Below are positions 1-48,307 of a DNA stretch of 48,307 bases, in pieces. Origin of the DNA: Chloroflexota bacterium. Lineage in GTDB: Bacteria > Chloroflexota > Anaerolineae > Promineifilales > Promineifilaceae. The position numbers and the translations under genes are program-made. Numbering within the stretch: position 1 is the stretch's first letter; each line of letters begins with the position of its first letter. The notes under the pieces were generated by a model, which ran no database searches, was not told the DNA's origin, and saw nothing but the letters and a program-made list of their open reading frames with translations. The DNA is taken from the NCBI GenBank assembly GCA_022616275.1, contig JAKEFB010000190.1, positions 1-48,307 on the forward strand, read 5' to 3'.

Positions 1-15
1 AATACAGTTTGTCAT

Positions 16-82
16 GGCGAAGTTCTCCTTGTGCTAGCGAAAGGTATGCCACCAGCTAGCTTAGGAGAACTTTGCCTTTTAT
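16..82 (+). terminator. Intrinsic terminator-like hairpin at the window edge
   Basis: The arms 16-28 and 64-76 pair over 13 positions with one mismatch (AAGTTCTCC against GGAGAACTT at the core). An inner pair, GCTAGC at 33-38 and 55-60, extends the stem, and TTTT follows at 77-80. It would end a plus-strand transcript coming from outside the window. A plain inverted repeat remains possible. Confidence 0.6.
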
Positions 83-105
83 TCAACTAGCACCATTGGT
101 TGTGT

Positions 106-603
106 ATGGACGAGCCGGTGGGCATGGAGTTCCACAGTCCACCTCGCCATTTTGAGGCATACGTGCGGCTACTCGAGACACACGCGCCTGTACATAAACT
201 GGGGCTGGGGCCGGCCTATCAATTCACTGAATACTTCGAGCCGTCAAAGCCTCTGCTGGCGATCACGGAAACGAACGCCGAGAGGTTACGGGGTGGCTTT
301 GAGGAGCTAATCGCAGAACTGCCCGCCTGGCAGCCCTTCCTTGCCCTCGTGGAGGAGGGGCGAGTGGTGTCTGTCTGTCGCAGCGTTCGCATCACCCCTG
401 CGGCTCACGAGGCCGGTGTAAAGACGCTGCCTAATTTTCGTGGAAAGGGATACGCAAAAGACGTGGTGGCTGGGTGGGCACGTGTAGTCCAGTCTATGGG
501 GGCCATACCCTTATACAGTACATCTTGGGAGAATACCGCCTCGCAAGCCTTGGCGAAAAAACTGCATCTGGTACCGTACGGCGCCGATTTTCATGTCACA
601 TGA
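106..603 (+). CDS. GNAT-family N-acetyltransferase
   Basis: Predicted to move an acetyl group from acetyl-CoA to an unknown small molecule or protein amine. The C-terminal half has the GNAT acetyl-CoA signature, with V-K-T-L-P-x-F-R-G-K-G-Y-A as motif A (the Q/R-x-x-G-x-G/A type) near residue 105-117 and W-E-N-T-A-S-Q-A-L-A-x-K-L as the motif B helix near 143-155. The N-terminal half is poorly conserved, as is usual in the family. The start is uncertain: TTG at 100, ATG at 106 and ATG at 124 share the frame, and none has a clear Shine-Dalgarno site. The gene stands alone behind a terminator and gives no operon clue to its substrate. Confidence 0.75.
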   Translation: MDEPVGMEFHSPPRHFEAYVRLLETHAPVHKLGLGPAYQFTEYFEPSKPLLAITETNAERLRGGFEELIAELPAWQPFLALVEEGRVVSVCRSVRITPAAHEAGVKTLPNFRGKGYAKDVVAGWARVVQSMGAIPLYSTSWENTASQALAKKLHLVPYGADFHVT

Positions 604-644
604 TCACTGATTCACTCAAGCCGGTTAATGGGGCCAAGTCCGAT

Positions 645-1406
645 TCATTGACCTGGGCCATTGTGCCAGACTCCTTCGTACACAACCCGGCCGGGGTCGT
701 CCGGCCGGTATTTGACGCGCAGGACGGTGGTGGGGGTTAGCTTTTCCAGGCTGCTCTGGCGAACGGGCAGGTTGATTTCGGTGAGGAAGGGATCGCGGCC
801 GTCGGGGCGGACTTCCAGGAGCATACGGAACGTGTAAATTTTTCCCATGCTCGTACCCAGCTCGCCAATAGGGGCCATTTTGACGATGGACGCCGGGGCA
901 CTTTTAGCGCCCCAATAGGCCAGCGTGGTCCCCAGGGCACGGCCGAAGAACAGCAACAGGAGAAGGCCAAAGAAGGCCGGAATGATAGCCAGGACGGGAG
1001 AGATGAGCCGGCTGACACCGGCCGCCAGGCCGCCGGCCAACAGGGCCAGAACCAACAGGACGAGGAGAAGGCCAAAAGCGTTGAGCGGTTGCTGGCGGAT
1101 AATCCCGGCCGAGAGCTGCTGGCCAAGCGACTGGACAGCTCTACCAGCTTCCTCGGCCGTGGCCCCAGTTTCAGTCCGGTACAGCTCGACGGCTTCGGCC
1201 GAGCGGCCGGCCAGGAGGAGCTGCTTGAGCCGGCCGGCAACGTCCTGGGAGAGAGTTTGTTCGGCCGCCAGTTGAGTGGGGGTCCCGCCGGCCGGGTGGG
1301 TGACGCGGATGGTGGCGTTGCAGTAAAGGCAGATGGTCAGGCTTTGGTTGGCTTCTATTTGCAACGGCGCGCCGCAACTAGGACAGTTAAGGGATTCAAT
1401 CTTCAT
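645..1406 (-). CDS. Zinc-ribbon membrane protein with an L7/L12-like helical segment
   Basis: A 253-residue protein of unknown function. It begins with a zinc ribbon (CPSC at residues 8-11, CLYC at 26-29). A short segment around residues 60-90 (AVELYRTETGATAEEA) resembles the C-terminal domain of ribosomal protein L7/L12. Two hydrophobic helices follow at about 105-150, then a soluble beta-rich C-terminal domain ending in a V-K-Y-x-P-D-D-P pattern, reminiscent of DUF3592-type proteins. The frame runs open further upstream to 1688, but the extra 94 codons are low-complexity and cross the hairpin at 1464-1488, so I start at ATG 1406, directly before the zinc ribbon. No strong Shine-Dalgarno site was seen there. 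Confidence 0.7.
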   Translation of the reverse strand: MKIESLNCPSCGAPLQIEANQSLTICLYCNATIRVTHPAGGTPTQLAAEQTLSQDVAGRLKQLLLAGRSAEAVELYRTETGATAEEAGRAVQSLGQQLSAGIIRQQPLNAFGLLLVLLVLALLAGGLAAGVSRLISPVLAIIPAFFGLLLLLFFGRALGTTLAYWGAKSAPASIVKMAPIGELGTSMGKIYTFRMLLEVRPDGRDPFLTEINLPVRQSSLEKLTPTTVLRVKYRPDDPGRVVYEGVWHNGPGQ

Positions 1407-1456
1407 AAGTGGATCACTGTAATATGCAATTGGAGAGTATAGTAAGACCACATGAT

Positions 1457-1490
1457 AAAAACAACCCGCCGGGGGAGGGCCGGCGGGTGA
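1457..1490 (-). terminator. Terminator of the 1553-2176 gene
   Basis: A perfect 9-bp stem (ACCCGCCGG 1464-1472 with CCGGCGGGT 1480-1488) encloses a 7-base loop. Read on the minus strand it is followed by TTGTTTTT, a good U-tract just downstream of the gene ending at 1553. A T-run at 1495-1499 on the other side could make it work in both directions. Confidence 0.75.
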
Positions 1491-1552
1491 TGTGTTTTTG
1501 CCTTTTCGTGGCATCTTATACCTATCCGAAGAGCAGGATGGATTGGGGTTCA

Positions 1553-2176
1553 TCAAGGTGGAACAGACGAGTGCGGTTGCCGATGATGACCATTCCCTTT
1601 GAAACTTGGCGACTGACGGCGGACTAGCAGTTCCTGGCGGTATAGTAGTTCGGCCTGGCGCGCGCGTGCCTTCTGAATCTGTACCCACTGCCGATTAATT
1701 ATCCGCTGATCAGGGTGACTACGCCTGGCAGTTGTCGCCGTAGAGGCAGCCTGCCAGGCAGCCAGGAAGGCGTAGAGGAGGTTGAGACCTCTTACCCCGG
1801 CGTAGAGACTAAGCGCAGAGCTAACAAGCACTGCCGCCAGATAGACGCGTTCCTGCAGTTCCAGGCTTAACTCGTTGCGTTTAGTCAGATATGCTACCTG
1901 AGCGTTCGCTTCGGCGATGGCAGCATTGGCACGGCCGTTGGTCTCAGTGATGGCAGCGTCAGTTTTCGCTGCCTGTTCGCGCGCGTACTGGGCCAGGTCA
2001 ATGCGGTTACGCTCGGCCGCGACCGTCGTTTGCATGTCTTGTTCTCGCGCTTCAGCTTGGCTTGTCCAGGGATTCAATACGTCGGTCTTGGCCGCGGACA
2101 GGCCGGCAAAAAAGCCCAGGCCCACCAGGACCACTACCGCAACTACAAATGCGCCGGTAAATATTTTGACTATCAT
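1553..2176 (-). CDS. Membrane-anchored coiled-coil protein, unknown function
   Basis: A 207-residue protein I do not recognise. It has an N-terminal hydrophobic helix (residues 4-24), then a long Ala/Glu/Arg-rich stretch (about 40-100) with heptad character, a second hydrophobic region (about 112-145), and a basic, Gln/Arg-rich tail. The start at 2176 is favoured over the upstream in-frame ATG at 2189-2191 because GGAGGAAAC, which overlaps that first ATG, is a strong Shine-Dalgarno site correctly spaced from 2176. The layout suggests a scaffold or stress-type membrane protein, but nothing points to a partner. A terminator follows the gene. Confidence 0.65.
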   Translation of the reverse strand: MIVKIFTGAFVVAVVVLVGLGFFAGLSAAKTDVLNPWTSQAEAREQDMQTTVAAERNRIDLAQYAREQAAKTDAAITETNGRANAAIAEANAQVAYLTKRNELSLELQERVYLAAVLVSSALSLYAGVRGLNLLYAFLAAWQAASTATTARRSHPDQRIINRQWVQIQKARARQAELLYRQELLVRRQSPSFKGNGHHRQPHSSVPP

Positions 2177-2338
2177 TTCAGTTTCCTCCATGAGTTGAAT
2201 TTAAAAGGTTTACGAATTCAGTCTGTCCTATTGTTTGGGAAGTCTTACTATCAATTTCACCTCCTCTATTCTTGACCTGCTGTAACTTTACTACCCACAT
2301 TAAACAGTTAAATAACGTTATACAGATTTAGACCAACA

Positions 2339-2373
2339 AAAAACGGGTTAAGCCTGACGCTTAACCCGTTTTT
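2339..2373 (-). terminator. Strong bidirectional terminator
   Basis: A perfect 15-bp stem has arms 2339-2353 and 2359-2373 (core ACGGGTTAAGC) around loop CTGAC. A-run and T-run flank it, so a U-tract follows in either direction. It lies just past the stop of the radical SAM gene and marks the 3' end of the five-gene minus-strand locus. Confidence 0.9.
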
Positions 2374-2399
2374 CCTCTCATGAATCTGTCACCAGTCTA

Positions 2400-3872
2400 T
2401 CAGATGTACCTATGTGCCTTTAGTAACCGCAGGCCCTCTAAACGCAGAGCGGCCGGCAACAGCGTCTTATAGATGTGGCAGTGAGGGCTTTGCACATCCC
2501 ACCGGCCGGTGGCGCGATAAGTTTCCAGCGGGCATCCCCCAGAGCACCGGTAGCGAAATTCACAGGCGCGACAACCGTCTTTGTCGTCAACCGAGATGTT
2601 TTGGATAGGACCGGTGGCAACCATAGGTAGCAAGTCTCCTGCTAAAGAGTGGCTAACCGGCGAATCTAAATGCATCTGGCACTGAGCCAGCTTACCTTGA
2701 TGGGTAAGGACTAGGTAACTGTGCTGAACGCCACAGGTATGGGCATGAGCTTCGGCCTGGACCCGGTCGAGGAGGCCGTTGAAAAAGGGACGGGTTGGTA
2801 AAATGGCCTCAAATTCATTATAGGCGGCTAACATACCGCCGATAATAGCCTGTTCTTCCAGTTCAAGTTCGGCGCGAGAGGCAGAGAGAATGTTCTGGCG
2901 ATAAAAGTTTAAGCTAACTGGTAAATCGCGTTCTAAGGCCCAGCGAACGGCTGCGGCAGCCCCACTGGCATTCAGTCTGGTTAGGGTAATGGTGATGTCT
3001 GGCCGGATACCACGCGGTAAAAGGACCTGATCAACTGTTTTTTCAACCTGGTCGAACGTGTCGCCACCGCCCTTGAGCGGCCGTTGGCGGTTGTGCGCCT
3101 CGCCCACCCCATCTAAAGAGATCATGAGCTTGACGCCTGATTCGGCCAGCCAATCGGCGTCCTCGGCCCTAATGTGATAACCATTGCTCAACACCACTTC
3201 GCGCAAAGCCAGGCAGCTTTCCTCAGCCAGGGCCAACGCTGCCTGGTGCAACTGCCGCACCAGCTTAAAATGGAGGGTCGCTTCGCCGCCGGCATATTTC
3301 AACTTGACCCGTTGGAAATGGTGTCGCCTGGCCGTGTAAAAAATCTGCTCAATAGCCTTCAGGCCCGTAGCTTCGCTCATTCGTTCTGATGATTTGCGCA
3401 CGTAGCAATAAGGGCAGTCCAGGTTACAAGCGTTGGTAACGTGAAGCCAGGCGGTCAGCGTCTCAGGATTGAGGTACTGGGGGTGATGATGATCCCCGAC
3501 CGGTTGCAGTAAAGCCTGCGCTGCTAGTCGGCGATCAATCTCCTGGCTCAATGGTTGGGGTTGGCTAAAACTTTGCCATCGTTCCCACGCAGCCGGGTCT
3601 AAAACGCTGGGGCCGGCCGGAGCGTAGGGGCTAAACGCCAAGCGAAAGCCTTGCAGTAGGGGTTGCGTATGAGTGTGTGGCGTGCAAACAAAGTTCGTTT
3701 GCAAGACTGACTCGCAGGCGAAAGAGAAAGCTCTGTCAGGGCAGGCGCAATCGCTATCAATGCCTCCTGATTCTTGATCAAATGCCAGCAAAAAAGCTTT
3801 ATCAGGGCAGGCGCAGTCATCGTCTTTTTCACCAATTATTCCAGTCAATAGGACAGGCGCTTTCGCGTCCAT
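2400..3872 (-). CDS. Radical SAM/SPASM maturase with a duplicated CACPD motif at its N-terminus
   Basis: Predicted to reduce SAM at a [4Fe-4S] cluster to form a 5'-deoxyadenosyl radical, normally to modify a peptide or protein. The radical SAM cluster motif is C-N-L-D-C-P-Y-C near residues 149-156, then K-Y-A-G-G-E-A-T and a SPASM domain with Cys residues in TCGVQ, GCRACEFRYRCSGGCP and PHC. The first 100 residues are unusual: DDDCACPDKAF (17-27) and DSDCACPDRAF (39-49) form a 22-residue direct duplication, followed by another Cys pair and a short linker. That region could be a fused substrate, an extra metal site or a targeting region. Start ATG 3872 has AAAGGAGGGG 6 bases upstream, overlapping the stop of the STAND-TPR gene, so the two are translated as one operon. 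No separate precursor gene was seen. Confidence 0.85.
   Translation of the reverse strand: MDAKAPVLLTGIIGEKDDDCACPDKAFLLAFDQESGGIDSDCACPDRAFSFACESVLQTNFVCTPHTHTQPLLQGFRLAFSPYAPAGPSVLDPAAWERWQSFSQPQPLSQEIDRRLAAQALLQPVGDHHHPQYLNPETLTAWLHVTNACNLDCPYCYVRKSSERMSEATGLKAIEQIFYTARRHHFQRVKLKYAGGEATLHFKLVRQLHQAALALAEESCLALREVVLSNGYHIRAEDADWLAESGVKLMISLDGVGEAHNRQRPLKGGGDTFDQVEKTVDQVLLPRGIRPDITITLTRLNASGAAAAVRWALERDLPVSLNFYRQNILSASRAELELEEQAIIGGMLAAYNEFEAILPTRPFFNGLLDRVQAEAHAHTCGVQHSYLVLTHQGKLAQCQMHLDSPVSHSLAGDLLPMVATGPIQNISVDDKDGCRACEFRYRCSGGCPLETYRATGRWDVQSPHCHIYKTLLPAALRLEGLRLLKAHRYI
3726..3824 (-). repeat. 66-bp-period direct repeat encoding the doubled CACPD[KR]AF motif
   Basis: Two copies, 3726-3758 and 3792-3824, encode 11 residues each. 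TCAGGGCAGGCGCA recurs exactly at 3736-3749 and 3802-3815, a 66-base (22-codon) offset. The near-identity at DNA level points to a fairly recent tandem duplication within the coding region. Confidence 0.85.
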
Positions 3873-3887
3873 GAGCTTTCCCCTCCT

Positions 3888-6800
3888 TTACATGCCAACC
3901 ATCTGTGGTTCGTAATAATCGCCAAAGCAATCGAGCAAAAATCCCTCCAACTCACCGAAGTTTTCTGCCTGGATTTCCCTAATACGATACTTTTGGCTGG
4001 CTTCCCGTTCATAACGGTAGAAATCTTCCAGCTCAACGCTATTCAGATGCTTGAGAAAGTCGTAAAGAACGTCGTAGATCACGGTCAGGAAAACGGAACG
4101 AGGCGAGAATAGTTCGGCGTAGCCCAAGGCCTGGACATACGCCTCGGCCGCACCGTGTAAGTGCGCTTGCAAGGTCTCATTCCTATGAACCAATTGTTGT
4201 CGCTCAGCCGGTGTGGCATTTGGCTCGGCCACCTCTAGTTCTGCCGTTCCCTGTGTGAATGTGGTGATGGCCATCAGTCCTCGCAAGCTGTAGATTTTAC
4301 TCAACTGTTTAAAACAATAAGCGGGTTGCGCCTGGCGATCTGGTGGTGGCTGGTGTTCCTCAAAGCGCGAACCAGGAGGAATTAATCTCTCCGCTTTTTG
4401 CACGGCCACTTTCGTTTCGGCATACTCGCCAGCCAGATAGTAAGTCCAACCGATGTTCACCTGGGCGTCAAGTTCGAGACGCACCAGCTTGCTGTTGCCG
4501 GCCTCCCGGGCCGCTTCCGTCAGATAATGAAGGGCCCTGTCACGGCGTCGCTTCCAGGCGTCCGGCAAACGATCCTTGTCTGTATACCCCATCCAATCCC
4601 GGTAAAGGCAACCTGCTTCAATGTTGGCTTCAATGATCCGCACCCCTTCACCACCTGCTTCACTTTTCAGGAACAGTTCTCGAGCCTGCTCCAGAGCGCG
4701 CGCCGCTTCGCGGTAGAGGCGCTCTGGTGAATCGGGGCCTGTCACGCCAACAGCCAGACGACGCAACGCTTCTCCCAACTGCAGCAGCACCAGCCCCAAC
4801 AGGCGCGGGTCCTGGACCTGCTGGCCAATAGCCCAGGCTACAGCGCAGGCCTGCAGCGCCCCTTGCGGCTGATATAAGTCATTCATGATCAGGCCCAGAG
4901 TATTAAAGGAGTAAGCAATAGGTAGCCAATCCCCTAAACGGATTCGCAGTTCTAAAGCATCGCGGCAGACGCGAACAGCTCGCTTTTTGCCCATTTCTGC
5001 CAAAACACGCGATAGGTTATTTCGTGTTGTTGCTTCTTGGGTAGAAAGTAAAGGAAGGGGAGATGGTAAACGCCGCGTATACCCCAGCGAGGTAGTATAG
5101 GCATGAACCGCCTTTTGAAAGTCGCCTAAGGTCGTATAGCCGTAGCCTAGATTGTGATAAGCAGTGGCAACAACAAATAAGAGTCGAGGATAAGCGGGGT
5201 GGCCAATAAAACCCTTCTCGCCCTTTTCAGGAAAGACTAGAGTCTCTACATCCACCTGGCTTAACGCTTCCAGTCGTTGGGCAAATTCTTCCAGCCTAGC
5301 CACAGCCTGTTGTACATTTTTGCCTTGATAAATAACAGCGTATTCACGCCAAATTCCTCGTTCCGCTTCAGCCATTGTATGGCTCCAAGCGTGCCGCTCA
5401 TTGTCGTTCTTGAGATTCGCAACCGTTTCTTCAATCTGATTGGCCAGTTCAATAGCTCGTTCATACTCTTTGCGCAAGAAGAACCGCACGAGCCAATAAA
5501 TAGCGTCAATTGTTTGGGCCGCACGGCGCAGCACCATGATGGGTTGTTCTCCTCGTCCTATCAGGGCAGTGCGCGGCGGAATTTCAATGAACTCAAAAGC
5601 ATAGGGGTCATGCAAAACCCGCCACATCTCCGCCTGGAACATAGCCATCTGCTCTTCACGATAGGCAAGGACGCGGTCATTGGCCAGGTTGTAATAGGTT
5701 TCATTAAATTGCCGGTTGGGATCCAGCAAAAGAGAGTAATGAAGGTACTCCACCTCTGCGTTCAGTAATTGGGCGCCTAGCCAGGTGCGTCTCTCCTCCT
5801 CAATTGAGAGTGGGGGCGGCATATGCGTGTTGAGGATGCTAGGCGCCGGTTCAATCCGGATGCGGGCCAAATCGTCACGTACGGTTTCCGCATCTTGCCG
5901 GTAAAGCTTGAGTCTTAAATGGTCGGCCCACTCGCGCAGACGAGCATATCCTCGCTGGCGGGCCTCCATCTCTTTCTGGCGTGTTTCCTCTTCGGCCGAC
6001 ATTGCCTCCGCATAAATGCGATACATCTCGTCCTGTAAAACTAGACGGCCGCCTGGCTTTGGTTTAATAATAGAAAGCACGCGTAAGCTCTCCATTTCAC
6101 TTCTGATTTCTTCCATTCTTTGCGGGTCGGCCTGCCACTCTTCGGCCGTATCCGTTGGTTCACTATCCAGGATAAAGTGGAGCTGCTCGGCCGTCAGGCC
6201 CGGTTTAGAACGAGCCAAAGCGTGTAGTATCCGGGCGCGCAAATCGCTGCCCGCGCCAAAGAGAATTTGCACAAACTCAGCTTCTATTTCCTGGCGGGCC
6301 TTGGTTAAGGCCGGTGTTTCTGTTGTTCCATCACTATCTGTTCTTTTGCGAGCTTCCTCAAAGGAGGTATCCTGCAACGGTTCGGGAACTCGCCCTTCTA
6401 CCAGGATATCGGTATACAAAGCCAAACGGATGGGCTGTCCGCCCGTATAAAGCCAGAAGGCTTTCAGATGGTCCTCATTGCTGGTCAGCACACTTAAAAC
6501 GTGGCGAATATGGCTGGCAGCAGCCCTAGCCTCCTCGCCTTGAGCCAAAGATGCCGAGTCATCACAAATCGCCTGAAAGTATTGCCGAGTCTCATCCTCG
6601 GTAAACGGCGGTACCCTGATAGAGATCAGCTCACAGCCCTTACCAGCTTCCTGTACGGCCTGCCGTAGCAGTTCAAAGTAGGGACCACCTTTTTTTTCTC
6701 GCCCGGCAATAAGCAGCGTGGTGTTTACAAATCTGCCGGCGTGAATCTGATCCAGCAACCATTGTTGAGTATTAAAGGTTAAATCTTCCGGCCGGAGCAA

Positions 6801-7370
6801 GCCTTTCTGAATCAACCACTCTGAACTGATGGTGGCCAATTGTTCTGTGGTGTCAATCGGTATGACCAGCCGACATTTTCGGGCGGCCGCCTGGAAATCT
6901 TCCCAGAAAGCGGCCTCGGCCGCTTCAGAAGCCGGCCCGGCCAGGGTATAAGCAGCGCCGGCGTCGGCCACGCGCCGCCAGCGATCATGCGCCATCTGAT
7001 AGTCGCTAAAAGCTATCTTTTCATCCCAAGTTTCTGGATCCCCCAGCTTTTCCAACAGGTATTCGCGTGTGTGCAGCCGGACATCCACCAGGTCTAGAAG
7101 ATCGGCAAAAAGCACGGCCGGCTCTATCCGTGACCAATCCTCGGCCGGTGTGGGCGTCCCATACATTCCCCGTAAAGCTTTATGCCCCATGCGTCGCAGT
7201 GCTTCTTCCAGGAGGCGCGTTTTACCCAGGCCGCCACCGCCCTCGATCAAGACAACACGGCAGGCCCGCCCTTTGCCGTACATGGCTTGCTTGATCCTTT
7301 CCATCTGCTCCACCCGGCCGATGAGATCGTACGGCCGGCTGGCAGCCGCTAACAAAAATTGAGCAGACAT
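3888..7370 (-). CDS. Large STAND-type ATPase with TPR-like C-terminal repeats
   Basis: A 1160-residue signal-transducing NTPase. The N-terminal STAND/AAA module has Walker A E-G-G-G-G-L-G-K-T (residues 43-51) and a hydrophobic Walker B-like strand near residue 195 (LVIPIDTTEQ, Asp in place but no following acidic pair). Winged-helix-like segments follow, then about 500 residues of helical TPR-like repeats (for example Y-H-N-L-G-Y-G-Y-T-T-L-G-D-F-Q-K-A). Such proteins usually sense a ligand through the repeats and oligomerise on ATP binding. Start ATG 7370 follows GGGAGGAAGAG; a longer frame to 7463 would overlap the upstream gene and lacks a comparable site. It lies 16 bases after the EAD-NTPase gene and 15 bases before the radical SAM gene, so it is an operon member. 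Confidence 0.85.
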   Translation of the reverse strand: MSAQFLLAAASRPYDLIGRVEQMERIKQAMYGKGRACRVVLIEGGGGLGKTRLLEEALRRMGHKALRGMYGTPTPAEDWSRIEPAVLFADLLDLVDVRLHTREYLLEKLGDPETWDEKIAFSDYQMAHDRWRRVADAGAAYTLAGPASEAAEAAFWEDFQAAARKCRLVIPIDTTEQLATISSEWLIQKGLLRPEDLTFNTQQWLLDQIHAGRFVNTTLLIAGREKKGGPYFELLRQAVQEAGKGCELISIRVPPFTEDETRQYFQAICDDSASLAQGEEARAAASHIRHVLSVLTSNEDHLKAFWLYTGGQPIRLALYTDILVEGRVPEPLQDTSFEEARKRTDSDGTTETPALTKARQEIEAEFVQILFGAGSDLRARILHALARSKPGLTAEQLHFILDSEPTDTAEEWQADPQRMEEIRSEMESLRVLSIIKPKPGGRLVLQDEMYRIYAEAMSAEEETRQKEMEARQRGYARLREWADHLRLKLYRQDAETVRDDLARIRIEPAPSILNTHMPPPLSIEEERRTWLGAQLLNAEVEYLHYSLLLDPNRQFNETYYNLANDRVLAYREEQMAMFQAEMWRVLHDPYAFEFIEIPPRTALIGRGEQPIMVLRRAAQTIDAIYWLVRFFLRKEYERAIELANQIEETVANLKNDNERHAWSHTMAEAERGIWREYAVIYQGKNVQQAVARLEEFAQRLEALSQVDVETLVFPEKGEKGFIGHPAYPRLLFVVATAYHNLGYGYTTLGDFQKAVHAYTTSLGYTRRLPSPLPLLSTQEATTRNNLSRVLAEMGKKRAVRVCRDALELRIRLGDWLPIAYSFNTLGLIMNDLYQPQGALQACAVAWAIGQQVQDPRLLGLVLLQLGEALRRLAVGVTGPDSPERLYREAARALEQARELFLKSEAGGEGVRIIEANIEAGCLYRDWMGYTDKDRLPDAWKRRRDRALHYLTEAAREAGNSKLVRLELDAQVNIGWTYYLAGEYAETKVAVQKAERLIPPGSRFEEHQPPPDRQAQPAYCFKQLSKIYSLRGLMAITTFTQGTAELEVAEPNATPAERQQLVHRNETLQAHLHGAAEAYVQALGYAELFSPRSVFLTVIYDVLYDFLKHLNSVELEDFYRYEREASQKYRIREIQAENFGELEGFLLDCFGDYYEPQMVGM

Positions 7371-7386
7371 CTTTTTCTCTTCCTCC

Positions 7387-8916
7387 CTAAATCTCCCATG
7401 AAACACTAGGCTTATGTTGTTGACAGACGCGCAACAGGTCATCAACCCGTCCATGTCGCTCACAGTATTTGATCAGTTCTATAATTTTGAGCAGTTTGGT
7501 GTCGCCAGATAAATTGTCGTAATCTATTCTCAAGCTATGAACAAGAACTCGAAGTTCATTTCTGTCAAAATGCCTATCCATGAGATAATGCAGCTCACTT
7601 GGTTGTAGGGTGATGACAGCGATCTCAAGCTGGCTCAATTGCCAATCTTTTTCTCGATACATTTTCATAAGCAAGTTAGCCGCCTCCGCGCCCATTTCCA
7701 GCGTGACCAGCCACCTTTCCGGCTTTACTTCCGGCACGCGCCGGATATCACCAGGTTCAACGCCTATAGCGCTGGATAGAGTAAATATCAAGTGCTCCTC
7801 TGGTATAGGTTCTGTGGTCTTTAATGCGACTCTCGTGCGAATATCCAAAGCGGCACGCACAAATTCGCGGACTCCGTCAGCAATCTTGTAACGGTTTTTG
7901 GTGATGTTCACAACCAGCCAGTTGTCAATAAGCGGCTGAGCGCGCTGCCAGGCCTTTGTACTGGAAACCCCCAACCAATCGGCAACCTCTTCAATCACCC
8001 ACTCGTCGGCAAAATCGGCGATCCCAACAAGCAAAGCGATCATCTCTTGTGGTGAGTCTGGCGCAAGTGGGTTTAAGGAGTACAACGCCATCTCCAGGTA
8101 ATCGGAACCGCGAAGCACATCTGGGCCATCTAACTCAGGATTGGCCTCGACAAGAAGGCAGAGAAAGGTATTTAAACCTGGATGGGTCAGGTCATAACCA
8201 GTTAACCTGGCCAGTATACGCTCTACTTTTTCTGCGACTCCTGGTGAAGCTTTTGTTAAGGCTTCAATCTGTTGTCGGCCCTGGGGCGCTTCTCCATGAA
8301 TATCCTTAGCCAGAATTTCCAGGCGGAGCGGGGTTTCGCTAAAAAGTAGAGGGATCGACCGAACAAGTTGTTTATCCCGCAACGCGATTACGAAGCGCAA
8401 GGATTCCTGGCGGGCAAAAGAGTCCAGGATGGCAAGCTCGAATTTGCGCCAGTCAGCCTCAAGAAGCAGGTCCCCCTCATCTACAAACACACAAATCGTT
8501 TTACCTGGCCAGCAGTTGTAAACGATCTCGTTGCCAATGGTTTCGATTAATACTGACGTTTCAGCGGCCGGGTCGAAAGTAGGAATGTTGCCGCATGTTT
8601 GCTGCAATTCAGCGATAAAGCTCCGTAACCACTCATTGACTCGTTCCGGATTTAGCCGGCGAAGGCCCGTCATCGGCGGATTGGGTGGTAGCGATAAATC
8701 CCTAATGTCTATCCAAAGACAAACTACACCGTTTTCGTTAAATTCTTCACGTACCCGGTTGAGAAACCATGTCTTGCCGGTCGCCGGCAGGGCCGTGACG
8801 GTTAGCACGCGCTTTGAACCGGCTAACCATTCCCTGGCAGCCTGGAGTTCGGTCTCGCGCTCCACGTAGAGGGCATGTTCGTAGGGTATTCGAATGTCGA
8901 GTTCTTCAGGATCCAT
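7387..8916 (-). CDS. STAND-like NTPase with winged helix and C-terminal effector-associated (EAD) domain
   Basis: 509 residues. A P-loop sits at A-L-P-A-T-G-K-T (residues 42-49); the first Gly of GxxxxGKT is Ala here, a degenerate Walker A. Walker B is likely I-C-V-F-V-D-E-G-D near 147-155. A winged-helix segment (E-E-V-A-D-W-L-G-V-S) lies near residue 315-380. The last about 70 residues match the effector-associated, Death-like domains known from bacterial conflict systems: H-F-D-R-N-E-L-R-V-L, then I-D-Y-D-N-L-S-G, K, E-L-I, E-R-H-G-R and a final P-x-V-S-W. The subtype (EAD7 in my recollection) is not certain. These domains recruit effectors by like-with-like contact; no protein in the window shows an obvious partner copy. 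It is the third gene of the locus, 30 bases after the second. Confidence 0.8.
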   Translation of the reverse strand: MDPEELDIRIPYEHALYVERETELQAAREWLAGSKRVLTVTALPATGKTWFLNRVREEFNENGVVCLWIDIRDLSLPPNPPMTGLRRLNPERVNEWLRSFIAELQQTCGNIPTFDPAAETSVLIETIGNEIVYNCWPGKTICVFVDEGDLLLEADWRKFELAILDSFARQESLRFVIALRDKQLVRSIPLLFSETPLRLEILAKDIHGEAPQGRQQIEALTKASPGVAEKVERILARLTGYDLTHPGLNTFLCLLVEANPELDGPDVLRGSDYLEMALYSLNPLAPDSPQEMIALLVGIADFADEWVIEEVADWLGVSSTKAWQRAQPLIDNWLVVNITKNRYKIADGVREFVRAALDIRTRVALKTTEPIPEEHLIFTLSSAIGVEPGDIRRVPEVKPERWLVTLEMGAEAANLLMKMYREKDWQLSQLEIAVITLQPSELHYLMDRHFDRNELRVLVHSLRIDYDNLSGDTKLLKIIELIKYCERHGRVDDLLRVCQQHKPSVSWEI

Positions 8917-8946
8917 AACCTCATTCCCCTTCTGGCTGGACCGCTA

Positions 8947-10221
8947 TCATAGGGGAGAGGGTTGGGGGTCGCCGTAGCTCCACACTCGACGCATTTGTTG
9001 CCAATCACCGGCTGTTATCGTGGGTTCTGTCGGTGCCCGGCCGGCGTGGGCGTCAATCAACGTTTGCGCCACCCATAATAAACGGCGCGGTGATTGATGC
9101 GCTGAACCAACGATGGCACGATCAAGTTGCTCTGCAACTTCCCGGCTGGCCAATGTGTCAAATCCCCGTATCCAACTCCTCCCGGCACTCCGAAAGCGGT
9201 TTTCAATCAAATTTTGTAACGCTGCTGGATCATCCCAGGTAATTATGCCAGAGAAAACCTTCTCTGGCAATACCCCAGGTGGCAGCTTTTCGACAACCGA
9301 TTGTAAACGCTGCGGCAGGAAGAATTTTAAGGATAAGGGGAAAGGGGTGGATAGTGAGGATAAAGCCTTCAACAACAGTTGAACGTACGTCCCGACTTGA
9401 AGCGCTTGCTGCTCGGTAACATCCACGACGTCAACCAGCAGAAATGCCTGCTTAAAGCCTAGTTGTTGCGCCAGGGCCAGGCCACGCTGGAATTGTGATT
9501 CATCATTCTGCTTTAGTGAACTTATAGTGCTTTTAGCCGCGATCAATTCTCTCAAAAAATGATTTAACCCGGCCGTCAACGGCGCATAGCGAACAACAGC
9601 CCGTTTCCAGGTAGCCCACCAGGTTGAAACGTCTGTTTTCTGTGAGGACTGCTCTCTCAGCAGGTGGCGACTTAAGTTGCGGTGAAAGGAGGGTATATTG
9701 GCTTGCCAGTATTGTCCCAACGCTTCAAGGATGTTTGCTTCCACTGTAGAGCCAAACGCATTGAACTGCTCTAAGAACTGAACAAATAAGTCTGTGGCCA
9801 GCGCCTGTGATAAATCTATCCAGGGCGGTTGGTTGGTTAGATCGGTCTGCTTACCTTTACCAATGGTATGGGAAATAACAAGGGTCCGGTCCGGTATAGC
9901 CCGGCACAAGGCTTCAAGTTGATACCGCAACGTCGTTTTGCCACTGCCTGCCTGTCCATAGATGAAGGCTGCCTCCGGCTCTTTTAACCTATCCAGCAAC
10001 GGCTGTCCGCCAGATGCAGGGTGCTGCTCCACAACGTATGGTGGCTCTACAAAGTAAGAGAAAAAGGGTGGATCTTCCGGCGTTACCTGAAGTTCTAACT
10101 CGGCCGTTGCATAGGCAAACGGATCATGCTTAAGCTTAAGTGTTCCTTTCAGGTATCGTTCTCGCCTTGAACTCTTAAATGCCTCTCCAACCTCTTCCCG
10201 GCTTGCCCTATTCGTATTCAT
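8947..10221 (-). CDS. P-loop ATPase, second gene of the STAND locus
   Basis: A 424-residue AAA/STAND-like ATPase related to the gene at 10559-11872. It opens with K-H-D-P-F-A-Y-A-x-A-E-L-E, followed by Walker A G-Q-A-G-S-G-K-T-T and a Walker B-like strand (F-L-L-V-D-V-V-D). Unlike its neighbour it has no recognisable winged-helix C-terminus. The start is uncertain. ATG 10221 is chosen for its codon, but an in-frame TTG at 10257 adds 12 residues and has purine-rich sequence upstream; neither has a clean Shine-Dalgarno site. About 300 bases separate it from the first gene, so it may have its own promoter. The next gene starts 30 bases after its stop. Confidence 0.75.
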   Translation of the reverse strand: MNTNRASREEVGEAFKSSRRERYLKGTLKLKHDPFAYATAELELQVTPEDPPFFSYFVEPPYVVEQHPASGGQPLLDRLKEPEAAFIYGQAGSGKTTLRYQLEALCRAIPDRTLVISHTIGKGKQTDLTNQPPWIDLSQALATDLFVQFLEQFNAFGSTVEANILEALGQYWQANIPSFHRNLSRHLLREQSSQKTDVSTWWATWKRAVVRYAPLTAGLNHFLRELIAAKSTISSLKQNDESQFQRGLALAQQLGFKQAFLLVDVVDVTEQQALQVGTYVQLLLKALSSLSTPFPLSLKFFLPQRLQSVVEKLPPGVLPEKVFSGIITWDDPAALQNLIENRFRSAGRSWIRGFDTLASREVAEQLDRAIVGSAHQSPRRLLWVAQTLIDAHAGRAPTEPTITAGDWQQMRRVWSYGDPQPSPL

Positions 10222-10331
10222 GACTACAGCTAAGGTGATAAAGTGATGAGATAACAAGGCTTCGACCTAACGGACCTCAGCCGGAAGGATGAAGAAAACG
10301 TCACTTTATGACCGTGGTGAATACATCTCAT

Positions 10332-10397
10332 TTAACCCTCTTGGTAGTTCCAAAAGTAACACGCCATAACGACAGATACCTTACATGAATCAAACAT
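10332..10397 (-). CDS. Possible 21-residue peptide, unknown
   Basis: ATG 10397 opens a 21-codon frame ending in TAA at 10332-10334, reading M-F-D-S-C-K-V-S-V-V-M-A-C-Y-F-W-N-Y-Q-E-G. AGAGGG stands about 9 bases before the start. It lies in the gap of a radical SAM-containing locus and has two Cys and aromatic residues, so it is worth noting as a possible peptide substrate, but it lacks the CACPD motif and such a frame can arise by chance. Confidence 0.15.
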   Translation of the reverse strand: MFDSCKVSVVMACYFWNYQEG

Positions 10398-10432
10398 AAA
10401 GCTCACACCCTCTAAAAATAAGACTTAAGTAC

Positions 10433-10442
10433 TACTGAAGTA
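10433..10442. promoter_or_regulatory. TACTRAAGTA palindrome, copy 1 (candidate operator)
   Basis: TACTGAAGTA, extended to CTACTGAAGTAG at 10432-10443, has 5-bp arms around a 2-base centre. The same 10-base word (R = A or G) occurs at 10540 and 10658. A plausible reader is the winged-helix ATPase encoded just upstream on the same strand. Confidence 0.45.
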
Positions 10443-10539
10443 GGACTAAATACAGCGTAAACAAAGTTTTGCGAACTTTTCACAAACTATTTCAAGCGGT
10501 TTGCAGTGATTAAAACTTGGGATTACTTACTTTACGGTG

Positions 10540-10549
10540 TACTAAAGTA
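10540..10549. promoter_or_regulatory. TACTRAAGTA palindrome, copy 2 (candidate operator)
   Basis: TACTAAAGTA lies 10 bases beyond the stop of the winged-helix ATPase gene, 98 bases from copy 1. The shared palindromic sequence suggests one regulator binding several sites. Confidence 0.45.
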
Positions 10550-10558
10550 GTGAAGGAT

Positions 10559-11872
10559 TTAAAGAATGAAATTCTCCAACCAATAGCCCTGGTCGCGGCG
10601 GTTATGCAAATATATATTCGTCCCCTTAACCGGTTCTAATTCTTCTCGCAAGCGGTTTACTAAAGTATTAAGGTTTTGCCCGCTTCCGCCCGCCACTTCA
10701 AGTAAAGCGTCTGGATTTGGCTGCCCTTTTAATTCAAACAGCTTCCTTAAAATCTCAAAAGGTTGTTTATGAAGGGTGCGAAATTGTGGCCCGCGCCAGA
10801 CACCCTGTTTATCTGGTTCTAACCGCAAAGGAATGTGCCGCTGATAGAAAACACGAATCGCCGCTTCTGAGTCCGATAACTTATCGTCACTCGGTTGGGC
10901 GCTGTACATAGCCAATAGGGCCTCGGCCCAGTTTAACCAACCAGACAGGGTTGACGTGCCATAAAGCTGCTCAATTTCTTCTTTTCCTCGCTTTAAGACA
11001 GTCGAATCTGCCAGGTGGTCCAAATTTGGGCATTCATTGTCAGTAGCTACCCGTAGATAGTGGCGCACGATGTGATCAACTGTTGCCTCAGAATAGTCTA
11101 GGCGTATCAAATTCAACCGGCCGCTAGTGGCAGCCACAATTTGCCTTTGAATAACATCCATTTCCGGTAAGGCTGCCCGGATCGCGTAGCCTGGCAATTC
11201 CATTAAATCTAGCCAGCTAAAGAGCGTAATGATGTCGTCAAGGTACTTGATAACATCTACTTGTTCCAAGTCAATCAATAACAAGGTTTGTTCATAGCCT
11301 AACGCTTGGGCTAATTCAACTAATTCCCCGAGTTGCCCCCATACGTCAGCTTCTTGGGTACCGCTCGGGTAAAAATCTTCTATGGTTGCTGGAATTTCCA
11401 TAGGAGTTTCTACTGATTGGTTCAGGCGATAACCCAGTCGAACCAAAGTCCGCCGGCGGAGGTGCTTTTCAACCAACCAAAACAGGAATTCCTTTTGGAT
11501 TGGATTCAACACAGTAAATTTTGTAGGGGCTTTCTCCAAACGTTCGGTTATTTCTGTAGCAGCAGCAGCCATTATCTGGCTGACATGGCCCAAACCGGGC
11601 ATCCAAGGACGCTTTCCTTGCGGCCAATTCTGTATAGGATAAGAAACTAGTAAAGTTCTATCAGCAACCGACTGCTTTAGAGCAGCTAGTGCGGTTGACT
11701 TACCGCTGCCCGAACCACCTGTGACAGCCGCCGAACCTTGAGTGCCAATAAAGCTTTCGATGGCCAGCGTTGGCACGAAACAATGCTGCCACCATTGGGT
11801 GTTCTCCTCTGGGGTGCGAACATGCGCTGGTAAAAAGGGCCAGCGATGATACTTAAAGCTCGTAGCCCTCAT
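10559..11872 (-). CDS. P-loop ATPase with C-terminal OmpR/PhoB-type winged helix
   Basis: 437 residues, probably the first gene of the locus. Walker A is G-G-S-G-S-G-K-S-T (residues 53-61) and the Walker B-like strand is T-L-L-L-I-D-L-E-Q-V-D near residue 207. The C-terminus (about 345-437) reads as a winged helix of the OmpR/PhoB type: I-L-R-K-L-F-E-L-K-G, L-N-T-L-V-N-R-L-R-E-E-L-E-P as recognition helix, and a wing ending R-D-Q-G-Y-W-L. This architecture, an NTP-controlled DNA binder, fits a regulator of the locus, and TACTRAAGTA palindromes lie at and after its 3' end. ATG 11872 has no Shine-Dalgarno site; a candidate promoter directly upstream would give a leaderless mRNA. Confidence 0.8.
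   Translation of the reverse strand: MRATSFKYHRWPFLPAHVRTPEENTQWWQHCFVPTLAIESFIGTQGSAAVTGGSGSGKSTALAALKQSVADRTLLVSYPIQNWPQGKRPWMPGLGHVSQIMAAAATEITERLEKAPTKFTVLNPIQKEFLFWLVEKHLRRRTLVRLGYRLNQSVETPMEIPATIEDFYPSGTQEADVWGQLGELVELAQALGYEQTLLLIDLEQVDVIKYLDDIITLFSWLDLMELPGYAIRAALPEMDVIQRQIVAATSGRLNLIRLDYSEATVDHIVRHYLRVATDNECPNLDHLADSTVLKRGKEEIEQLYGTSTLSGWLNWAEALLAMYSAQPSDDKLSDSEAAIRVFYQRHIPLRLEPDKQGVWRGPQFRTLHKQPFEILRKLFELKGQPNPDALLEVAGGSGQNLNTLVNRLREELEPVKGTNIYLHNRRDQGYWLENFIL
10658..10667. promoter_or_regulatory. TACTRAAGTA palindrome, copy 3, inside the winged-helix ATPase gene
   Basis: TACTAAAGTA lies within the 3' part of the coding region, 118 bases from copy 2. CAAGCGGTTT directly overlaps it (10649-10658) and also occurs at 10493-10502 in the gap, so more than the palindrome may be repeated. 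Confidence 0.35.
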
Positions 11873-11880
11873 GAAACTAT

Positions 11881-11909
11881 AGTGTACATATGACTTATGC
11901 CCTATACAA
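11881..11909 (-). promoter_or_regulatory. Candidate promoter of the STAND locus
   Basis: On the minus strand TTGTAT (11909-11904) and TACACT (11886-11881) are 17 bases apart, each 4/6 to the sigma-70 consensus. The -10 ends 8 bases before ATG 11872, so transcription would start at or next to the start codon. That fits the missing Shine-Dalgarno site. Confidence 0.35.
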
Positions 11910-11961
11910 GCAATCCAACCCAGCTCCTTAACAAATCCACCCTTCTATTCGTATTTACCCC

Positions 11962-11989
11962 TTGACAAATGCACCAGATTGAATAGAAT
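11962..11989 (+). promoter_or_regulatory. Promoter of the copper operon
   Basis: TTGACA (11962-11967, 6/6) and TAGAAT (11984-11989, 5/6) are 16 bases apart. The CsoR-type operator begins 11 bases downstream, at or just after the start point, so bound CsoR would block initiation or early elongation. Confidence 0.8.
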
Positions 11990-11999
11990 ACTAACTAGA

Positions 12000-12018
12000 T
12001 ACCCCCCCCAGGGGGGTA
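12000..12018 (+). promoter_or_regulatory. CsoR-type G-tract operator
   Basis: T-A-C8-A-G6-T-A at 12000-12018 is the TA-C-run/G-run-TA palindrome known for CsoR/RcnR repressors. It sits between the promoter and csoR, indicating autoregulation and copper-induced release. Confidence 0.85.
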
Positions 12019-12042
12019 GGGATATCAGGAGAAACGAGAAAG

Positions 12043-12321
12043 ATGGACGACACGACTAAACACGAAGTGGCTCGCCGGCTGGCCAGCGCGACCGGCCACC
12101 TGAAGGGGATTGAGAAGATGGTCAACGAGGATGCCTACTGCATTGACCTCATTCGCCAGATCCAGGCCGTCCAGGCGGCGCTCAGCAAGGTGAGCACGAT
12201 GATCCTGGACAACCACCTCCACCACTGCGTCACCACGGCTATCCAGGGTGAGGACCCGGCCGAGCGGGAGCGCGTGCTGCAAGAAGTGACCAGCGTCTTT
12301 GCCGTGTCGGCCAGGCCGTAA
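12043..12321 (+). CDS. csoR: CsoR-family copper-sensing repressor
   Basis: A 92-residue all-helical repressor (formerly DUF156) that binds the G-tract operator and releases it when it binds Cu(I). The copper ligands are in place: C33, H58 and C62 show the C-x24-H-x3-C spacing of CsoR (C36/H61/C65 in the Mycobacterium protein). The early G-H-L-K-G-I-E motif is also typical. Start ATG 12043 follows AGGAGA at a suitable distance. The gene heads an operon with a copper chaperone and two copper ATPases, with its operator directly upstream, so copper is a better assignment than nickel or formaldehyde, the other ligands of this family. Confidence 0.93.
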   Translation: MDDTTKHEVARRLASATGHLKGIEKMVNEDAYCIDLIRQIQAVQAALSKVSTMILDNHLHHCVTTAIQGEDPAERERVLQEVTSVFAVSARP

Positions 12322-12324
12322 ACT

Positions 12325-12401
12325 GTAGTTGTGTGATTATGTAGGTATGTAAAGCATCACGTAACTACACAACCACATAACTACATAACCACATACCTAT
12401 T
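12325..12401. repeat. Word-type palindromic spacer 1
   Basis: The spacer between csoR and the chaperone gene is made of short related words (GTAGTTGTGTG, TATGTAGGTATG) on the left and their approximate complements (AACTACACAACC, ACTACATAACC, CATACC) on the right. It folds as an imperfect hairpin. The layout is the same as at 12648 and 26481, but the sequence differs. Confidence 0.6.
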
Positions 12402-12418
12402 CAAAGGAGAGTTTTACC

Positions 12419-12637
12419 ATGCCAAGCAAGACCTTTACCGTTCCCAAGATTCATTGTGGCCACTGCACTCATACCATTGAGATGGAAGTGGGTGATCTGC
12501 CGGGGGTCAAGAGTGTCAAGGCCGACCAGGACAGCCGGCAGGTGACGGTGGAGTGGGATTCCCCGGCCACCTGGGAGCAAATTGAGAAGACGTTGGTGGA
12601 GATTAACTACCCGCCGGCGCAGTTGATTCAGATTTAG
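12419..12637 (+). CDS. copZ: Copper chaperone-like HMA protein
   Basis: A 72-residue heavy-metal-associated domain with the metal site in I-H-C-G-H-C (Cys13 and Cys16). The usual Met before the first Cys is replaced by His, and an extra His lies between the cysteines. It should fold as beta-alpha-beta-beta-alpha-beta and pass Cu(I) to the N-terminal domains of CopA encoded next. Start ATG 12419 has AAAGGAGAG upstream. Its place between csoR and copA supports the copper role. Whether the His/Cys site prefers Cu(I) or also binds other metals cannot be told from sequence. Confidence 0.88.
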   Translation: MPSKTFTVPKIHCGHCTHTIEMEVGDLPGVKSVKADQDSRQVTVEWDSPATWEQIEKTLVEINYPPAQLIQI

Positions 12638-12647
12638 TGCGGTTGGC

Positions 12648-12704
12648 GGTTGATAGTTGATAGTTGGTAGCGAACTATCAACTGTCAACCATCAACTATC
12701 AACC
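12648..12704. repeat. Word-type palindromic spacer 2
   Basis: Tandem GTTGATA words on the left (12648-12665) are mirrored by ATCAACTATCAACC on the right (12691-12704). They form a long imperfect hairpin filling the gap between the chaperone gene and copA. Confidence 0.65.
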
Positions 12705-12716
12705 AATTAGGAACCG

Positions 12717-15224
12717 ATGTCCGAAAAGCAACTGACTTTGCCCGTCATAGGCATGACCTGCGCCAATTGTGTGGCCACGGTGGAGCGCAACGCTAAGAAA
12801 GTGGCTGGCGTCAGCGAGGCGGTGGTCAACTTCGCCAACGAGAAGGTAACGATCACTTACGACCCGGCCGTGGCCAGGCCGCAAGAGGTTATCGAGCGCA
12901 TCCACCGGGCCGGCTACCAGGTGCCGACGGCCACCGTCGTGCTGCCGCTGCAAGGGATGACCTGCGCTAACTGCGCCAATACCATCCAGCGACGGCTGAA
13001 CAAGGTGGACGGCGTCCTGGAAGCGACGGTCAACTTGGCCAGCGAAAAGGCGACGGTGACCTACGCCGTGGGCGCGACCGGCCGGGCCGAGTTGGTAGCG
13101 GCCGTGCGCCAGGCCGGCTACGACGTGGTCGAAGCGCAGGGGGGAGAAGAGTTAGAAGACGCCGAAGCGGCCGCCCGCGAGGCGGAAATCCGCCACCAGT
13201 GGCGGCGCTTCATCGTCGGCGCGATCTTCTCTTTCCCCCTACTGATCCTGAGCATGGCCCGCGACTTTGGCCTGCTGGGCGCGTGGGGCCACGCCGGCTG
13301 GGTCAACTGGCTCTTCTTTCTCATGGCCACGCCGGTCCAGTTTTACGTCGGCTGGGACTATTACACCGGCGGCTACAAGAGCCTGCGCAACGGCAGCGCC
13401 AACATGGACGTGCTGGTGGCCATGGGCTCCTCGGCCGCCTATTTCTATAGCGTCGCCGTCCTCGTGGCCGTGAGCCTGCTTGGCTCCCACGCCCTGGGGA
13501 TGCACGTCTACTTTGAGACCTCGGCCGTCATTATTACCCTCATCGTCTTGGGCAAGTTGCTGGAAGCGCGAGCCAAGGGGCACACCAGCGAAGCGATCAA
13601 GAAGCTAATGGGGCTGCGGGCTAAGACGGCCCGCGTCGAGCGCAACGGCGTCGAACGCGACATTCCTATCGAGGAAGTGGTTACCGGCGACGTGGTCATT
13701 GTCCGGCCGGGGGAGAAAATCCCGGTGGACGGCCGGGTCGTCGAGGGCCGGTCGGCCGTGGACGAGAGCATGATTACCGGCGAAAGCCTGCCGGTGGATA
13801 AGAAGGCCGGCGACGAAGTTATCGGGGCGACGATCAACAAGCAGGGATTACTCAAATTTGAGGCCACCCGGGTCGGCCGGGAGACGGCGCTGGCCCAGAT
13901 TATCCGGCTGGTAGAACAGGCCCAGGGCAGCCGGGCGCCGATCCAACGGCTGGTAGACCAGGTCTCGGCCTATTTTGTGCCCATTGTCATTGGCCTTGCC
14001 CTGCTGACCTTTGCCGCCTGGCTCCTGAGTGGCGCCGGCTTCACCCCGGCCCTCATCCGGCTGATTGCCGTGCTGGTCATTGCCTGCCCCTGCGCCATGG
14101 GGCTGGCCACGCCAACCTCCATTATGGTCGGCGTGGGCAAAGGGGCCGAGCAGGGCATCCTGTTTAAGAACAGCGCCGCCCTGGAGCAGGCCCACAAAAT
14201 TAACGCCGTCATCCTCGACAAAACCGGCACCATTACCAAAGGTGAGTTGTCGGTCACCGACGTGGCCATTTCCGATTTTGGATTTTCGATTTTCGACTTA
14301 GATCCACAGTCAGCCGATCAATCCAAAATCCAAAATCTAAAATCTAAAATCCTCCACCTGGCTGCTTCGGCCGAGCGCGGCTCCGAACATCCATTGGGCG
14401 AGGCCATTGTCCGGGCGGCGCAAGAACAGGGGTTGGCCTTGAGCGCCCCGGCCGCTTTCGAAGCCATCGCCGGGCACGGCATCACCGCCCAGGTGGACGG
14501 CCGCCAGGTGTTAGTCGGCAATTTGCGCCTGATGCAGCGGGAAAAAGTGGCCCTCAACGGCCTGGGGCCAAAAGCCGAAGAATTGCAAAACCAGGCCAGG
14601 ACGGCCATGTGGCTGGCCGTAGACGGCCAGGCCAGCGCCGTCATTGGCGTGGCTGATACCATTAAGGAAAGCTCGAAAGAAGCCATTGCCACCCTGCGCC
14701 AACTGGGGCTGACAGTGGTGATGATTACCGGCGACAACGTAGCCACGGCCCAGGCCATTGCCGGCGAAGTGGGCGTGGACCGGGTGATGGCCGAGGTGTT
14801 GCCGGGCGACAAAGCCACCTACGTGGCCACATTGCAGGCAGAAGGGTACGTCGTGGCCATGGTCGGCGACGGGATTAACGATGCCCCGGCGCTGGCCCAG
14901 GCCGACGTAGGCCTGGCCATCGGCACCGGGACGGACGTGGCCATGGAGACGGCCGACGTGACCCTGATGCGGGGCGACCTGCGCAGCGTGCCCCAGGCGA
15001 TCAAACTGTCCAGGGCGACGATGCGGAATATCAAACAAAACCTGGCCTGGGCCTTCGGCTATAACGTGGCCCTCATCCCGGTAGCGGCTGGCGTCCTGGC
15101 TCCTTTCGAGTGGGCGCCCGCTTTTCTACGCCAGTTGCACCCCATCCTGGCCGCCGGAGCAATGGCCTTCTCCAGCATCAGTGTGGTATCGAATGCGTTG
15201 CGGCTTAGAGGGTTGCGGTTGTAG
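12717..15224 (+). CDS. copA: Cu(+)-exporting P1B-type ATPase
   Basis: An 835-residue pump that exports Cu(I) from the cytoplasm using ATP. Two N-terminal HMA domains each carry G-M-T-C-A-N-C (residues 13-19 and 79-85). Next come membrane helices, an actuator domain with T-G-E-S, the transmembrane metal site C-P-C (V-I-A-C-P-C-A-M-G), the phosphorylation motif D-K-T-G-T, the nucleotide-domain S-E-H-P-L-G, and the hinge G-D-G-I-N-D-A-P. All key residues are present. Oddity: between [10 protein letters not shown] and H-L-A-A-S-A-E-R-G the protein carries about 25 extra residues (S-D-F-G-F-S-I-F-D and so on) encoded by a palindromic element at 14274-14350, in frame. The start has only AGGA nearby. 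It is the core of the copper operon. Confidence 0.95.
14274..14350. repeat. Palindromic word element inserted in frame within copA
   Basis: GATTTTGGATT at 14274-14284 is exactly mirrored by AATCCAAAATC at 14320-14330, and further GATTTTCG/CTAAAATC words flank it. Local composition drops to AT-rich inside a GC-rich gene. The reading frame stays open through the element. Confidence 0.75.
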
Positions 15225-15232
15225 GTCGGAGA

Positions 15233-15772
15233 TTGGAGATTAGAGATTGGGGTGTAGGGGTGTGGTTGGCTCTGGCTGCGCTGGCGCTGTTGGTGGGCTG
15301 CCGGGCGGAGGGGGCGGCCACGCCGGCCGGAGGGCTGGTGCAGACGGTGCCTTCGATTGGCGAGCTGATGGGTACGCCTCGAGCGACTATCCCACCCCTG
15401 CCGGCGTTGGACCCGGCGGCCGTGGCTCAGGGGAAGGTTGTTTATGACCAGCATTGCGCGACCTGCCACGGGGTAAACCTGGAAGGCCAGCCCAACTGGC
15501 AAGAACCAAACCCCGACGGCTCCTTCCGCGCCCCACCGCACGACGCCAGCGGCCACACCTGGCACCACAGTGACGCGCTATTGATTGAGACGATCAGGCT
15601 AGGCGGGATGCGGCTACCGCCGGAGATCGGCGGCCGCAGCGACATGCCGGCTTTTGGCCAGACGCTGACCGACGAGGAAATTGCTGCCGTCCTGGCCTAC
15701 ATCAAGAGCGCCTGGCCGGCCGACATCCGTGCCGCCCAATGGGAGATGACGATCCTCTCTGGCGAGCAATAG
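15233..15772 (+). CDS. Class I c-type cytochrome lipoprotein
   Basis: A predicted exported single-haem cytochrome c of up to 179 residues. The N-terminus is a short hydrophobic segment ending L-L-V-G-C, a lipobox, so it is probably lipid-anchored outside the membrane. The haem motif is C-A-T-C-H, with D-M-P-A-F-G providing the likely Met axial ligand and a final A-Y-I-K helix. This is the usual cytochrome c order. The start is unsure: TTG 15233 gives the longest signal peptide, while GTG 15260 has a G-rich upstream stretch but leaves a signal without basic residues. The first codons lie in GATTGGAGATTAGAGATT word repeats. It follows copA by 8 bases, so it probably belongs to the copper operon, perhaps in copper redox chemistry. 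Confidence 0.82.
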   Translation: MEIRDWGVGVWLALAALALLVGCRAEGAATPAGGLVQTVPSIGELMGTPRATIPPLPALDPAAVAQGKVVYDQHCATCHGVNLEGQPNWQEPNPDGSFRAPPHDASGHTWHHSDALLIETIRLGGMRLPPEIGGRSDMPAFGQTLTDEEIAAVLAYIKSAWPADIRAAQWEMTILSGEQ

Positions 15773-15774
15773 GG

Positions 15775-15780
15775 TATAAT
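15775..15780 (+). promoter_or_regulatory. Candidate -10 element inside the copper operon
   Basis: A perfect TATAAT lies just after the cytochrome stop codon. No good -35 is visible at 16-18 bases upstream. Transcription from it would start near 15787, exactly where the three-way-junction element begins. Confidence 0.35.
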
Positions 15781-15787
15781 CCTTCTG

Positions 15788-15842
15788 AGGTGACTGTCAC
15801 TTGCGGAAGTGACAGGCTTTGCAAGGCAAAGCTCAGTCACCT
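15788..15842 (+). other. Perfect three-way-junction element in the DUF3105 leader
   Basis: The outer stem AGGTGACTG (15788-15796) pairs with CAGTCACCT (15834-15842). Inside are hairpin TCACTT-gcgg-AAGTGA (15797-15812) and hairpin GCTTTGC-aag-GCAAAGC (15816-15832), joined by linkers CAG and T. All 22 base pairs are Watson-Crick. It could be a structured RNA leader, a cruciform-forming repeat, or both. The GTGACTGTCACTT word resembles palindromes I recall from other Chloroflexota intergenic regions. Confidence 0.6.
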
Positions 15843-15877
15843 GACACCATATGAAGATCAAGGAAGGAGACGGGTTC

Positions 15878-16477
15878 GTGAATAAAACAACCAGCCAGCG
15901 GGTGAGTCGTAAAGAACAGCGCCGGCAGCAAGTGGAGCAGCAAAAGCGCCGGCGCAACAGGATTATCGGTGGCGTCGTGGCCGCCGTGGTCGTCGTGGTC
16001 GTCGGGGTGCTGGCCGTAAACCTGATTAGGGCCAACATTGAAGGCGTTATTGATTTTGGCCCCCAGGAACAGGATCACGACGAGGGCGTGGTCATTGAGG
16101 TCGAGAGTCTGCCGCCGGTAGGTGGGGTCCACAGTCCACAGTGGCAAAACTGCGGTATTTACACCGAGCCGGTCGAGGCCAAGTACGCCATTCACTCCAT
16201 GGAACATGGCGCAGTCTGGATTGCCTATAACCCAGAGCTGCCGGCCGGGGACGTGGCCCAACTGCAAGAGTTGGTGCGCGGCCAGACGTACATGCTACTC
16301 AGCCCTTACCCGGGCCTGGCCAGCAATATTGTTCTGACGGCCTGGGGCGTCCAGCTTGAGGTAGAGTCGGTGGACGACGAGCGCATCGAACGGTTCATCG
16401 GCACCTACCGCCTGGGCAGCCAGACGCCGGAGTTCGGCGCGCCCTGTACGGAGGGAGTTGGCGCGCCTCAAGGGTAG
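15878..16477 (+). CDS. DUF3105 membrane-anchored extracytoplasmic protein (copper locus copy 1)
   Basis: 199 residues. A basic N-terminus (R/K/Q-rich, about residues 8-30) precedes one transmembrane helix (about 31-51), then the DUF3105 domain outside the membrane. Conserved blocks are P-P-V-G-G-V-H, W-Q-N-C-G-I-Y, H-S-M-E-H-G-A-V-W-I and L-S-P-Y-P-G-L, and the protein ends near a second Cys (A-P-C). The His, Cys and Met residues could bind metal, but no biochemical role is known to me for the family. GTG 15878 is preferred over ATG 15851 because AAGGAAGGAGAC ends 5 bases before it. Three bases separate its stop from the CPH ATPase start, so the two are co-translated, which suggests a copper-related function. 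Confidence 0.88.
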   Translation: MNKTTSQRVSRKEQRRQQVEQQKRRRNRIIGGVVAAVVVVVVGVLAVNLIRANIEGVIDFGPQEQDHDEGVVIEVESLPPVGGVHSPQWQNCGIYTEPVEAKYAIHSMEHGAVWIAYNPELPAGDVAQLQELVRGQTYMLLSPYPGLASNIVLTAWGVQLEVESVDDERIERFIGTYRLGSQTPEFGAPCTEGVGAPQG

Positions 16478-16480
16478 ATA

Positions 16481-18595
16481 ATGGAACACAAACACACCGC
16501 TCCGGCGGCCGAAGAAGAGGTCCACGATGGCCACGAACAGGCGGCGACACATCACCAGGTACACCAGACGACGGCGCATGATCACCCCCGGCCGGCGGAC
16601 GGGGAACACGAACACGCCCACCATGCCGACCACACCGGCCACGAGGAAATGTTCCGCCGGCGCTTTTGGGTCAGCCTGCTGCTGAGCATCCCGGTCCTGG
16701 CTTACAGCCCCATGTTGCAAGAGTGGTTGGGCTTCACCGCGCCGGTTTTCCCTGGCAGCCAGTGGATTACCCCCATTTTTGCCGTCATTGTCTTTGCCTA
16801 TGGCGGGCTGCCGTTCCTGCAAATGGCCGTGCCCGAAGTGCGTAACCGGCAGCCAGGAATGATGACCCTCATTTCCCTGGCCATTACTGTAGCTTTCGTC
16901 TACAGTCTGGCGACCATCTTCGTCGAGTTGGGCGAAAACTTCTTCTGGGAGCTGGTCACGCTCATTGACGTGATGCTCCTGGGGCACTGGCTGGAGATGC
17001 GCAGCGTGCGCCAGGCCTCGGGCGCGCTGAACGAACTGGCCAGGCTGATGCCAGACACGGCCGAGCGCATCACCAACGGCGGCGTGGAAGAGATCCCGGT
17101 CAGCGCCCTGCAGGCCGGCGACCTGGTCCTGGTCCGGCCGGGGGCCAGCGTCCCGGCCGACGGGGAAGTGATGGAAGGCCATTCGGATGTCAACGAAGCA
17201 ATGATCACCGGCGAGTCCCGGCCGGTGCGTAAGGAGCCTGGCAGCCCGGTGATTGGCGGGACGATCAACGACGGCGACGGCAGCCTGCGGGTGCGGGTGA
17301 CGGCCACCGGCGAGCAGACGGCCCTGGCCGGCATTATGCGGCTGGTGCAGGAAGCCCAACAGAGCAAGTCTCGCACCCAGTTGCTGGCCGATAAAGCGGC
17401 CGGCTGGCTCTTTTACACCGCCCTGGCCGTGGCCGGCCTCACCGTCCTGGCCTGGAGCGTGGCCGTTGGCTTCGACATCAACGTCCTCAAGCGGGTGGTG
17501 ACCGTCCTGGTCATTGCCTGTCCCCATGCCCTGGGCCTGGCTATTCCCCTGGTCGTGGCCATTACGACCGCACTGGCCGCCCGTAATGGCATTCTCATCC
17601 GCGACCGGCTGGCGCTGGAAGCGGCGCGCCACATTGACGTAGTCATCTTTGACAAGACGGGCACGCTGACCAGGGGCGAGCAAGGGGTAGTCGGCCTGGC
17701 CACCGGCGAAGGTTGGGGCGAAGATCAGGCGCTGGCCCTGGCCGCGGCCGTGGAGGGCGATTCCGAGCACGTGATTGCCCAGGCCATTCGCCAGGCGGCG
17801 GCCGACAAACAACTGCCGCTCCCGGCCGTGAGCGACTTTGAAGCGCTCAAGGGCCGGGGGGTGAAAGCCAGCAGCGACGGCCGGAGTGTGTACCTGGGCG
17901 GACCACGCCTGCTGGAGCAACTGGCTATCGAGCCGCCGCCAGCCATAGCCAGCTTCGCCACCTCAGCCGGGGAGAAAGGCCAGGCTGTCATTTACCTGGT
18001 AGCGGACGGCCAGGTGGTGGCGGCTCTGGCCCTGGCCGACGTCATCCGGCCGGAAAGCCGGACGGCCATTCAAAAGCTACACGAGATGGGCCTGGAAGTG
18101 GCCATGCTCACCGGCGACAGCCAAGCCGTAGCCCAGGCGGTGGCCCGGGAGCTGAACATAGACCATTATTTCGCCGAGGTCCTGCCCGAAGACAAGGACA
18201 AGAAGGTGGCGGAGCTGCAAAAGCAGGGTAAGCAGGTGGCCATGGTCGGCGATGGCGTCAACGACGCCCCGGCCCTGGCGCGGGCCGACATCGGCATTGC
18301 TATCGGCAGCGGCACCGACGTGGCCGTAGAATCGGCCGGCCTGATCCTGGTCAAAAGCAATCCGCTGGACGTGGTGAAAATTTTGCGCCTCAGCCAGGCC
18401 AGCTACGGCAAGATGATTCAGAACCTGGTCTGGGCTACCGGCTACAACGTGGTTGCCCTACCCCTGGCGGCCGGCATTCTGGCCCCGGTAGGCATTGACC
18501 TGTCCCCGGCCGTGGGTGCTCTGCTTATGTCTCTCAGCACTATCGTCGTGGCCATTAATGCCCAACTGCTGCGACGGGCAACGCTGGCTGTTTGA
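16481..18595 (+). CDS. copB: CopB-like P1B-type ATPase (CPH type) with His-rich N-terminus
   Basis: A 704-residue metal-exporting ATPase. The first about 55 residues are very rich in His ([12 protein letters not shown]), replacing the HMA domains of CopA. The transmembrane site is C-P-H (V-I-A-C-P-H-A-L-G), typical of the P1B-3/CopB group described for Cu(II), Cu(I) or Ag(I). Catalytic motifs T-G-E-S, D-K-T-G-T, S-E-H and G-D-G-V-N-D-A-P are intact. It follows the DUF3105 gene by 3 bases. Together with copA it gives the operon two distinct export routes. The exact oxidation state transported cannot be decided from sequence. Confidence 0.92.
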
Positions 18596-18615
18596 ACGAA
18601 TACCCCAAAAGCTCC

Positions 18616-18696
18616 TCAGGGGCGCTGGGCTAACATTTCTGCCATTTCCCGGCAAGATTCCGCACAGCGGCGACAGGCTTCGACGCAATCCTCCAT
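18616..18696 (-). pseudogene. Remnant of a four-helix-bundle, Cys-rich copper-binding protein (DUF326-like)
   Basis: The minus strand encodes M-E-D-C-V-E-A-C-R-R-C-A-E-S-C-R-E-M-A-E-M ending in TGA at 18616-18618. The C-x3-C-x2-C-x3-C-R-x-M-A pattern is that of the last helix of DUF326 copper-storage proteins, which are normally about 110-130 residues with four such helices. Upstream in the same frame only about nine more codons are open before TAA at 18724-18726, so the other helices are missing. It is read as a decayed gene end, in keeping with the copper locus. A very short real peptide is the less likely alternative. Confidence 0.6.
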
Positions 18697-18951
18697 ATAG
18701 ACATATAATGAGTGTGTGCAGTGTTACGCAAATAGTGTGCGTCTCGCAACAACTTGTCTGTAAAAGAGAGACAATAATGTAACACAAGCTCTTTTCCACA
18801 TCCTAATACCAGATACGGCCGGCAGATAGAAAGAGGGATATAGAAAGAAAAAGTTGGCCTGCGGCCTCAAAATGAATCAATATTCCTGGTCAGGTGACAT
18901 GGACAATCCCTTAGAGTGATGATAGACTCACAAAGCCATTTATGGTTGTAA

Positions 18952-18980
18952 ATGGGGGCGTATCGTTGCTACGCCCCCAT
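18952..18980 (+). terminator. Hairpin before the second DUF3105 gene
   Basis: An 11-bp perfect stem (ATGGGGGCGTA with TACGCCCCCAT) encloses a 7-base loop. Only TCGATTTAG follows, so termination would be weak. It may instead be an RNA leader or an intergenic repeat. Confidence 0.4.
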
Positions 18981-19021
18981 TCGATTTAGAGAAGATTTGG
19001 AAGAAGCGGAGAGCAAATTTT

Positions 19022-19612
19022 ATGCGTGTGAAACCAACTGCCCGGCGTCGCGCCGTCCGGCCGGACGAGGAAGGACGGCCGTGGCGCCCGGTTGCTGTCT
19101 GGGGCGCTGTTGCCATCGTCGCCGTTGCCTTAATCGCCCTGCTGTTCCTGGCGCTGCGTGAACCGGGAGCGCTGGAAGGATTGCGGCGGGTGGCTGGCCT
19201 GTCGCGCGGCCACGACGAGAGCGTGGACTACGCCGGCCTGGATCTGCCACCGGCCGGTGGCCTACACAGCGGCGTGTGGCAAAACTGCGGCATTTACGAC
19301 GAGCCAATTGATACCCGGAATGCCCTTCATTCGATGGAACACGGCGCCGTTTGGATCGCTTACCAGCCGGAACTGCCAGAGGAGGACGTGGCAACGTTGC
19401 GGGAGATGGTCCAGGGGCAAACGTATGTCGTGTTAAGCCCCTACCCGGGTCTACGTAGCCCGGTGGTCCTGACCGCCTGGGGGATACAACTGGAAGTAGA
19501 CTCGGTTGACGACAATCGTATTCCCGAATTCGTTGCCCGCTACCAGCGGGGGCCACAAACTCCTGAGCTGGGGGCCAGTTGTTCAAACGGTACCGGCCAA
19601 CCGCTACAGTAA
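19022..19612 (+). CDS. DUF3105 membrane-anchored extracytoplasmic protein (copper locus copy 2)
   Basis: A 196-residue paralogue of the protein at 15878-16477. It has a basic N-terminus, one transmembrane helix (about 27-47) and a DUF3105 domain with L-P-P-A-G-G-L-H, W-Q-N-C-G-I-Y, H-S-M-E-H-G-A-V-W-I and L-S-P-Y-P-G-L. The domains are highly similar while the N-termini differ, pointing to an old duplication. It starts at ATG 19022 with only a weak purine stretch upstream. It is separated from copB by a gap containing the copper-protein remnant, so it may be expressed apart from the operon. Function unknown. Confidence 0.87.
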   Translation: MRVKPTARRRAVRPDEEGRPWRPVAVWGAVAIVAVALIALLFLALREPGALEGLRRVAGLSRGHDESVDYAGLDLPPAGGLHSGVWQNCGIYDEPIDTRNALHSMEHGAVWIAYQPELPEEDVATLREMVQGQTYVVLSPYPGLRSPVVLTAWGIQLEVDSVDDNRIPEFVARYQRGPQTPELGASCSNGTGQPLQ

Positions 19613-19658
19613 TTATCGTGCCAGTTCTCATTTTTTTGTAAACGCCTAGGAGGATTAG

Positions 19659-20861
19659 ATGAAAGGCTTGAGAAGATTATTGTTTCCCGTCCTGTTGCTG
19701 GCTGTCTTAATGCTGGCCTGCAACTTCGGCGGCCCAGGACAGGACGGGGGTGAGCCTACGGCCGTCTCATCCCAGCCCACCCAGCCGGCGACCCAGGCAG
19801 TGCCCGCCAGCGACACGCCGCCGCCGCTCCCCAGCGACACGCCACCCCCGCCGGTTACCGATACGCCGCGGCCGCTGCTGCCCACCAAGGCCCCCACTCA
19901 GCCCCCACGGCCCACAATGCCCCCCCAGCCAACCGAACCCGGCCAGCAGCCTGGCGTCATTGAGCTGTCCACCGCACTCTACGAGCACCCGGATGGCCTG
20001 TTCGACATTTACCCACCGCTAGGCTGGGATCTGGAGAACAAGACCGGTGCGGCTACCTTTAATGCTCCGGACAACAGTGGCTTTATCAATATCGAAGTCA
20101 CCCATACATCGGTGGTCATGGATGGCGACGCCTTTGAGCGCTTTGTAGACGCCCGCGACCAGAACTTCTTCGGCCAGTTTGACGGTTACCAGGTCACTGA
20201 CCGGCAGGTTGACAAGGACATCCTTGTCGCCCGGGTGACCAAAGAGTTGTTTTTTGACGGCGTGCCGCAGGTGGTCTTCACCCTCTACGACCAGCACGGC
20301 GCTGTAGTCTACTCTTTGGACTTTTGGGCCGACGCCGACGTGTCTGACAGCTACGGGGTAGCATACGAGCAGATTATTGACGGGGCCACCGTCTATAGCG
20401 AAACGGCGGCCGAAGTCGTCGAACCATACTACTGGATTTACGACTTTTACGGCCCAGGCGATCTGTTCACTATCGAGGTACCCACTCCCTGGCGCTACGA
20501 ATATACCGAAGGTGACACGGCTATCGTGGATACATTCTACTCGCCGGACGAGCACGCCGTGGTCCAGAACGTCACCTACGACGACGGCGAGGTGATCAGC
20601 CGCGAAGTAGCCGGCGCTTTTGCCCTGGAACTGCTGAAGCAGTATTATGCTGCTGATATTGTCATTACCGACGACCAGGTTCAGTCGGACGGCAGCGAAC
20701 GTCTGACCTGGTACTCACCCAGTGGCGATTATAGCGGCATCTCCTTCTTCGAAACCCGGGGCACTACCTTCCTGCTCTTCTCTACATTGTGGGACAACCC
20801 CTACGAAGCTGATTACCTGGATACCCTTAACTACATCATTTCTACCTATGACATTCCATGA
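19659..20861 (+). CDS. Secreted lipoprotein with Pro/Thr-rich linker, unknown function
   Basis: 400 residues. A signal peptide ends in the lipobox L-M-L-A-C (Cys21), so the mature protein should be lipid-anchored. Residues about 30-95 are a Pro/Thr/Ser-rich linker built from imperfect S-D-T-P-P-P repeats, typical of Chloroflexota surface proteins. The rest (about 100-400) holds two similar beta-rich halves, with D-I-Y-P-P-L-G-W near 115 and F-T-I-E-V-P-T-P-W-R-Y near 270, suggesting an internal duplication of a PsbP- or DUF1795-like fold; this is a guess from pattern. Start ATG 19659 follows AGGAGG. It lies 46 bases after the DUF3105 gene on the same strand. Confidence 0.8.
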   Translation: MKGLRRLLFPVLLLAVLMLACNFGGPGQDGGEPTAVSSQPTQPATQAVPASDTPPPLPSDTPPPPVTDTPRPLLPTKAPTQPPRPTMPPQPTEPGQQPGVIELSTALYEHPDGLFDIYPPLGWDLENKTGAATFNAPDNSGFINIEVTHTSVVMDGDAFERFVDARDQNFFGQFDGYQVTDRQVDKDILVARVTKELFFDGVPQVVFTLYDQHGAVVYSLDFWADADVSDSYGVAYEQIIDGATVYSETAAEVVEPYYWIYDFYGPGDLFTIEVPTPWRYEYTEGDTAIVDTFYSPDEHAVVQNVTYDDGEVISREVAGAFALELLKQYYAADIVITDDQVQSDGSERLTWYSPSGDYSGISFFETRGTTFLLFSTLWDNPYEADYLDTLNYIISTYDIP

Positions 20862-20882
20862 AAAACATCAATAAAATGGTTA

Positions 20883-20910
20883 TTGACGTTTTTTAAGAAA
20901 GTGGTATACT
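20883..20910 (+). promoter_or_regulatory. Candidate promoter of the alpha/beta hydrolase
   Basis: TTGACG (20883-20888, 5/6) and TATACT (20905-20910, 5/6) are spaced by 16 bases. The transcript would begin near 20917 and carry the strong hairpin at 20930-20965 in its leader. Confidence 0.6.
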
Positions 20911-20929
20911 TTTAATTGGCTCCCCCCCA

Positions 20930-20965
20930 GAGGTAGCCCCTCAGCGCCCGCTGAGGGGCTACCTC
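20930..20965 (+). terminator. 16-bp perfect hairpin: terminator or structured leader
   Basis: Arms 20930-20945 and 20950-20965 (core AGGTAGCCCCTCAGC) pair perfectly around loop GCCC, followed by ACTTTT. It could end the lipoprotein transcript. Because it lies downstream of the promoter at 20883 it would also sit in the hydrolase leader. Confidence 0.6.
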
Positions 20966-21001
20966 ACTTTTAGGAGACATGACGCCAAGGATCGCCCCAC
21001 A

Positions 21002-21670
21002 ATGGACACGCCTCGCCTGGTAGACCACGGACCGGAAGTGGAAACGGCCGGCCTGGTCCATCGGGTGTTGGAGCCAGCTTCACCAGGCCCCCACCCCACC
21101 GCTATCTTGCTCCACGGCCGCAGCGGCAATGAAGACGTGATGTGGATTTTTGCCCGGGCGCTGCCGGCTGGCTGGCTGGTGGTGGCGCCCCGGGGCATCA
21201 AGCCCGATCCGGATGGGGGCTACGCCTGGCATCCGCGCAAGCGCGACGAATGGCCCTCACTGGTCATGTTTGACCAAGCCGTGGCCGCCCTGGCCCGCTT
21301 CGTTGAGGCCCTCCCGGGGCTGTACCAGGCTGATTTAAACCGCCTTTACCTGATGGGTTTCAGCCAGGGGGCGGCCACGGCTTATGCGCTGGCTATGCGC
21401 AGGGCGGGCCTGGTTAAAGGCATTGCCGGCCTGGTCGGTTTTGTGCCCGTCGAGTGCGACGCCGCCATAGAAACGGCCGCCCTGAAAGGGTTGCCGATTT
21501 TTATGGCCGTGGGCAAGGAAGACCCCCTCATCCCTTACGAACGCGCCAAAGCCTGCGCCCAAACGCTACGGGCGGCCGGGGCCGACCTGGAATACCACGA
21601 ATACGACACCGGTCACAAGCTAAACGCCGAAGGCCTGCGCCACCTCAAAGCCTGGTGGCGCCAATTATAG
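21002..21670 (+). CDS. Alpha/beta-hydrolase, carboxylesterase/phospholipase family
   Basis: A 222-residue serine hydrolase. The nucleophile elbow is G-F-S-Q-G (Ser near residue 120), the acid is probably Asp in G-K-E-D-P-L-I-P, and the catalytic His is in D-T-G-H-K-L near the C-terminus. The oxyanion strand I-L-L-H-G-R-S-G-N-E lies near residue 34-43. This order and size match small carboxylesterases related to E. coli YpfH and acyl-protein thioesterases. There is no signal peptide, so it is cytoplasmic. Start ATG 21002 has only AAGG about 12 bases upstream; an overlapping 14-codon frame from ATG 20979, behind AGGAG, ends within the gene and is probably accidental. The substrate is unknown. 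Confidence 0.85.
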   Translation: MDTPRLVDHGPEVETAGLVHRVLEPASPGPHPTAILLHGRSGNEDVMWIFARALPAGWLVVAPRGIKPDPDGGYAWHPRKRDEWPSLVMFDQAVAALARFVEALPGLYQADLNRLYLMGFSQGAATAYALAMRRAGLVKGIAGLVGFVPVECDAAIETAALKGLPIFMAVGKEDPLIPYERAKACAQTLRAAGADLEYHEYDTGHKLNAEGLRHLKAWWRQL

Positions 21671-21690
21671 GGGCACGATAGGTCGTGCCC
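21671..21690 (+). terminator. Short hairpin after the hydrolase gene
   Basis: GGGCACGA and TCGTGCCC pair perfectly around TAGG, beginning directly after the stop codon. No U-tract follows, so it is a weak terminator at best. Confidence 0.4.
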
Positions 21691-21747
21691 GTACCAATAT
21701 ATCATGCCCGTACGACAGTCATTTATTTTTTATTAAGGTTTCGCTGT

Positions 21748-21753
21748 TATACT
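21748..21753 (+). promoter_or_regulatory. Candidate -10 element of the ECF sigma gene
   Basis: TATACT ends 5 bases before GTG 21759 and 8 bases before ATG 21762. Transcription would begin at the start codon and give a leaderless message. The -35 region is only T-rich (ATTTTT at 21725-21730). It does not resemble the ECF promoters found downstream. Confidence 0.35.
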
Positions 21754-21761
21754 GTAAGGTG

Positions 21762-22412
21762 ATGCGTGCCCGAACAAATGACGAATGGTTACGTGCTTTA
21801 AATCAGCCTGGTGAGGCGCGAAACCAGGCACTGGTTGTTCTGCGGGATTACTTGCTGCGAGCGGTGCTCATTTACCTGCGCGGCCGGCGCAGTGACCTGT
21901 CTGGCTGGACGGCCGGCGAAATACGCCGCTTTGCCGAAGATATGACCCAGGAGGCGCTACTTTCCATCCAGGCCAACCTGGATACTTTCCGGGGCGAGTC
22001 CAAGTTTACCACCTGGGCCTACCGTTTTGTTATTAACCAGGCGGCTACCGAGCTGCGCCTGGCTCGCTACAGCGAATTATCCCTGGAAGCGCTGCAAGAG
22101 CAGGAATCGGTTTCACTGCTGTCCCTGCTGCGGCAAGCGCCCCAGGTGGGAGAACCTGGAATAACCGCCGAGCGAATTGCCCTGCTCCAGGAACTTGAGC
22201 AGATCATTAATAGGGAGTTGACGGACCGCCAGCGCGCGGCTATTATTGGCGTCCATTTGCAGGGCCGTTCCATGGACGACGTGGCTAACGAGCTTGGCAC
22301 CACTCGCAACGCACTCTACAAGCTTCTACACGATGCCCGCCTGAGGATTAAAGAACGGTTAAGGGCCCGCCACCTGAGTGCAGGGGACATTCTGGCGCTT
22401 TTCGAAAGTTAA
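21762..22412 (+). CDS. ECF-type RNA polymerase sigma factor
   Basis: A 216-residue sigma-70 family factor with only regions 2 and 4. Region 2 includes D-M-T-Q-E-A-L-L-S-I, then F-R-G-E-S-K-F-T-T-W-A-Y-R-F-V-I-N-Q-A (residues about 65-105). Region 4 has L-T-D-R-Q-R-A-A and the helix-turn-helix M-D-D-V-A-N-E-L-G-T-T-R-N-A-L-Y-K-L-L-H-D-A-R (about 170-200). GTG 21759 directly precedes ATG 21762 and either could be used; TAAGGTG overlaps them. The next gene encodes a zinc-finger protein of anti-sigma type. GTAAGA-N15-GCGTCCTATT motifs before that gene and before prkA are probably its promoters. Confidence 0.9.
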   Translation: MRARTNDEWLRALNQPGEARNQALVVLRDYLLRAVLIYLRGRRSDLSGWTAGEIRRFAEDMTQEALLSIQANLDTFRGESKFTTWAYRFVINQAATELRLARYSELSLEALQEQESVSLLSLLRQAPQVGEPGITAERIALLQELEQIINRELTDRQRAAIIGVHLQGRSMDDVANELGTTRNALYKLLHDARLRIKERLRARHLSAGDILALFES

Positions 22413-22413
22413 A

Positions 22414-22444
22414 GTAAGATTTTGCCCTGCCAGCGCGTCCTATT
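22414..22444 (+). promoter_or_regulatory. ECF-type promoter 1 (before the anti-sigma gene)
   Basis: GTAAGA (22414-22419) and GCGTCCTATT (22435-22444) are 15 bases apart. The CGTC core and spacing match the general ECF promoter layout (AAC-type -35, CGTC-type -10). The same pair, with the same spacing, occurs at 23124-23154. It lies just after the sigma stop codon, so the anti-sigma gene is probably driven by the sigma factor itself. Confidence 0.65.
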
Positions 22445-22497
22445 CTGTGGGGACGACCTCCACAAAGTTGCCTCTGATATTGAGAGAAGGAGGAAGT

Positions 22498-22830
22498 TTG
22501 GATCTCAAACAGTTTGTTCAGTGGATTGGCCGGATTTACGAAACGGCCGATAGTGAAATTGCCTGTGACCAGCTACAGGCGCTGCTCCCTGCCTACGTTG
22601 ATGCGCGGGTTAGCGGCGAATCACCTTATTCTCTTTACTCCCAAGTCCTGACCCACCTGACCCACTGCCCTGATTGCGGCGAGGTTTTTGAAAACCTGTA
22701 CCACATCGCTGCATTAGAGGCTCACGGCGAACTGCCGGAGCTGGCCGAGCTACTGGCGGAGTTAGCTCCTGCGCCTCAGCCCGAAACTGAGCCCGAGGGC
22801 GGCAAGAAAGTTAGCGCTATACCGGCCTGA
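22498..22830 (+). CDS. Zinc-finger anti-sigma factor candidate
   Basis: A 110-residue protein with a zinc-binding anti-sigma signature, H-L-T-H-C-P-D-C-G-E (H-x3-C-x2-C), near residues 54-63, and an early Cys/Leu-rich helix (C-D-Q-L-Q-A-L-L-P-A-Y-V-D). This matches ZAS-type anti-sigma factors and mycothiol-system-like zinc fingers. The C-terminus is Pro/Glu-rich and has no transmembrane helix, so it would be a soluble anti-sigma, possibly redox sensitive. The start is TTG 22498, supported by GAAGGAGG with 4-base spacing; the open frame reaches back to 22378 inside the sigma gene, but those codons cover the ECF promoter. It directly follows the ECF sigma gene. Confidence 0.75.
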   Translation: MDLKQFVQWIGRIYETADSEIACDQLQALLPAYVDARVSGESPYSLYSQVLTHLTHCPDCGEVFENLYHIAALEAHGELPELAELLAELAPAPQPETEPEGGKKVSAIPA

Positions 22831-22856
22831 TCTGCGTCGTCTACAAAATGATACCA

Positions 22857-22884
22857 GGCAGTTCAGGCAGGAAGCCTGGCTGCC
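22857..22884 (+). terminator. Hairpin after the anti-sigma gene
   Basis: GGCAG/CTGCC and CAGGC/GCCTG form a two-part stem interrupted by a small bulge, 26 bases after the stop codon. There is no U-tract. It may be a weak terminator or an mRNA-stabilising hairpin. Confidence 0.4.
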
Positions 22885-23123
22885 AGAGCCGTGACCACTT
22901 GAGGCCACGACGCCTTAAGCGCGCGTGTGAGCGCAATTGGCAGGCTACTCATGGTAGCCCTTCTGGTAAGCGGATGGCCACCGGCCGAGGTGGCTGTGGG
23001 TGGTAGTTTTACTATGCCTGGTGCGATGGCGCTGCCTGGCGCGACGAAGTTGTGGACACGGCGCCGGGTGAGATTTGTATCTGTTTGTGTATCTGATCTG
23101 AAACAATCATACTAATTTCTTAT

Positions 23124-23154
23124 GTAAGAATCCTCTACCTCAACGCGTCCTATT
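23124..23154 (+). promoter_or_regulatory. ECF-type promoter 2 (prkA operon)
   Basis: GTAAGA (23124-23129), a 15-base spacer, and GCGTCCTATT (23145-23154) are identical in both boxes and in spacing to promoter 1. The transcript would begin near 23160, about 160 bases before prkA, and include two hairpins. Confidence 0.65.
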
Positions 23155-23168
23155 TTGTAAACCGGTTA

Positions 23169-23202
23169 GTGGCGTTGGTAGTTCATTATCATCAACGCCC
23201 AC
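23169..23202 (+). other. Leader hairpin of the prkA operon
   Basis: GTGGCGTTG (23169-23177) pairs with CAACGCCCAC (23193-23202) with one bulged C, closing a loop of about 15 bases. It lies between the ECF promoter and the terminator-like hairpin. Confidence 0.45.
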
Positions 23203-23252
23203 CCTTATACAACCAAAGGTTAACAGATAGAGACGCACCGTTGTTTCGTAAG

Positions 23253-23287
23253 AAGGGTCGATCCGGTTTCACCTGATCGACTCTTTT
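23253..23287 (+). terminator. Terminator-like hairpin in the prkA leader
   Basis: GTCGATC (23257-23263) pairs with GATCGAC (23275-23281), with an inner GGT/ACC pair and outer AAGG/TCTT pairs. A run of five T follows (23284-23288). It stands between ECF promoter 2 and the prkA start, so it is either an attenuator or the end of an upstream transcript with a further promoter after it. Confidence 0.6.
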
Positions 23288-23321
23288 TGTTTATTCGTAC
23301 TGTATGTGGAGGTAGAAGAAG

Positions 23322-25373
23322 ATGAGTTCACCACAAGGTACAGCTATTCTTGATAAGATCAAGGAACTGCAAGATACCAGTGGCTTTCGCGATTTGCATT
23401 GGGAGGGGAGTTTTACCGACTACCTGGATATCGTCCGCCAGGATCCCCAGGTAGCCCGTACAGCCTACCAGCGCCTGCACGACATGATCGTTTCCCAGGG
23501 CTATGAAGAGTACAACCGTAACCGCGAAAGCCTGATTCATTACCGCTTCTTCGACGACCCCTTTGAAAACGGCCGCGATGCTGTCTTTGGCATTGACAAG
23601 CCGTTGATGGACCTGGTGCAAATCTTCCAATCGGCGGCGCGCCACTACGGCACCGAACGGCGGGTGATTTTGCTGCACGGCCCGGTGGGCACGGCCAAAA
23701 GCACCATCGTGCGCCTGCTCAAAAAGGGGTTGGAAGCCTATTCCCGGACCGACGAAGGCCGGGTGTACACCTTCTACTGGTCGCCGGACGGCGGCGAACG
23801 CATGGATTGCCCCATGCACGAAGAGCCGCTGCATCTGATTCCCCCCGAGTTCCGGCCGGTGGTTTTACGGGAGCTGAGCAATGGCCCGACCGTCGCCTTC
23901 CAGATAGACATCGAGGGCGAGTTGTGCCCCGCCTGCCGCTTTATCTACAACGAATTGCTGGAAAAGGCGCACGGTGATTGGACCGAGGTGGTGCGCCAGA
24001 TAAGGGTCCGCCGCCTGCTATTATCGGAGAAAGATCGGGTTGGTATCGGTACTTTCCAGCCCAAGGATGAAAAGAACCAGGATTCCACCGAGCTGACGGG
24101 CGACATCAACTACCGCAAGATTGCCGAGTATGGCTCCGATTCCGATCCCCGAGCCTTTAACTTTGATGGGGAACTAAATATTGCCAACCGGGGCCTGGTT
24201 GAGTTTATTGAAATCTTAAAACTGGACGTCGCCTTTTTGTATGACCTGCTCACCGCCTCCCAGGAACACAAAATTAAGCCCAAGAAATTTGCCCACACCG
24301 ACATAGACGAGGTCATCCTGGGCCACACCAACGAGGCCGAGTACCGCCGGCTGCTTAGCAACGAATATATGGAGGCGCTGCGCGACCGGACGATCAAGAT
24401 TGACGTGCCCTACAACACCCGCTTCAGCGAAGAAGTGAAGATTTATGAGCGGGACTTCAACAACCGGCGCGTCATCGGCAAGCACATCGCCCCCCACACG
24501 CTGGAAATTGCCGGCCTGTGGGCCGTCCTGACCCGGCTGGAGGAGCCGAAACGGGCCGGCCTGACGCTGCTGCAAAAGTTGAAGCTGTACGACGGCCGGT
24601 CACTACCCGGCTTTACCGAGGACAGCGTCATCGAGCTGCAGTTTGAAGCCCGGAACGAAGGTATGTTTGGTATTTCGCCGCGTTACATCCAGGACAAGCT
24701 GTCCAACGCCCTGGTGAGTGACCAGAGCCGGACCTGCCTGAACCCATTTATGCTCATGCGCGAACTGGAGGCCGGCCTGAAGCACCACTCCCTGATTACC
24801 GGCGACGAACAACGTACCCGCTACCGGGAGTTATTGAGCGTGGTGCGCGACGAGTTTGACGAAATTGTAAAAAACGAAGTGCAGCGGGCGATTACGGCCG
24901 ATGAAGAAGCCGTTAAACGCCTGTCGGCCAACTACATTGACAACGTCAAAGCGTATACCCAGCGGCAAAAGGTCCGCAACCCCTTCACTGGCCAGGACGA
25001 GCCCCCCGACGAGCGCCTGATGCGCTCTATTGAGGAAAAAATAGAAATCCCGGAAAGCCGCAAGGACGATTTCCGGCGCGAAATCATGAATTACATTGGC
25101 GCGCTGGCTATCGAGGGCAAGACCTTTAGCTGGAATTCAAACGAGCGGCTACGCCGGGCTTTGGAGCTGAAGCTGTTTGAGGACCAGAAGGATTCAATCA
25201 AATTGACCAGCCTGGTCTCGAACGTAATAGACGAGGAAACGCAGCAAAAAATTGACGTCGTCAAGAGCCGCATGATGAAAAACCAGGGTTACTGTGATGT
25301 CTGCGCTACAGACGTGCTGAATTACGTGGCCAGCATCTTTGCCCGGGGCGATACGAAGGAGCGACTGGCATGA
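23322..25373 (+). CDS. prkA: PrkA-type AAA+ serine kinase/protease
   Basis: A 683-residue protein of the PrkA (YeaG) family, AAA+ ATPases reported as serine protein kinases and, in Bacillus, also as a protease. Walker A is G-P-V-G-T-A-K-S-T (residues 120-128) with the family's Ala before Lys. C-P-M-H-E-E-P-L near residue 163 and C-P-A-C-R-F near 208 are typical conserved blocks, and the C-terminal half carries the PrkA-specific helical domain. The length fits the family (about 640-690). Start ATG 23322 follows GGAGG at about 13 bases, with AGAAGAAG between. Its stop overlaps the yeaH start by 4 bases (ATGA). The prkA-yeaH-spoVR order is a widely conserved stress/stationary-phase operon. An ECF-type promoter lies upstream. 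Confidence 0.95.
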
Positions 25374-26476
25374 TAGACAAACAGTTACGCATCGAACAGG
25401 ACACCGGCCGCTTCCGGCATATTGTCCGTGGGCATGTGCGGCAAAATCTGCGCAAGTATATGTCTAACGGCGAACTCCTCGGCCGGCAAGGCCGGGAACT
25501 GGTCAGCATTCCCGTGCCGCAGATCGAGTTGCCGCACTTCCGCTTTAGCGACCGACAGATGGGCGGTGTGGGTCAGGGCGACGGCGACGTGGGCACGTCC
25601 CTGGGGCGCGACCCTAACGGCGACGGGCCGGGGCCGGCGGGTGATCAGCCCGGCTACCACATCATGGAGGTGGAGATTACGCTGGCCGAGCTGGCCCAAA
25701 TTCTGGGAGAAGAGCTGGAACTGCCACGTATTGAGCCTAAAGGCAAGCGAAACCTCGAAGGTGACATCGTTCGTTACACAGGCATCCGGCGGGTGGGCCC
25801 GGAGAGCCTGCGCCACTTCAAGCGGACTTACCGTGCGGCGTTGAAGCGGCAGGTCGCCTCCGGGGCTTACAACCCCGACAACCCGGTCATCACCCCTATC
25901 CGGGACGACAAACATTATCGCTCCTGGCGGGTCTATCCCCGGCCACACAACAACGCCGTCGTCTTTTACATGATGGACGTTTCCGGCAGTATGACCACGG
26001 CCAAGAAGGAGTTGGTTCGGCTGACCGCCTTCTGGATTGACATGTGGCTACAAGCCAACTACAAAAACATCCAGACCCGCTACCTGGTCCACGACGCGGC
26101 CGCCCACGAGGTGGACAAGCATACCTTCTACCACCTGCGGGAAAGCGGGGGGACGCGCATCTCGTCCGCTTACCAGTTGTGCAAAGAAGTGATTGACGCC
26201 CAATACGACCCGGAAGAATGGAATTTGTACGCTTTCCACTTCTCCGACGGCGAGAACTTCGGCGGCGAAGACGACCAGCGTTGCCTGGAATTGCTGCGCG
26301 AACACCTGCTGCCGTGGATGAATCTGTTTGCCTATGGGCAGGTGAAAGGCGGTTACGGCCACGAGTTTATTGAAACGCTGGAAGAAATTGAGGACGAGAA
26401 ACTGGTCTCCTGCAAGATCAACCGCGAGGACGATATTTTCACGGCTATCAAAATCTTCTTAGGCAAAGGTTATTAA
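25370..26476 (+). CDS. yeaH: YeaH/YhbH family protein (DUF444, VWA-like)
   Basis: 368 residues. The N-terminal half is basic, with a Gly/Asp-rich loop (about 64-92). The C-terminal half is a von Willebrand A-like domain with the metal-adhesion motif M-D-V-S-G-S-M (D203, S205, S207), then S-G-G-T-R-I-S-S and H-F-S-D-G-E-N. Family members are always paired with PrkA and SpoVR, and YeaH is thought to work with the PrkA kinase; the molecular role is unsettled. ATG 25370 overlaps the prkA stop, indicating translational coupling. It is followed by a word-type palindromic spacer before spoVR. Confidence 0.94.
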
Positions 26477-26480
26477 AGTG

Positions 26481-26575
26481 GCAGGTCGCAGGGGGCAAGG
26501 GCAAGTCTGCGAGTGGCGAGTAGGTAAGTGAGCAAGTGACTCGCAAACTCGCAAACTCGCAGACTCGCAACCTGC
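26481..26575. repeat. Word-type palindromic spacer 3
   Basis: GCAGGT (26481-26486) and ACCTGC (26570-26575) close the element. Inside, GTCTGCGAGT is exactly mirrored by ACTCGCAGAC, and ACTCGCAA words repeat in tandem. It fills most of the gap between yeaH and spoVR, two genes expected to share one message. Confidence 0.65.
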
Positions 26576-26596
26576 TAACGATTAAGGGTATTGGTA

Positions 26597-28075
26597 ATGG
26601 TAATCTCTAAAGAATTAACGGCGATGCAAGAAACGATTGAGGGATATGCCCGGGAGTTTGGGCTGGACTTTTTCCCGGTGCAATTCGAGATGGTGGATTA
26701 CCAGATGATGAACCAACTGGCAGCCTACGATGGCTTTCCCACTCGTTATCCCCACTGGCGTTTTGGCATGGAATATGAGCGTATGTCCAAAAGCTACGCC
26801 TATGGCCTGCACCGCATTTACGAGATGGTCATCAACACCAATCCCTGCTACGCCTATCTGCTGGCCAGCAACAACCTGGTGGACCATAAACTGGTCATGG
26901 CCCACGTCTACGGCCACTGTGACTTTTTCAAAAACAACCTCTGGTTTGCCCACACCAACCGGCGCATGCTGGACGAAGTGGCCAACCACTCCACCCGTAT
27001 CCGGCGCTACGTCAGCAAATATGGGCTGGAAGAGGTCGAAAATTTCCTGGACGCTTGCCTGTCGCTGGAAAACCTGATCGACATTCATGCCCCGGGGGTC
27101 CGCCGCCGGCCGCAGCCCGAAGACCACGAAGGGGAAGAAGAACGGCCGGTGGTCCACAGGATAAAGGCCAAGGATTACATGGACAGCTACATTAACCCGC
27201 CTGACTTCCTGGCCGCGCAGCAGCGCAAATTGGAAGAGGCTCGCGCCCGCCGCAAACACCTGCCGGAAGAACCAGAACGGGACGTGCTCCTCTTTTTGCT
27301 GGAATATGCCCCGCTAGAAAACTGGCAGCACGACGTGCTGGACATTGTTCGCGAAGAGGCTTACTACTTTTCCCCCCAACGGCAGACGAAGATCATGAAC
27401 GAAGGGTGGGCCTCCTACACCCATAGCCACATCATGACCCGCCGGGCGCTGGACCCCAACGAGTTGATTGACTACGCCGACCACCATTCCGGGACGATGG
27501 CCGTCCACTCCGGCCGGCTGAACCCTTACAAGCTGGGGCTGGAACTGCTGCGCGACGTTGAAGACCGCTGGAACCGGGGCGCTTTTGGGCCGGAGTACGA
27601 GGCCTGCCACGACATGGAGACCCGCCGCAATTGGGACCGGAAGCTGGGGCTCGGCCGGGAAAAGCTGTTTGAGGTGCGGCGGGTCTATAACGACGTTGGC
27701 TTTATTGACGAGTTTCTCACGGCCGATTTTGCTCGCGAACACAAACTGTTTACCTTCGCCTATAACGAGGCCACGGAAAATTACGAGATTGCCAGCCGGG
27801 AATTCGAGGAAATTAAACGCCGGCTGCTTTTCCAGTTGACAAACTTTGGCCAGCCGATTATTGAAGTGGTAGACAGCAATTACGACAACCGGGGCGAGTT
27901 GTACCTGGTCCATCGCCACGAAGGGATTGACCTGGACATCCCTTATGCCGAGGAAACGTTGAGCGGCCTCTTTACCCTCTGGCAACGGCCGGTCCACGTC
28001 GAAACCGTTTTAGAAAAGCGCGGGCGGGTGCTTTTCAGCCACGGCCCGGACGGCGGCGAGCAGCGCCGCCTGTAA
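26597..28075 (+). CDS. spoVR: SpoVR family protein
   Basis: 492 residues, matching the SpoVR/YcgB family in length and in blocks such as F-P-V-Q-F-E-M-V-D-Y, Y-P-H-W-R-F-G, A-H-V-Y-G-H-C-D-F-F, M-N-E-G-W-A-S-Y-T-H and N-P-Y-K-L-G. The His/Glu-rich blocks resemble a metal site, but the activity is not established. Bacillus SpoVR affects the spore cortex; in non-sporulating bacteria the gene travels with prkA and yeaH as a stress module. Start ATG 26597 has AAGGG 8 bases upstream and is preferred to the in-frame TTG 26591. It is the third gene of the operon, 120 bases after yeaH. Confidence 0.94.
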   Translation: MVISKELTAMQETIEGYAREFGLDFFPVQFEMVDYQMMNQLAAYDGFPTRYPHWRFGMEYERMSKSYAYGLHRIYEMVINTNPCYAYLLASNNLVDHKLVMAHVYGHCDFFKNNLWFAHTNRRMLDEVANHSTRIRRYVSKYGLEEVENFLDACLSLENLIDIHAPGVRRRPQPEDHEGEEERPVVHRIKAKDYMDSYINPPDFLAAQQRKLEEARARRKHLPEEPERDVLLFLLEYAPLENWQHDVLDIVREEAYYFSPQRQTKIMNEGWASYTHSHIMTRRALDPNELIDYADHHSGTMAVHSGRLNPYKLGLELLRDVEDRWNRGAFGPEYEACHDMETRRNWDRKLGLGREKLFEVRRVYNDVGFIDEFLTADFAREHKLFTFAYNEATENYEIASREFEEIKRRLLFQLTNFGQPIIEVVDSNYDNRGELYLVHRHEGIDLDIPYAEETLSGLFTLWQRPVHVETVLEKRGRVLFSHGPDGGEQRRL

Positions 28076-28136
28076 AATCCCCCTGATATACCATACCTGC
28101 GCCAAGTAGCTTCTGTTATTCTTTACGCGCGCTTCA

Positions 28137-28166
28137 TTGTCTGGCAGCTTGAAAGTATGCTATCAT
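28137..28166 (+). promoter_or_regulatory. Candidate promoter of the transporter-HEAT-cNBD gene
   Basis: TTGTCT (28137-28142) and TATCAT (28161-28166, 5/6) are 18 bases apart, about 120 bases before ATG 28289. No other pair in the 213-base gap looked better. Confidence 0.3.
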
Positions 28167-28288
28167 AACTTAAGTTGCCAGTGCGTGTGTCTGTCGGCGC
28201 CGGGTGTCTGCCAGCACAGTGTCAGAGATGCTGTAATTTCCAGTTCGCCCCCTTCTCAGTCAAGTGGTCAACCAACAGGATCGTTGTG

Positions 28289-31200
28289 ATGCGTTTCCTT
28301 GAAAAATTATTGAACATTCGTCCGACCGAGTGGCCCCGGCTGTTACTCCTGTTCACGATGGCCTTTCTCGTCGTCGCCGGCAATACCTGGGGGCGAACGA
28401 TCGTCTTTGCCGCTTTCCTGCAACAGGTAGGGGTGCAGGCCTTGCCGGCCGTCCTGGTCATTGGCTCGATTCTGACCCTTATCGCCACGAGCATTTACGC
28501 TGCCTTTGCCGACCGGGTACCAAACGACAAGCTATTGATTGCCATCCTGGCGGTGGCCGTCGCCGGCATGGCCGGCGGCCGGCTGCTGCTGGGGGCAGAG
28601 CTGATCACCATCGCCTATCCTCTACTCTATTTGCTTTTCCTCGTCGTCATCCAGGGCGCGTTTTTCCTCCACTGGTGGACCTACGTCAACAGCTACTACG
28701 ACACCCGTTCAGCCAAGCGGATCATCCCTATCGTCGCCACAGCCGCCCGCATTGCCGGCATCGTTGGCGGCCTGACGATGCCCTTGCTGAACCAGCTCCT
28801 GACGCCGCCTGATATTGTCGTCGTCTGGCTGGGGACGTTGGTTTTCACGGCCGTCCTGGCCGGGCTGATGCCCTATCTGCTGGGCGAACGCCGGACAGGG
28901 AGCAAATCGCTCGTCTATTCACCTGCCATAGAAGAAACGGAAAGGCAATCTTTCCTTGGCAATTTGCGCGAAGGTTTTCACTACGTCTCCCAATCCGCCT
29001 ACCTGAGGTGGCTGGCCGTTTCGACCTTTCTGTTGATGATGTTGCTGGCCTTCCTGCACTACCAGTCGGGCGAAATCTTTGAAACAAGGCTGGCTTCTGT
29101 TGAAGAGTTGTCTAACCTGGTGGGCAACATCACTGGCTTTGCCAACCTGATCATGTTGCCTTTACAGCTTTTCCTGCTAAGCCGGATTATTGGACGGATT
29201 GGCCTGGGTAATGCCAATCTCATTTTTCCGGTCACCACGCTGGCAATAGCCAGCGGCCTGATCTTTTTGCCCGGCATTCCAACGGCGCTGCTGGCCGACC
29301 TGGATTACAACATTCTCCGCTCTTCCTTCCAAAGCCCGATTGAAAGTCTTTTATACAATGCTGTTCCCCTGCGTGTTAAAGGAAGGGCGCGGGGCTTTAT
29401 TGGCGGGCTCGTCTTGCCGGCTGGCTCGCTGCTCGGCAGCAGCCTGTTGCTGCTGCCGCTCCTATCGGTCGAGTGGTTCGTGCCGGTGATGATTGGTCTG
29501 CTGGCCGTGGCTTTTGTTGGCAGCGCCCTGGTAATCCGCCAGCGATATGCCCAGGCATTGATTACCTTATTGGAACAGGAGGATTTCTCCTTCCTGTTAT
29601 CACAAGAAGCTTCCGACCTGATCGTGACCGATTCGGCAACGCTGAAGTCGCTGGAGAAAAAACTGGAAGAAAGCACCAGCCCTGAATTCACCATCTTCAT
29701 GGCCAAGCTAATCAGCGACATTGGCGGGAACGCCGCCGTGCCGATCCTGGCCACAGCTACCCAAAGAGGAGATGCCCACGTTCGCTCAACCATTGTAGAT
29801 ATCCTCGTCGCCGCCGACGTGCGCGATAGCGCCGTCCACCAGCTTTACAGTGATCTCCTGAACGATTCCGAGCCCCAGGTGCGCCAGTCGGCTATCCTGG
29901 GCCTGAAACACCTGGATGGCGAAGATAGCGACAAATTCCGACAACTGGCCTTGCAGTGCCTGTCTGATAATACAACCGACGTGCGGGCCCAGGTTTTGCC
30001 TTCGTTGCTCCGGGCCAGAGACTCAACCTACCAGGCGCCGGCCGAGCAGGCATTGGCCGAGATGCTGGCCAGCGAAGAACCCCGGCAACGGGCTCTAGCC
30101 GTCCATGGCCTGGGCAAAGTTGGTCACGCGGCGGCCATCCATAAACTGGTCGAATTTCTGAGAGATCCAGAGGACGCAGTCCGCCTGGAAGTAGCTATCG
30201 CCATCGAAACGTTGTCGGAGAAGAAGCTCCCGGAAGAGGTGGCGCCTCTGGTCCGCGAACAGATGGCCCAATCCCACCAGGATCCAATCGAGCGGGTGCG
30301 GCAGGCGGTGCTCATCGTTCTGGGCCGTATCGGCTCTCATGAGTCACACAAAACCTTGATCAATGCCTTACTCGATCCAAGTCCCCGGGTGCGGGAAACG
30401 GCCGTGGAAGTCCTGTCAAACATGGGCAAAGCTGTCATTCCAACGGTACACCCGCAGCTTGACTCACCGGATTCCCAATTGCGTAAGATGGCCGTTATGA
30501 TCCTCAGCGGCGTTAACCGCCGCGAGTACGGTCCGCTCATCACGTCGTACGTCACCGGTAACTTACTGACCGTTTACCGGAACTACGGCCAGTTAGAAGC
30601 CCTGTCGCTGTGCGCCAAGTACCCAAGCGTTTCCATATTACAGAACACCTTGCGCGAGCAAAGCGAACAGTTGACCGAGGAAATCTTTTACCTGCTGACT
30701 GCCCTTCACGAACCAGAGACCCTTGACCTTGTTTCCCAGTCACTTCGGGCCGAAGATCCGCGAATCCGCGCCAATGCTGCCGAAGCGCTCGAATCTCTGA
30801 CCACACCCCAGACGGCGACGCTGATTACCCCGTTATTGGAACCGGGTATTGCCCCCTCAAGGCTAATTGAATTAAGCCGGGAAGTGTGGGATATGCACCA
30901 CCCCGACGCCCGCGAACTATTGCGCGATTTGTTGACCAACTCTCAAGATATCTGGTTGCGGACAGTTGCTACCTTTGCCCTGGGAGAAATTGGAGCCACG
31001 ACCTGGGCGCAAAAAACCACGGCGTCGCTACCCCCAGAAGCGCCTCAATCTGAGCCGGCCGCCAAACCGGAAACGGCCGAACTACCTCGTGAGCGTAAAC
31101 GTCGTGGGGCCGGCGATCTCTTGGGTGCGTTGATGGACGATAGCCCCAAAGAATCGCCAGCCCAGGATGGCCCCCCCACCCCACCCGGCGGCCGGCCCAG

Positions 31201-32023
31201 GCGTGGGGTAAATCCACTTGACGCCCTCCTGGACAAGCCTGCGTCCGCGGCCGAAGCCGCCCCGGCCCGGCCGCAGCCAGCCGACATTAAGGAAACAATG
31301 GTCGGCCAGTTTACCATTGACGATCTGCGCCGGCTATCTCAAAAAGAAGATAGCCAGGCCAAAGGTGAAGTAACGTGCGAGTCGCTTTTTAGCTTACAAG
31401 AAATCGAAGCCCTGCTGGCCGCCTCGCTCGTCCATCCTTCGGCCGACGTGCAGGCGGCCGCCCAGGCTGCGAATCGAATGCTATCGGGTCAACGCCTGAC
31501 CGACTGGGCGTTAAAGGAGGAACCAGTGCTGTCCACCATTGAGAAAATTATCTTCTTGAAGGAAGTCCCCTTCTTCCAGGGCATGACCGTTGATCAGCTT
31601 AAGGTTCTGGCCAGGGTGTGCGAAGAGGAGTTTTTCCCTGAAGACACCCGGATCTATAACGAAAATGACCCCGGCGGCGTACTCTACGTGGTGGTCAGCG
31701 GCCGGGTCGGTATTGAACGGGAGGGGATGCGCAAAGGCTCCTACGCTCGCGTCGGTACTGTGGAGGCCCACTCCTACTTTGGCGAAATGAACCTGTTTGA
31801 CAACAGCCCGCGCGACGCCTCGGCCATTGCCATCCAGGACACCCTGACCCTGCGCCTGCGCCGTGAGCCGCTCATTGCCCTGGCCCGGCAGCACCCAGAC
31901 CTGTCGCTGGAACTGATTAATGTGCTTAGCCAGCGTCTACGCGAGACGACGGCTCGCATTGCCAACCTGACCAGGAGCCGGCCGCGGGAGCTGCACAAGC
32001 TGTTTGACCAGTTTGAGGAGTAG
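28289..32023 (+). CDS. NTT/MFS-type transporter fused to HEAT repeats and a cyclic-nucleotide-binding domain
   Basis: 1244 residues in three parts. Residues 1 to about 425 are a polytopic membrane domain with about 12 hydrophobic helices and the F-L-x-x-x-G-N-T-W-G-R-T start seen in NTT (ATP/ADP translocase-like) and related MFS proteins. About 450-950 are HEAT repeats (for example D-S-E-P-Q-V-R-Q-S-A-I-L-G-L and D-P-E-D-A-V-R-L-E-V-A-I-A). A Pro/Ala-rich linker follows, and about 1080-1230 is a Crp-like cNMP-binding domain with Y-F-G-E-M-N-L-F-D-N-S-P-R as phosphate-binding cassette. The cassette keeps G-E and P-R but has M-N-L in place of the usual L-A-L. It may be a regulated transporter or a membrane receptor derived from one. 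ATG 28289 is chosen at the first membrane helix; an open frame reaches 28175 but without support. It converges with the NRPS genes, with only 3 bases between stops. Confidence 0.85.
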   Translation: MRFLEKLLNIRPTEWPRLLLLFTMAFLVVAGNTWGRTIVFAAFLQQVGVQALPAVLVIGSILTLIATSIYAAFADRVPNDKLLIAILAVAVAGMAGGRLLLGAELITIAYPLLYLLFLVVIQGAFFLHWWTYVNSYYDTRSAKRIIPIVATAARIAGIVGGLTMPLLNQLLTPPDIVVVWLGTLVFTAVLAGLMPYLLGERRTGSKSLVYSPAIEETERQSFLGNLREGFHYVSQSAYLRWLAVSTFLLMMLLAFLHYQSGEIFETRLASVEELSNLVGNITGFANLIMLPLQLFLLSRIIGRIGLGNANLIFPVTTLAIASGLIFLPGIPTALLADLDYNILRSSFQSPIESLLYNAVPLRVKGRARGFIGGLVLPAGSLLGSSLLLLPLLSVEWFVPVMIGLLAVAFVGSALVIRQRYAQALITLLEQEDFSFLLSQEASDLIVTDSATLKSLEKKLEESTSPEFTIFMAKLISDIGGNAAVPILATATQRGDAHVRSTIVDILVAADVRDSAVHQLYSDLLNDSEPQVRQSAILGLKHLDGEDSDKFRQLALQCLSDNTTDVRAQVLPSLLRARDSTYQAPAEQALAEMLASEEPRQRALAVHGLGKVGHAAAIHKLVEFLRDPEDAVRLEVAIAIETLSEKKLPEEVAPLVREQMAQSHQDPIERVRQAVLIVLGRIGSHESHKTLINALLDPSPRVRETAVEVLSNMGKAVIPTVHPQLDSPDSQLRKMAVMILSGVNRREYGPLITSYVTGNLLTVYRNYGQLEALSLCAKYPSVSILQNTLREQSEQLTEEIFYLLTALHEPETLDLVSQSLRAEDPRIRANAAEALESLTTPQTATLITPLLEPGIAPSRLIELSREVWDMHHPDARELLRDLLTNSQDIWLRTVATFALGEIGATTWAQKTTASLPPEAPQSEPAAKPETAELPRERKRRGAGDLLGALMDDSPKESPAQDGPPTPPGGRPRRGVNPLDALLDKPASAAEAAPARPQPADIKETMVGQFTIDDLRRLSQKEDSQAKGEVTCESLFSLQEIEALLAASLVHPSADVQAAAQAANRMLSGQRLTDWALKEEPVLSTIEKIIFLKEVPFFQGMTVDQLKVLARVCEEEFFPEDTRIYNENDPGGVLYVVVSGRVGIEREGMRKGSYARVGTVEAHSYFGEMNLFDNSPRDASAIAIQDTLTLRLRREPLIALARQHPDLSLELINVLSQRLRETTARIANLTRSRPRELHKLFDQFEE

Positions 32024-32026
32024 GCT

Positions 32027-35000
32027 TTAACCTTTTTTCAAAAAACTCTCCAGGGTTTCCTGGAAGCTGGCCAGGAGGCGGTTAATAGTCGCTTGTTCGT
32101 AGCCGTGGGCGTCGTAACCAAGGCGCAGCAGCAGCCGGCTTTCGGGTACGACCACGACGTTCAGCGGGTAGTGCCAGAAATCAAACCGCTGTTCCTCCTG
32201 AATTTTCAGGCTACCGCGCCAGGAGTTTAGGAAGTGCTTCATCGGGTAATTCTGGAAGCGTAGAAAACTTTCAAAAAGGGGTTGGCCGGCTGGAGCAGAA
32301 CTCCACGCCTGAACCTGTTCCAGGGACACATATTCATATTGGCTTATCGCCAGTTGTTGGGCCTGAACCTCCTGCAGCCAGGCCATGCTGGCCTGGCGAC
32401 GGTCGCCAGGCCGGGGAACGCTGAGCCGCAACGGTAAGGCACTGACGAACAGACCGATCATGTTTTCGACGCCGGGCAAGGCGGCCGGGCGGCTGGCCGT
32501 GGCCACGCCAAAGACCACTTCGTCCCGGCCGGTATGGTGGGCCAGCACCTGGGCCCACGCCCCCTGGACCAGCGTATTGAGCGTCAACCGGTTTTGTTGG
32601 GCCAGCGCCTGCAGGGCGGCCGTCGTCTCTTCAGGCAGCCAGGCCGTCTGTTCGCGCCAGACACTTTGCCCGCCCGCCCCGGCCGCCGGTGGCCGGCCTC
32701 CCAGCGTCGTCGCTTCTCCCAGCCCGTCTAACGCCTGTTGCCAGAATGCCCTGGCTTTTTCCTGGTCCTGCTGCAGCAACCAGGCGATATACTCCCGGTA
32801 TGGGCGCGGCCGTTCCAGGTGTAACTCCCGCCCCTGGCTGAACCCTTCGTAAAAGGCCAGCACCTCCTGCCACAACGGGGCCATAGACCAGCCGTCTAAT
32901 AACAGGTGATGGTAGCTCCAGACGAAAAGGTGCGTTTCTTCAGCCAGCCGGAGCACCGCCAGGCGCAGCGGTGGGGTATGAGCCAGGTCAAACCCCCGTT
33001 CGCGGTCAGCCTGCAAAAAGCTCTGCAATTGCTCCTGCTGGACCACGCTGTCCAGGCCGCGCCAGTCCTGCGCTTCCCAGGGTACCGGCGTCTCTCGCAA
33101 GACCACCTGGAGCGGCTCGGCCAGGCCCTTGCTGGCAAACACGGTCCGCAAGGTGGGGTGGCGCTCGATCACCCGCCTCCAGGAGCAGCGGAGCGCCTCG
33201 ACGTCTAGCGCTCCTTGCAGAAGGTAGCGCCATTGCAAGAAGTAGGTCTCTGAAGCGGGGGAGGCCAGCGCCTGGCGCAGCATTTCCTGTTGGGCCGGGG
33301 ATAAGGGATAAATATCCTCAACAGGTGGGTAGCTGTCCAACACCTGCTGCAGCGCTTTTGGTTCCAGCGCGACCAGCGGAAAATCGGAGGAAAACATGGC
33401 GCTCTCGCCCGGCCGCGGCCGATCCTGGATCAGCGTCCGCAGCGCCGCCAAAAACTCTGTTGCCAGTCGTTCCACTGTGGCCGGCCGGTGAATGTTCTGG
33501 CTGTATGTCCAATTAACCCGCAGCCGGCCGCCGCTGATTTGGGCGTTTACCTGGAGCAGGTATGGCCGGCGACCTTGCCGGCTACGGCTGTTTCCGTTGC
33601 TTTCCTCTGTCAGGGCAAAGGGCGAGTCCGGCGGCAAAAGCTGGTCAAACTGGCCCAGGTAGTTGAAGCTGATTTGCGCCTGGGGCAGGGCCTGCAACTG
33701 CTGGGCCAGGGCAGGGTCGTCACGCAGGTAGCGCAGCAGGCCATAGCCAATTCCCCGGTCAGGCAGGCGTTCCCGCTGGGCCTGGATAAAGGTAAGAGTC
33801 TGGCGGAGAGAACTATCTTGGCCGCCCGGCAGGACAACGGGAAAGATGGCGGTGAACCAGCCGACGGTCCGGCTTACGTCTACGGCCGCGTCAATCTCCT
33901 CGCGGCCGTGGCCTTCCAGGTCAACCAGCAGGGCCGGGGCGCCACTCCAGCGCCCCAGCGCCTGGGCCAGGGCGGCCAGCAGCACATCGTTGATGTGCGC
34001 TCCATAGGCGGCCGGCACTTGCTGGATCAACTGGCGCGTTTCGGCCTCCTCCAGCGCCCGGGAGATCGTCTGCGCTGAGGCCACGGTGTTGCCAGACCGG
34101 CCGGCGGCGTCGTCCACAGGTAGGGACTGCACCTGCTCCCAGGGCAGTTCTAACCAGTGCGTTGCTTCCTGCCTCAGCGCCTCGGACCGGGCGTAGGCGG
34201 CCAGCTTTTCGGCCCACGCTTTGAAGGACGTCGTCTTAAAGGGCAGCCGGGCCTGCCCGGCCTGGCCGAGCTGGCAATAAACGGCGTCAAGGTCTTCCAA
34301 CAAAATACGCCAGGAGACGCCGTCAATGACCAGGTGGTGGGCAATAATCAGCAGGCGGCCGGGTCTCTGCCGGCCCAGGTCAAAGTAGGCGACCTGCGCC
34401 AGGGGTCCTTGAGCCAGGTCCAGGCTGGCCTGGAGTTGTTCGGCCGCCGTCTGAATGGCCTGCTCCTGTTCACCCTGAGGCAAAGCGGATAAATTCTTCC
34501 AGGAAAAAGGTATTTCCGGCGTTGGGGCAACATACTCTTGTTGCCAGCCGGCCGGGGTATGCCGGAAGCGTAACCGGAAAGCGTCGTGGTGGGCCAGCGC
34601 CTGCCGGACGGCGCGTTCCAGCAACGAAGGTTCGACGGCCTGGCCCACCGCCAGCATCATGGCCATATTCCAGTGGTGGGGTTCGGGCAGTTCTTGCGCA
34701 AAAAACCAATGCTGAATAGGGGTTAAGGGCACGGGGCCGCTCACCGGTTCCTGTTCGGCCAGGCGAGTCAGGTCGAGCCCGTTGCCGGCCGTCTCGGCCA
34801 GGGCCGCAATGGTCTGGTGCTGAAAAAGCTGGCGTGGCGTCAGGTGCAACCCGGCTTGATTGGCGCGAGCCAGAATCTGGATACTCAAAATAGAATCGCC
34901 GCCCAACTCAAAGAAATTGTCATGAATGCCCACCCGGGGCAGACCCAGGACGCCGGCCCAAATGTCGGCCAGCGACTGCTCGGCATGCGTGCGGGGAGCC

Positions 35001-38000
35001 AGGTATTGGGCCGTCGTTTCGGGAGTGGCCCAATCAGGCGCCGGCAGGGCGCGGCGGTCTACCTTTCCGTTTGGGGTCAGAGGCAGGGCCAGGAGGGCGA
35101 CGAAAGTGGCCGGGATCATGTAATCAGGCAATTTCTGAGTCAAAAACCGGCGCAGCTCGGCCGTGGCAGGCGTTTCTTTCTCATCCAGGACGACGTAAGC
35201 CACCAGGCGTTTGTCGCCAGGGCCGTCTTCGCGAGCCAGGACGGCCGCTTCAGCCACGGCTGGATGCTGCCTGAGCGCCACCTCTACTTCGCCCAACTCG
35301 ATCCGAAAACCGCGAATCTTGACCTGGTGATCAATGCGTCCCAGAAATTCCAACTGGCCATCAGGCAGGGTGCGCACCAGGTCGCCTGTCCTATACAACC
35401 GCGCGCCGACTTCGTCGCTAAAAGGATTGGGGATAAAAGCCGTCGCCGTCAATTCCGGCCGGTCCAGGTAACCCCGGGCCAGGCTGTCGCCGCCAATGAG
35501 CAGTTCGCCAGGGACGCCAATAGGCAGTGGGTTCAGGTGAGCATCCACGACGTAAATGGTGGTGGTATCAATCGGCCGGCCAATGGCTGGCGTCCGGCCG
35601 TTCTGTCCGGCCGGCGGCACGTGACCAAAGGTCGTTACCACCGTGTTCTCGGTCGGGCCATAGTTGTTGACTAAATCGAAGGGCAACCCCGGCCGGGGCG
35701 GCCGGTGTAATTTATCGCCACCCGTCAACAAAATCCTTAGCGCAGCTTCCTGGGGCCACTCCAGCAGCAAGACGGCCTCGGCCAGCGGCGTGGGCAAGAA
35801 GGTAATGGTAATAGCTTTGTCTATCAGCCACGCTTGCAGCCGCCAGGGCAGGGCGCGGGTCTCGTCGTCAGGAATGTGAATGCTGGCGCCTAGCGTCAGA
35901 TAGGGCCACAACTCCCAGACCGAGGCGTCGAAAGCCGGGCCGGCCAGTTGGGTGGCCCGGTCTTTGGCCGTCACGGCAAAAGCCCGTTGGTGCCAGTAGA
36001 TCAGGTTCAGCAGGCCGCGATGTTCAATCTGGATACCTTTTGGCCGGCCGGTTGTACCGGAGGTGTAAATGATATAAGCCAGGTTGTTGAGCCGGGTCAG
36101 GTTGCCGGGATTATCGTCAGGCTCGCCCGCCAGGGTTTCCCAGTGGGAGTCCAGACGCACCAGGTGGGCCTCGTGTTCGGGCAACGTTCCGGCCAGCCAG
36201 GGCTGAGTCAGTACTACCAGCTTCGAGCCCGCTTCACGCCGCTTTGTATCTGCCAGCATAAAAGCCAGCCGCTCCCGGGGATAGGCCGGATCAAATGGCA
36301 CGTAAGCGCCGCCGGCCTTCAAGATACCGAGCAGGCCCACCACCATTTCCGGGGAGCGCTCCATGCAAATACCTACCGGCGTTTCCGGCCCAACGCCCAG
36401 GGCGCGCAGCCGGTGGGCCAACTGGTTGGCCCGCCGGTTGAGTTCCCAGTAGGTCAACTGGACGAGTTCGCCGGAACGGGCGTGGCGGGCGGCCACAGCC
36501 AGGGCTTCCGGCGTCCGGGCTGCTTGGGCTTCAAACAACTGGTGAACGAGGGCGTCCCGGGGATATTCCCGCCGGGTGTTGTTCCAGGTAACCAGCAGCT
36601 TTTGCTTTTCGGCCTGTGTTAAAAGTGGCAGCTCTGACAGGCGCAAATCCGGGTTGGCGGCCACGCCAGCCAGCAACGTCCGGTAATGGCCGGCCATCCG
36701 GGCAATGGTTTCGGCGTCAAACAGGTCGGTGCTGTACTCAATGGAGCCGACGAAATAGCGGCCGGTGTCGGTCAAAAACAGGGTCAGGTCGAATTTCGAG
36801 GTCTGTGTTTCCACTTCGACCGGCGTGACCACCAGGCCGGGGAGAGTGAATTCCGCGTCCGGCACGTTTTGCATGGCAAAGACCACTTGAAAGAGCGGGT
36901 GCCGGCTCAGGTCGCGGGTCGGGTGCAACGTTTCGACGAGCTGTTCAAAGGGTAAATCCTGGTGAGCGTAAGCCTCCGAGAATAGCCGGCGCACACGCTG
37001 GAGCAGCTCGCGAAACGTCAGGTCGCCGGAGAGGTTGGCCCGCAAAACCAGCATGTTGACAAAGAAGCCAATAATTCCCTGCAATTCGACGCGGTTGCGG
37101 CCGGCCACCGGCGAGCCGACGACGATATCCTCGTTGCCGGTATAGCGATATAAGACGGCATAGAAGGCGGCCAGCAAGGTCATAAACACCGTCGCCTTTT
37201 CCTGCCTGCTCAAAGCCCGCAGCGCTTCAGAGAGTGCCGGGGACAGCGCCAGGGCATGGCTGGCGCCCTGGAACGTTTGCACAGGGGGGCGCGGCCGGTC
37301 GGCCGGCAGCTCCAGGACGGGCAGCTCGGCCCTCAACTGCCGCCGCCAGTAGGCCAAATGCGTCTCCAGTCGCTCCCCTTGCAGCCACTCGCGCTGCCAG
37401 CCGGCAAAGTCGGCGTAGTGGATTGGCAAGGCCGGCAAGGGCGAAGGCCGGCCGGCGGCCAGCGCTTCGTAGAGGGCGGATAATTCGCGGAAGAAGACTC
37501 CCAATGACCAGGCGTCGGAAATGATGTGGTGCATCACGACGAGGAGGAACTGTTCCTCGTCATTAAAGCGCAAGAGCGTTAACCGGATCAGTGGCCCCTC
37601 CGTCAGCTTAAACGGGCGCTGGGCTTCCTGGTTTAAAAGGTGTCTGGCCCTGGCTTCCTGGCCGGCTTCCTGGCCCATGTCAATCACCGGCAGGACGATC
37701 CGTAAATGGGATACCACGACCTGTAGCGGCTGTCCATCTACGACGGCAAATGTTGTTCGCAGCGACTTGTGCCGGGCAACCAGCGCGTCCAGGGCTGCCT
37801 GCAACGCCGGCCCGTTGAGTGGCCCGTGAATGCGCATCGCCCGGGCAATGTTGTAGACCGGGCTACCCGGCTGCAACTGATCCAGGAACCACAACCGCTG
37901 TTGAGCGAAAGAGAGAGGGTAGGTATCAGGCTGGCTGGCCTTTTGTTTGAGCAGTTCAGCCAGGAGCGCACGTTTTTCGTGCGCCGATAGTCCAACTGTT

Positions 38001-38020
38001 TTTTCCAGTGTGTTATTCAT
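32027..38020 (-). CDS. Nonribosomal peptide synthetase, C-A-T-E-C (Leu-type A domain)
   Basis: 1997 residues, with domains in order. A condensation domain (about 35-470) has active site H-H-I-I-S-D-A-W-S at 164-172, where the usual DG is DA. An adenylation domain (about 490-1000) has T-S-G-T-T-G-R-P-K-G near 653. A carrier domain has G-G-D-S-I-L (Ser near 1042). An epimerisation domain has H-H-L-V-I-D-G-V-S-W near 1228 and E-G-H-G-R-E. A final condensation domain has H-H-L-L-L-D-G-W-S near 1704. My by-eye specificity code is D-A-W-F-L-G-N-V-V-K, a known leucine code, so D-Leu is expected after epimerisation. There is no thioesterase. The start overlaps the stop of the other NRPS gene by 8 bases. 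The terminal C domain lacks its own A-T pair and may act on the partner protein. Confidence 0.92.
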   Translation of the reverse strand: MNNTLEKTVGLSAHEKRALLAELLKQKASQPDTYPLSFAQQRLWFLDQLQPGSPVYNIARAMRIHGPLNGPALQAALDALVARHKSLRTTFAVVDGQPLQVVVSHLRIVLPVIDMGQEAGQEARARHLLNQEAQRPFKLTEGPLIRLTLLRFNDEEQFLLVVMHHIISDAWSLGVFFRELSALYEALAAGRPSPLPALPIHYADFAGWQREWLQGERLETHLAYWRRQLRAELPVLELPADRPRPPVQTFQGASHALALSPALSEALRALSRQEKATVFMTLLAAFYAVLYRYTGNEDIVVGSPVAGRNRVELQGIIGFFVNMLVLRANLSGDLTFRELLQRVRRLFSEAYAHQDLPFEQLVETLHPTRDLSRHPLFQVVFAMQNVPDAEFTLPGLVVTPVEVETQTSKFDLTLFLTDTGRYFVGSIEYSTDLFDAETIARMAGHYRTLLAGVAANPDLRLSELPLLTQAEKQKLLVTWNNTRREYPRDALVHQLFEAQAARTPEALAVAARHARSGELVQLTYWELNRRANQLAHRLRALGVGPETPVGICMERSPEMVVGLLGILKAGGAYVPFDPAYPRERLAFMLADTKRREAGSKLVVLTQPWLAGTLPEHEAHLVRLDSHWETLAGEPDDNPGNLTRLNNLAYIIYTSGTTGRPKGIQIEHRGLLNLIYWHQRAFAVTAKDRATQLAGPAFDASVWELWPYLTLGASIHIPDDETRALPWRLQAWLIDKAITITFLPTPLAEAVLLLEWPQEAALRILLTGGDKLHRPPRPGLPFDLVNNYGPTENTVVTTFGHVPPAGQNGRTPAIGRPIDTTTIYVVDAHLNPLPIGVPGELLIGGDSLARGYLDRPELTATAFIPNPFSDEVGARLYRTGDLVRTLPDGQLEFLGRIDHQVKIRGFRIELGEVEVALRQHPAVAEAAVLAREDGPGDKRLVAYVVLDEKETPATAELRRFLTQKLPDYMIPATFVALLALPLTPNGKVDRRALPAPDWATPETTAQYLAPRTHAEQSLADIWAGVLGLPRVGIHDNFFELGGDSILSIQILARANQAGLHLTPRQLFQHQTIAALAETAGNGLDLTRLAEQEPVSGPVPLTPIQHWFFAQELPEPHHWNMAMMLAVGQAVEPSLLERAVRQALAHHDAFRLRFRHTPAGWQQEYVAPTPEIPFSWKNLSALPQGEQEQAIQTAAEQLQASLDLAQGPLAQVAYFDLGRQRPGRLLIIAHHLVIDGVSWRILLEDLDAVYCQLGQAGQARLPFKTTSFKAWAEKLAAYARSEALRQEATHWLELPWEQVQSLPVDDAAGRSGNTVASAQTISRALEEAETRQLIQQVPAAYGAHINDVLLAALAQALGRWSGAPALLVDLEGHGREEIDAAVDVSRTVGWFTAIFPVVLPGGQDSSLRQTLTFIQAQRERLPDRGIGYGLLRYLRDDPALAQQLQALPQAQISFNYLGQFDQLLPPDSPFALTEESNGNSRSRQGRRPYLLQVNAQISGGRLRVNWTYSQNIHRPATVERLATEFLAALRTLIQDRPRPGESAMFSSDFPLVALEPKALQQVLDSYPPVEDIYPLSPAQQEMLRQALASPASETYFLQWRYLLQGALDVEALRCSWRRVIERHPTLRTVFASKGLAEPLQVVLRETPVPWEAQDWRGLDSVVQQEQLQSFLQADRERGFDLAHTPPLRLAVLRLAEETHLFVWSYHHLLLDGWSMAPLWQEVLAFYEGFSQGRELHLERPRPYREYIAWLLQQDQEKARAFWQQALDGLGEATTLGGRPPAAGAGGQSVWREQTAWLPEETTAALQALAQQNRLTLNTLVQGAWAQVLAHHTGRDEVVFGVATASRPAALPGVENMIGLFVSALPLRLSVPRPGDRRQASMAWLQEVQAQQLAISQYEYVSLEQVQAWSSAPAGQPLFESFLRFQNYPMKHFLNSWRGSLKIQEEQRFDFWHYPLNVVVVPESRLLLRLGYDAHGYEQATINRLLASFQETLESFLKKG

Positions 38021-41000
38021 TCACGTTTCCCTGACCGGCCAACATGGAGTCAAGCAACGCCGCCACTTGTTCGTCAGATAATTGATCCAGGTTAGACAAC
38101 AGTTCTTTTGCTCTCTCTTGGTCGAGCGTTTCAGGCGAAAGGGGTTGAAGCGATTCAGCCGTCACTGGCGGTGCGGGCTGGCCTGCGCCAGGCGGCCGTT
38201 CATAACCCAGCGTTTCGCCCAGGCGCCAGGTGATGTCGCTCAGGAAATCTTCGTGGCTACCAGCCTGCCACTGATCGGCCACAGTGGCCTCGATACCCCG
38301 GTAGCCGTGAAATTTGACGTCGCCAATCATCCGGGATTGCGGTGCGCTGTGAATGCCATCCGTCATCCGTTGCTGGCGATTCGTGTACGGCTGCAACATG
38401 TCAGGGTGGAACTCTAATCCTAAAAAGTGGCACAATGCCGTTACCGATGGCTCAGGCTGGTGGACGAGATCTTCAAAACGGAGGCGGTGCTGCCGGTGCG
38501 AAGGGACCTCTTTCAGGAAATCCAGAATGTTCTGGTGGCTAACCAGCCAGAGCAATTCGGCCAATTCTCTTACCGAGAACAGCCGTTGTTCACGAAAATA
38601 GATCCGATCCAGGCGAACGTCCTCAAAGGAGTGGATCACGGCGTCTGGGCGTCGCAGCAGGTGAATGTAAAGCGCATCTTCAAATAATGTTTCCGCCTGC
38701 GCTAAAACCTCCGGCCAGGCGGCGTAAAGAATTGACTTGTCCACCAGGGTTCTGGGCTCGATCCACGTCTGCAGCAACCGGTAGAACTGCCCGGCCGTCA
38801 TTCCCTGGGCCTCGCAATCGGCCATGATTTGCTGCGCTTCCTCGGCGCTGGCTTCCTTGACGGCCATAATAGCCCGGATGGTTCCTTCCAGGCGAAAACT
38901 ATCGGGACCGCTCAGGGCCGCCGTTCGTTCGGCCAGAGTATTGAAGGTCAGCAAATCCAGCTCCGGCGGCGCGAACAGGCGGGGATGGCCGGCCAGGATG
39001 ACCCGCAGCAAGGTCGTGCCGGAGCGAGGCGGCGACAGAATGAAAATAGCCGGCGGGTTCTTGACGGCCGGCGGCGCCGGGCCAGGCCGAAGCGGATTCG
39101 TCGCGGCCAGCATCTGGCGCATTCGGGCCACGCTGGCTGCGCCAACCCGCGATTGGGGAGCGGCCGGGGCGACCCCGGCCGGTTGCCTGGCGCTCAGCCG
39201 GGCCGTCGCGCCGGGATAAAATCGCTCCAGGTAAGCGACCAGCCCGGTAATTGTCGGGGCTTCAAACAGGGCAGCAACATAGATATACTCGTCCAGCTCG
39301 GCTTGCAGGCCACCAATGAAAGCCGCTCCTTTTAGCGAGTCCCCACCCAATTCAAAGAAATTGTCGTCAACCCCGATCTTCTCCAGGCCCAGCGTTTTTT
39401 GCCACATAGCCACCAGGTGCTGTTCAACTTCATTGCGGGGCGCCACGTAAGGCGTTTCCAACTCCGGCCGGGCCGGGCCGGGGGTCGGCAGGGCCTGGCG
39501 ATCCACTTTGCCGTTAGGGGTCAGGGGCAGCCGGTCCAGGTAGACGAAGGCGGCCGGAATCATGTAAGGCGGCAGGATTCCGGCCAAAAAGCGGCGCAGC
39601 TCGCCCGGCCCCGGCGCGCCGGCCGGTTTCGGGACCAGGTAGAGTACCAGGCGCCTCTCCCCAGGCGTGTCTTCGCGGGCGACCACGACGGCCTTGAGCA
39701 CGCCAGAATGGCGGCCGAGCACAGCTTCAATTTCCCCCAACTCGATCCGGTAGCCACGCACCTTCACCTGGTGGTCAATACGACCTAGAAATTCGACGAC
39801 GCCGTCTGGGCGGTAACGGGCCAGGTCGCCGGTCTTGTATAGCCGGGCGCCTGGGGTCCGGCTAAATGGGTCAGGTATAAACTGTCCGGCCGTCAGGCCC
39901 GGCCGGTTCAGATAACCCACCGCCAGGCCATCGCCCCCGATGTACAATTCACCCGGCACACCTACCGGGACCGGGTTGAGAAAGCGGTCCAACAGGTAAA
40001 AGGTCGTGTTGGCGATTGGCCGGCCAATTGGCACGACCTCACTGCCTTCTTTTATCTGGTACACGGCCGACCAGACGGTCGTTTCGGTTGGGCCATAGAG
40101 GTTCCATAGAGAGCTGCCCCGGGCCAACAACTGGTCAGCCAGGCTACCTGGCAGCGCCTCGCCGCCGCACAATATTTTCAAGCGGCCGTCTCCCAACCAA
40201 CCGGACTCCACCAGTAAGCGCCAGGTGGCCGGGGTGGCCTGCATCACCGTAGCGCCCGTATCGGCCAGCCTGGCCGTTAACAACGCTCCGTCCGAAGCAA
40301 CCAGGCGGCTGGCCAGCGCCACCCGGCCGCCAACCACGAGCGGCAGGAAAAGCTCCAGGGCGGCGATGTCGAACGACAGCGTGGTCACGGCAAATAAAGT
40401 GTCTGTTTCGGCAAGCCCCGGCTGCCGGCGCATGGCCGCCAGAAAGTTAGACAGCGCCCGGTGACGGACCTGGACTCCCTTAGGCCGGCCAGTGGACCCA
40501 GAGGTATAGATGACGTAGGCAAGATCCTCGGCCGTGGCCGCCGGCGGCAGGTTCTCGTCGCCGGCCGTGGCAATCGTGTCCCACTCGCGGTCCAGGCAAA
40601 TGGCGCGCGCCTGGTGATCCGGCAGGTGTTGCATCTGCTCCCAGGTCGTGAGAATAATCGGCGCCTGCGTCTCTTGCAGCATGAAGACAATGCGCTCGCC
40701 AGGGTAAAGGGGGTCCAGGGGCAAATAAGCGCCCCCGGCTTTTAGAACGCCCAACAAAGCAACGATCATATCCGCTGAGCGCTCTACGTAAACGGCGACA
40801 AAGACCCCCGGCCGCACGCCCAGCGATTGCAGGTGACGGGCCAGTTGGTTGGCCCGCCGATTCAGCGCGCCGTAAGTCAGCGTCTGGTCGCCGGCCGGGT
40901 CCGGCGCAACGGCAACGATGGCCGGCTGGTTGGGCCGGAGCGCCGCCTGTTGCTCGAATAATCCGGGGAAAATCTCTGGTGAGTATGGCGAATGGGTATC

Positions 41001-41780
41001 ATTCCAGCTTACCAGGATGCGCTGCCGTTCAGCCGGGGCCAGCAGCGGCAGATCCGATAGACGGCGGGCCGGATCGCCGGCTACTCCTGCCAACAACGTC
41101 TGCCAGTGGCCGGCCAGGGCAGATATGGTCGCGGACTCAAACAGGCTATCGTTGTAAATCAGCCCGCCGGTTACCTCCTCTCCCTTCCTGGCCGCAACCA
41201 GGACCAGGTCGGCATCCACTGTTTCGCCGGCCACCCTCCAATCTCTAAGCGAGCCGGCCGGCGGCTTATCCTGGAAAAGAAACGCCAGTTGAAAGAGGGG
41301 CAGGGAACCGGTGTCAGAGGTGGGGCGGAGGCGGGCCGCCAGTTCTGGCAGAGGTAGCCCTCGCTGCTGCCCGGCGGCCTGCAAAAAAGCCTGCACCCGC
41401 TGCAGCAAGGCCCTAAACGATGGGTTGCCTTCCAGGGCAGCCCGCACCGGGAAGGCCTCAGCCCAGGGGTTAAGGCTTTGCCCGTCATCCGGCTGGCGGG
41501 TCAGAGAAGCAACGACAATGATGTTTTCCTGGCCAGTGTAGCGGTATACAACGGCCTGAAAGGCAGTTAATAAGACCACAGCCAGGGTGGTTCCCGCTTC
41601 TTCGGCGACAGCCTGAAGCAGCCCGGTCGTGGCCGCGTCCAGCCGGAAAGGCTGCCAGGCGCCGCTAAAGACATGCCTGAATGTCGCCGGCCGGTCCACG
41701 GGCAGATGGAGGGCTGGCAGGTAATCCCCAACCTGCTGTCGCCAAAATAGTAGATTTGCTTTCAATGGGAAAGAATCCAT
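38013..41780 (-). CDS. Nonribosomal peptide synthetase, half C-A-T-sulfotransferase
   Basis: 1255 residues. The first about 200 residues align with only the C-terminal lobe of a condensation domain (starting at the F-W-R-Q-Q-V-G-D-Y helix), so the H-H-x-x-x-D-G active site is absent. An adenylation domain (about 225-725; T-S-G-S-T-G-R-P-K-G near 427), a carrier domain (G-G-D-S-L-K, Ser near 814) and a PAPS-dependent sulfotransferase domain (S-P-P-R-S-G-T-T-L-L-R near 917, to about 1190) follow, with a short helical tail. The by-eye code D-I-L-Q-L-G-L-V-W-K resembles glycine codes. Module-embedded sulfotransferases are known from curacin-type pathways, there with a thioesterase; none is seen here. 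ATG 41780 has no clear Shine-Dalgarno site. It is transcribed first and is coupled to the C-A-T-E-C gene. Confidence 0.9.
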   Translation of the reverse strand: MDSFPLKANLLFWRQQVGDYLPALHLPVDRPATFRHVFSGAWQPFRLDAATTGLLQAVAEEAGTTLAVVLLTAFQAVVYRYTGQENIIVVASLTRQPDDGQSLNPWAEAFPVRAALEGNPSFRALLQRVQAFLQAAGQQRGLPLPELAARLRPTSDTGSLPLFQLAFLFQDKPPAGSLRDWRVAGETVDADLVLVAARKGEEVTGGLIYNDSLFESATISALAGHWQTLLAGVAGDPARRLSDLPLLAPAERQRILVSWNDTHSPYSPEIFPGLFEQQAALRPNQPAIVAVAPDPAGDQTLTYGALNRRANQLARHLQSLGVRPGVFVAVYVERSADMIVALLGVLKAGGAYLPLDPLYPGERIVFMLQETQAPIILTTWEQMQHLPDHQARAICLDREWDTIATAGDENLPPAATAEDLAYVIYTSGSTGRPKGVQVRHRALSNFLAAMRRQPGLAETDTLFAVTTLSFDIAALELFLPLVVGGRVALASRLVASDGALLTARLADTGATVMQATPATWRLLVESGWLGDGRLKILCGGEALPGSLADQLLARGSSLWNLYGPTETTVWSAVYQIKEGSEVVPIGRPIANTTFYLLDRFLNPVPVGVPGELYIGGDGLAVGYLNRPGLTAGQFIPDPFSRTPGARLYKTGDLARYRPDGVVEFLGRIDHQVKVRGYRIELGEIEAVLGRHSGVLKAVVVAREDTPGERRLVLYLVPKPAGAPGPGELRRFLAGILPPYMIPAAFVYLDRLPLTPNGKVDRQALPTPGPARPELETPYVAPRNEVEQHLVAMWQKTLGLEKIGVDDNFFELGGDSLKGAAFIGGLQAELDEYIYVAALFEAPTITGLVAYLERFYPGATARLSARQPAGVAPAAPQSRVGAASVARMRQMLAATNPLRPGPAPPAVKNPPAIFILSPPRSGTTLLRVILAGHPRLFAPPELDLLTFNTLAERTAALSGPDSFRLEGTIRAIMAVKEASAEEAQQIMADCEAQGMTAGQFYRLLQTWIEPRTLVDKSILYAAWPEVLAQAETLFEDALYIHLLRRPDAVIHSFEDVRLDRIYFREQRLFSVRELAELLWLVSHQNILDFLKEVPSHRQHRLRFEDLVHQPEPSVTALCHFLGLEFHPDMLQPYTNRQQRMTDGIHSAPQSRMIGDVKFHGYRGIEATVADQWQAGSHEDFLSDITWRLGETLGYERPPGAGQPAPPVTAESLQPLSPETLDQERAKELLSNLDQLSDEQVAALLDSMLAGQGNVNE

Positions 41781-42039
41781 AAACCAGCTACGAGTTACTC
41801 AGGACTATTATACTGAACTGTGCCAGGAATAGCGTGCTGAGGTCGTGAAAAGTATCCCGTTTCTGGCCTAAAGCAAAGGCTACCAGGACCAATTGACCAC
41901 GGGTTTACTCGTAGATCAAAGAGTAGAATGAGAAGACCTGAACGTCTTCGCTACCTGGTAGGCGGCCGCTGGCCTTTTATTTTTGTTCACAACATATTAT
42001 AATCCACCAATACGTGCCCAGTCAGTAAGGAGAGGAATT

Positions 42040-43860
42040 TTGTATCTGCGTTTATTATCCTTTGAAAAATTTGTGTGCCGAAGCTCCTTGCCTTTACTGT
42101 TTTTGACTCTGGTCCTGGTAGGAGCTTGTTCAAATTCATCGGAGCCTGCACCCGCTACAACGGCCACGCCAGCACCCGAGGCAAGCATTCCCAGCGGCCG
42201 GGGGAATGAGAACATCTTACGCCTGCTCTTCTGGCAGGCGCCTACCACGTTTAACCCGCATCTAACCTCAAACCAGCGTGATTGGAATGCCAGCCGGATC
42301 ATCTTTGAGCCACTGGCCACCTTTGATAAGGAAGGTAATCTGATACCCTTCCTGGCCGCCGAGATTCCTTCGCTGGAAAATGGCGGCCTGGCCGAGGACG
42401 GCCGATCGGTTACCTGGATGTTGCGCCAGGACGTCAGGTGGTCGGATGGTGAGGCCTTTACGGCCGACGACGTTTTGTTTACTTACAATTACATCACTGA
42501 CCCGGACGTAGGATCGGCATCAGCCGCCAACTATGGCGGGATTGAGAGCGTGGAAGCGCTGGATGAATTCACTGTTCGCGTGAATTTCAGCGACGTCAAC
42601 CCGGCCTGGTCGCTGGCCTTTGTCGGCGTCCAGGGCCTGATCCTGCCCCAGCACGTTTTTGAAGGTTACGAGGGCGGCTTCGGCTGTGAGGCAATGGCTG
42701 CTCTGCAACCACCGGGCACCGGCTCTTACCGCCTGGCAACTTGTAAACCGGAAGAGGTTTTGTTCCTTGGTAATGAGCTGGTCCAAACGATTCGCGTCAT
42801 TTATGAGCCTAATGAGTTCTTCCGAGAAGAGGGCAAGCCCTACTTTAACCGGGTAGAGTTGTTGGGGGGCGGCACAGTGAACGAGGCTGCCCGGCAGGTC
42901 TTGCAAACAGGCACGATAGACTATGCCTGGAACTTAACCCTGGATAATGTAACCCTGGCCGAGCTGGAAGCCCTGGGGGTTGGCCGGTTGATTACCAACT
43001 TCGGCTCCCGGGTAGAGCGCCTCCAGATTAACTTTACCGATCCCGACCAGACGACCGCGACCGGTGAGCGTTCCAGTCTGCAATTTTCCCACCCCTTCTT
43101 CAGCGATCCTCGCGTGCGCCAGGCCTTCTCCTACGCTATAGACCGGGAGGCTATCGCCGCCCTGTACGGCCCTACCGGTAGCCCGACGAGCAATATTCTG
43201 GTATCGCCGGCGAACTTTGCCTCAACGAACACTTCTTACGAGTTCAACCTGGAAAAGGCGATCGCGTTACTGGACGAAGCGGGCTGGGTGGACACCAACG
43301 GGGACGGTATTCGCGACAAAGATGGGGATAGAATGAAGGTGGTCTTCCAGACTACCGTTTCGCCCCTACGACAGCGAACCCAGGAAATTGTGAAAGAAGC
43401 CCTGGAATCCATTGGCGTTGAGGTTGAGATTAAGCTGATAGACGCGGCGACGTTTGGCAATCGAGATCCAGACAACACCAACAACGCCTGGCATTTCTAC
43501 GCTGACATGCAAATGCTGTTCTTTGGTAACCGCAGCCCAGACCCTGCTCCTTACATGGAACAGTGGGTCTGCGCCCAAATTCCCCAACAGGAAAATGAAT
43601 GGGCCGGTTCAAATATTGAACGTTGGTGCAGTCCAGCCTACGATGCCCTGCTGGCCGAGGCCGCCACAGAGATCGATCCGGAGCGCCGGGCGCAGTTGTT
43701 CGTCCTGATGAACGACATGCTGGTCAACGAGTTTGTCATGATTCCGCTGGTTCACCTGGGGGTTGCCGGCGCTGTTAAAAACGACATTACCGGTGTTGAC
43801 CTGACGCCTTGGGACGTAGACGTGTGGAATATAATGGATTGGAGGCGTAGCACGCCATGA
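42040..43860 (+). CDS. Family 5 (peptide/nickel-type) solute-binding lipoprotein
   Basis: A 606-residue ABC-type extracellular solute-binding protein. Its signal peptide ends in V-L-V-G-A-C-S, a lipobox, followed by a Pro/Ala/Thr-rich linker. The SBP family 5 pattern is clear: F-N-P-H-L, L-R-Q-D-V-R-W-S-D-G-E-A-F-T-A-D-D-V near 120-137, D-P-R-V-R-Q-A-F-S-Y-A-I-D-R near 365, and L-L-D-E-A-G-W-V-D-T-N-G-D-G. TTG 42040 is chosen because AAGGAGAGG precedes it; the frame also runs back to a TTG at 41983. No permease or ATPase gene is nearby. Its stop overlaps the next start (ATGA), a HAMP-GAF sensor, so the protein may serve in sensing as well as uptake. The ligand is unknown. Confidence 0.9.
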   Translation: MYLRLLSFEKFVCRSSLPLLFLTLVLVGACSNSSEPAPATTATPAPEASIPSGRGNENILRLLFWQAPTTFNPHLTSNQRDWNASRIIFEPLATFDKEGNLIPFLAAEIPSLENGGLAEDGRSVTWMLRQDVRWSDGEAFTADDVLFTYNYITDPDVGSASAANYGGIESVEALDEFTVRVNFSDVNPAWSLAFVGVQGLILPQHVFEGYEGGFGCEAMAALQPPGTGSYRLATCKPEEVLFLGNELVQTIRVIYEPNEFFREEGKPYFNRVELLGGGTVNEAARQVLQTGTIDYAWNLTLDNVTLAELEALGVGRLITNFGSRVERLQINFTDPDQTTATGERSSLQFSHPFFSDPRVRQAFSYAIDREAIAALYGPTGSPTSNILVSPANFASTNTSYEFNLEKAIALLDEAGWVDTNGDGIRDKDGDRMKVVFQTTVSPLRQRTQEIVKEALESIGVEVEIKLIDAATFGNRDPDNTNNAWHFYADMQMLFFGNRSPDPAPYMEQWVCAQIPQQENEWAGSNIERWCSPAYDALLAEAATEIDPERRAQLFVLMNDMLVNEFVMIPLVHLGVAGAVKNDITGVDLTPWDVDVWNIMDWRRSTP

Positions 43861-45866
43861 CGACAACGACCAGACCACCCGCAACGAAAAGTAGCGCTTT
43901 TGATCGCGCTGTCGCCAACGTTGCCAAAGCGTTACCCGGAGCAAAAGTTTTCTCAGATCTGAAAATCGGGCGCAAGCTGACGATTGGCTTTGGCATTCTG
44001 GTTTTCCTGGCCCTCTTGCTCACCGTCTTCATCTACCAGGGGAGCCAACGAGCGACTGTGACGATCAATCGTACCGGCGACCTGCGAATGCCGATGGCCC
44101 GCGCCTCGTCCAGCGCCCAAATCAATTTGCTAAAGATGCTGGCGGCCGTACGCGGCTATCTGGCCCTGGGCGACCCTCTCTTCATTGACGACTACTACAG
44201 CGCCGAAGCGACTTTTGAAAACGACCTGGCTCAACTGAGGGGACTGTCCGCCGACCTGGACCCCCTGAGCCAACTCCGGTTGAGCAACCTGGAAGCGTCA
44301 TTTGAGCAGTGGCGAGTCCTGCCCGAGCAGTTATTCGATTTGCGCGATGACCGGCTGGCCAGAGAGCCGGCTTACCGGGTCCTGGCCATTGAGGGGGTTC
44401 AGTACGGCGGCAACGTCTTAATTGACATCCAGAAAATGATTGAATCCCAGGCCCTGCGCGAGCCGACCCAGGACAACGTGGAGTTGCTCAAGGACATGGC
44501 CAACTTCCAGGGGTCCTTTGCGGCCCTGTTTTCCGGCCTGCGCAACTACGTCAACACGCAAAATCGTATCTTTCGCCAGGAATACGAGGTCAACCTGGTT
44601 GCCAACGACTTTGCCTGGCAGCGACTGGAAGCCAAAAGAGATCGGGGGCTGATGACCGAAGCCCAGCTTGGTTTCATGGATTCCATCGCCCAGAATCGAG
44701 CTGATTTCCTGGATCTGCCGGAGTCGGAGATTTTCCCTGTGCTGGAAAGTGAGCGGTCGCGCGAAGACCTGTACTTGTTTGCCGCCGAAGCGGTGCCGCT
44801 CAACGAAACGATGGTCTCTCTCCTGGACGACCTGACCGCCTCCCAACAGCAGGCGCTAGAGTTTGATCTGAACCAGGGCCGGTCGGGCCTGGAGACGGCC
44901 GTGCGGCAAACGCTGGCCTTTGGCTTGATTGCTTTGCTGCTGGGTGTCTTGATGTCCGTCACCTTCCGGGAGTTTATCGCCGGGCCGGTTCGCCGCCTGA
45001 CCGGCGTGGCCGAAGAAATCCGGGCCGGAAACCTGGAAGCCCAGGCCCAGGTTGAGTCGGCCGACGAGATCGGCATCCTGGCCCAGACCTTTAACCGGAT
45101 GACGACCCAGTTGCGGCAGACCCTCCGCCAGGTCCGCAAGGAAAAGAACCGGGCCGATAGCCTGCTCAACGTCGTTATTCCTATTGGCGTGGAGCTTTCC
45201 TCGGAAAAGGATTTCAACCGGCTCCTGGAAAAAATGCTGGTCGAAGCCAAAACCTTCTGCCGGGCCAACGCTGGTATCCTCTACCTGCGCACCGAAGACG
45301 ACAAGCTGCAATACGTCATCGTCCGCAATGACGCCGAAAACCTGGCCCTGGGCGGCACAACCAACCAGGACATCCTCTACTCCCCCCTCCCCCTGTACCA
45401 GGACGACGGCCAGCCGAATAACCAGAACGTGGCCGCCCACGTCGCCATCAGCGGGGTAACGATCAACATTGCCAACTCGCACGAGGCGGCCGGCTATCAC
45501 TTCCATAGCCCCAGCAACGAAGATGGCTACTACGCCACCTCTTATCTGACCATTCCCCTCAAAAACAGCGCGGGCCAGGTTGCTGGCGTCCTCCAGTTGC
45601 TGGATGCCCGCGATCCCGAAAGTGGCCAGATCGTTGCCTTTGACCAGAACCTGCAACAGATGATGGAATCCTTCTCCTCGCTGGCCGTGGCTGCCCTGGA
45701 AGCGTACATTCGTGAACAGGCCCTGCGGCAGGAAATCCAACAACTGCGCATTGAAATTGACGCCGTTAAACGAGAACAACAGGTCGAAGAAATAGTCGAG
45801 TCAGATTTCTTCCGCGACTTGCAGACCAAAGCGCGCGAAATGCGCCAGCGCGGCCGGCAGCGGTAA
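43857..45866 (+). CDS. Membrane sensor: 4-helix extracytoplasmic domain, HAMP, GAF, shared C-terminal tail
   Basis: 669 residues. A transmembrane helix (about 43-62) and a long helical extracytoplasmic region (about 65-345, chemoreceptor/CHASE3-like) lead to a second transmembrane helix (about 348-368). A HAMP domain (F-I-A-G-P-V-R-R-L-T ... A-D-E-I-G-I-L-A-Q-T-F-N-R-M) and a GAF domain (about 455-615) follow. There is no kinase, GGDEF, cyclase or methyl-accepting output domain. Instead it ends in a coiled coil, Q-Q-L-R-I-E-I-D-A-V-K-R, then E-S-D-F-F-R-D-L-Q-T-K-A. The same tail ends the next protein. Start ATG 43857 overlaps the solute-binding protein stop, so signalling may depend on that protein. 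Confidence 0.87.
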   Translation: MTTTTRPPATKSSAFDRAVANVAKALPGAKVFSDLKIGRKLTIGFGILVFLALLLTVFIYQGSQRATVTINRTGDLRMPMARASSSAQINLLKMLAAVRGYLALGDPLFIDDYYSAEATFENDLAQLRGLSADLDPLSQLRLSNLEASFEQWRVLPEQLFDLRDDRLAREPAYRVLAIEGVQYGGNVLIDIQKMIESQALREPTQDNVELLKDMANFQGSFAALFSGLRNYVNTQNRIFRQEYEVNLVANDFAWQRLEAKRDRGLMTEAQLGFMDSIAQNRADFLDLPESEIFPVLESERSREDLYLFAAEAVPLNETMVSLLDDLTASQQQALEFDLNQGRSGLETAVRQTLAFGLIALLLGVLMSVTFREFIAGPVRRLTGVAEEIRAGNLEAQAQVESADEIGILAQTFNRMTTQLRQTLRQVRKEKNRADSLLNVVIPIGVELSSEKDFNRLLEKMLVEAKTFCRANAGILYLRTEDDKLQYVIVRNDAENLALGGTTNQDILYSPLPLYQDDGQPNNQNVAAHVAISGVTINIANSHEAAGYHFHSPSNEDGYYATSYLTIPLKNSAGQVAGVLQLLDARDPESGQIVAFDQNLQQMMESFSSLAVAALEAYIREQALRQEIQQLRIEIDAVKREQQVEEIVESDFFRDLQTKAREMRQRGRQR

Positions 45867-45872
45867 GAGCAC

Positions 45873-46940
45873 ATGACTTCATTTCTGAAAAACACCAGGC
45901 TTGGGCTGAAATTTACCCTGGTGCTGTTGCTGTTTTTTGTGGGCGGCACGATTTTAAGTTGGGTAGCCCTGTCCAGAGCGCTGGAACAAATCGCCGAAGA
46001 CGAGGTCAACGCCAAGGGGTTGCTGCTCATTGCCACCATGAATGCCGTCCGGGGCTACACCAGCTCGCACGTCAACCCCCTGTTGGCGGCGCGCCTGGAG
46101 ACAGAACCGGAATTTATCCCGGAAACCGTGCCGGCCTTTTCGGCGCGGGAGGTTTTTGAAACGTTCCGCAGCAACGAAGCGTACCAGACTTTCTTTTACA
46201 AAGAAGCAACGCTAAACCCGACCAACGAGCGCAACCTGGCCGACGATTTCGAGGCCGAGTTGGTTCAACGTTTTCGCAACAACCCCGAATTGAAGGAAAT
46301 TTCCGGCTTCCGCACTGTGAACGGCCAGTCCCTGTTCTACAGCGCCCGGCCGCTGGCTATTGGTAGTGAAAGCTGCCTGCGCTGCCACGGCGACCCGGCC
46401 GCCGCGCCGGCCAGCCTGACGAACACGTACGGCACAGACGGCGGCTTTGGCTGGCAATTGAACGAAGTGGTGGCCGCCCAGATGATTTACGTGCCGGCCG
46501 AGCGGGTCTCCGATACGGTCTGGATCTCCTTATCCATCGTCATGGCCGTCTTTATCCTCGTCTTTGCCCTGGTCATCCTGATGATTAACTTGCTACTCAG
46601 GCGCAATGTCATCCAGCCCCTGGGGCAGATGGCTGCCCTGGCCGAACTGATCGGCGCCGATAAATTAAGCGGTGACGGCTCAGAGCTGGCCAGGCTGGAC
46701 AATGTGACCGGGCGGGGAGACGAATTGGGCCAGTTGTCGCGCGTTTTTCAGCGCATGGCCCGCGAGGTCTACAGCCGCGAACAACAGTTGAAACAACAGG
46801 TCCAACAACTCCGCATCCAGATTGACGAGGTCAAAAAGGCCCAGGACGTAGCCCAAATCACCGACTCGGAGTATTTCCAGGACTTGCAGCAAAAGGCCGG
46901 GGCACTCCGCGACCGGCGTAAAAACCGCGGGGAAAAGTAG
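45873..46940 (+). CDS. DUF3365 (Tll0287-like) haem-type sensor with HAMP and shared tail
   Basis: 355 residues. A transmembrane helix (about 13-33), then an extracytoplasmic DUF3365/Tll0287-like PAS domain containing S-C-L-R-C-H-G-D (C-x2-C-H, c-type haem attachment, near residue 167-174), a second transmembrane helix (about 222-246), a HAMP domain (about 250-300) and a coiled-coil tail. The family is known as haem-binding sensors. No catalytic output domain is present. The tail (Q-Q-L-R-I-Q-I-D-E-V-K-K, then D-S-E-Y-F-Q-D-L-Q-Q-K-A) matches that of the preceding sensor, so both probably feed one partner. It starts 6 bases after the upstream stop with AGAGC nearby and belongs to the same operon. 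A gas or redox ligand is plausible. Confidence 0.87.
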   Translation: MTSFLKNTRLGLKFTLVLLLFFVGGTILSWVALSRALEQIAEDEVNAKGLLLIATMNAVRGYTSSHVNPLLAARLETEPEFIPETVPAFSAREVFETFRSNEAYQTFFYKEATLNPTNERNLADDFEAELVQRFRNNPELKEISGFRTVNGQSLFYSARPLAIGSESCLRCHGDPAAAPASLTNTYGTDGGFGWQLNEVVAAQMIYVPAERVSDTVWISLSIVMAVFILVFALVILMINLLLRRNVIQPLGQMAALAELIGADKLSGDGSELARLDNVTGRGDELGQLSRVFQRMAREVYSREQQLKQQVQQLRIQIDEVKKAQDVAQITDSEYFQDLQQKAGALRDRRKNRGEK

Positions 46941-46975
46941 TTGATGGACCTTATTTTCTTCTGTATCATGTGCCC

Positions 46976-48127
46976 ATGCCCAGCGTAATTATTGCTGCGG
47001 CCGTGGCCACGGCCGTCCCCCTCATCGTCCTATACGTCATTTACACCCTGGACCTGTATGGCAGTGGTTCCTTTAAGTCAGTGGGGCTGTGCTTCGCCTG
47101 GGGTGGTTTTGCCGTCTTGTTGGCTTTCTACGCCAACAACGATCTATATGCCCGGATTGGCGACTATGACGCGATGGTGCGCTTTGTCGCCCCTATTGTC
47201 GAAGAGTTGTTGAAGGCCATTGTCCTGGTCTACCTCGTGCGCCGGCCGAACTTTACCTACTTTGTAGACGGGGCTATTTATGGCTTTGCCGCCGGCGTCG
47301 GCTTTGCCGTTTTCGAAAATTACTTTTACCTCTACATTAACCAAAATGACGCTCTCGGCGTGGCCATCGGCCGGGTGCTGTCTACCAACCTGATGCACGC
47401 CACGGCCAGCGCGACGGTGGGGATCGCCCTGGGGCTGTCCCGCTTCCAGCGTTTCCGGGGCCGGGCGGTCTTCTTGCTGGGCGGCCTGGTGGTTGCCATC
47501 CTGATCCACACCGGCTTTAACAACCTGACGCAATCAGACATTGAAGGCGGCTGGCTGCTGCTTTACTCCAGCGCCGTTGGTTTTGGCGGCACTGGCATCA
47601 TCGCCTGGACCATCAAGCGCGGCCTGGCCGAGCAAAAGCAGTGGATTGAGGAAACCCTGGGCGTGGCCGACCGGGTGACGGCCGGCGAGGCGGCCGTGGT
47701 CCAGCGGCTGGCCGATGCCCACGAAATCCTGGCCCCCCTGGCCCAGATTTTTGGCGAGGAAAAAGCCAACCAGATTTACGAATTCCTGGTCCTGCAGGCC
47801 CAACTGGGTATTAAGCGCAAAACGCTGGAAAAATTAACAGACGACGAGAAGATGCGCCAGGCCGTGGAAAAACAGATGGACGAAATCCGCCAGAAGATGG
47901 ACGATGCCCGGCGGGCCGTCGGCGCTTACACGATGCTTTCCTTAAGGAGTATTTTCCCCGAAAACGCCAGCCCGGTGTGGGGCCGGTTGGAATCGGTGAT
48001 TGACGAACGGGCGGCCCAGCCGAACAGAGGGCCGTCGGCCCTTTTTGCCAGCCTGGAAAAGCGAACTGCTGCTCGTTCTTCGGCCGAAAGTGAAACACCC
48101 AACCAGGAGCAGAGCCTTCAGGTGTAG
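46976..48127 (+). CDS. prsW: PrsW-family intramembrane metalloprotease
   Basis: 383 residues. The N-terminal about 215 residues hold about eight hydrophobic helices with the PrsW/CAAX-like motifs: A-P-I-V-E-E-L-L-K-A (E76, E77, K80 from this start), F-A-V-F-E-N, N-L-M-H-A and I-H-T-G-F-N-N, which supply the glutamates and histidines of the metal site. In Bacillus PrsW cuts an anti-sigma factor within the membrane. The C-terminal about 165 residues are soluble and helical, longer than in typical PrsW. GTG 46970 is an alternative start two codons earlier. It follows the sensor genes by 35 bases on the same strand. Its substrate is unknown; the anti-sigma candidate in this window has no transmembrane helix. 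Confidence 0.88.
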   Translation: MPSVIIAAAVATAVPLIVLYVIYTLDLYGSGSFKSVGLCFAWGGFAVLLAFYANNDLYARIGDYDAMVRFVAPIVEELLKAIVLVYLVRRPNFTYFVDGAIYGFAAGVGFAVFENYFYLYINQNDALGVAIGRVLSTNLMHATASATVGIALGLSRFQRFRGRAVFLLGGLVVAILIHTGFNNLTQSDIEGGWLLLYSSAVGFGGTGIIAWTIKRGLAEQKQWIEETLGVADRVTAGEAAVVQRLADAHEILAPLAQIFGEEKANQIYEFLVLQAQLGIKRKTLEKLTDDEKMRQAVEKQMDEIRQKMDDARRAVGAYTMLSLRSIFPENASPVWGRLESVIDERAAQPNRGPSALFASLEKRTAARSSAESETPNQEQSLQV

Positions 48128-48307
48128 CTGGTTTGTTGCCCACGTCTACAGGTGTGGTAAAGTTAAAGTATTGGTAGTCGCAAGTTGTATTAAGCAGGAA
48201 AGCCTCTTACAATACCTTCGTCAATTAAGGCGAATTGAGGCAGGGTTGAGCGTTATGAACACTGCCGAGCCTGGAAATCCGGTCAAGAATCCGGGCCAAT
48301 AAAATAG
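48128..48307. other. Window end, no gene seen
   Basis: The last 180 bases contain no supported gene. A 15-codon frame from ATG 48255 to TAA lacks a Shine-Dalgarno site, and no hairpin terminator for the PrsW gene was found. Confidence 0.4.

Follow-up and report, generated by a model that had tools for sequence, protein, structure and literature searches.

Related systems

Among the matches listed, the system described by Kaur et al. 2020 (eLife, PMC7159879), which processes FxSxx peptides, comes closest. As outlined there, FxSxx-COOH systems combine the radical SAM/SPASM protein FxsB with TIR/AP-ATPase-TPR proteins and are thought by the authors to amplify a conflict response, the FxSxx peptide being only suggested to be a toxin or signal (PMC7159879). 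The locus described here is like it, as far as that account goes, in that a radical SAM/SPASM maturase is tied genetically to an AP-ATPase protein with TPRs, with TIR and MinD/ParA-like modules nearby (PMC7159879). It is unlike it in that the maturase (gene E) scored 48.6 and 47.7 bits against the FxsB model and did not reach the cut-off of 370, the proposed core lies within the enzyme, the NTPases A, B and C and an EAD7 domain are additional, and no VMAP-type partner was seen. MoxR- and vWA-named families (VMAP/MoxR-vWA ternary systems) were not matched by any of eight proteins, five from the operon and three from the genes nearest to it on the side of E.

PapB makes a Cys-Asp thioether in the CX3D motif of the separate PapA peptide (PMC9413430). 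PapB (NF047865) was the best NCBIfam match of E (1.7e-29, 103.1 bits) and CX3D occurs twice in the tail of E, but the family cut-off of 340 was not reached and the motif is on the N-terminus of E itself, not on a separate PapA. The fold of E also aligns with the SCIFF maturase CteB (PDB 5why/5wgg), from residue 64 on, where the tail ends; the substrate of CteB is a separate peptide. In the borosin OphMA, a self-methylating fusion, enzyme and core peptide form one chain, as proposed for E, but OphMA is a methyltransferase with a C-terminal core and has, to our knowledge, no NLR partner. Plant NRC2/NRC1, MalT and the archaeal STAND-TPR protein 6mfv share the NTPase, GxP and LHD-type motif with protein D, and MalT and 6mfv the TPR-type repeats too. 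Unlike STAND/NLR receptors, D lacks an effector domain fused to its N-terminus, the modules coming via C, the gene before A, or EAD7.

No description of this gene set was found among the titles and abstract openings listed from the open literature, in agreement with the earlier note on this DNA, which knew of no system of this composition. The locus looks like a member of the STAND/radical-SAM peptide-linked conflict systems. Radical SAM maturases beside NLR-like genes have been noted before; new here is that the sequence itself shows the likely substrate, as two CX3D repeats on the enzyme. Our reading of the whole, an NLR-like conflict system with a self-tailed maturase (E), a sensor (D) and swapped effectors, is given a probability of roughly 0.5.

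Organization of the locus

The window is the whole stretch of DNA analyzed, 48,307 nucleotides of a Chloroflexota contig. Five co-directional genes, named A to E, lie on its minus strand:

11872-10559, minus strand: gene A, first of the set, 437 aa; P-loop ATPase that probably ends in an OmpR-like winged helix (AAA and Trans_reg_C matches, both weak)
Start TTG 10257 or ATG 10221, end 8947, minus strand: gene B (ORF call); P-loop ATPase, distant kin of the DS41_1 anti-phage protein and Sll1717 ATPases (NF053860)
8916-7387, minus strand: gene C, 509 aa; NTPase with C-terminal EAD7 at 7408-7593 (domain search)
7370-3888, minus strand: gene D, 1160 aa counted from ATG; STAND (NB-ARC-like) NTPase and TPR sensor (motifs, model, fold matches)
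3872-2400, minus strand: gene E, 490 aa; radical SAM/SPASM maturase, CteB-like (domain and fold matches)
About 2339-2373, minus strand: strong intrinsic terminator after E, a 15-bp hairpin of -21.9 kcal/mol with a T run

The gaps B-C, C-D and D-E are 30, 16 and 15 bases, and the A-B gap is 301 or 337 bases, by the B start chosen. The five-gene arrangement first reported, with four genes 15-30 bases apart and a single terminator, agrees with these gaps and the hairpin. A GTG at 7463, which overlaps C, is an alternative start of D. The hairpin was absent from the output of a generic scan.

Distribution and co-inheritance of D and E

E was matched in 44 of 400 Chloroflexota genomes, the D profile in 43 and both in 42 (Fisher p 2.7e-53, relatedness not corrected). 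The D profile (A3) leans towards E-adjacent D because it was built from D genes adjoining E; in each genome only the two top candidates were given a score, at self-chosen thresholds of 1e-30 and 1e-80. As a lone query the window D matched 10 of the 400 genomes, the 43 being reached only with the profile. Both E-only matches were located at contig ends, and in the D-only genome A-B-C-D precede a radical SAM gene other than E. A plasmid collection contained no relative of E at 1e-20.

The locus sample comprised 47 other places from the 400-genome E search (E being cut in one of them), contigs from a pattern scan of genomes (five full, two cut), and 18 usable places from a further search (48 of 298 genomes matching). 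Rows L001-L032 (short copies of loci later taken longer, or weak paralogues), L107 (taken as the same as L033), L038, L039 and L085 (E cut) and L125 (no E) were dropped. The pattern scan, which reaches close relatives only, gave seven loci titled Chloroflexi or Chloroflexota lineages; those not titled Chloroflexi we take to be Chloroflexota, and such close kin place the window in this phylum as well.

D adjoins E in 64 of the 70 loci with full-length E. In five of the six exceptions the contig stops no more than 2 kb from E; in the sixth (L063) the genome has D on a separate contig, L125, which bears A-D. Over 62 loci the distances of D and E gave a correlation of 0.55, against at most 0.17 in permutations. 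The STAND/EAD locus with a radical SAM gene that the earlier note had put forward as a candidate system is borne out, and shown to be conserved, by this adjacency and by a gene order shared in dozens of genomes, the co-occurrence it had suggested looking for; the refuting condition it had set, relatives of the radical SAM gene occurring mainly without the ATPases, is the opposite of what was found.

The enzyme core of E

E gave a radical SAM domain match at 1.4e-14 in the domain search. Two features of the core were located:

3498..3683, minus strand: RRE-like domain (residues 64 to about 125), the part of E on which the CteB alignment begins
3405..3428, minus strand: CX3CX2C radical SAM cluster motif (C149, C153, C156), invariant in a 52-row alignment

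Seven further SPASM-type cysteines lie downstream of CX3CX2C. Among the SPASM columns of the 52 rows, C380, G393, C398, C434, C437, C443 and C465 are invariant and C447 is conserved at 90% or more. E thus follows the SPASM cysteine pattern, CX(9-15)GX4C...CX2CX5CX3C...C, with Pfam SPASM itself matching just 7 of the 52. Since Pfam PqqD had no match in any of the 52 E sequences, the RRE-like domain was assigned from the fold alone. PADLOC reported pVip at 3.5e-16, over residues 143-305 only; viperin was ruled out by the NCBIfam viperin score (50.5 bits, cut-off 180) together with the SPASM-type cysteines.

The N-terminal tail of E

Ahead of the region aligned with CteB, E carries a tail with two repeats:

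3684..3872, minus strand: N-terminal tail (residues 1-63), not covered by the CteB alignment
3801..3818, minus strand: first DCACPD (CX3D) repeat, proposed core
3735..3752, minus strand: second DCACPD (CX3D) repeat, proposed core

In the structure model a strand was predicted at residues 8-10, pLDDT was under 50 at residues 14-41, and the tail appeared partly disordered. D/E/N-Cys motifs were found in the tails of 66 of the 70 E relatives and DC in 61, versus 8 of 308 control ORFs. DC was counted 118 times against 24.7 in shuffled tails (maximum 39 of 1000 shuffles) and CX3[DE] 65 times against 36.4 (maximum 54 of 300 shuffles), tests which overstate independence because the 70 tails are related. 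The tail motif was present in 48 of 73 E matches and in 0 of 210 matches of other families, and the radical SAM paralogues of the same genome (L002 and L003) have no such tail. Among six close relatives the repeats showed 65 synonymous and 0 nonsynonymous differences, the remaining tail 134 and 299, respectively; judged by these counts, the repeats are in close relatives frozen by selection inside a fast-evolving tail. The earlier note had recognized the radical SAM/SPASM enzyme but missed its Cys/Asp tail.

The motif varies across the wider family, CX3[DE] being present in 37 of the 70 tails and lacking in 33. One genome group (family f25) has NDCR-type motifs instead, and a single fixed cross-link therefore cannot fit all. 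The called tail of L076 has no Cys, L118 and L120 have HCAC, and family f30 tails are looser; the tail of L052 was lost by the ORF call and scored as lacking, upstream frames showing the motif outside the called start.

On balance E rather likely modifies its own tail. E would be a RiPP-type maturase with its own N-terminal tail as leader and core: the RRE-like domain would be the docking site of the hydrophobic tail strand, and the CX3D repeats would enter the active site and receive a Cys-to-Asp thioether cross-link, as made by PapB. The likely substrate being readable on E itself, the chemistry can be probed by mass spectrometry of a single protein. If true, this would be a RiPP with precursor and maturase as one chain, and a self-modifying radical enzyme would be added to the RiPP field.

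Many tails are rich in CxC (54 of 70, versus 6 of 308 controls), in varying number, as metal- or redox-binding tails can be, and no peptidase or exporter gene that might release a peptide product was recognized among the flanking genes annotated (flanking families partly annotated). Both points would suit a metal or redox switch, in which E is gated by Cys pairs that bind Zn or an Fe-S cluster or turn into disulfides, and E would itself modify another protein (e.g. D or an effector). This is rather unlikely in view of the frozen unit of the window's clade, D-C-A-C-P-D, and of the L109 tail, which has retained the unit without its second Cys (DDCYAPD/DDCFAPD); a Cys-Asp pair thus suits better than Cys-Cys. 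The leader-like, hydrophobic strand-like segment ahead of the motif in 34 of 49 tails (10.4 expected) and the occurrence of CX3D as the motif of the nearest maturase family (PapB) speak against a switch as well.

Search for a separate substrate

RRE-type maturases normally act on separate peptides, and E might accordingly act on a motif-less (no DCAC) peptide encoded elsewhere, with the tail as a mere docking or inhibitory segment. The separation of E from the contig bearing A-D in L063/L125 is in line with this, and E may work in trans there. Short ORFs (18-260 aa) at most 6 kb from E were collected from the 70 loci; the 53 with DCxC, C[AD]C or paired DC include, by eye, none that recurs across lineages. 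This result, and the selection on the tail motif, make a separate substrate unlikely. Among the 53 ORFs were some near-copies, from the close relatives L072, L074 and L077.

A DCACP DNA pattern occurred at seven places in the window's own genome, two of them inside E; the other five, considered as precursor genes, were read as chance frames, the reversed control pattern giving one match. An FxSxx-COOH precursor was not matched in this genome, where the control was also silent.

The sensor-like protein D

In the domain search D matched AAA_16 below and TPR_12 above the cut-off. The P-loop, Walker B (DT), GxP and MHD-like (LHDE-type) motifs are all present; G47, G49, K50, D173, T174, P313 and D447 are invariant in a 46-row alignment, and G311, L445 and E448 are conserved at 90% or more. 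The structure model (pLDDT 91.4) matched the folds of the MalT NTPase, the plant NRC2/NRC1 NB-ARC, STAND-TPR 6mfv and peptide-binding TPRs, the likeness of the TPRs to peptide receptors being one of shape only. As modeled, D has an NB-ARC-type fold. The first description, a STAND NTPase with TPRs, stands, with its NB-ARC-like nature added.

Protein C and the swapped effector modules

The effector-associated domain first noticed in C is Pfam EAD7 (63.6 bits, gathering score 32); AAA_16 was below the cut-off. The P-loop called degenerate has its first Gly replaced by Ala in the window copy, but the GK pair and an Asp (G47, K48 and D146) are invariant in 38 of 38 sequences; D146 is read as the Walker B Asp. 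Apart from pVip for E, PADLOC gave only weak matches, for C, A and B.

EAD7 is carried by 6 of the 38 C proteins; in the window's clade the gene upstream of A is missing and C bears EAD7. Across loci, CHAT, TIR, PNP-type phosphorylase and EAD7 modules vary and sit in C, the gene upstream of A, or flanking genes:

CHAT: loci L043, L060 and L061
TIR: loci L056, L121 and L069
PNP_UDP_1: locus L058
EAD7 with CHAT: locus L055
EAD7: locus L113
ParA-like module: locus L112

For CHAT in the gene before A, Pfam proof is for L043 and L060 only, and most proteins encoded before A are without any named N-terminal domain. Family c4 is present in 11 of the 70 loci and its 'PNP' label is loose, two of the 18 members having been scanned (L058, PNP_UDP_1; L069, TIR and a weak SIR2 match). 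E as the effector, suggested in the earlier note, was rejected because the CHAT, TIR, phosphorylase and EAD modules swap around a fixed E, which is instead a constant partner. The swaps around the D-E pair are ready-made natural variants.

The window's genome has 23 EAD7 matches above the cut-off. Fusion partners in ten scanned proteins included TCAD9, SIR2_2, NACHT, nSTAND1, Roc-COR and a response regulator, among others, and one 756-aa frame was matched by EAD7 as well as CHAT. According to the EAD principle as published, the EAD7 of C in the window should bind and recruit EAD7-bearing effectors encoded elsewhere in the genome.

The ATPases A and B

A and B fall into one protein cluster; all their P-loop matches were below the cut-off, and G57 and D201 are invariant in the A/B family alignment. 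The winged helix earlier ascribed to A was below the cut-off in the window copy (Trans_reg_C 0.018), its backing coming from the 13 of 32 A/B relatives with Trans_reg_C at 0.01 or better.

Proposed function

The gene set, its co-inheritance, the effector swapping, the tail motif with its selection in close relatives and the predicted folds can be read from the sequences. Defence is the probable purpose of the locus. The system would be NLR-like, of the abortive-infection kind, with D as sensor and switch (a STAND NTPase whose TPR array has a known peptide-binding shape), C as NTPase adaptor or effector carrier, and A and B as accessory ATPases, A perhaps a regulator. Tentatively, D may read the product of the E tail: the modified tail, freed or still attached, would be read by the TPRs and would either restrain D, as a guarded sign that the cell is intact, reduced and replete in SAM, or arm it. 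Upon a trigger D would assemble with C, and the recruited effectors would stop the cell. The most specific version, in which E cross-links its own Cys to Asp, the TPRs of D read the mark, and its loss or appearance on infection frees D to recruit EAD7-coupled effectors, is doubtful in its detail. One binding experiment with D would test the immunity link; if true, an innate immune/NLR switch is set by a radical-made covalent mark.

A modified peptide of E, secreted or intracellular, could also be sensed by D in signalling or differentiation of the Rap/NprR type, with no role in phage defence or death; this is quite improbable given B and the modules. The DS41_1 model (NF053860) is presumably named after the validated anti-phage DS-41. 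B matched this model at 1.4e-24, as a distant relative, its 86.9 bits being far under the cut-off of 370 (DS-41 of DefensePredictor, PMC13092281). The modules found where swapping occurs (CHAT, TIR, phosphorylase, SIR2-like, EAD7) are of conflict-system kinds, in part per Kaur et al. 2020.

Flanking genes and extent of the gene set

That unrelated ATPases and a radical SAM gene lie together by chance, as the unrelated look of both window flanks (copper-type genes, by reading, NRPS and others) could suggest, is refuted by the repetition of the gene order across dozens of genomes. No context of phage-defence genes came to light around the locus in the window. The gene set is larger than the five genes first described, all of which are real; the extra genes had been missed. 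One extra large gene lies immediately before A in 19 of the 32 loci having A/B genes. Another lies past the terminator:

1553-2191, minus strand: family c11 protein, with hydrophobic and coiled-coil-like stretches (read by eye)

The family c11 gene recurs after E in four other loci (L041, L078, L079 and L080).

Organization of the locus

The five genes were confirmed at the positions given by the earlier note, all on the minus strand: A (P-loop ATPase with a probable winged helix), B (P-loop ATPase), C (NTPase, in the window with effector-associated domain EAD7), D (NB-ARC-like STAND NTPase with a TPR sensor) and E (CteB-like radical SAM/SPASM maturase of 490 aa). The tight spacing which it had described also held, the intervals being 30 (B-C), 16 (C-D) and 15 bases (D-E); A and B are approximately 300 bases apart. 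Purine-rich stretches resembling ribosome-binding sites were seen by eye upstream of D and of E. The terminator claimed at the end of the row was found as a 15-bp hairpin with a T run 3' of E; it was absent from the list of a generic terminator scan, probably because the T run belongs to the stem. A gene of family c11 is located downstream of E in the window and at four other loci. The neighboring features are:

12043-15224, plus strand: ORFs adjoining the locus and divergent from A, which, from their translations, look CsoR-type repressor-like, heavy-metal-associated protein-like and copper P-type ATPase-like
23322-28075, plus strand: consecutive PrkA kinase, DUF444 and SpoVR genes
28175-32023, following that row: HEAT-repeat protein with a cyclic-nucleotide-binding domain
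32027-41780, minus strand: two-gene NRPS (condensation, adenylation and carrier domains) with a sulfotransferase-like domain at its end

Conservation of the D-E pair

The A-E locus is conserved. Matches to E were obtained in 44 of 400 Chloroflexota genomes (cut-off 1e-30) and in 48 of 298 genomes of a class-wide sample (cut-off 1e-60). A profile built from D genes beside E matched 43 of the same 400 genomes (cut-off 1e-80), while the window's D as a single query matched only 10 (cut-off 1e-10). Forty-two genomes are common to the E and D-profile sets (Fisher p 2.7e-53, uncorrected for kinship). In both E-only genomes E lies at a contig end. In the one D-only genome, G011, the row A-B-C-D ends in a radical SAM gene of another kind (L153:9642-11084; 27 bits against the E profile), as though some radical SAM enzyme were needed at that position.

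The possibility raised in the earlier note, that the radical SAM gene occurs mainly without the ATPases, was contradicted: among the 70 loci with full-length E, D adjoins E in 64 (58 with D upstream on the same strand, six convergent; gaps of at most 1.8 kb). Five of the remaining six are cut less than 2 kb upstream of E; the sixth is L063, whose A-D genes are on a separate contig (L125). C is present in 56 of the 70 loci and A/B in 32. Distances of D and E are correlated (0.55 over 62 loci; permutation maximum 0.17). A gene whose translation looks, by eye, like a GNAT acetyltransferase is located between D and E in L114 (12795-13409) and immediately upstream of E in L116 (3661-4224), a locus whose contig ends within D.

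The Cys/Asp tail of E

Residues 1-63 of E, N-terminal to the CteB-like fold, contain two copies of the repeat DCACPD (CX3D), within DDDCACPDKAF and SDCACPDRAF. The dipeptide DC occurs in 61 of 70 relatives' tails, compared with 8/308 further long ORFs from these loci (first 75 residues), and Cys is preceded by D, E or N in 66/70. Against shuffled tails, counts were 118 vs 24.7 for DC (maximum 39, 1000 shuffles), 65 vs 36.4 for CX3[DE], which occurs in 37/70 tails (maximum 54, 300 shuffles), and 142 vs 38.5 for D/E immediately before Cys (maximum 51). The Cys content in 52 relatives is 5.4% in the tail, 0.7% over the next 80 residues and 2.4% in the remainder of E. Of 73 E hits, 48 carry a stricter motif set, compared with 0/210 hits of the other families.

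When the window and the five relatives closest to it were compared, 65 synonymous and 0 nonsynonymous differences fell within the two repeats (180 codon comparisons), and 134 and 299, respectively, in the rest of the tail (715 comparisons). In locus L109 two of three repeats read DDC-Y/F-APD, so that Cys and Asp are kept even without the second Cys. In 34 of 49 tails (10.4 expected) a hydrophobic, strand-like segment lies ahead of the first D/E/N-Cys, and the predicted model of E has a short strand at residues 8-10 and pLDDT below 50 at residues 14-41. No separate motif-bearing peptide was recognized in the window's own genome or near E.

Since E combines an RRE-like domain with a leader-like strand and, on its own N-terminus, a CX3D repeat under selection, the simplest reading is that E probably modifies its own tail. 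In this it would resemble PapB, which cross-links Cys to Asp within CX3D of PapA (PMC9413430).

Variable effector modules

D and E are constant while the effectors are variable. An extra gene of 593-1329 aa lies immediately before A in 19 of the 32 A/B-bearing loci (manual count). It carries CHAT (L043, L060), TIR (L121), EAD7 (L113) or a ParA-like domain (L112); at many other loci no named N-terminal domain was found in it. C carries CHAT in L061, TIR in L056 and EAD7 with CHAT in L055. A family c4 gene adjoins C or E in one group of genomes (f30); the two members scanned have a PNP-type phosphorylase domain (L058) and TIR (L069).

The window sits in a clade of six (support 100/99), whose C proteins have an EAD7-type domain at the C terminus and whose loci all lack a large same-strand gene directly before A. 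EAD7 was matched in six of 38 C proteins.

EAD7 proteins in the own genome

Twenty-three EAD7 matches lie above the cut-off in the own genome. They are located on contigs C10, C85, C127, C150, C194, C221, C241, C281 and others (L127-L149), with very different partners. In ten proteins scanned, several of whose frames end at the edge of the fetched stretch, the partners were TCAD9, SIR2_2, NACHT (two), nSTAND1, Roc-COR, a response regulator and an AAA domain; two had EAD domains alone. One 756-aa frame on C150 was matched by both EAD7 and CHAT, the EAD7 match (31.8 bits) being above cut-off only when counted with its neighbors. The EAD7s nearest to that of C are those of EAD7-AAA (C10) and TCAD9-EAD7 (C194). 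The set looks like a genome-wide adaptor network. Under the EAD principle of Kaur 2020 (PMC7159879), these proteins would be candidate partners for recruitment by C.

Proposed function

Judged from sequence, a conflict function is likely for the A-E locus (probability roughly 0.75). D is a near-constant partner of E and its TPR array has a shape of the kind used in peptide binding; the proposal that D reads the modified tail of E was built on these two features and is tentative. The fixed D-E pair would supply sensor and mark, and the variable part the weapon, the effector being delivered by C or by the gene before A. Counted against the proposal are the absence of CX3[DE] from 33/70 tails, a called tail without Cys (L076) and one genome with E (L063) apart from A-D, which lie on another contig (L125). 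A further point against it is that no peptidase or exporter was recognized among the flanking families annotated, which were part of the total.

Comparison with known systems

In open-licence papers (titles and abstract openings, among the matches listed) neither the A-E gene set nor a radical SAM maturase carrying its own core was described. The FxSxx precursor model had no match in the own genome, and likewise none in a control. The nearest described system is the FxSxx peptide-processing system, in which, according to Kaur 2020 (PMC7159879), a radical SAM/SPASM enzyme is paired with a TIR/AP-ATPase-TPR protein. E differs in falling below the FxsB cut-off, and this locus has A, B, C and EAD7 in addition. 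It is filed as a variant among the STAND/radical-SAM peptide-linked conflict systems.
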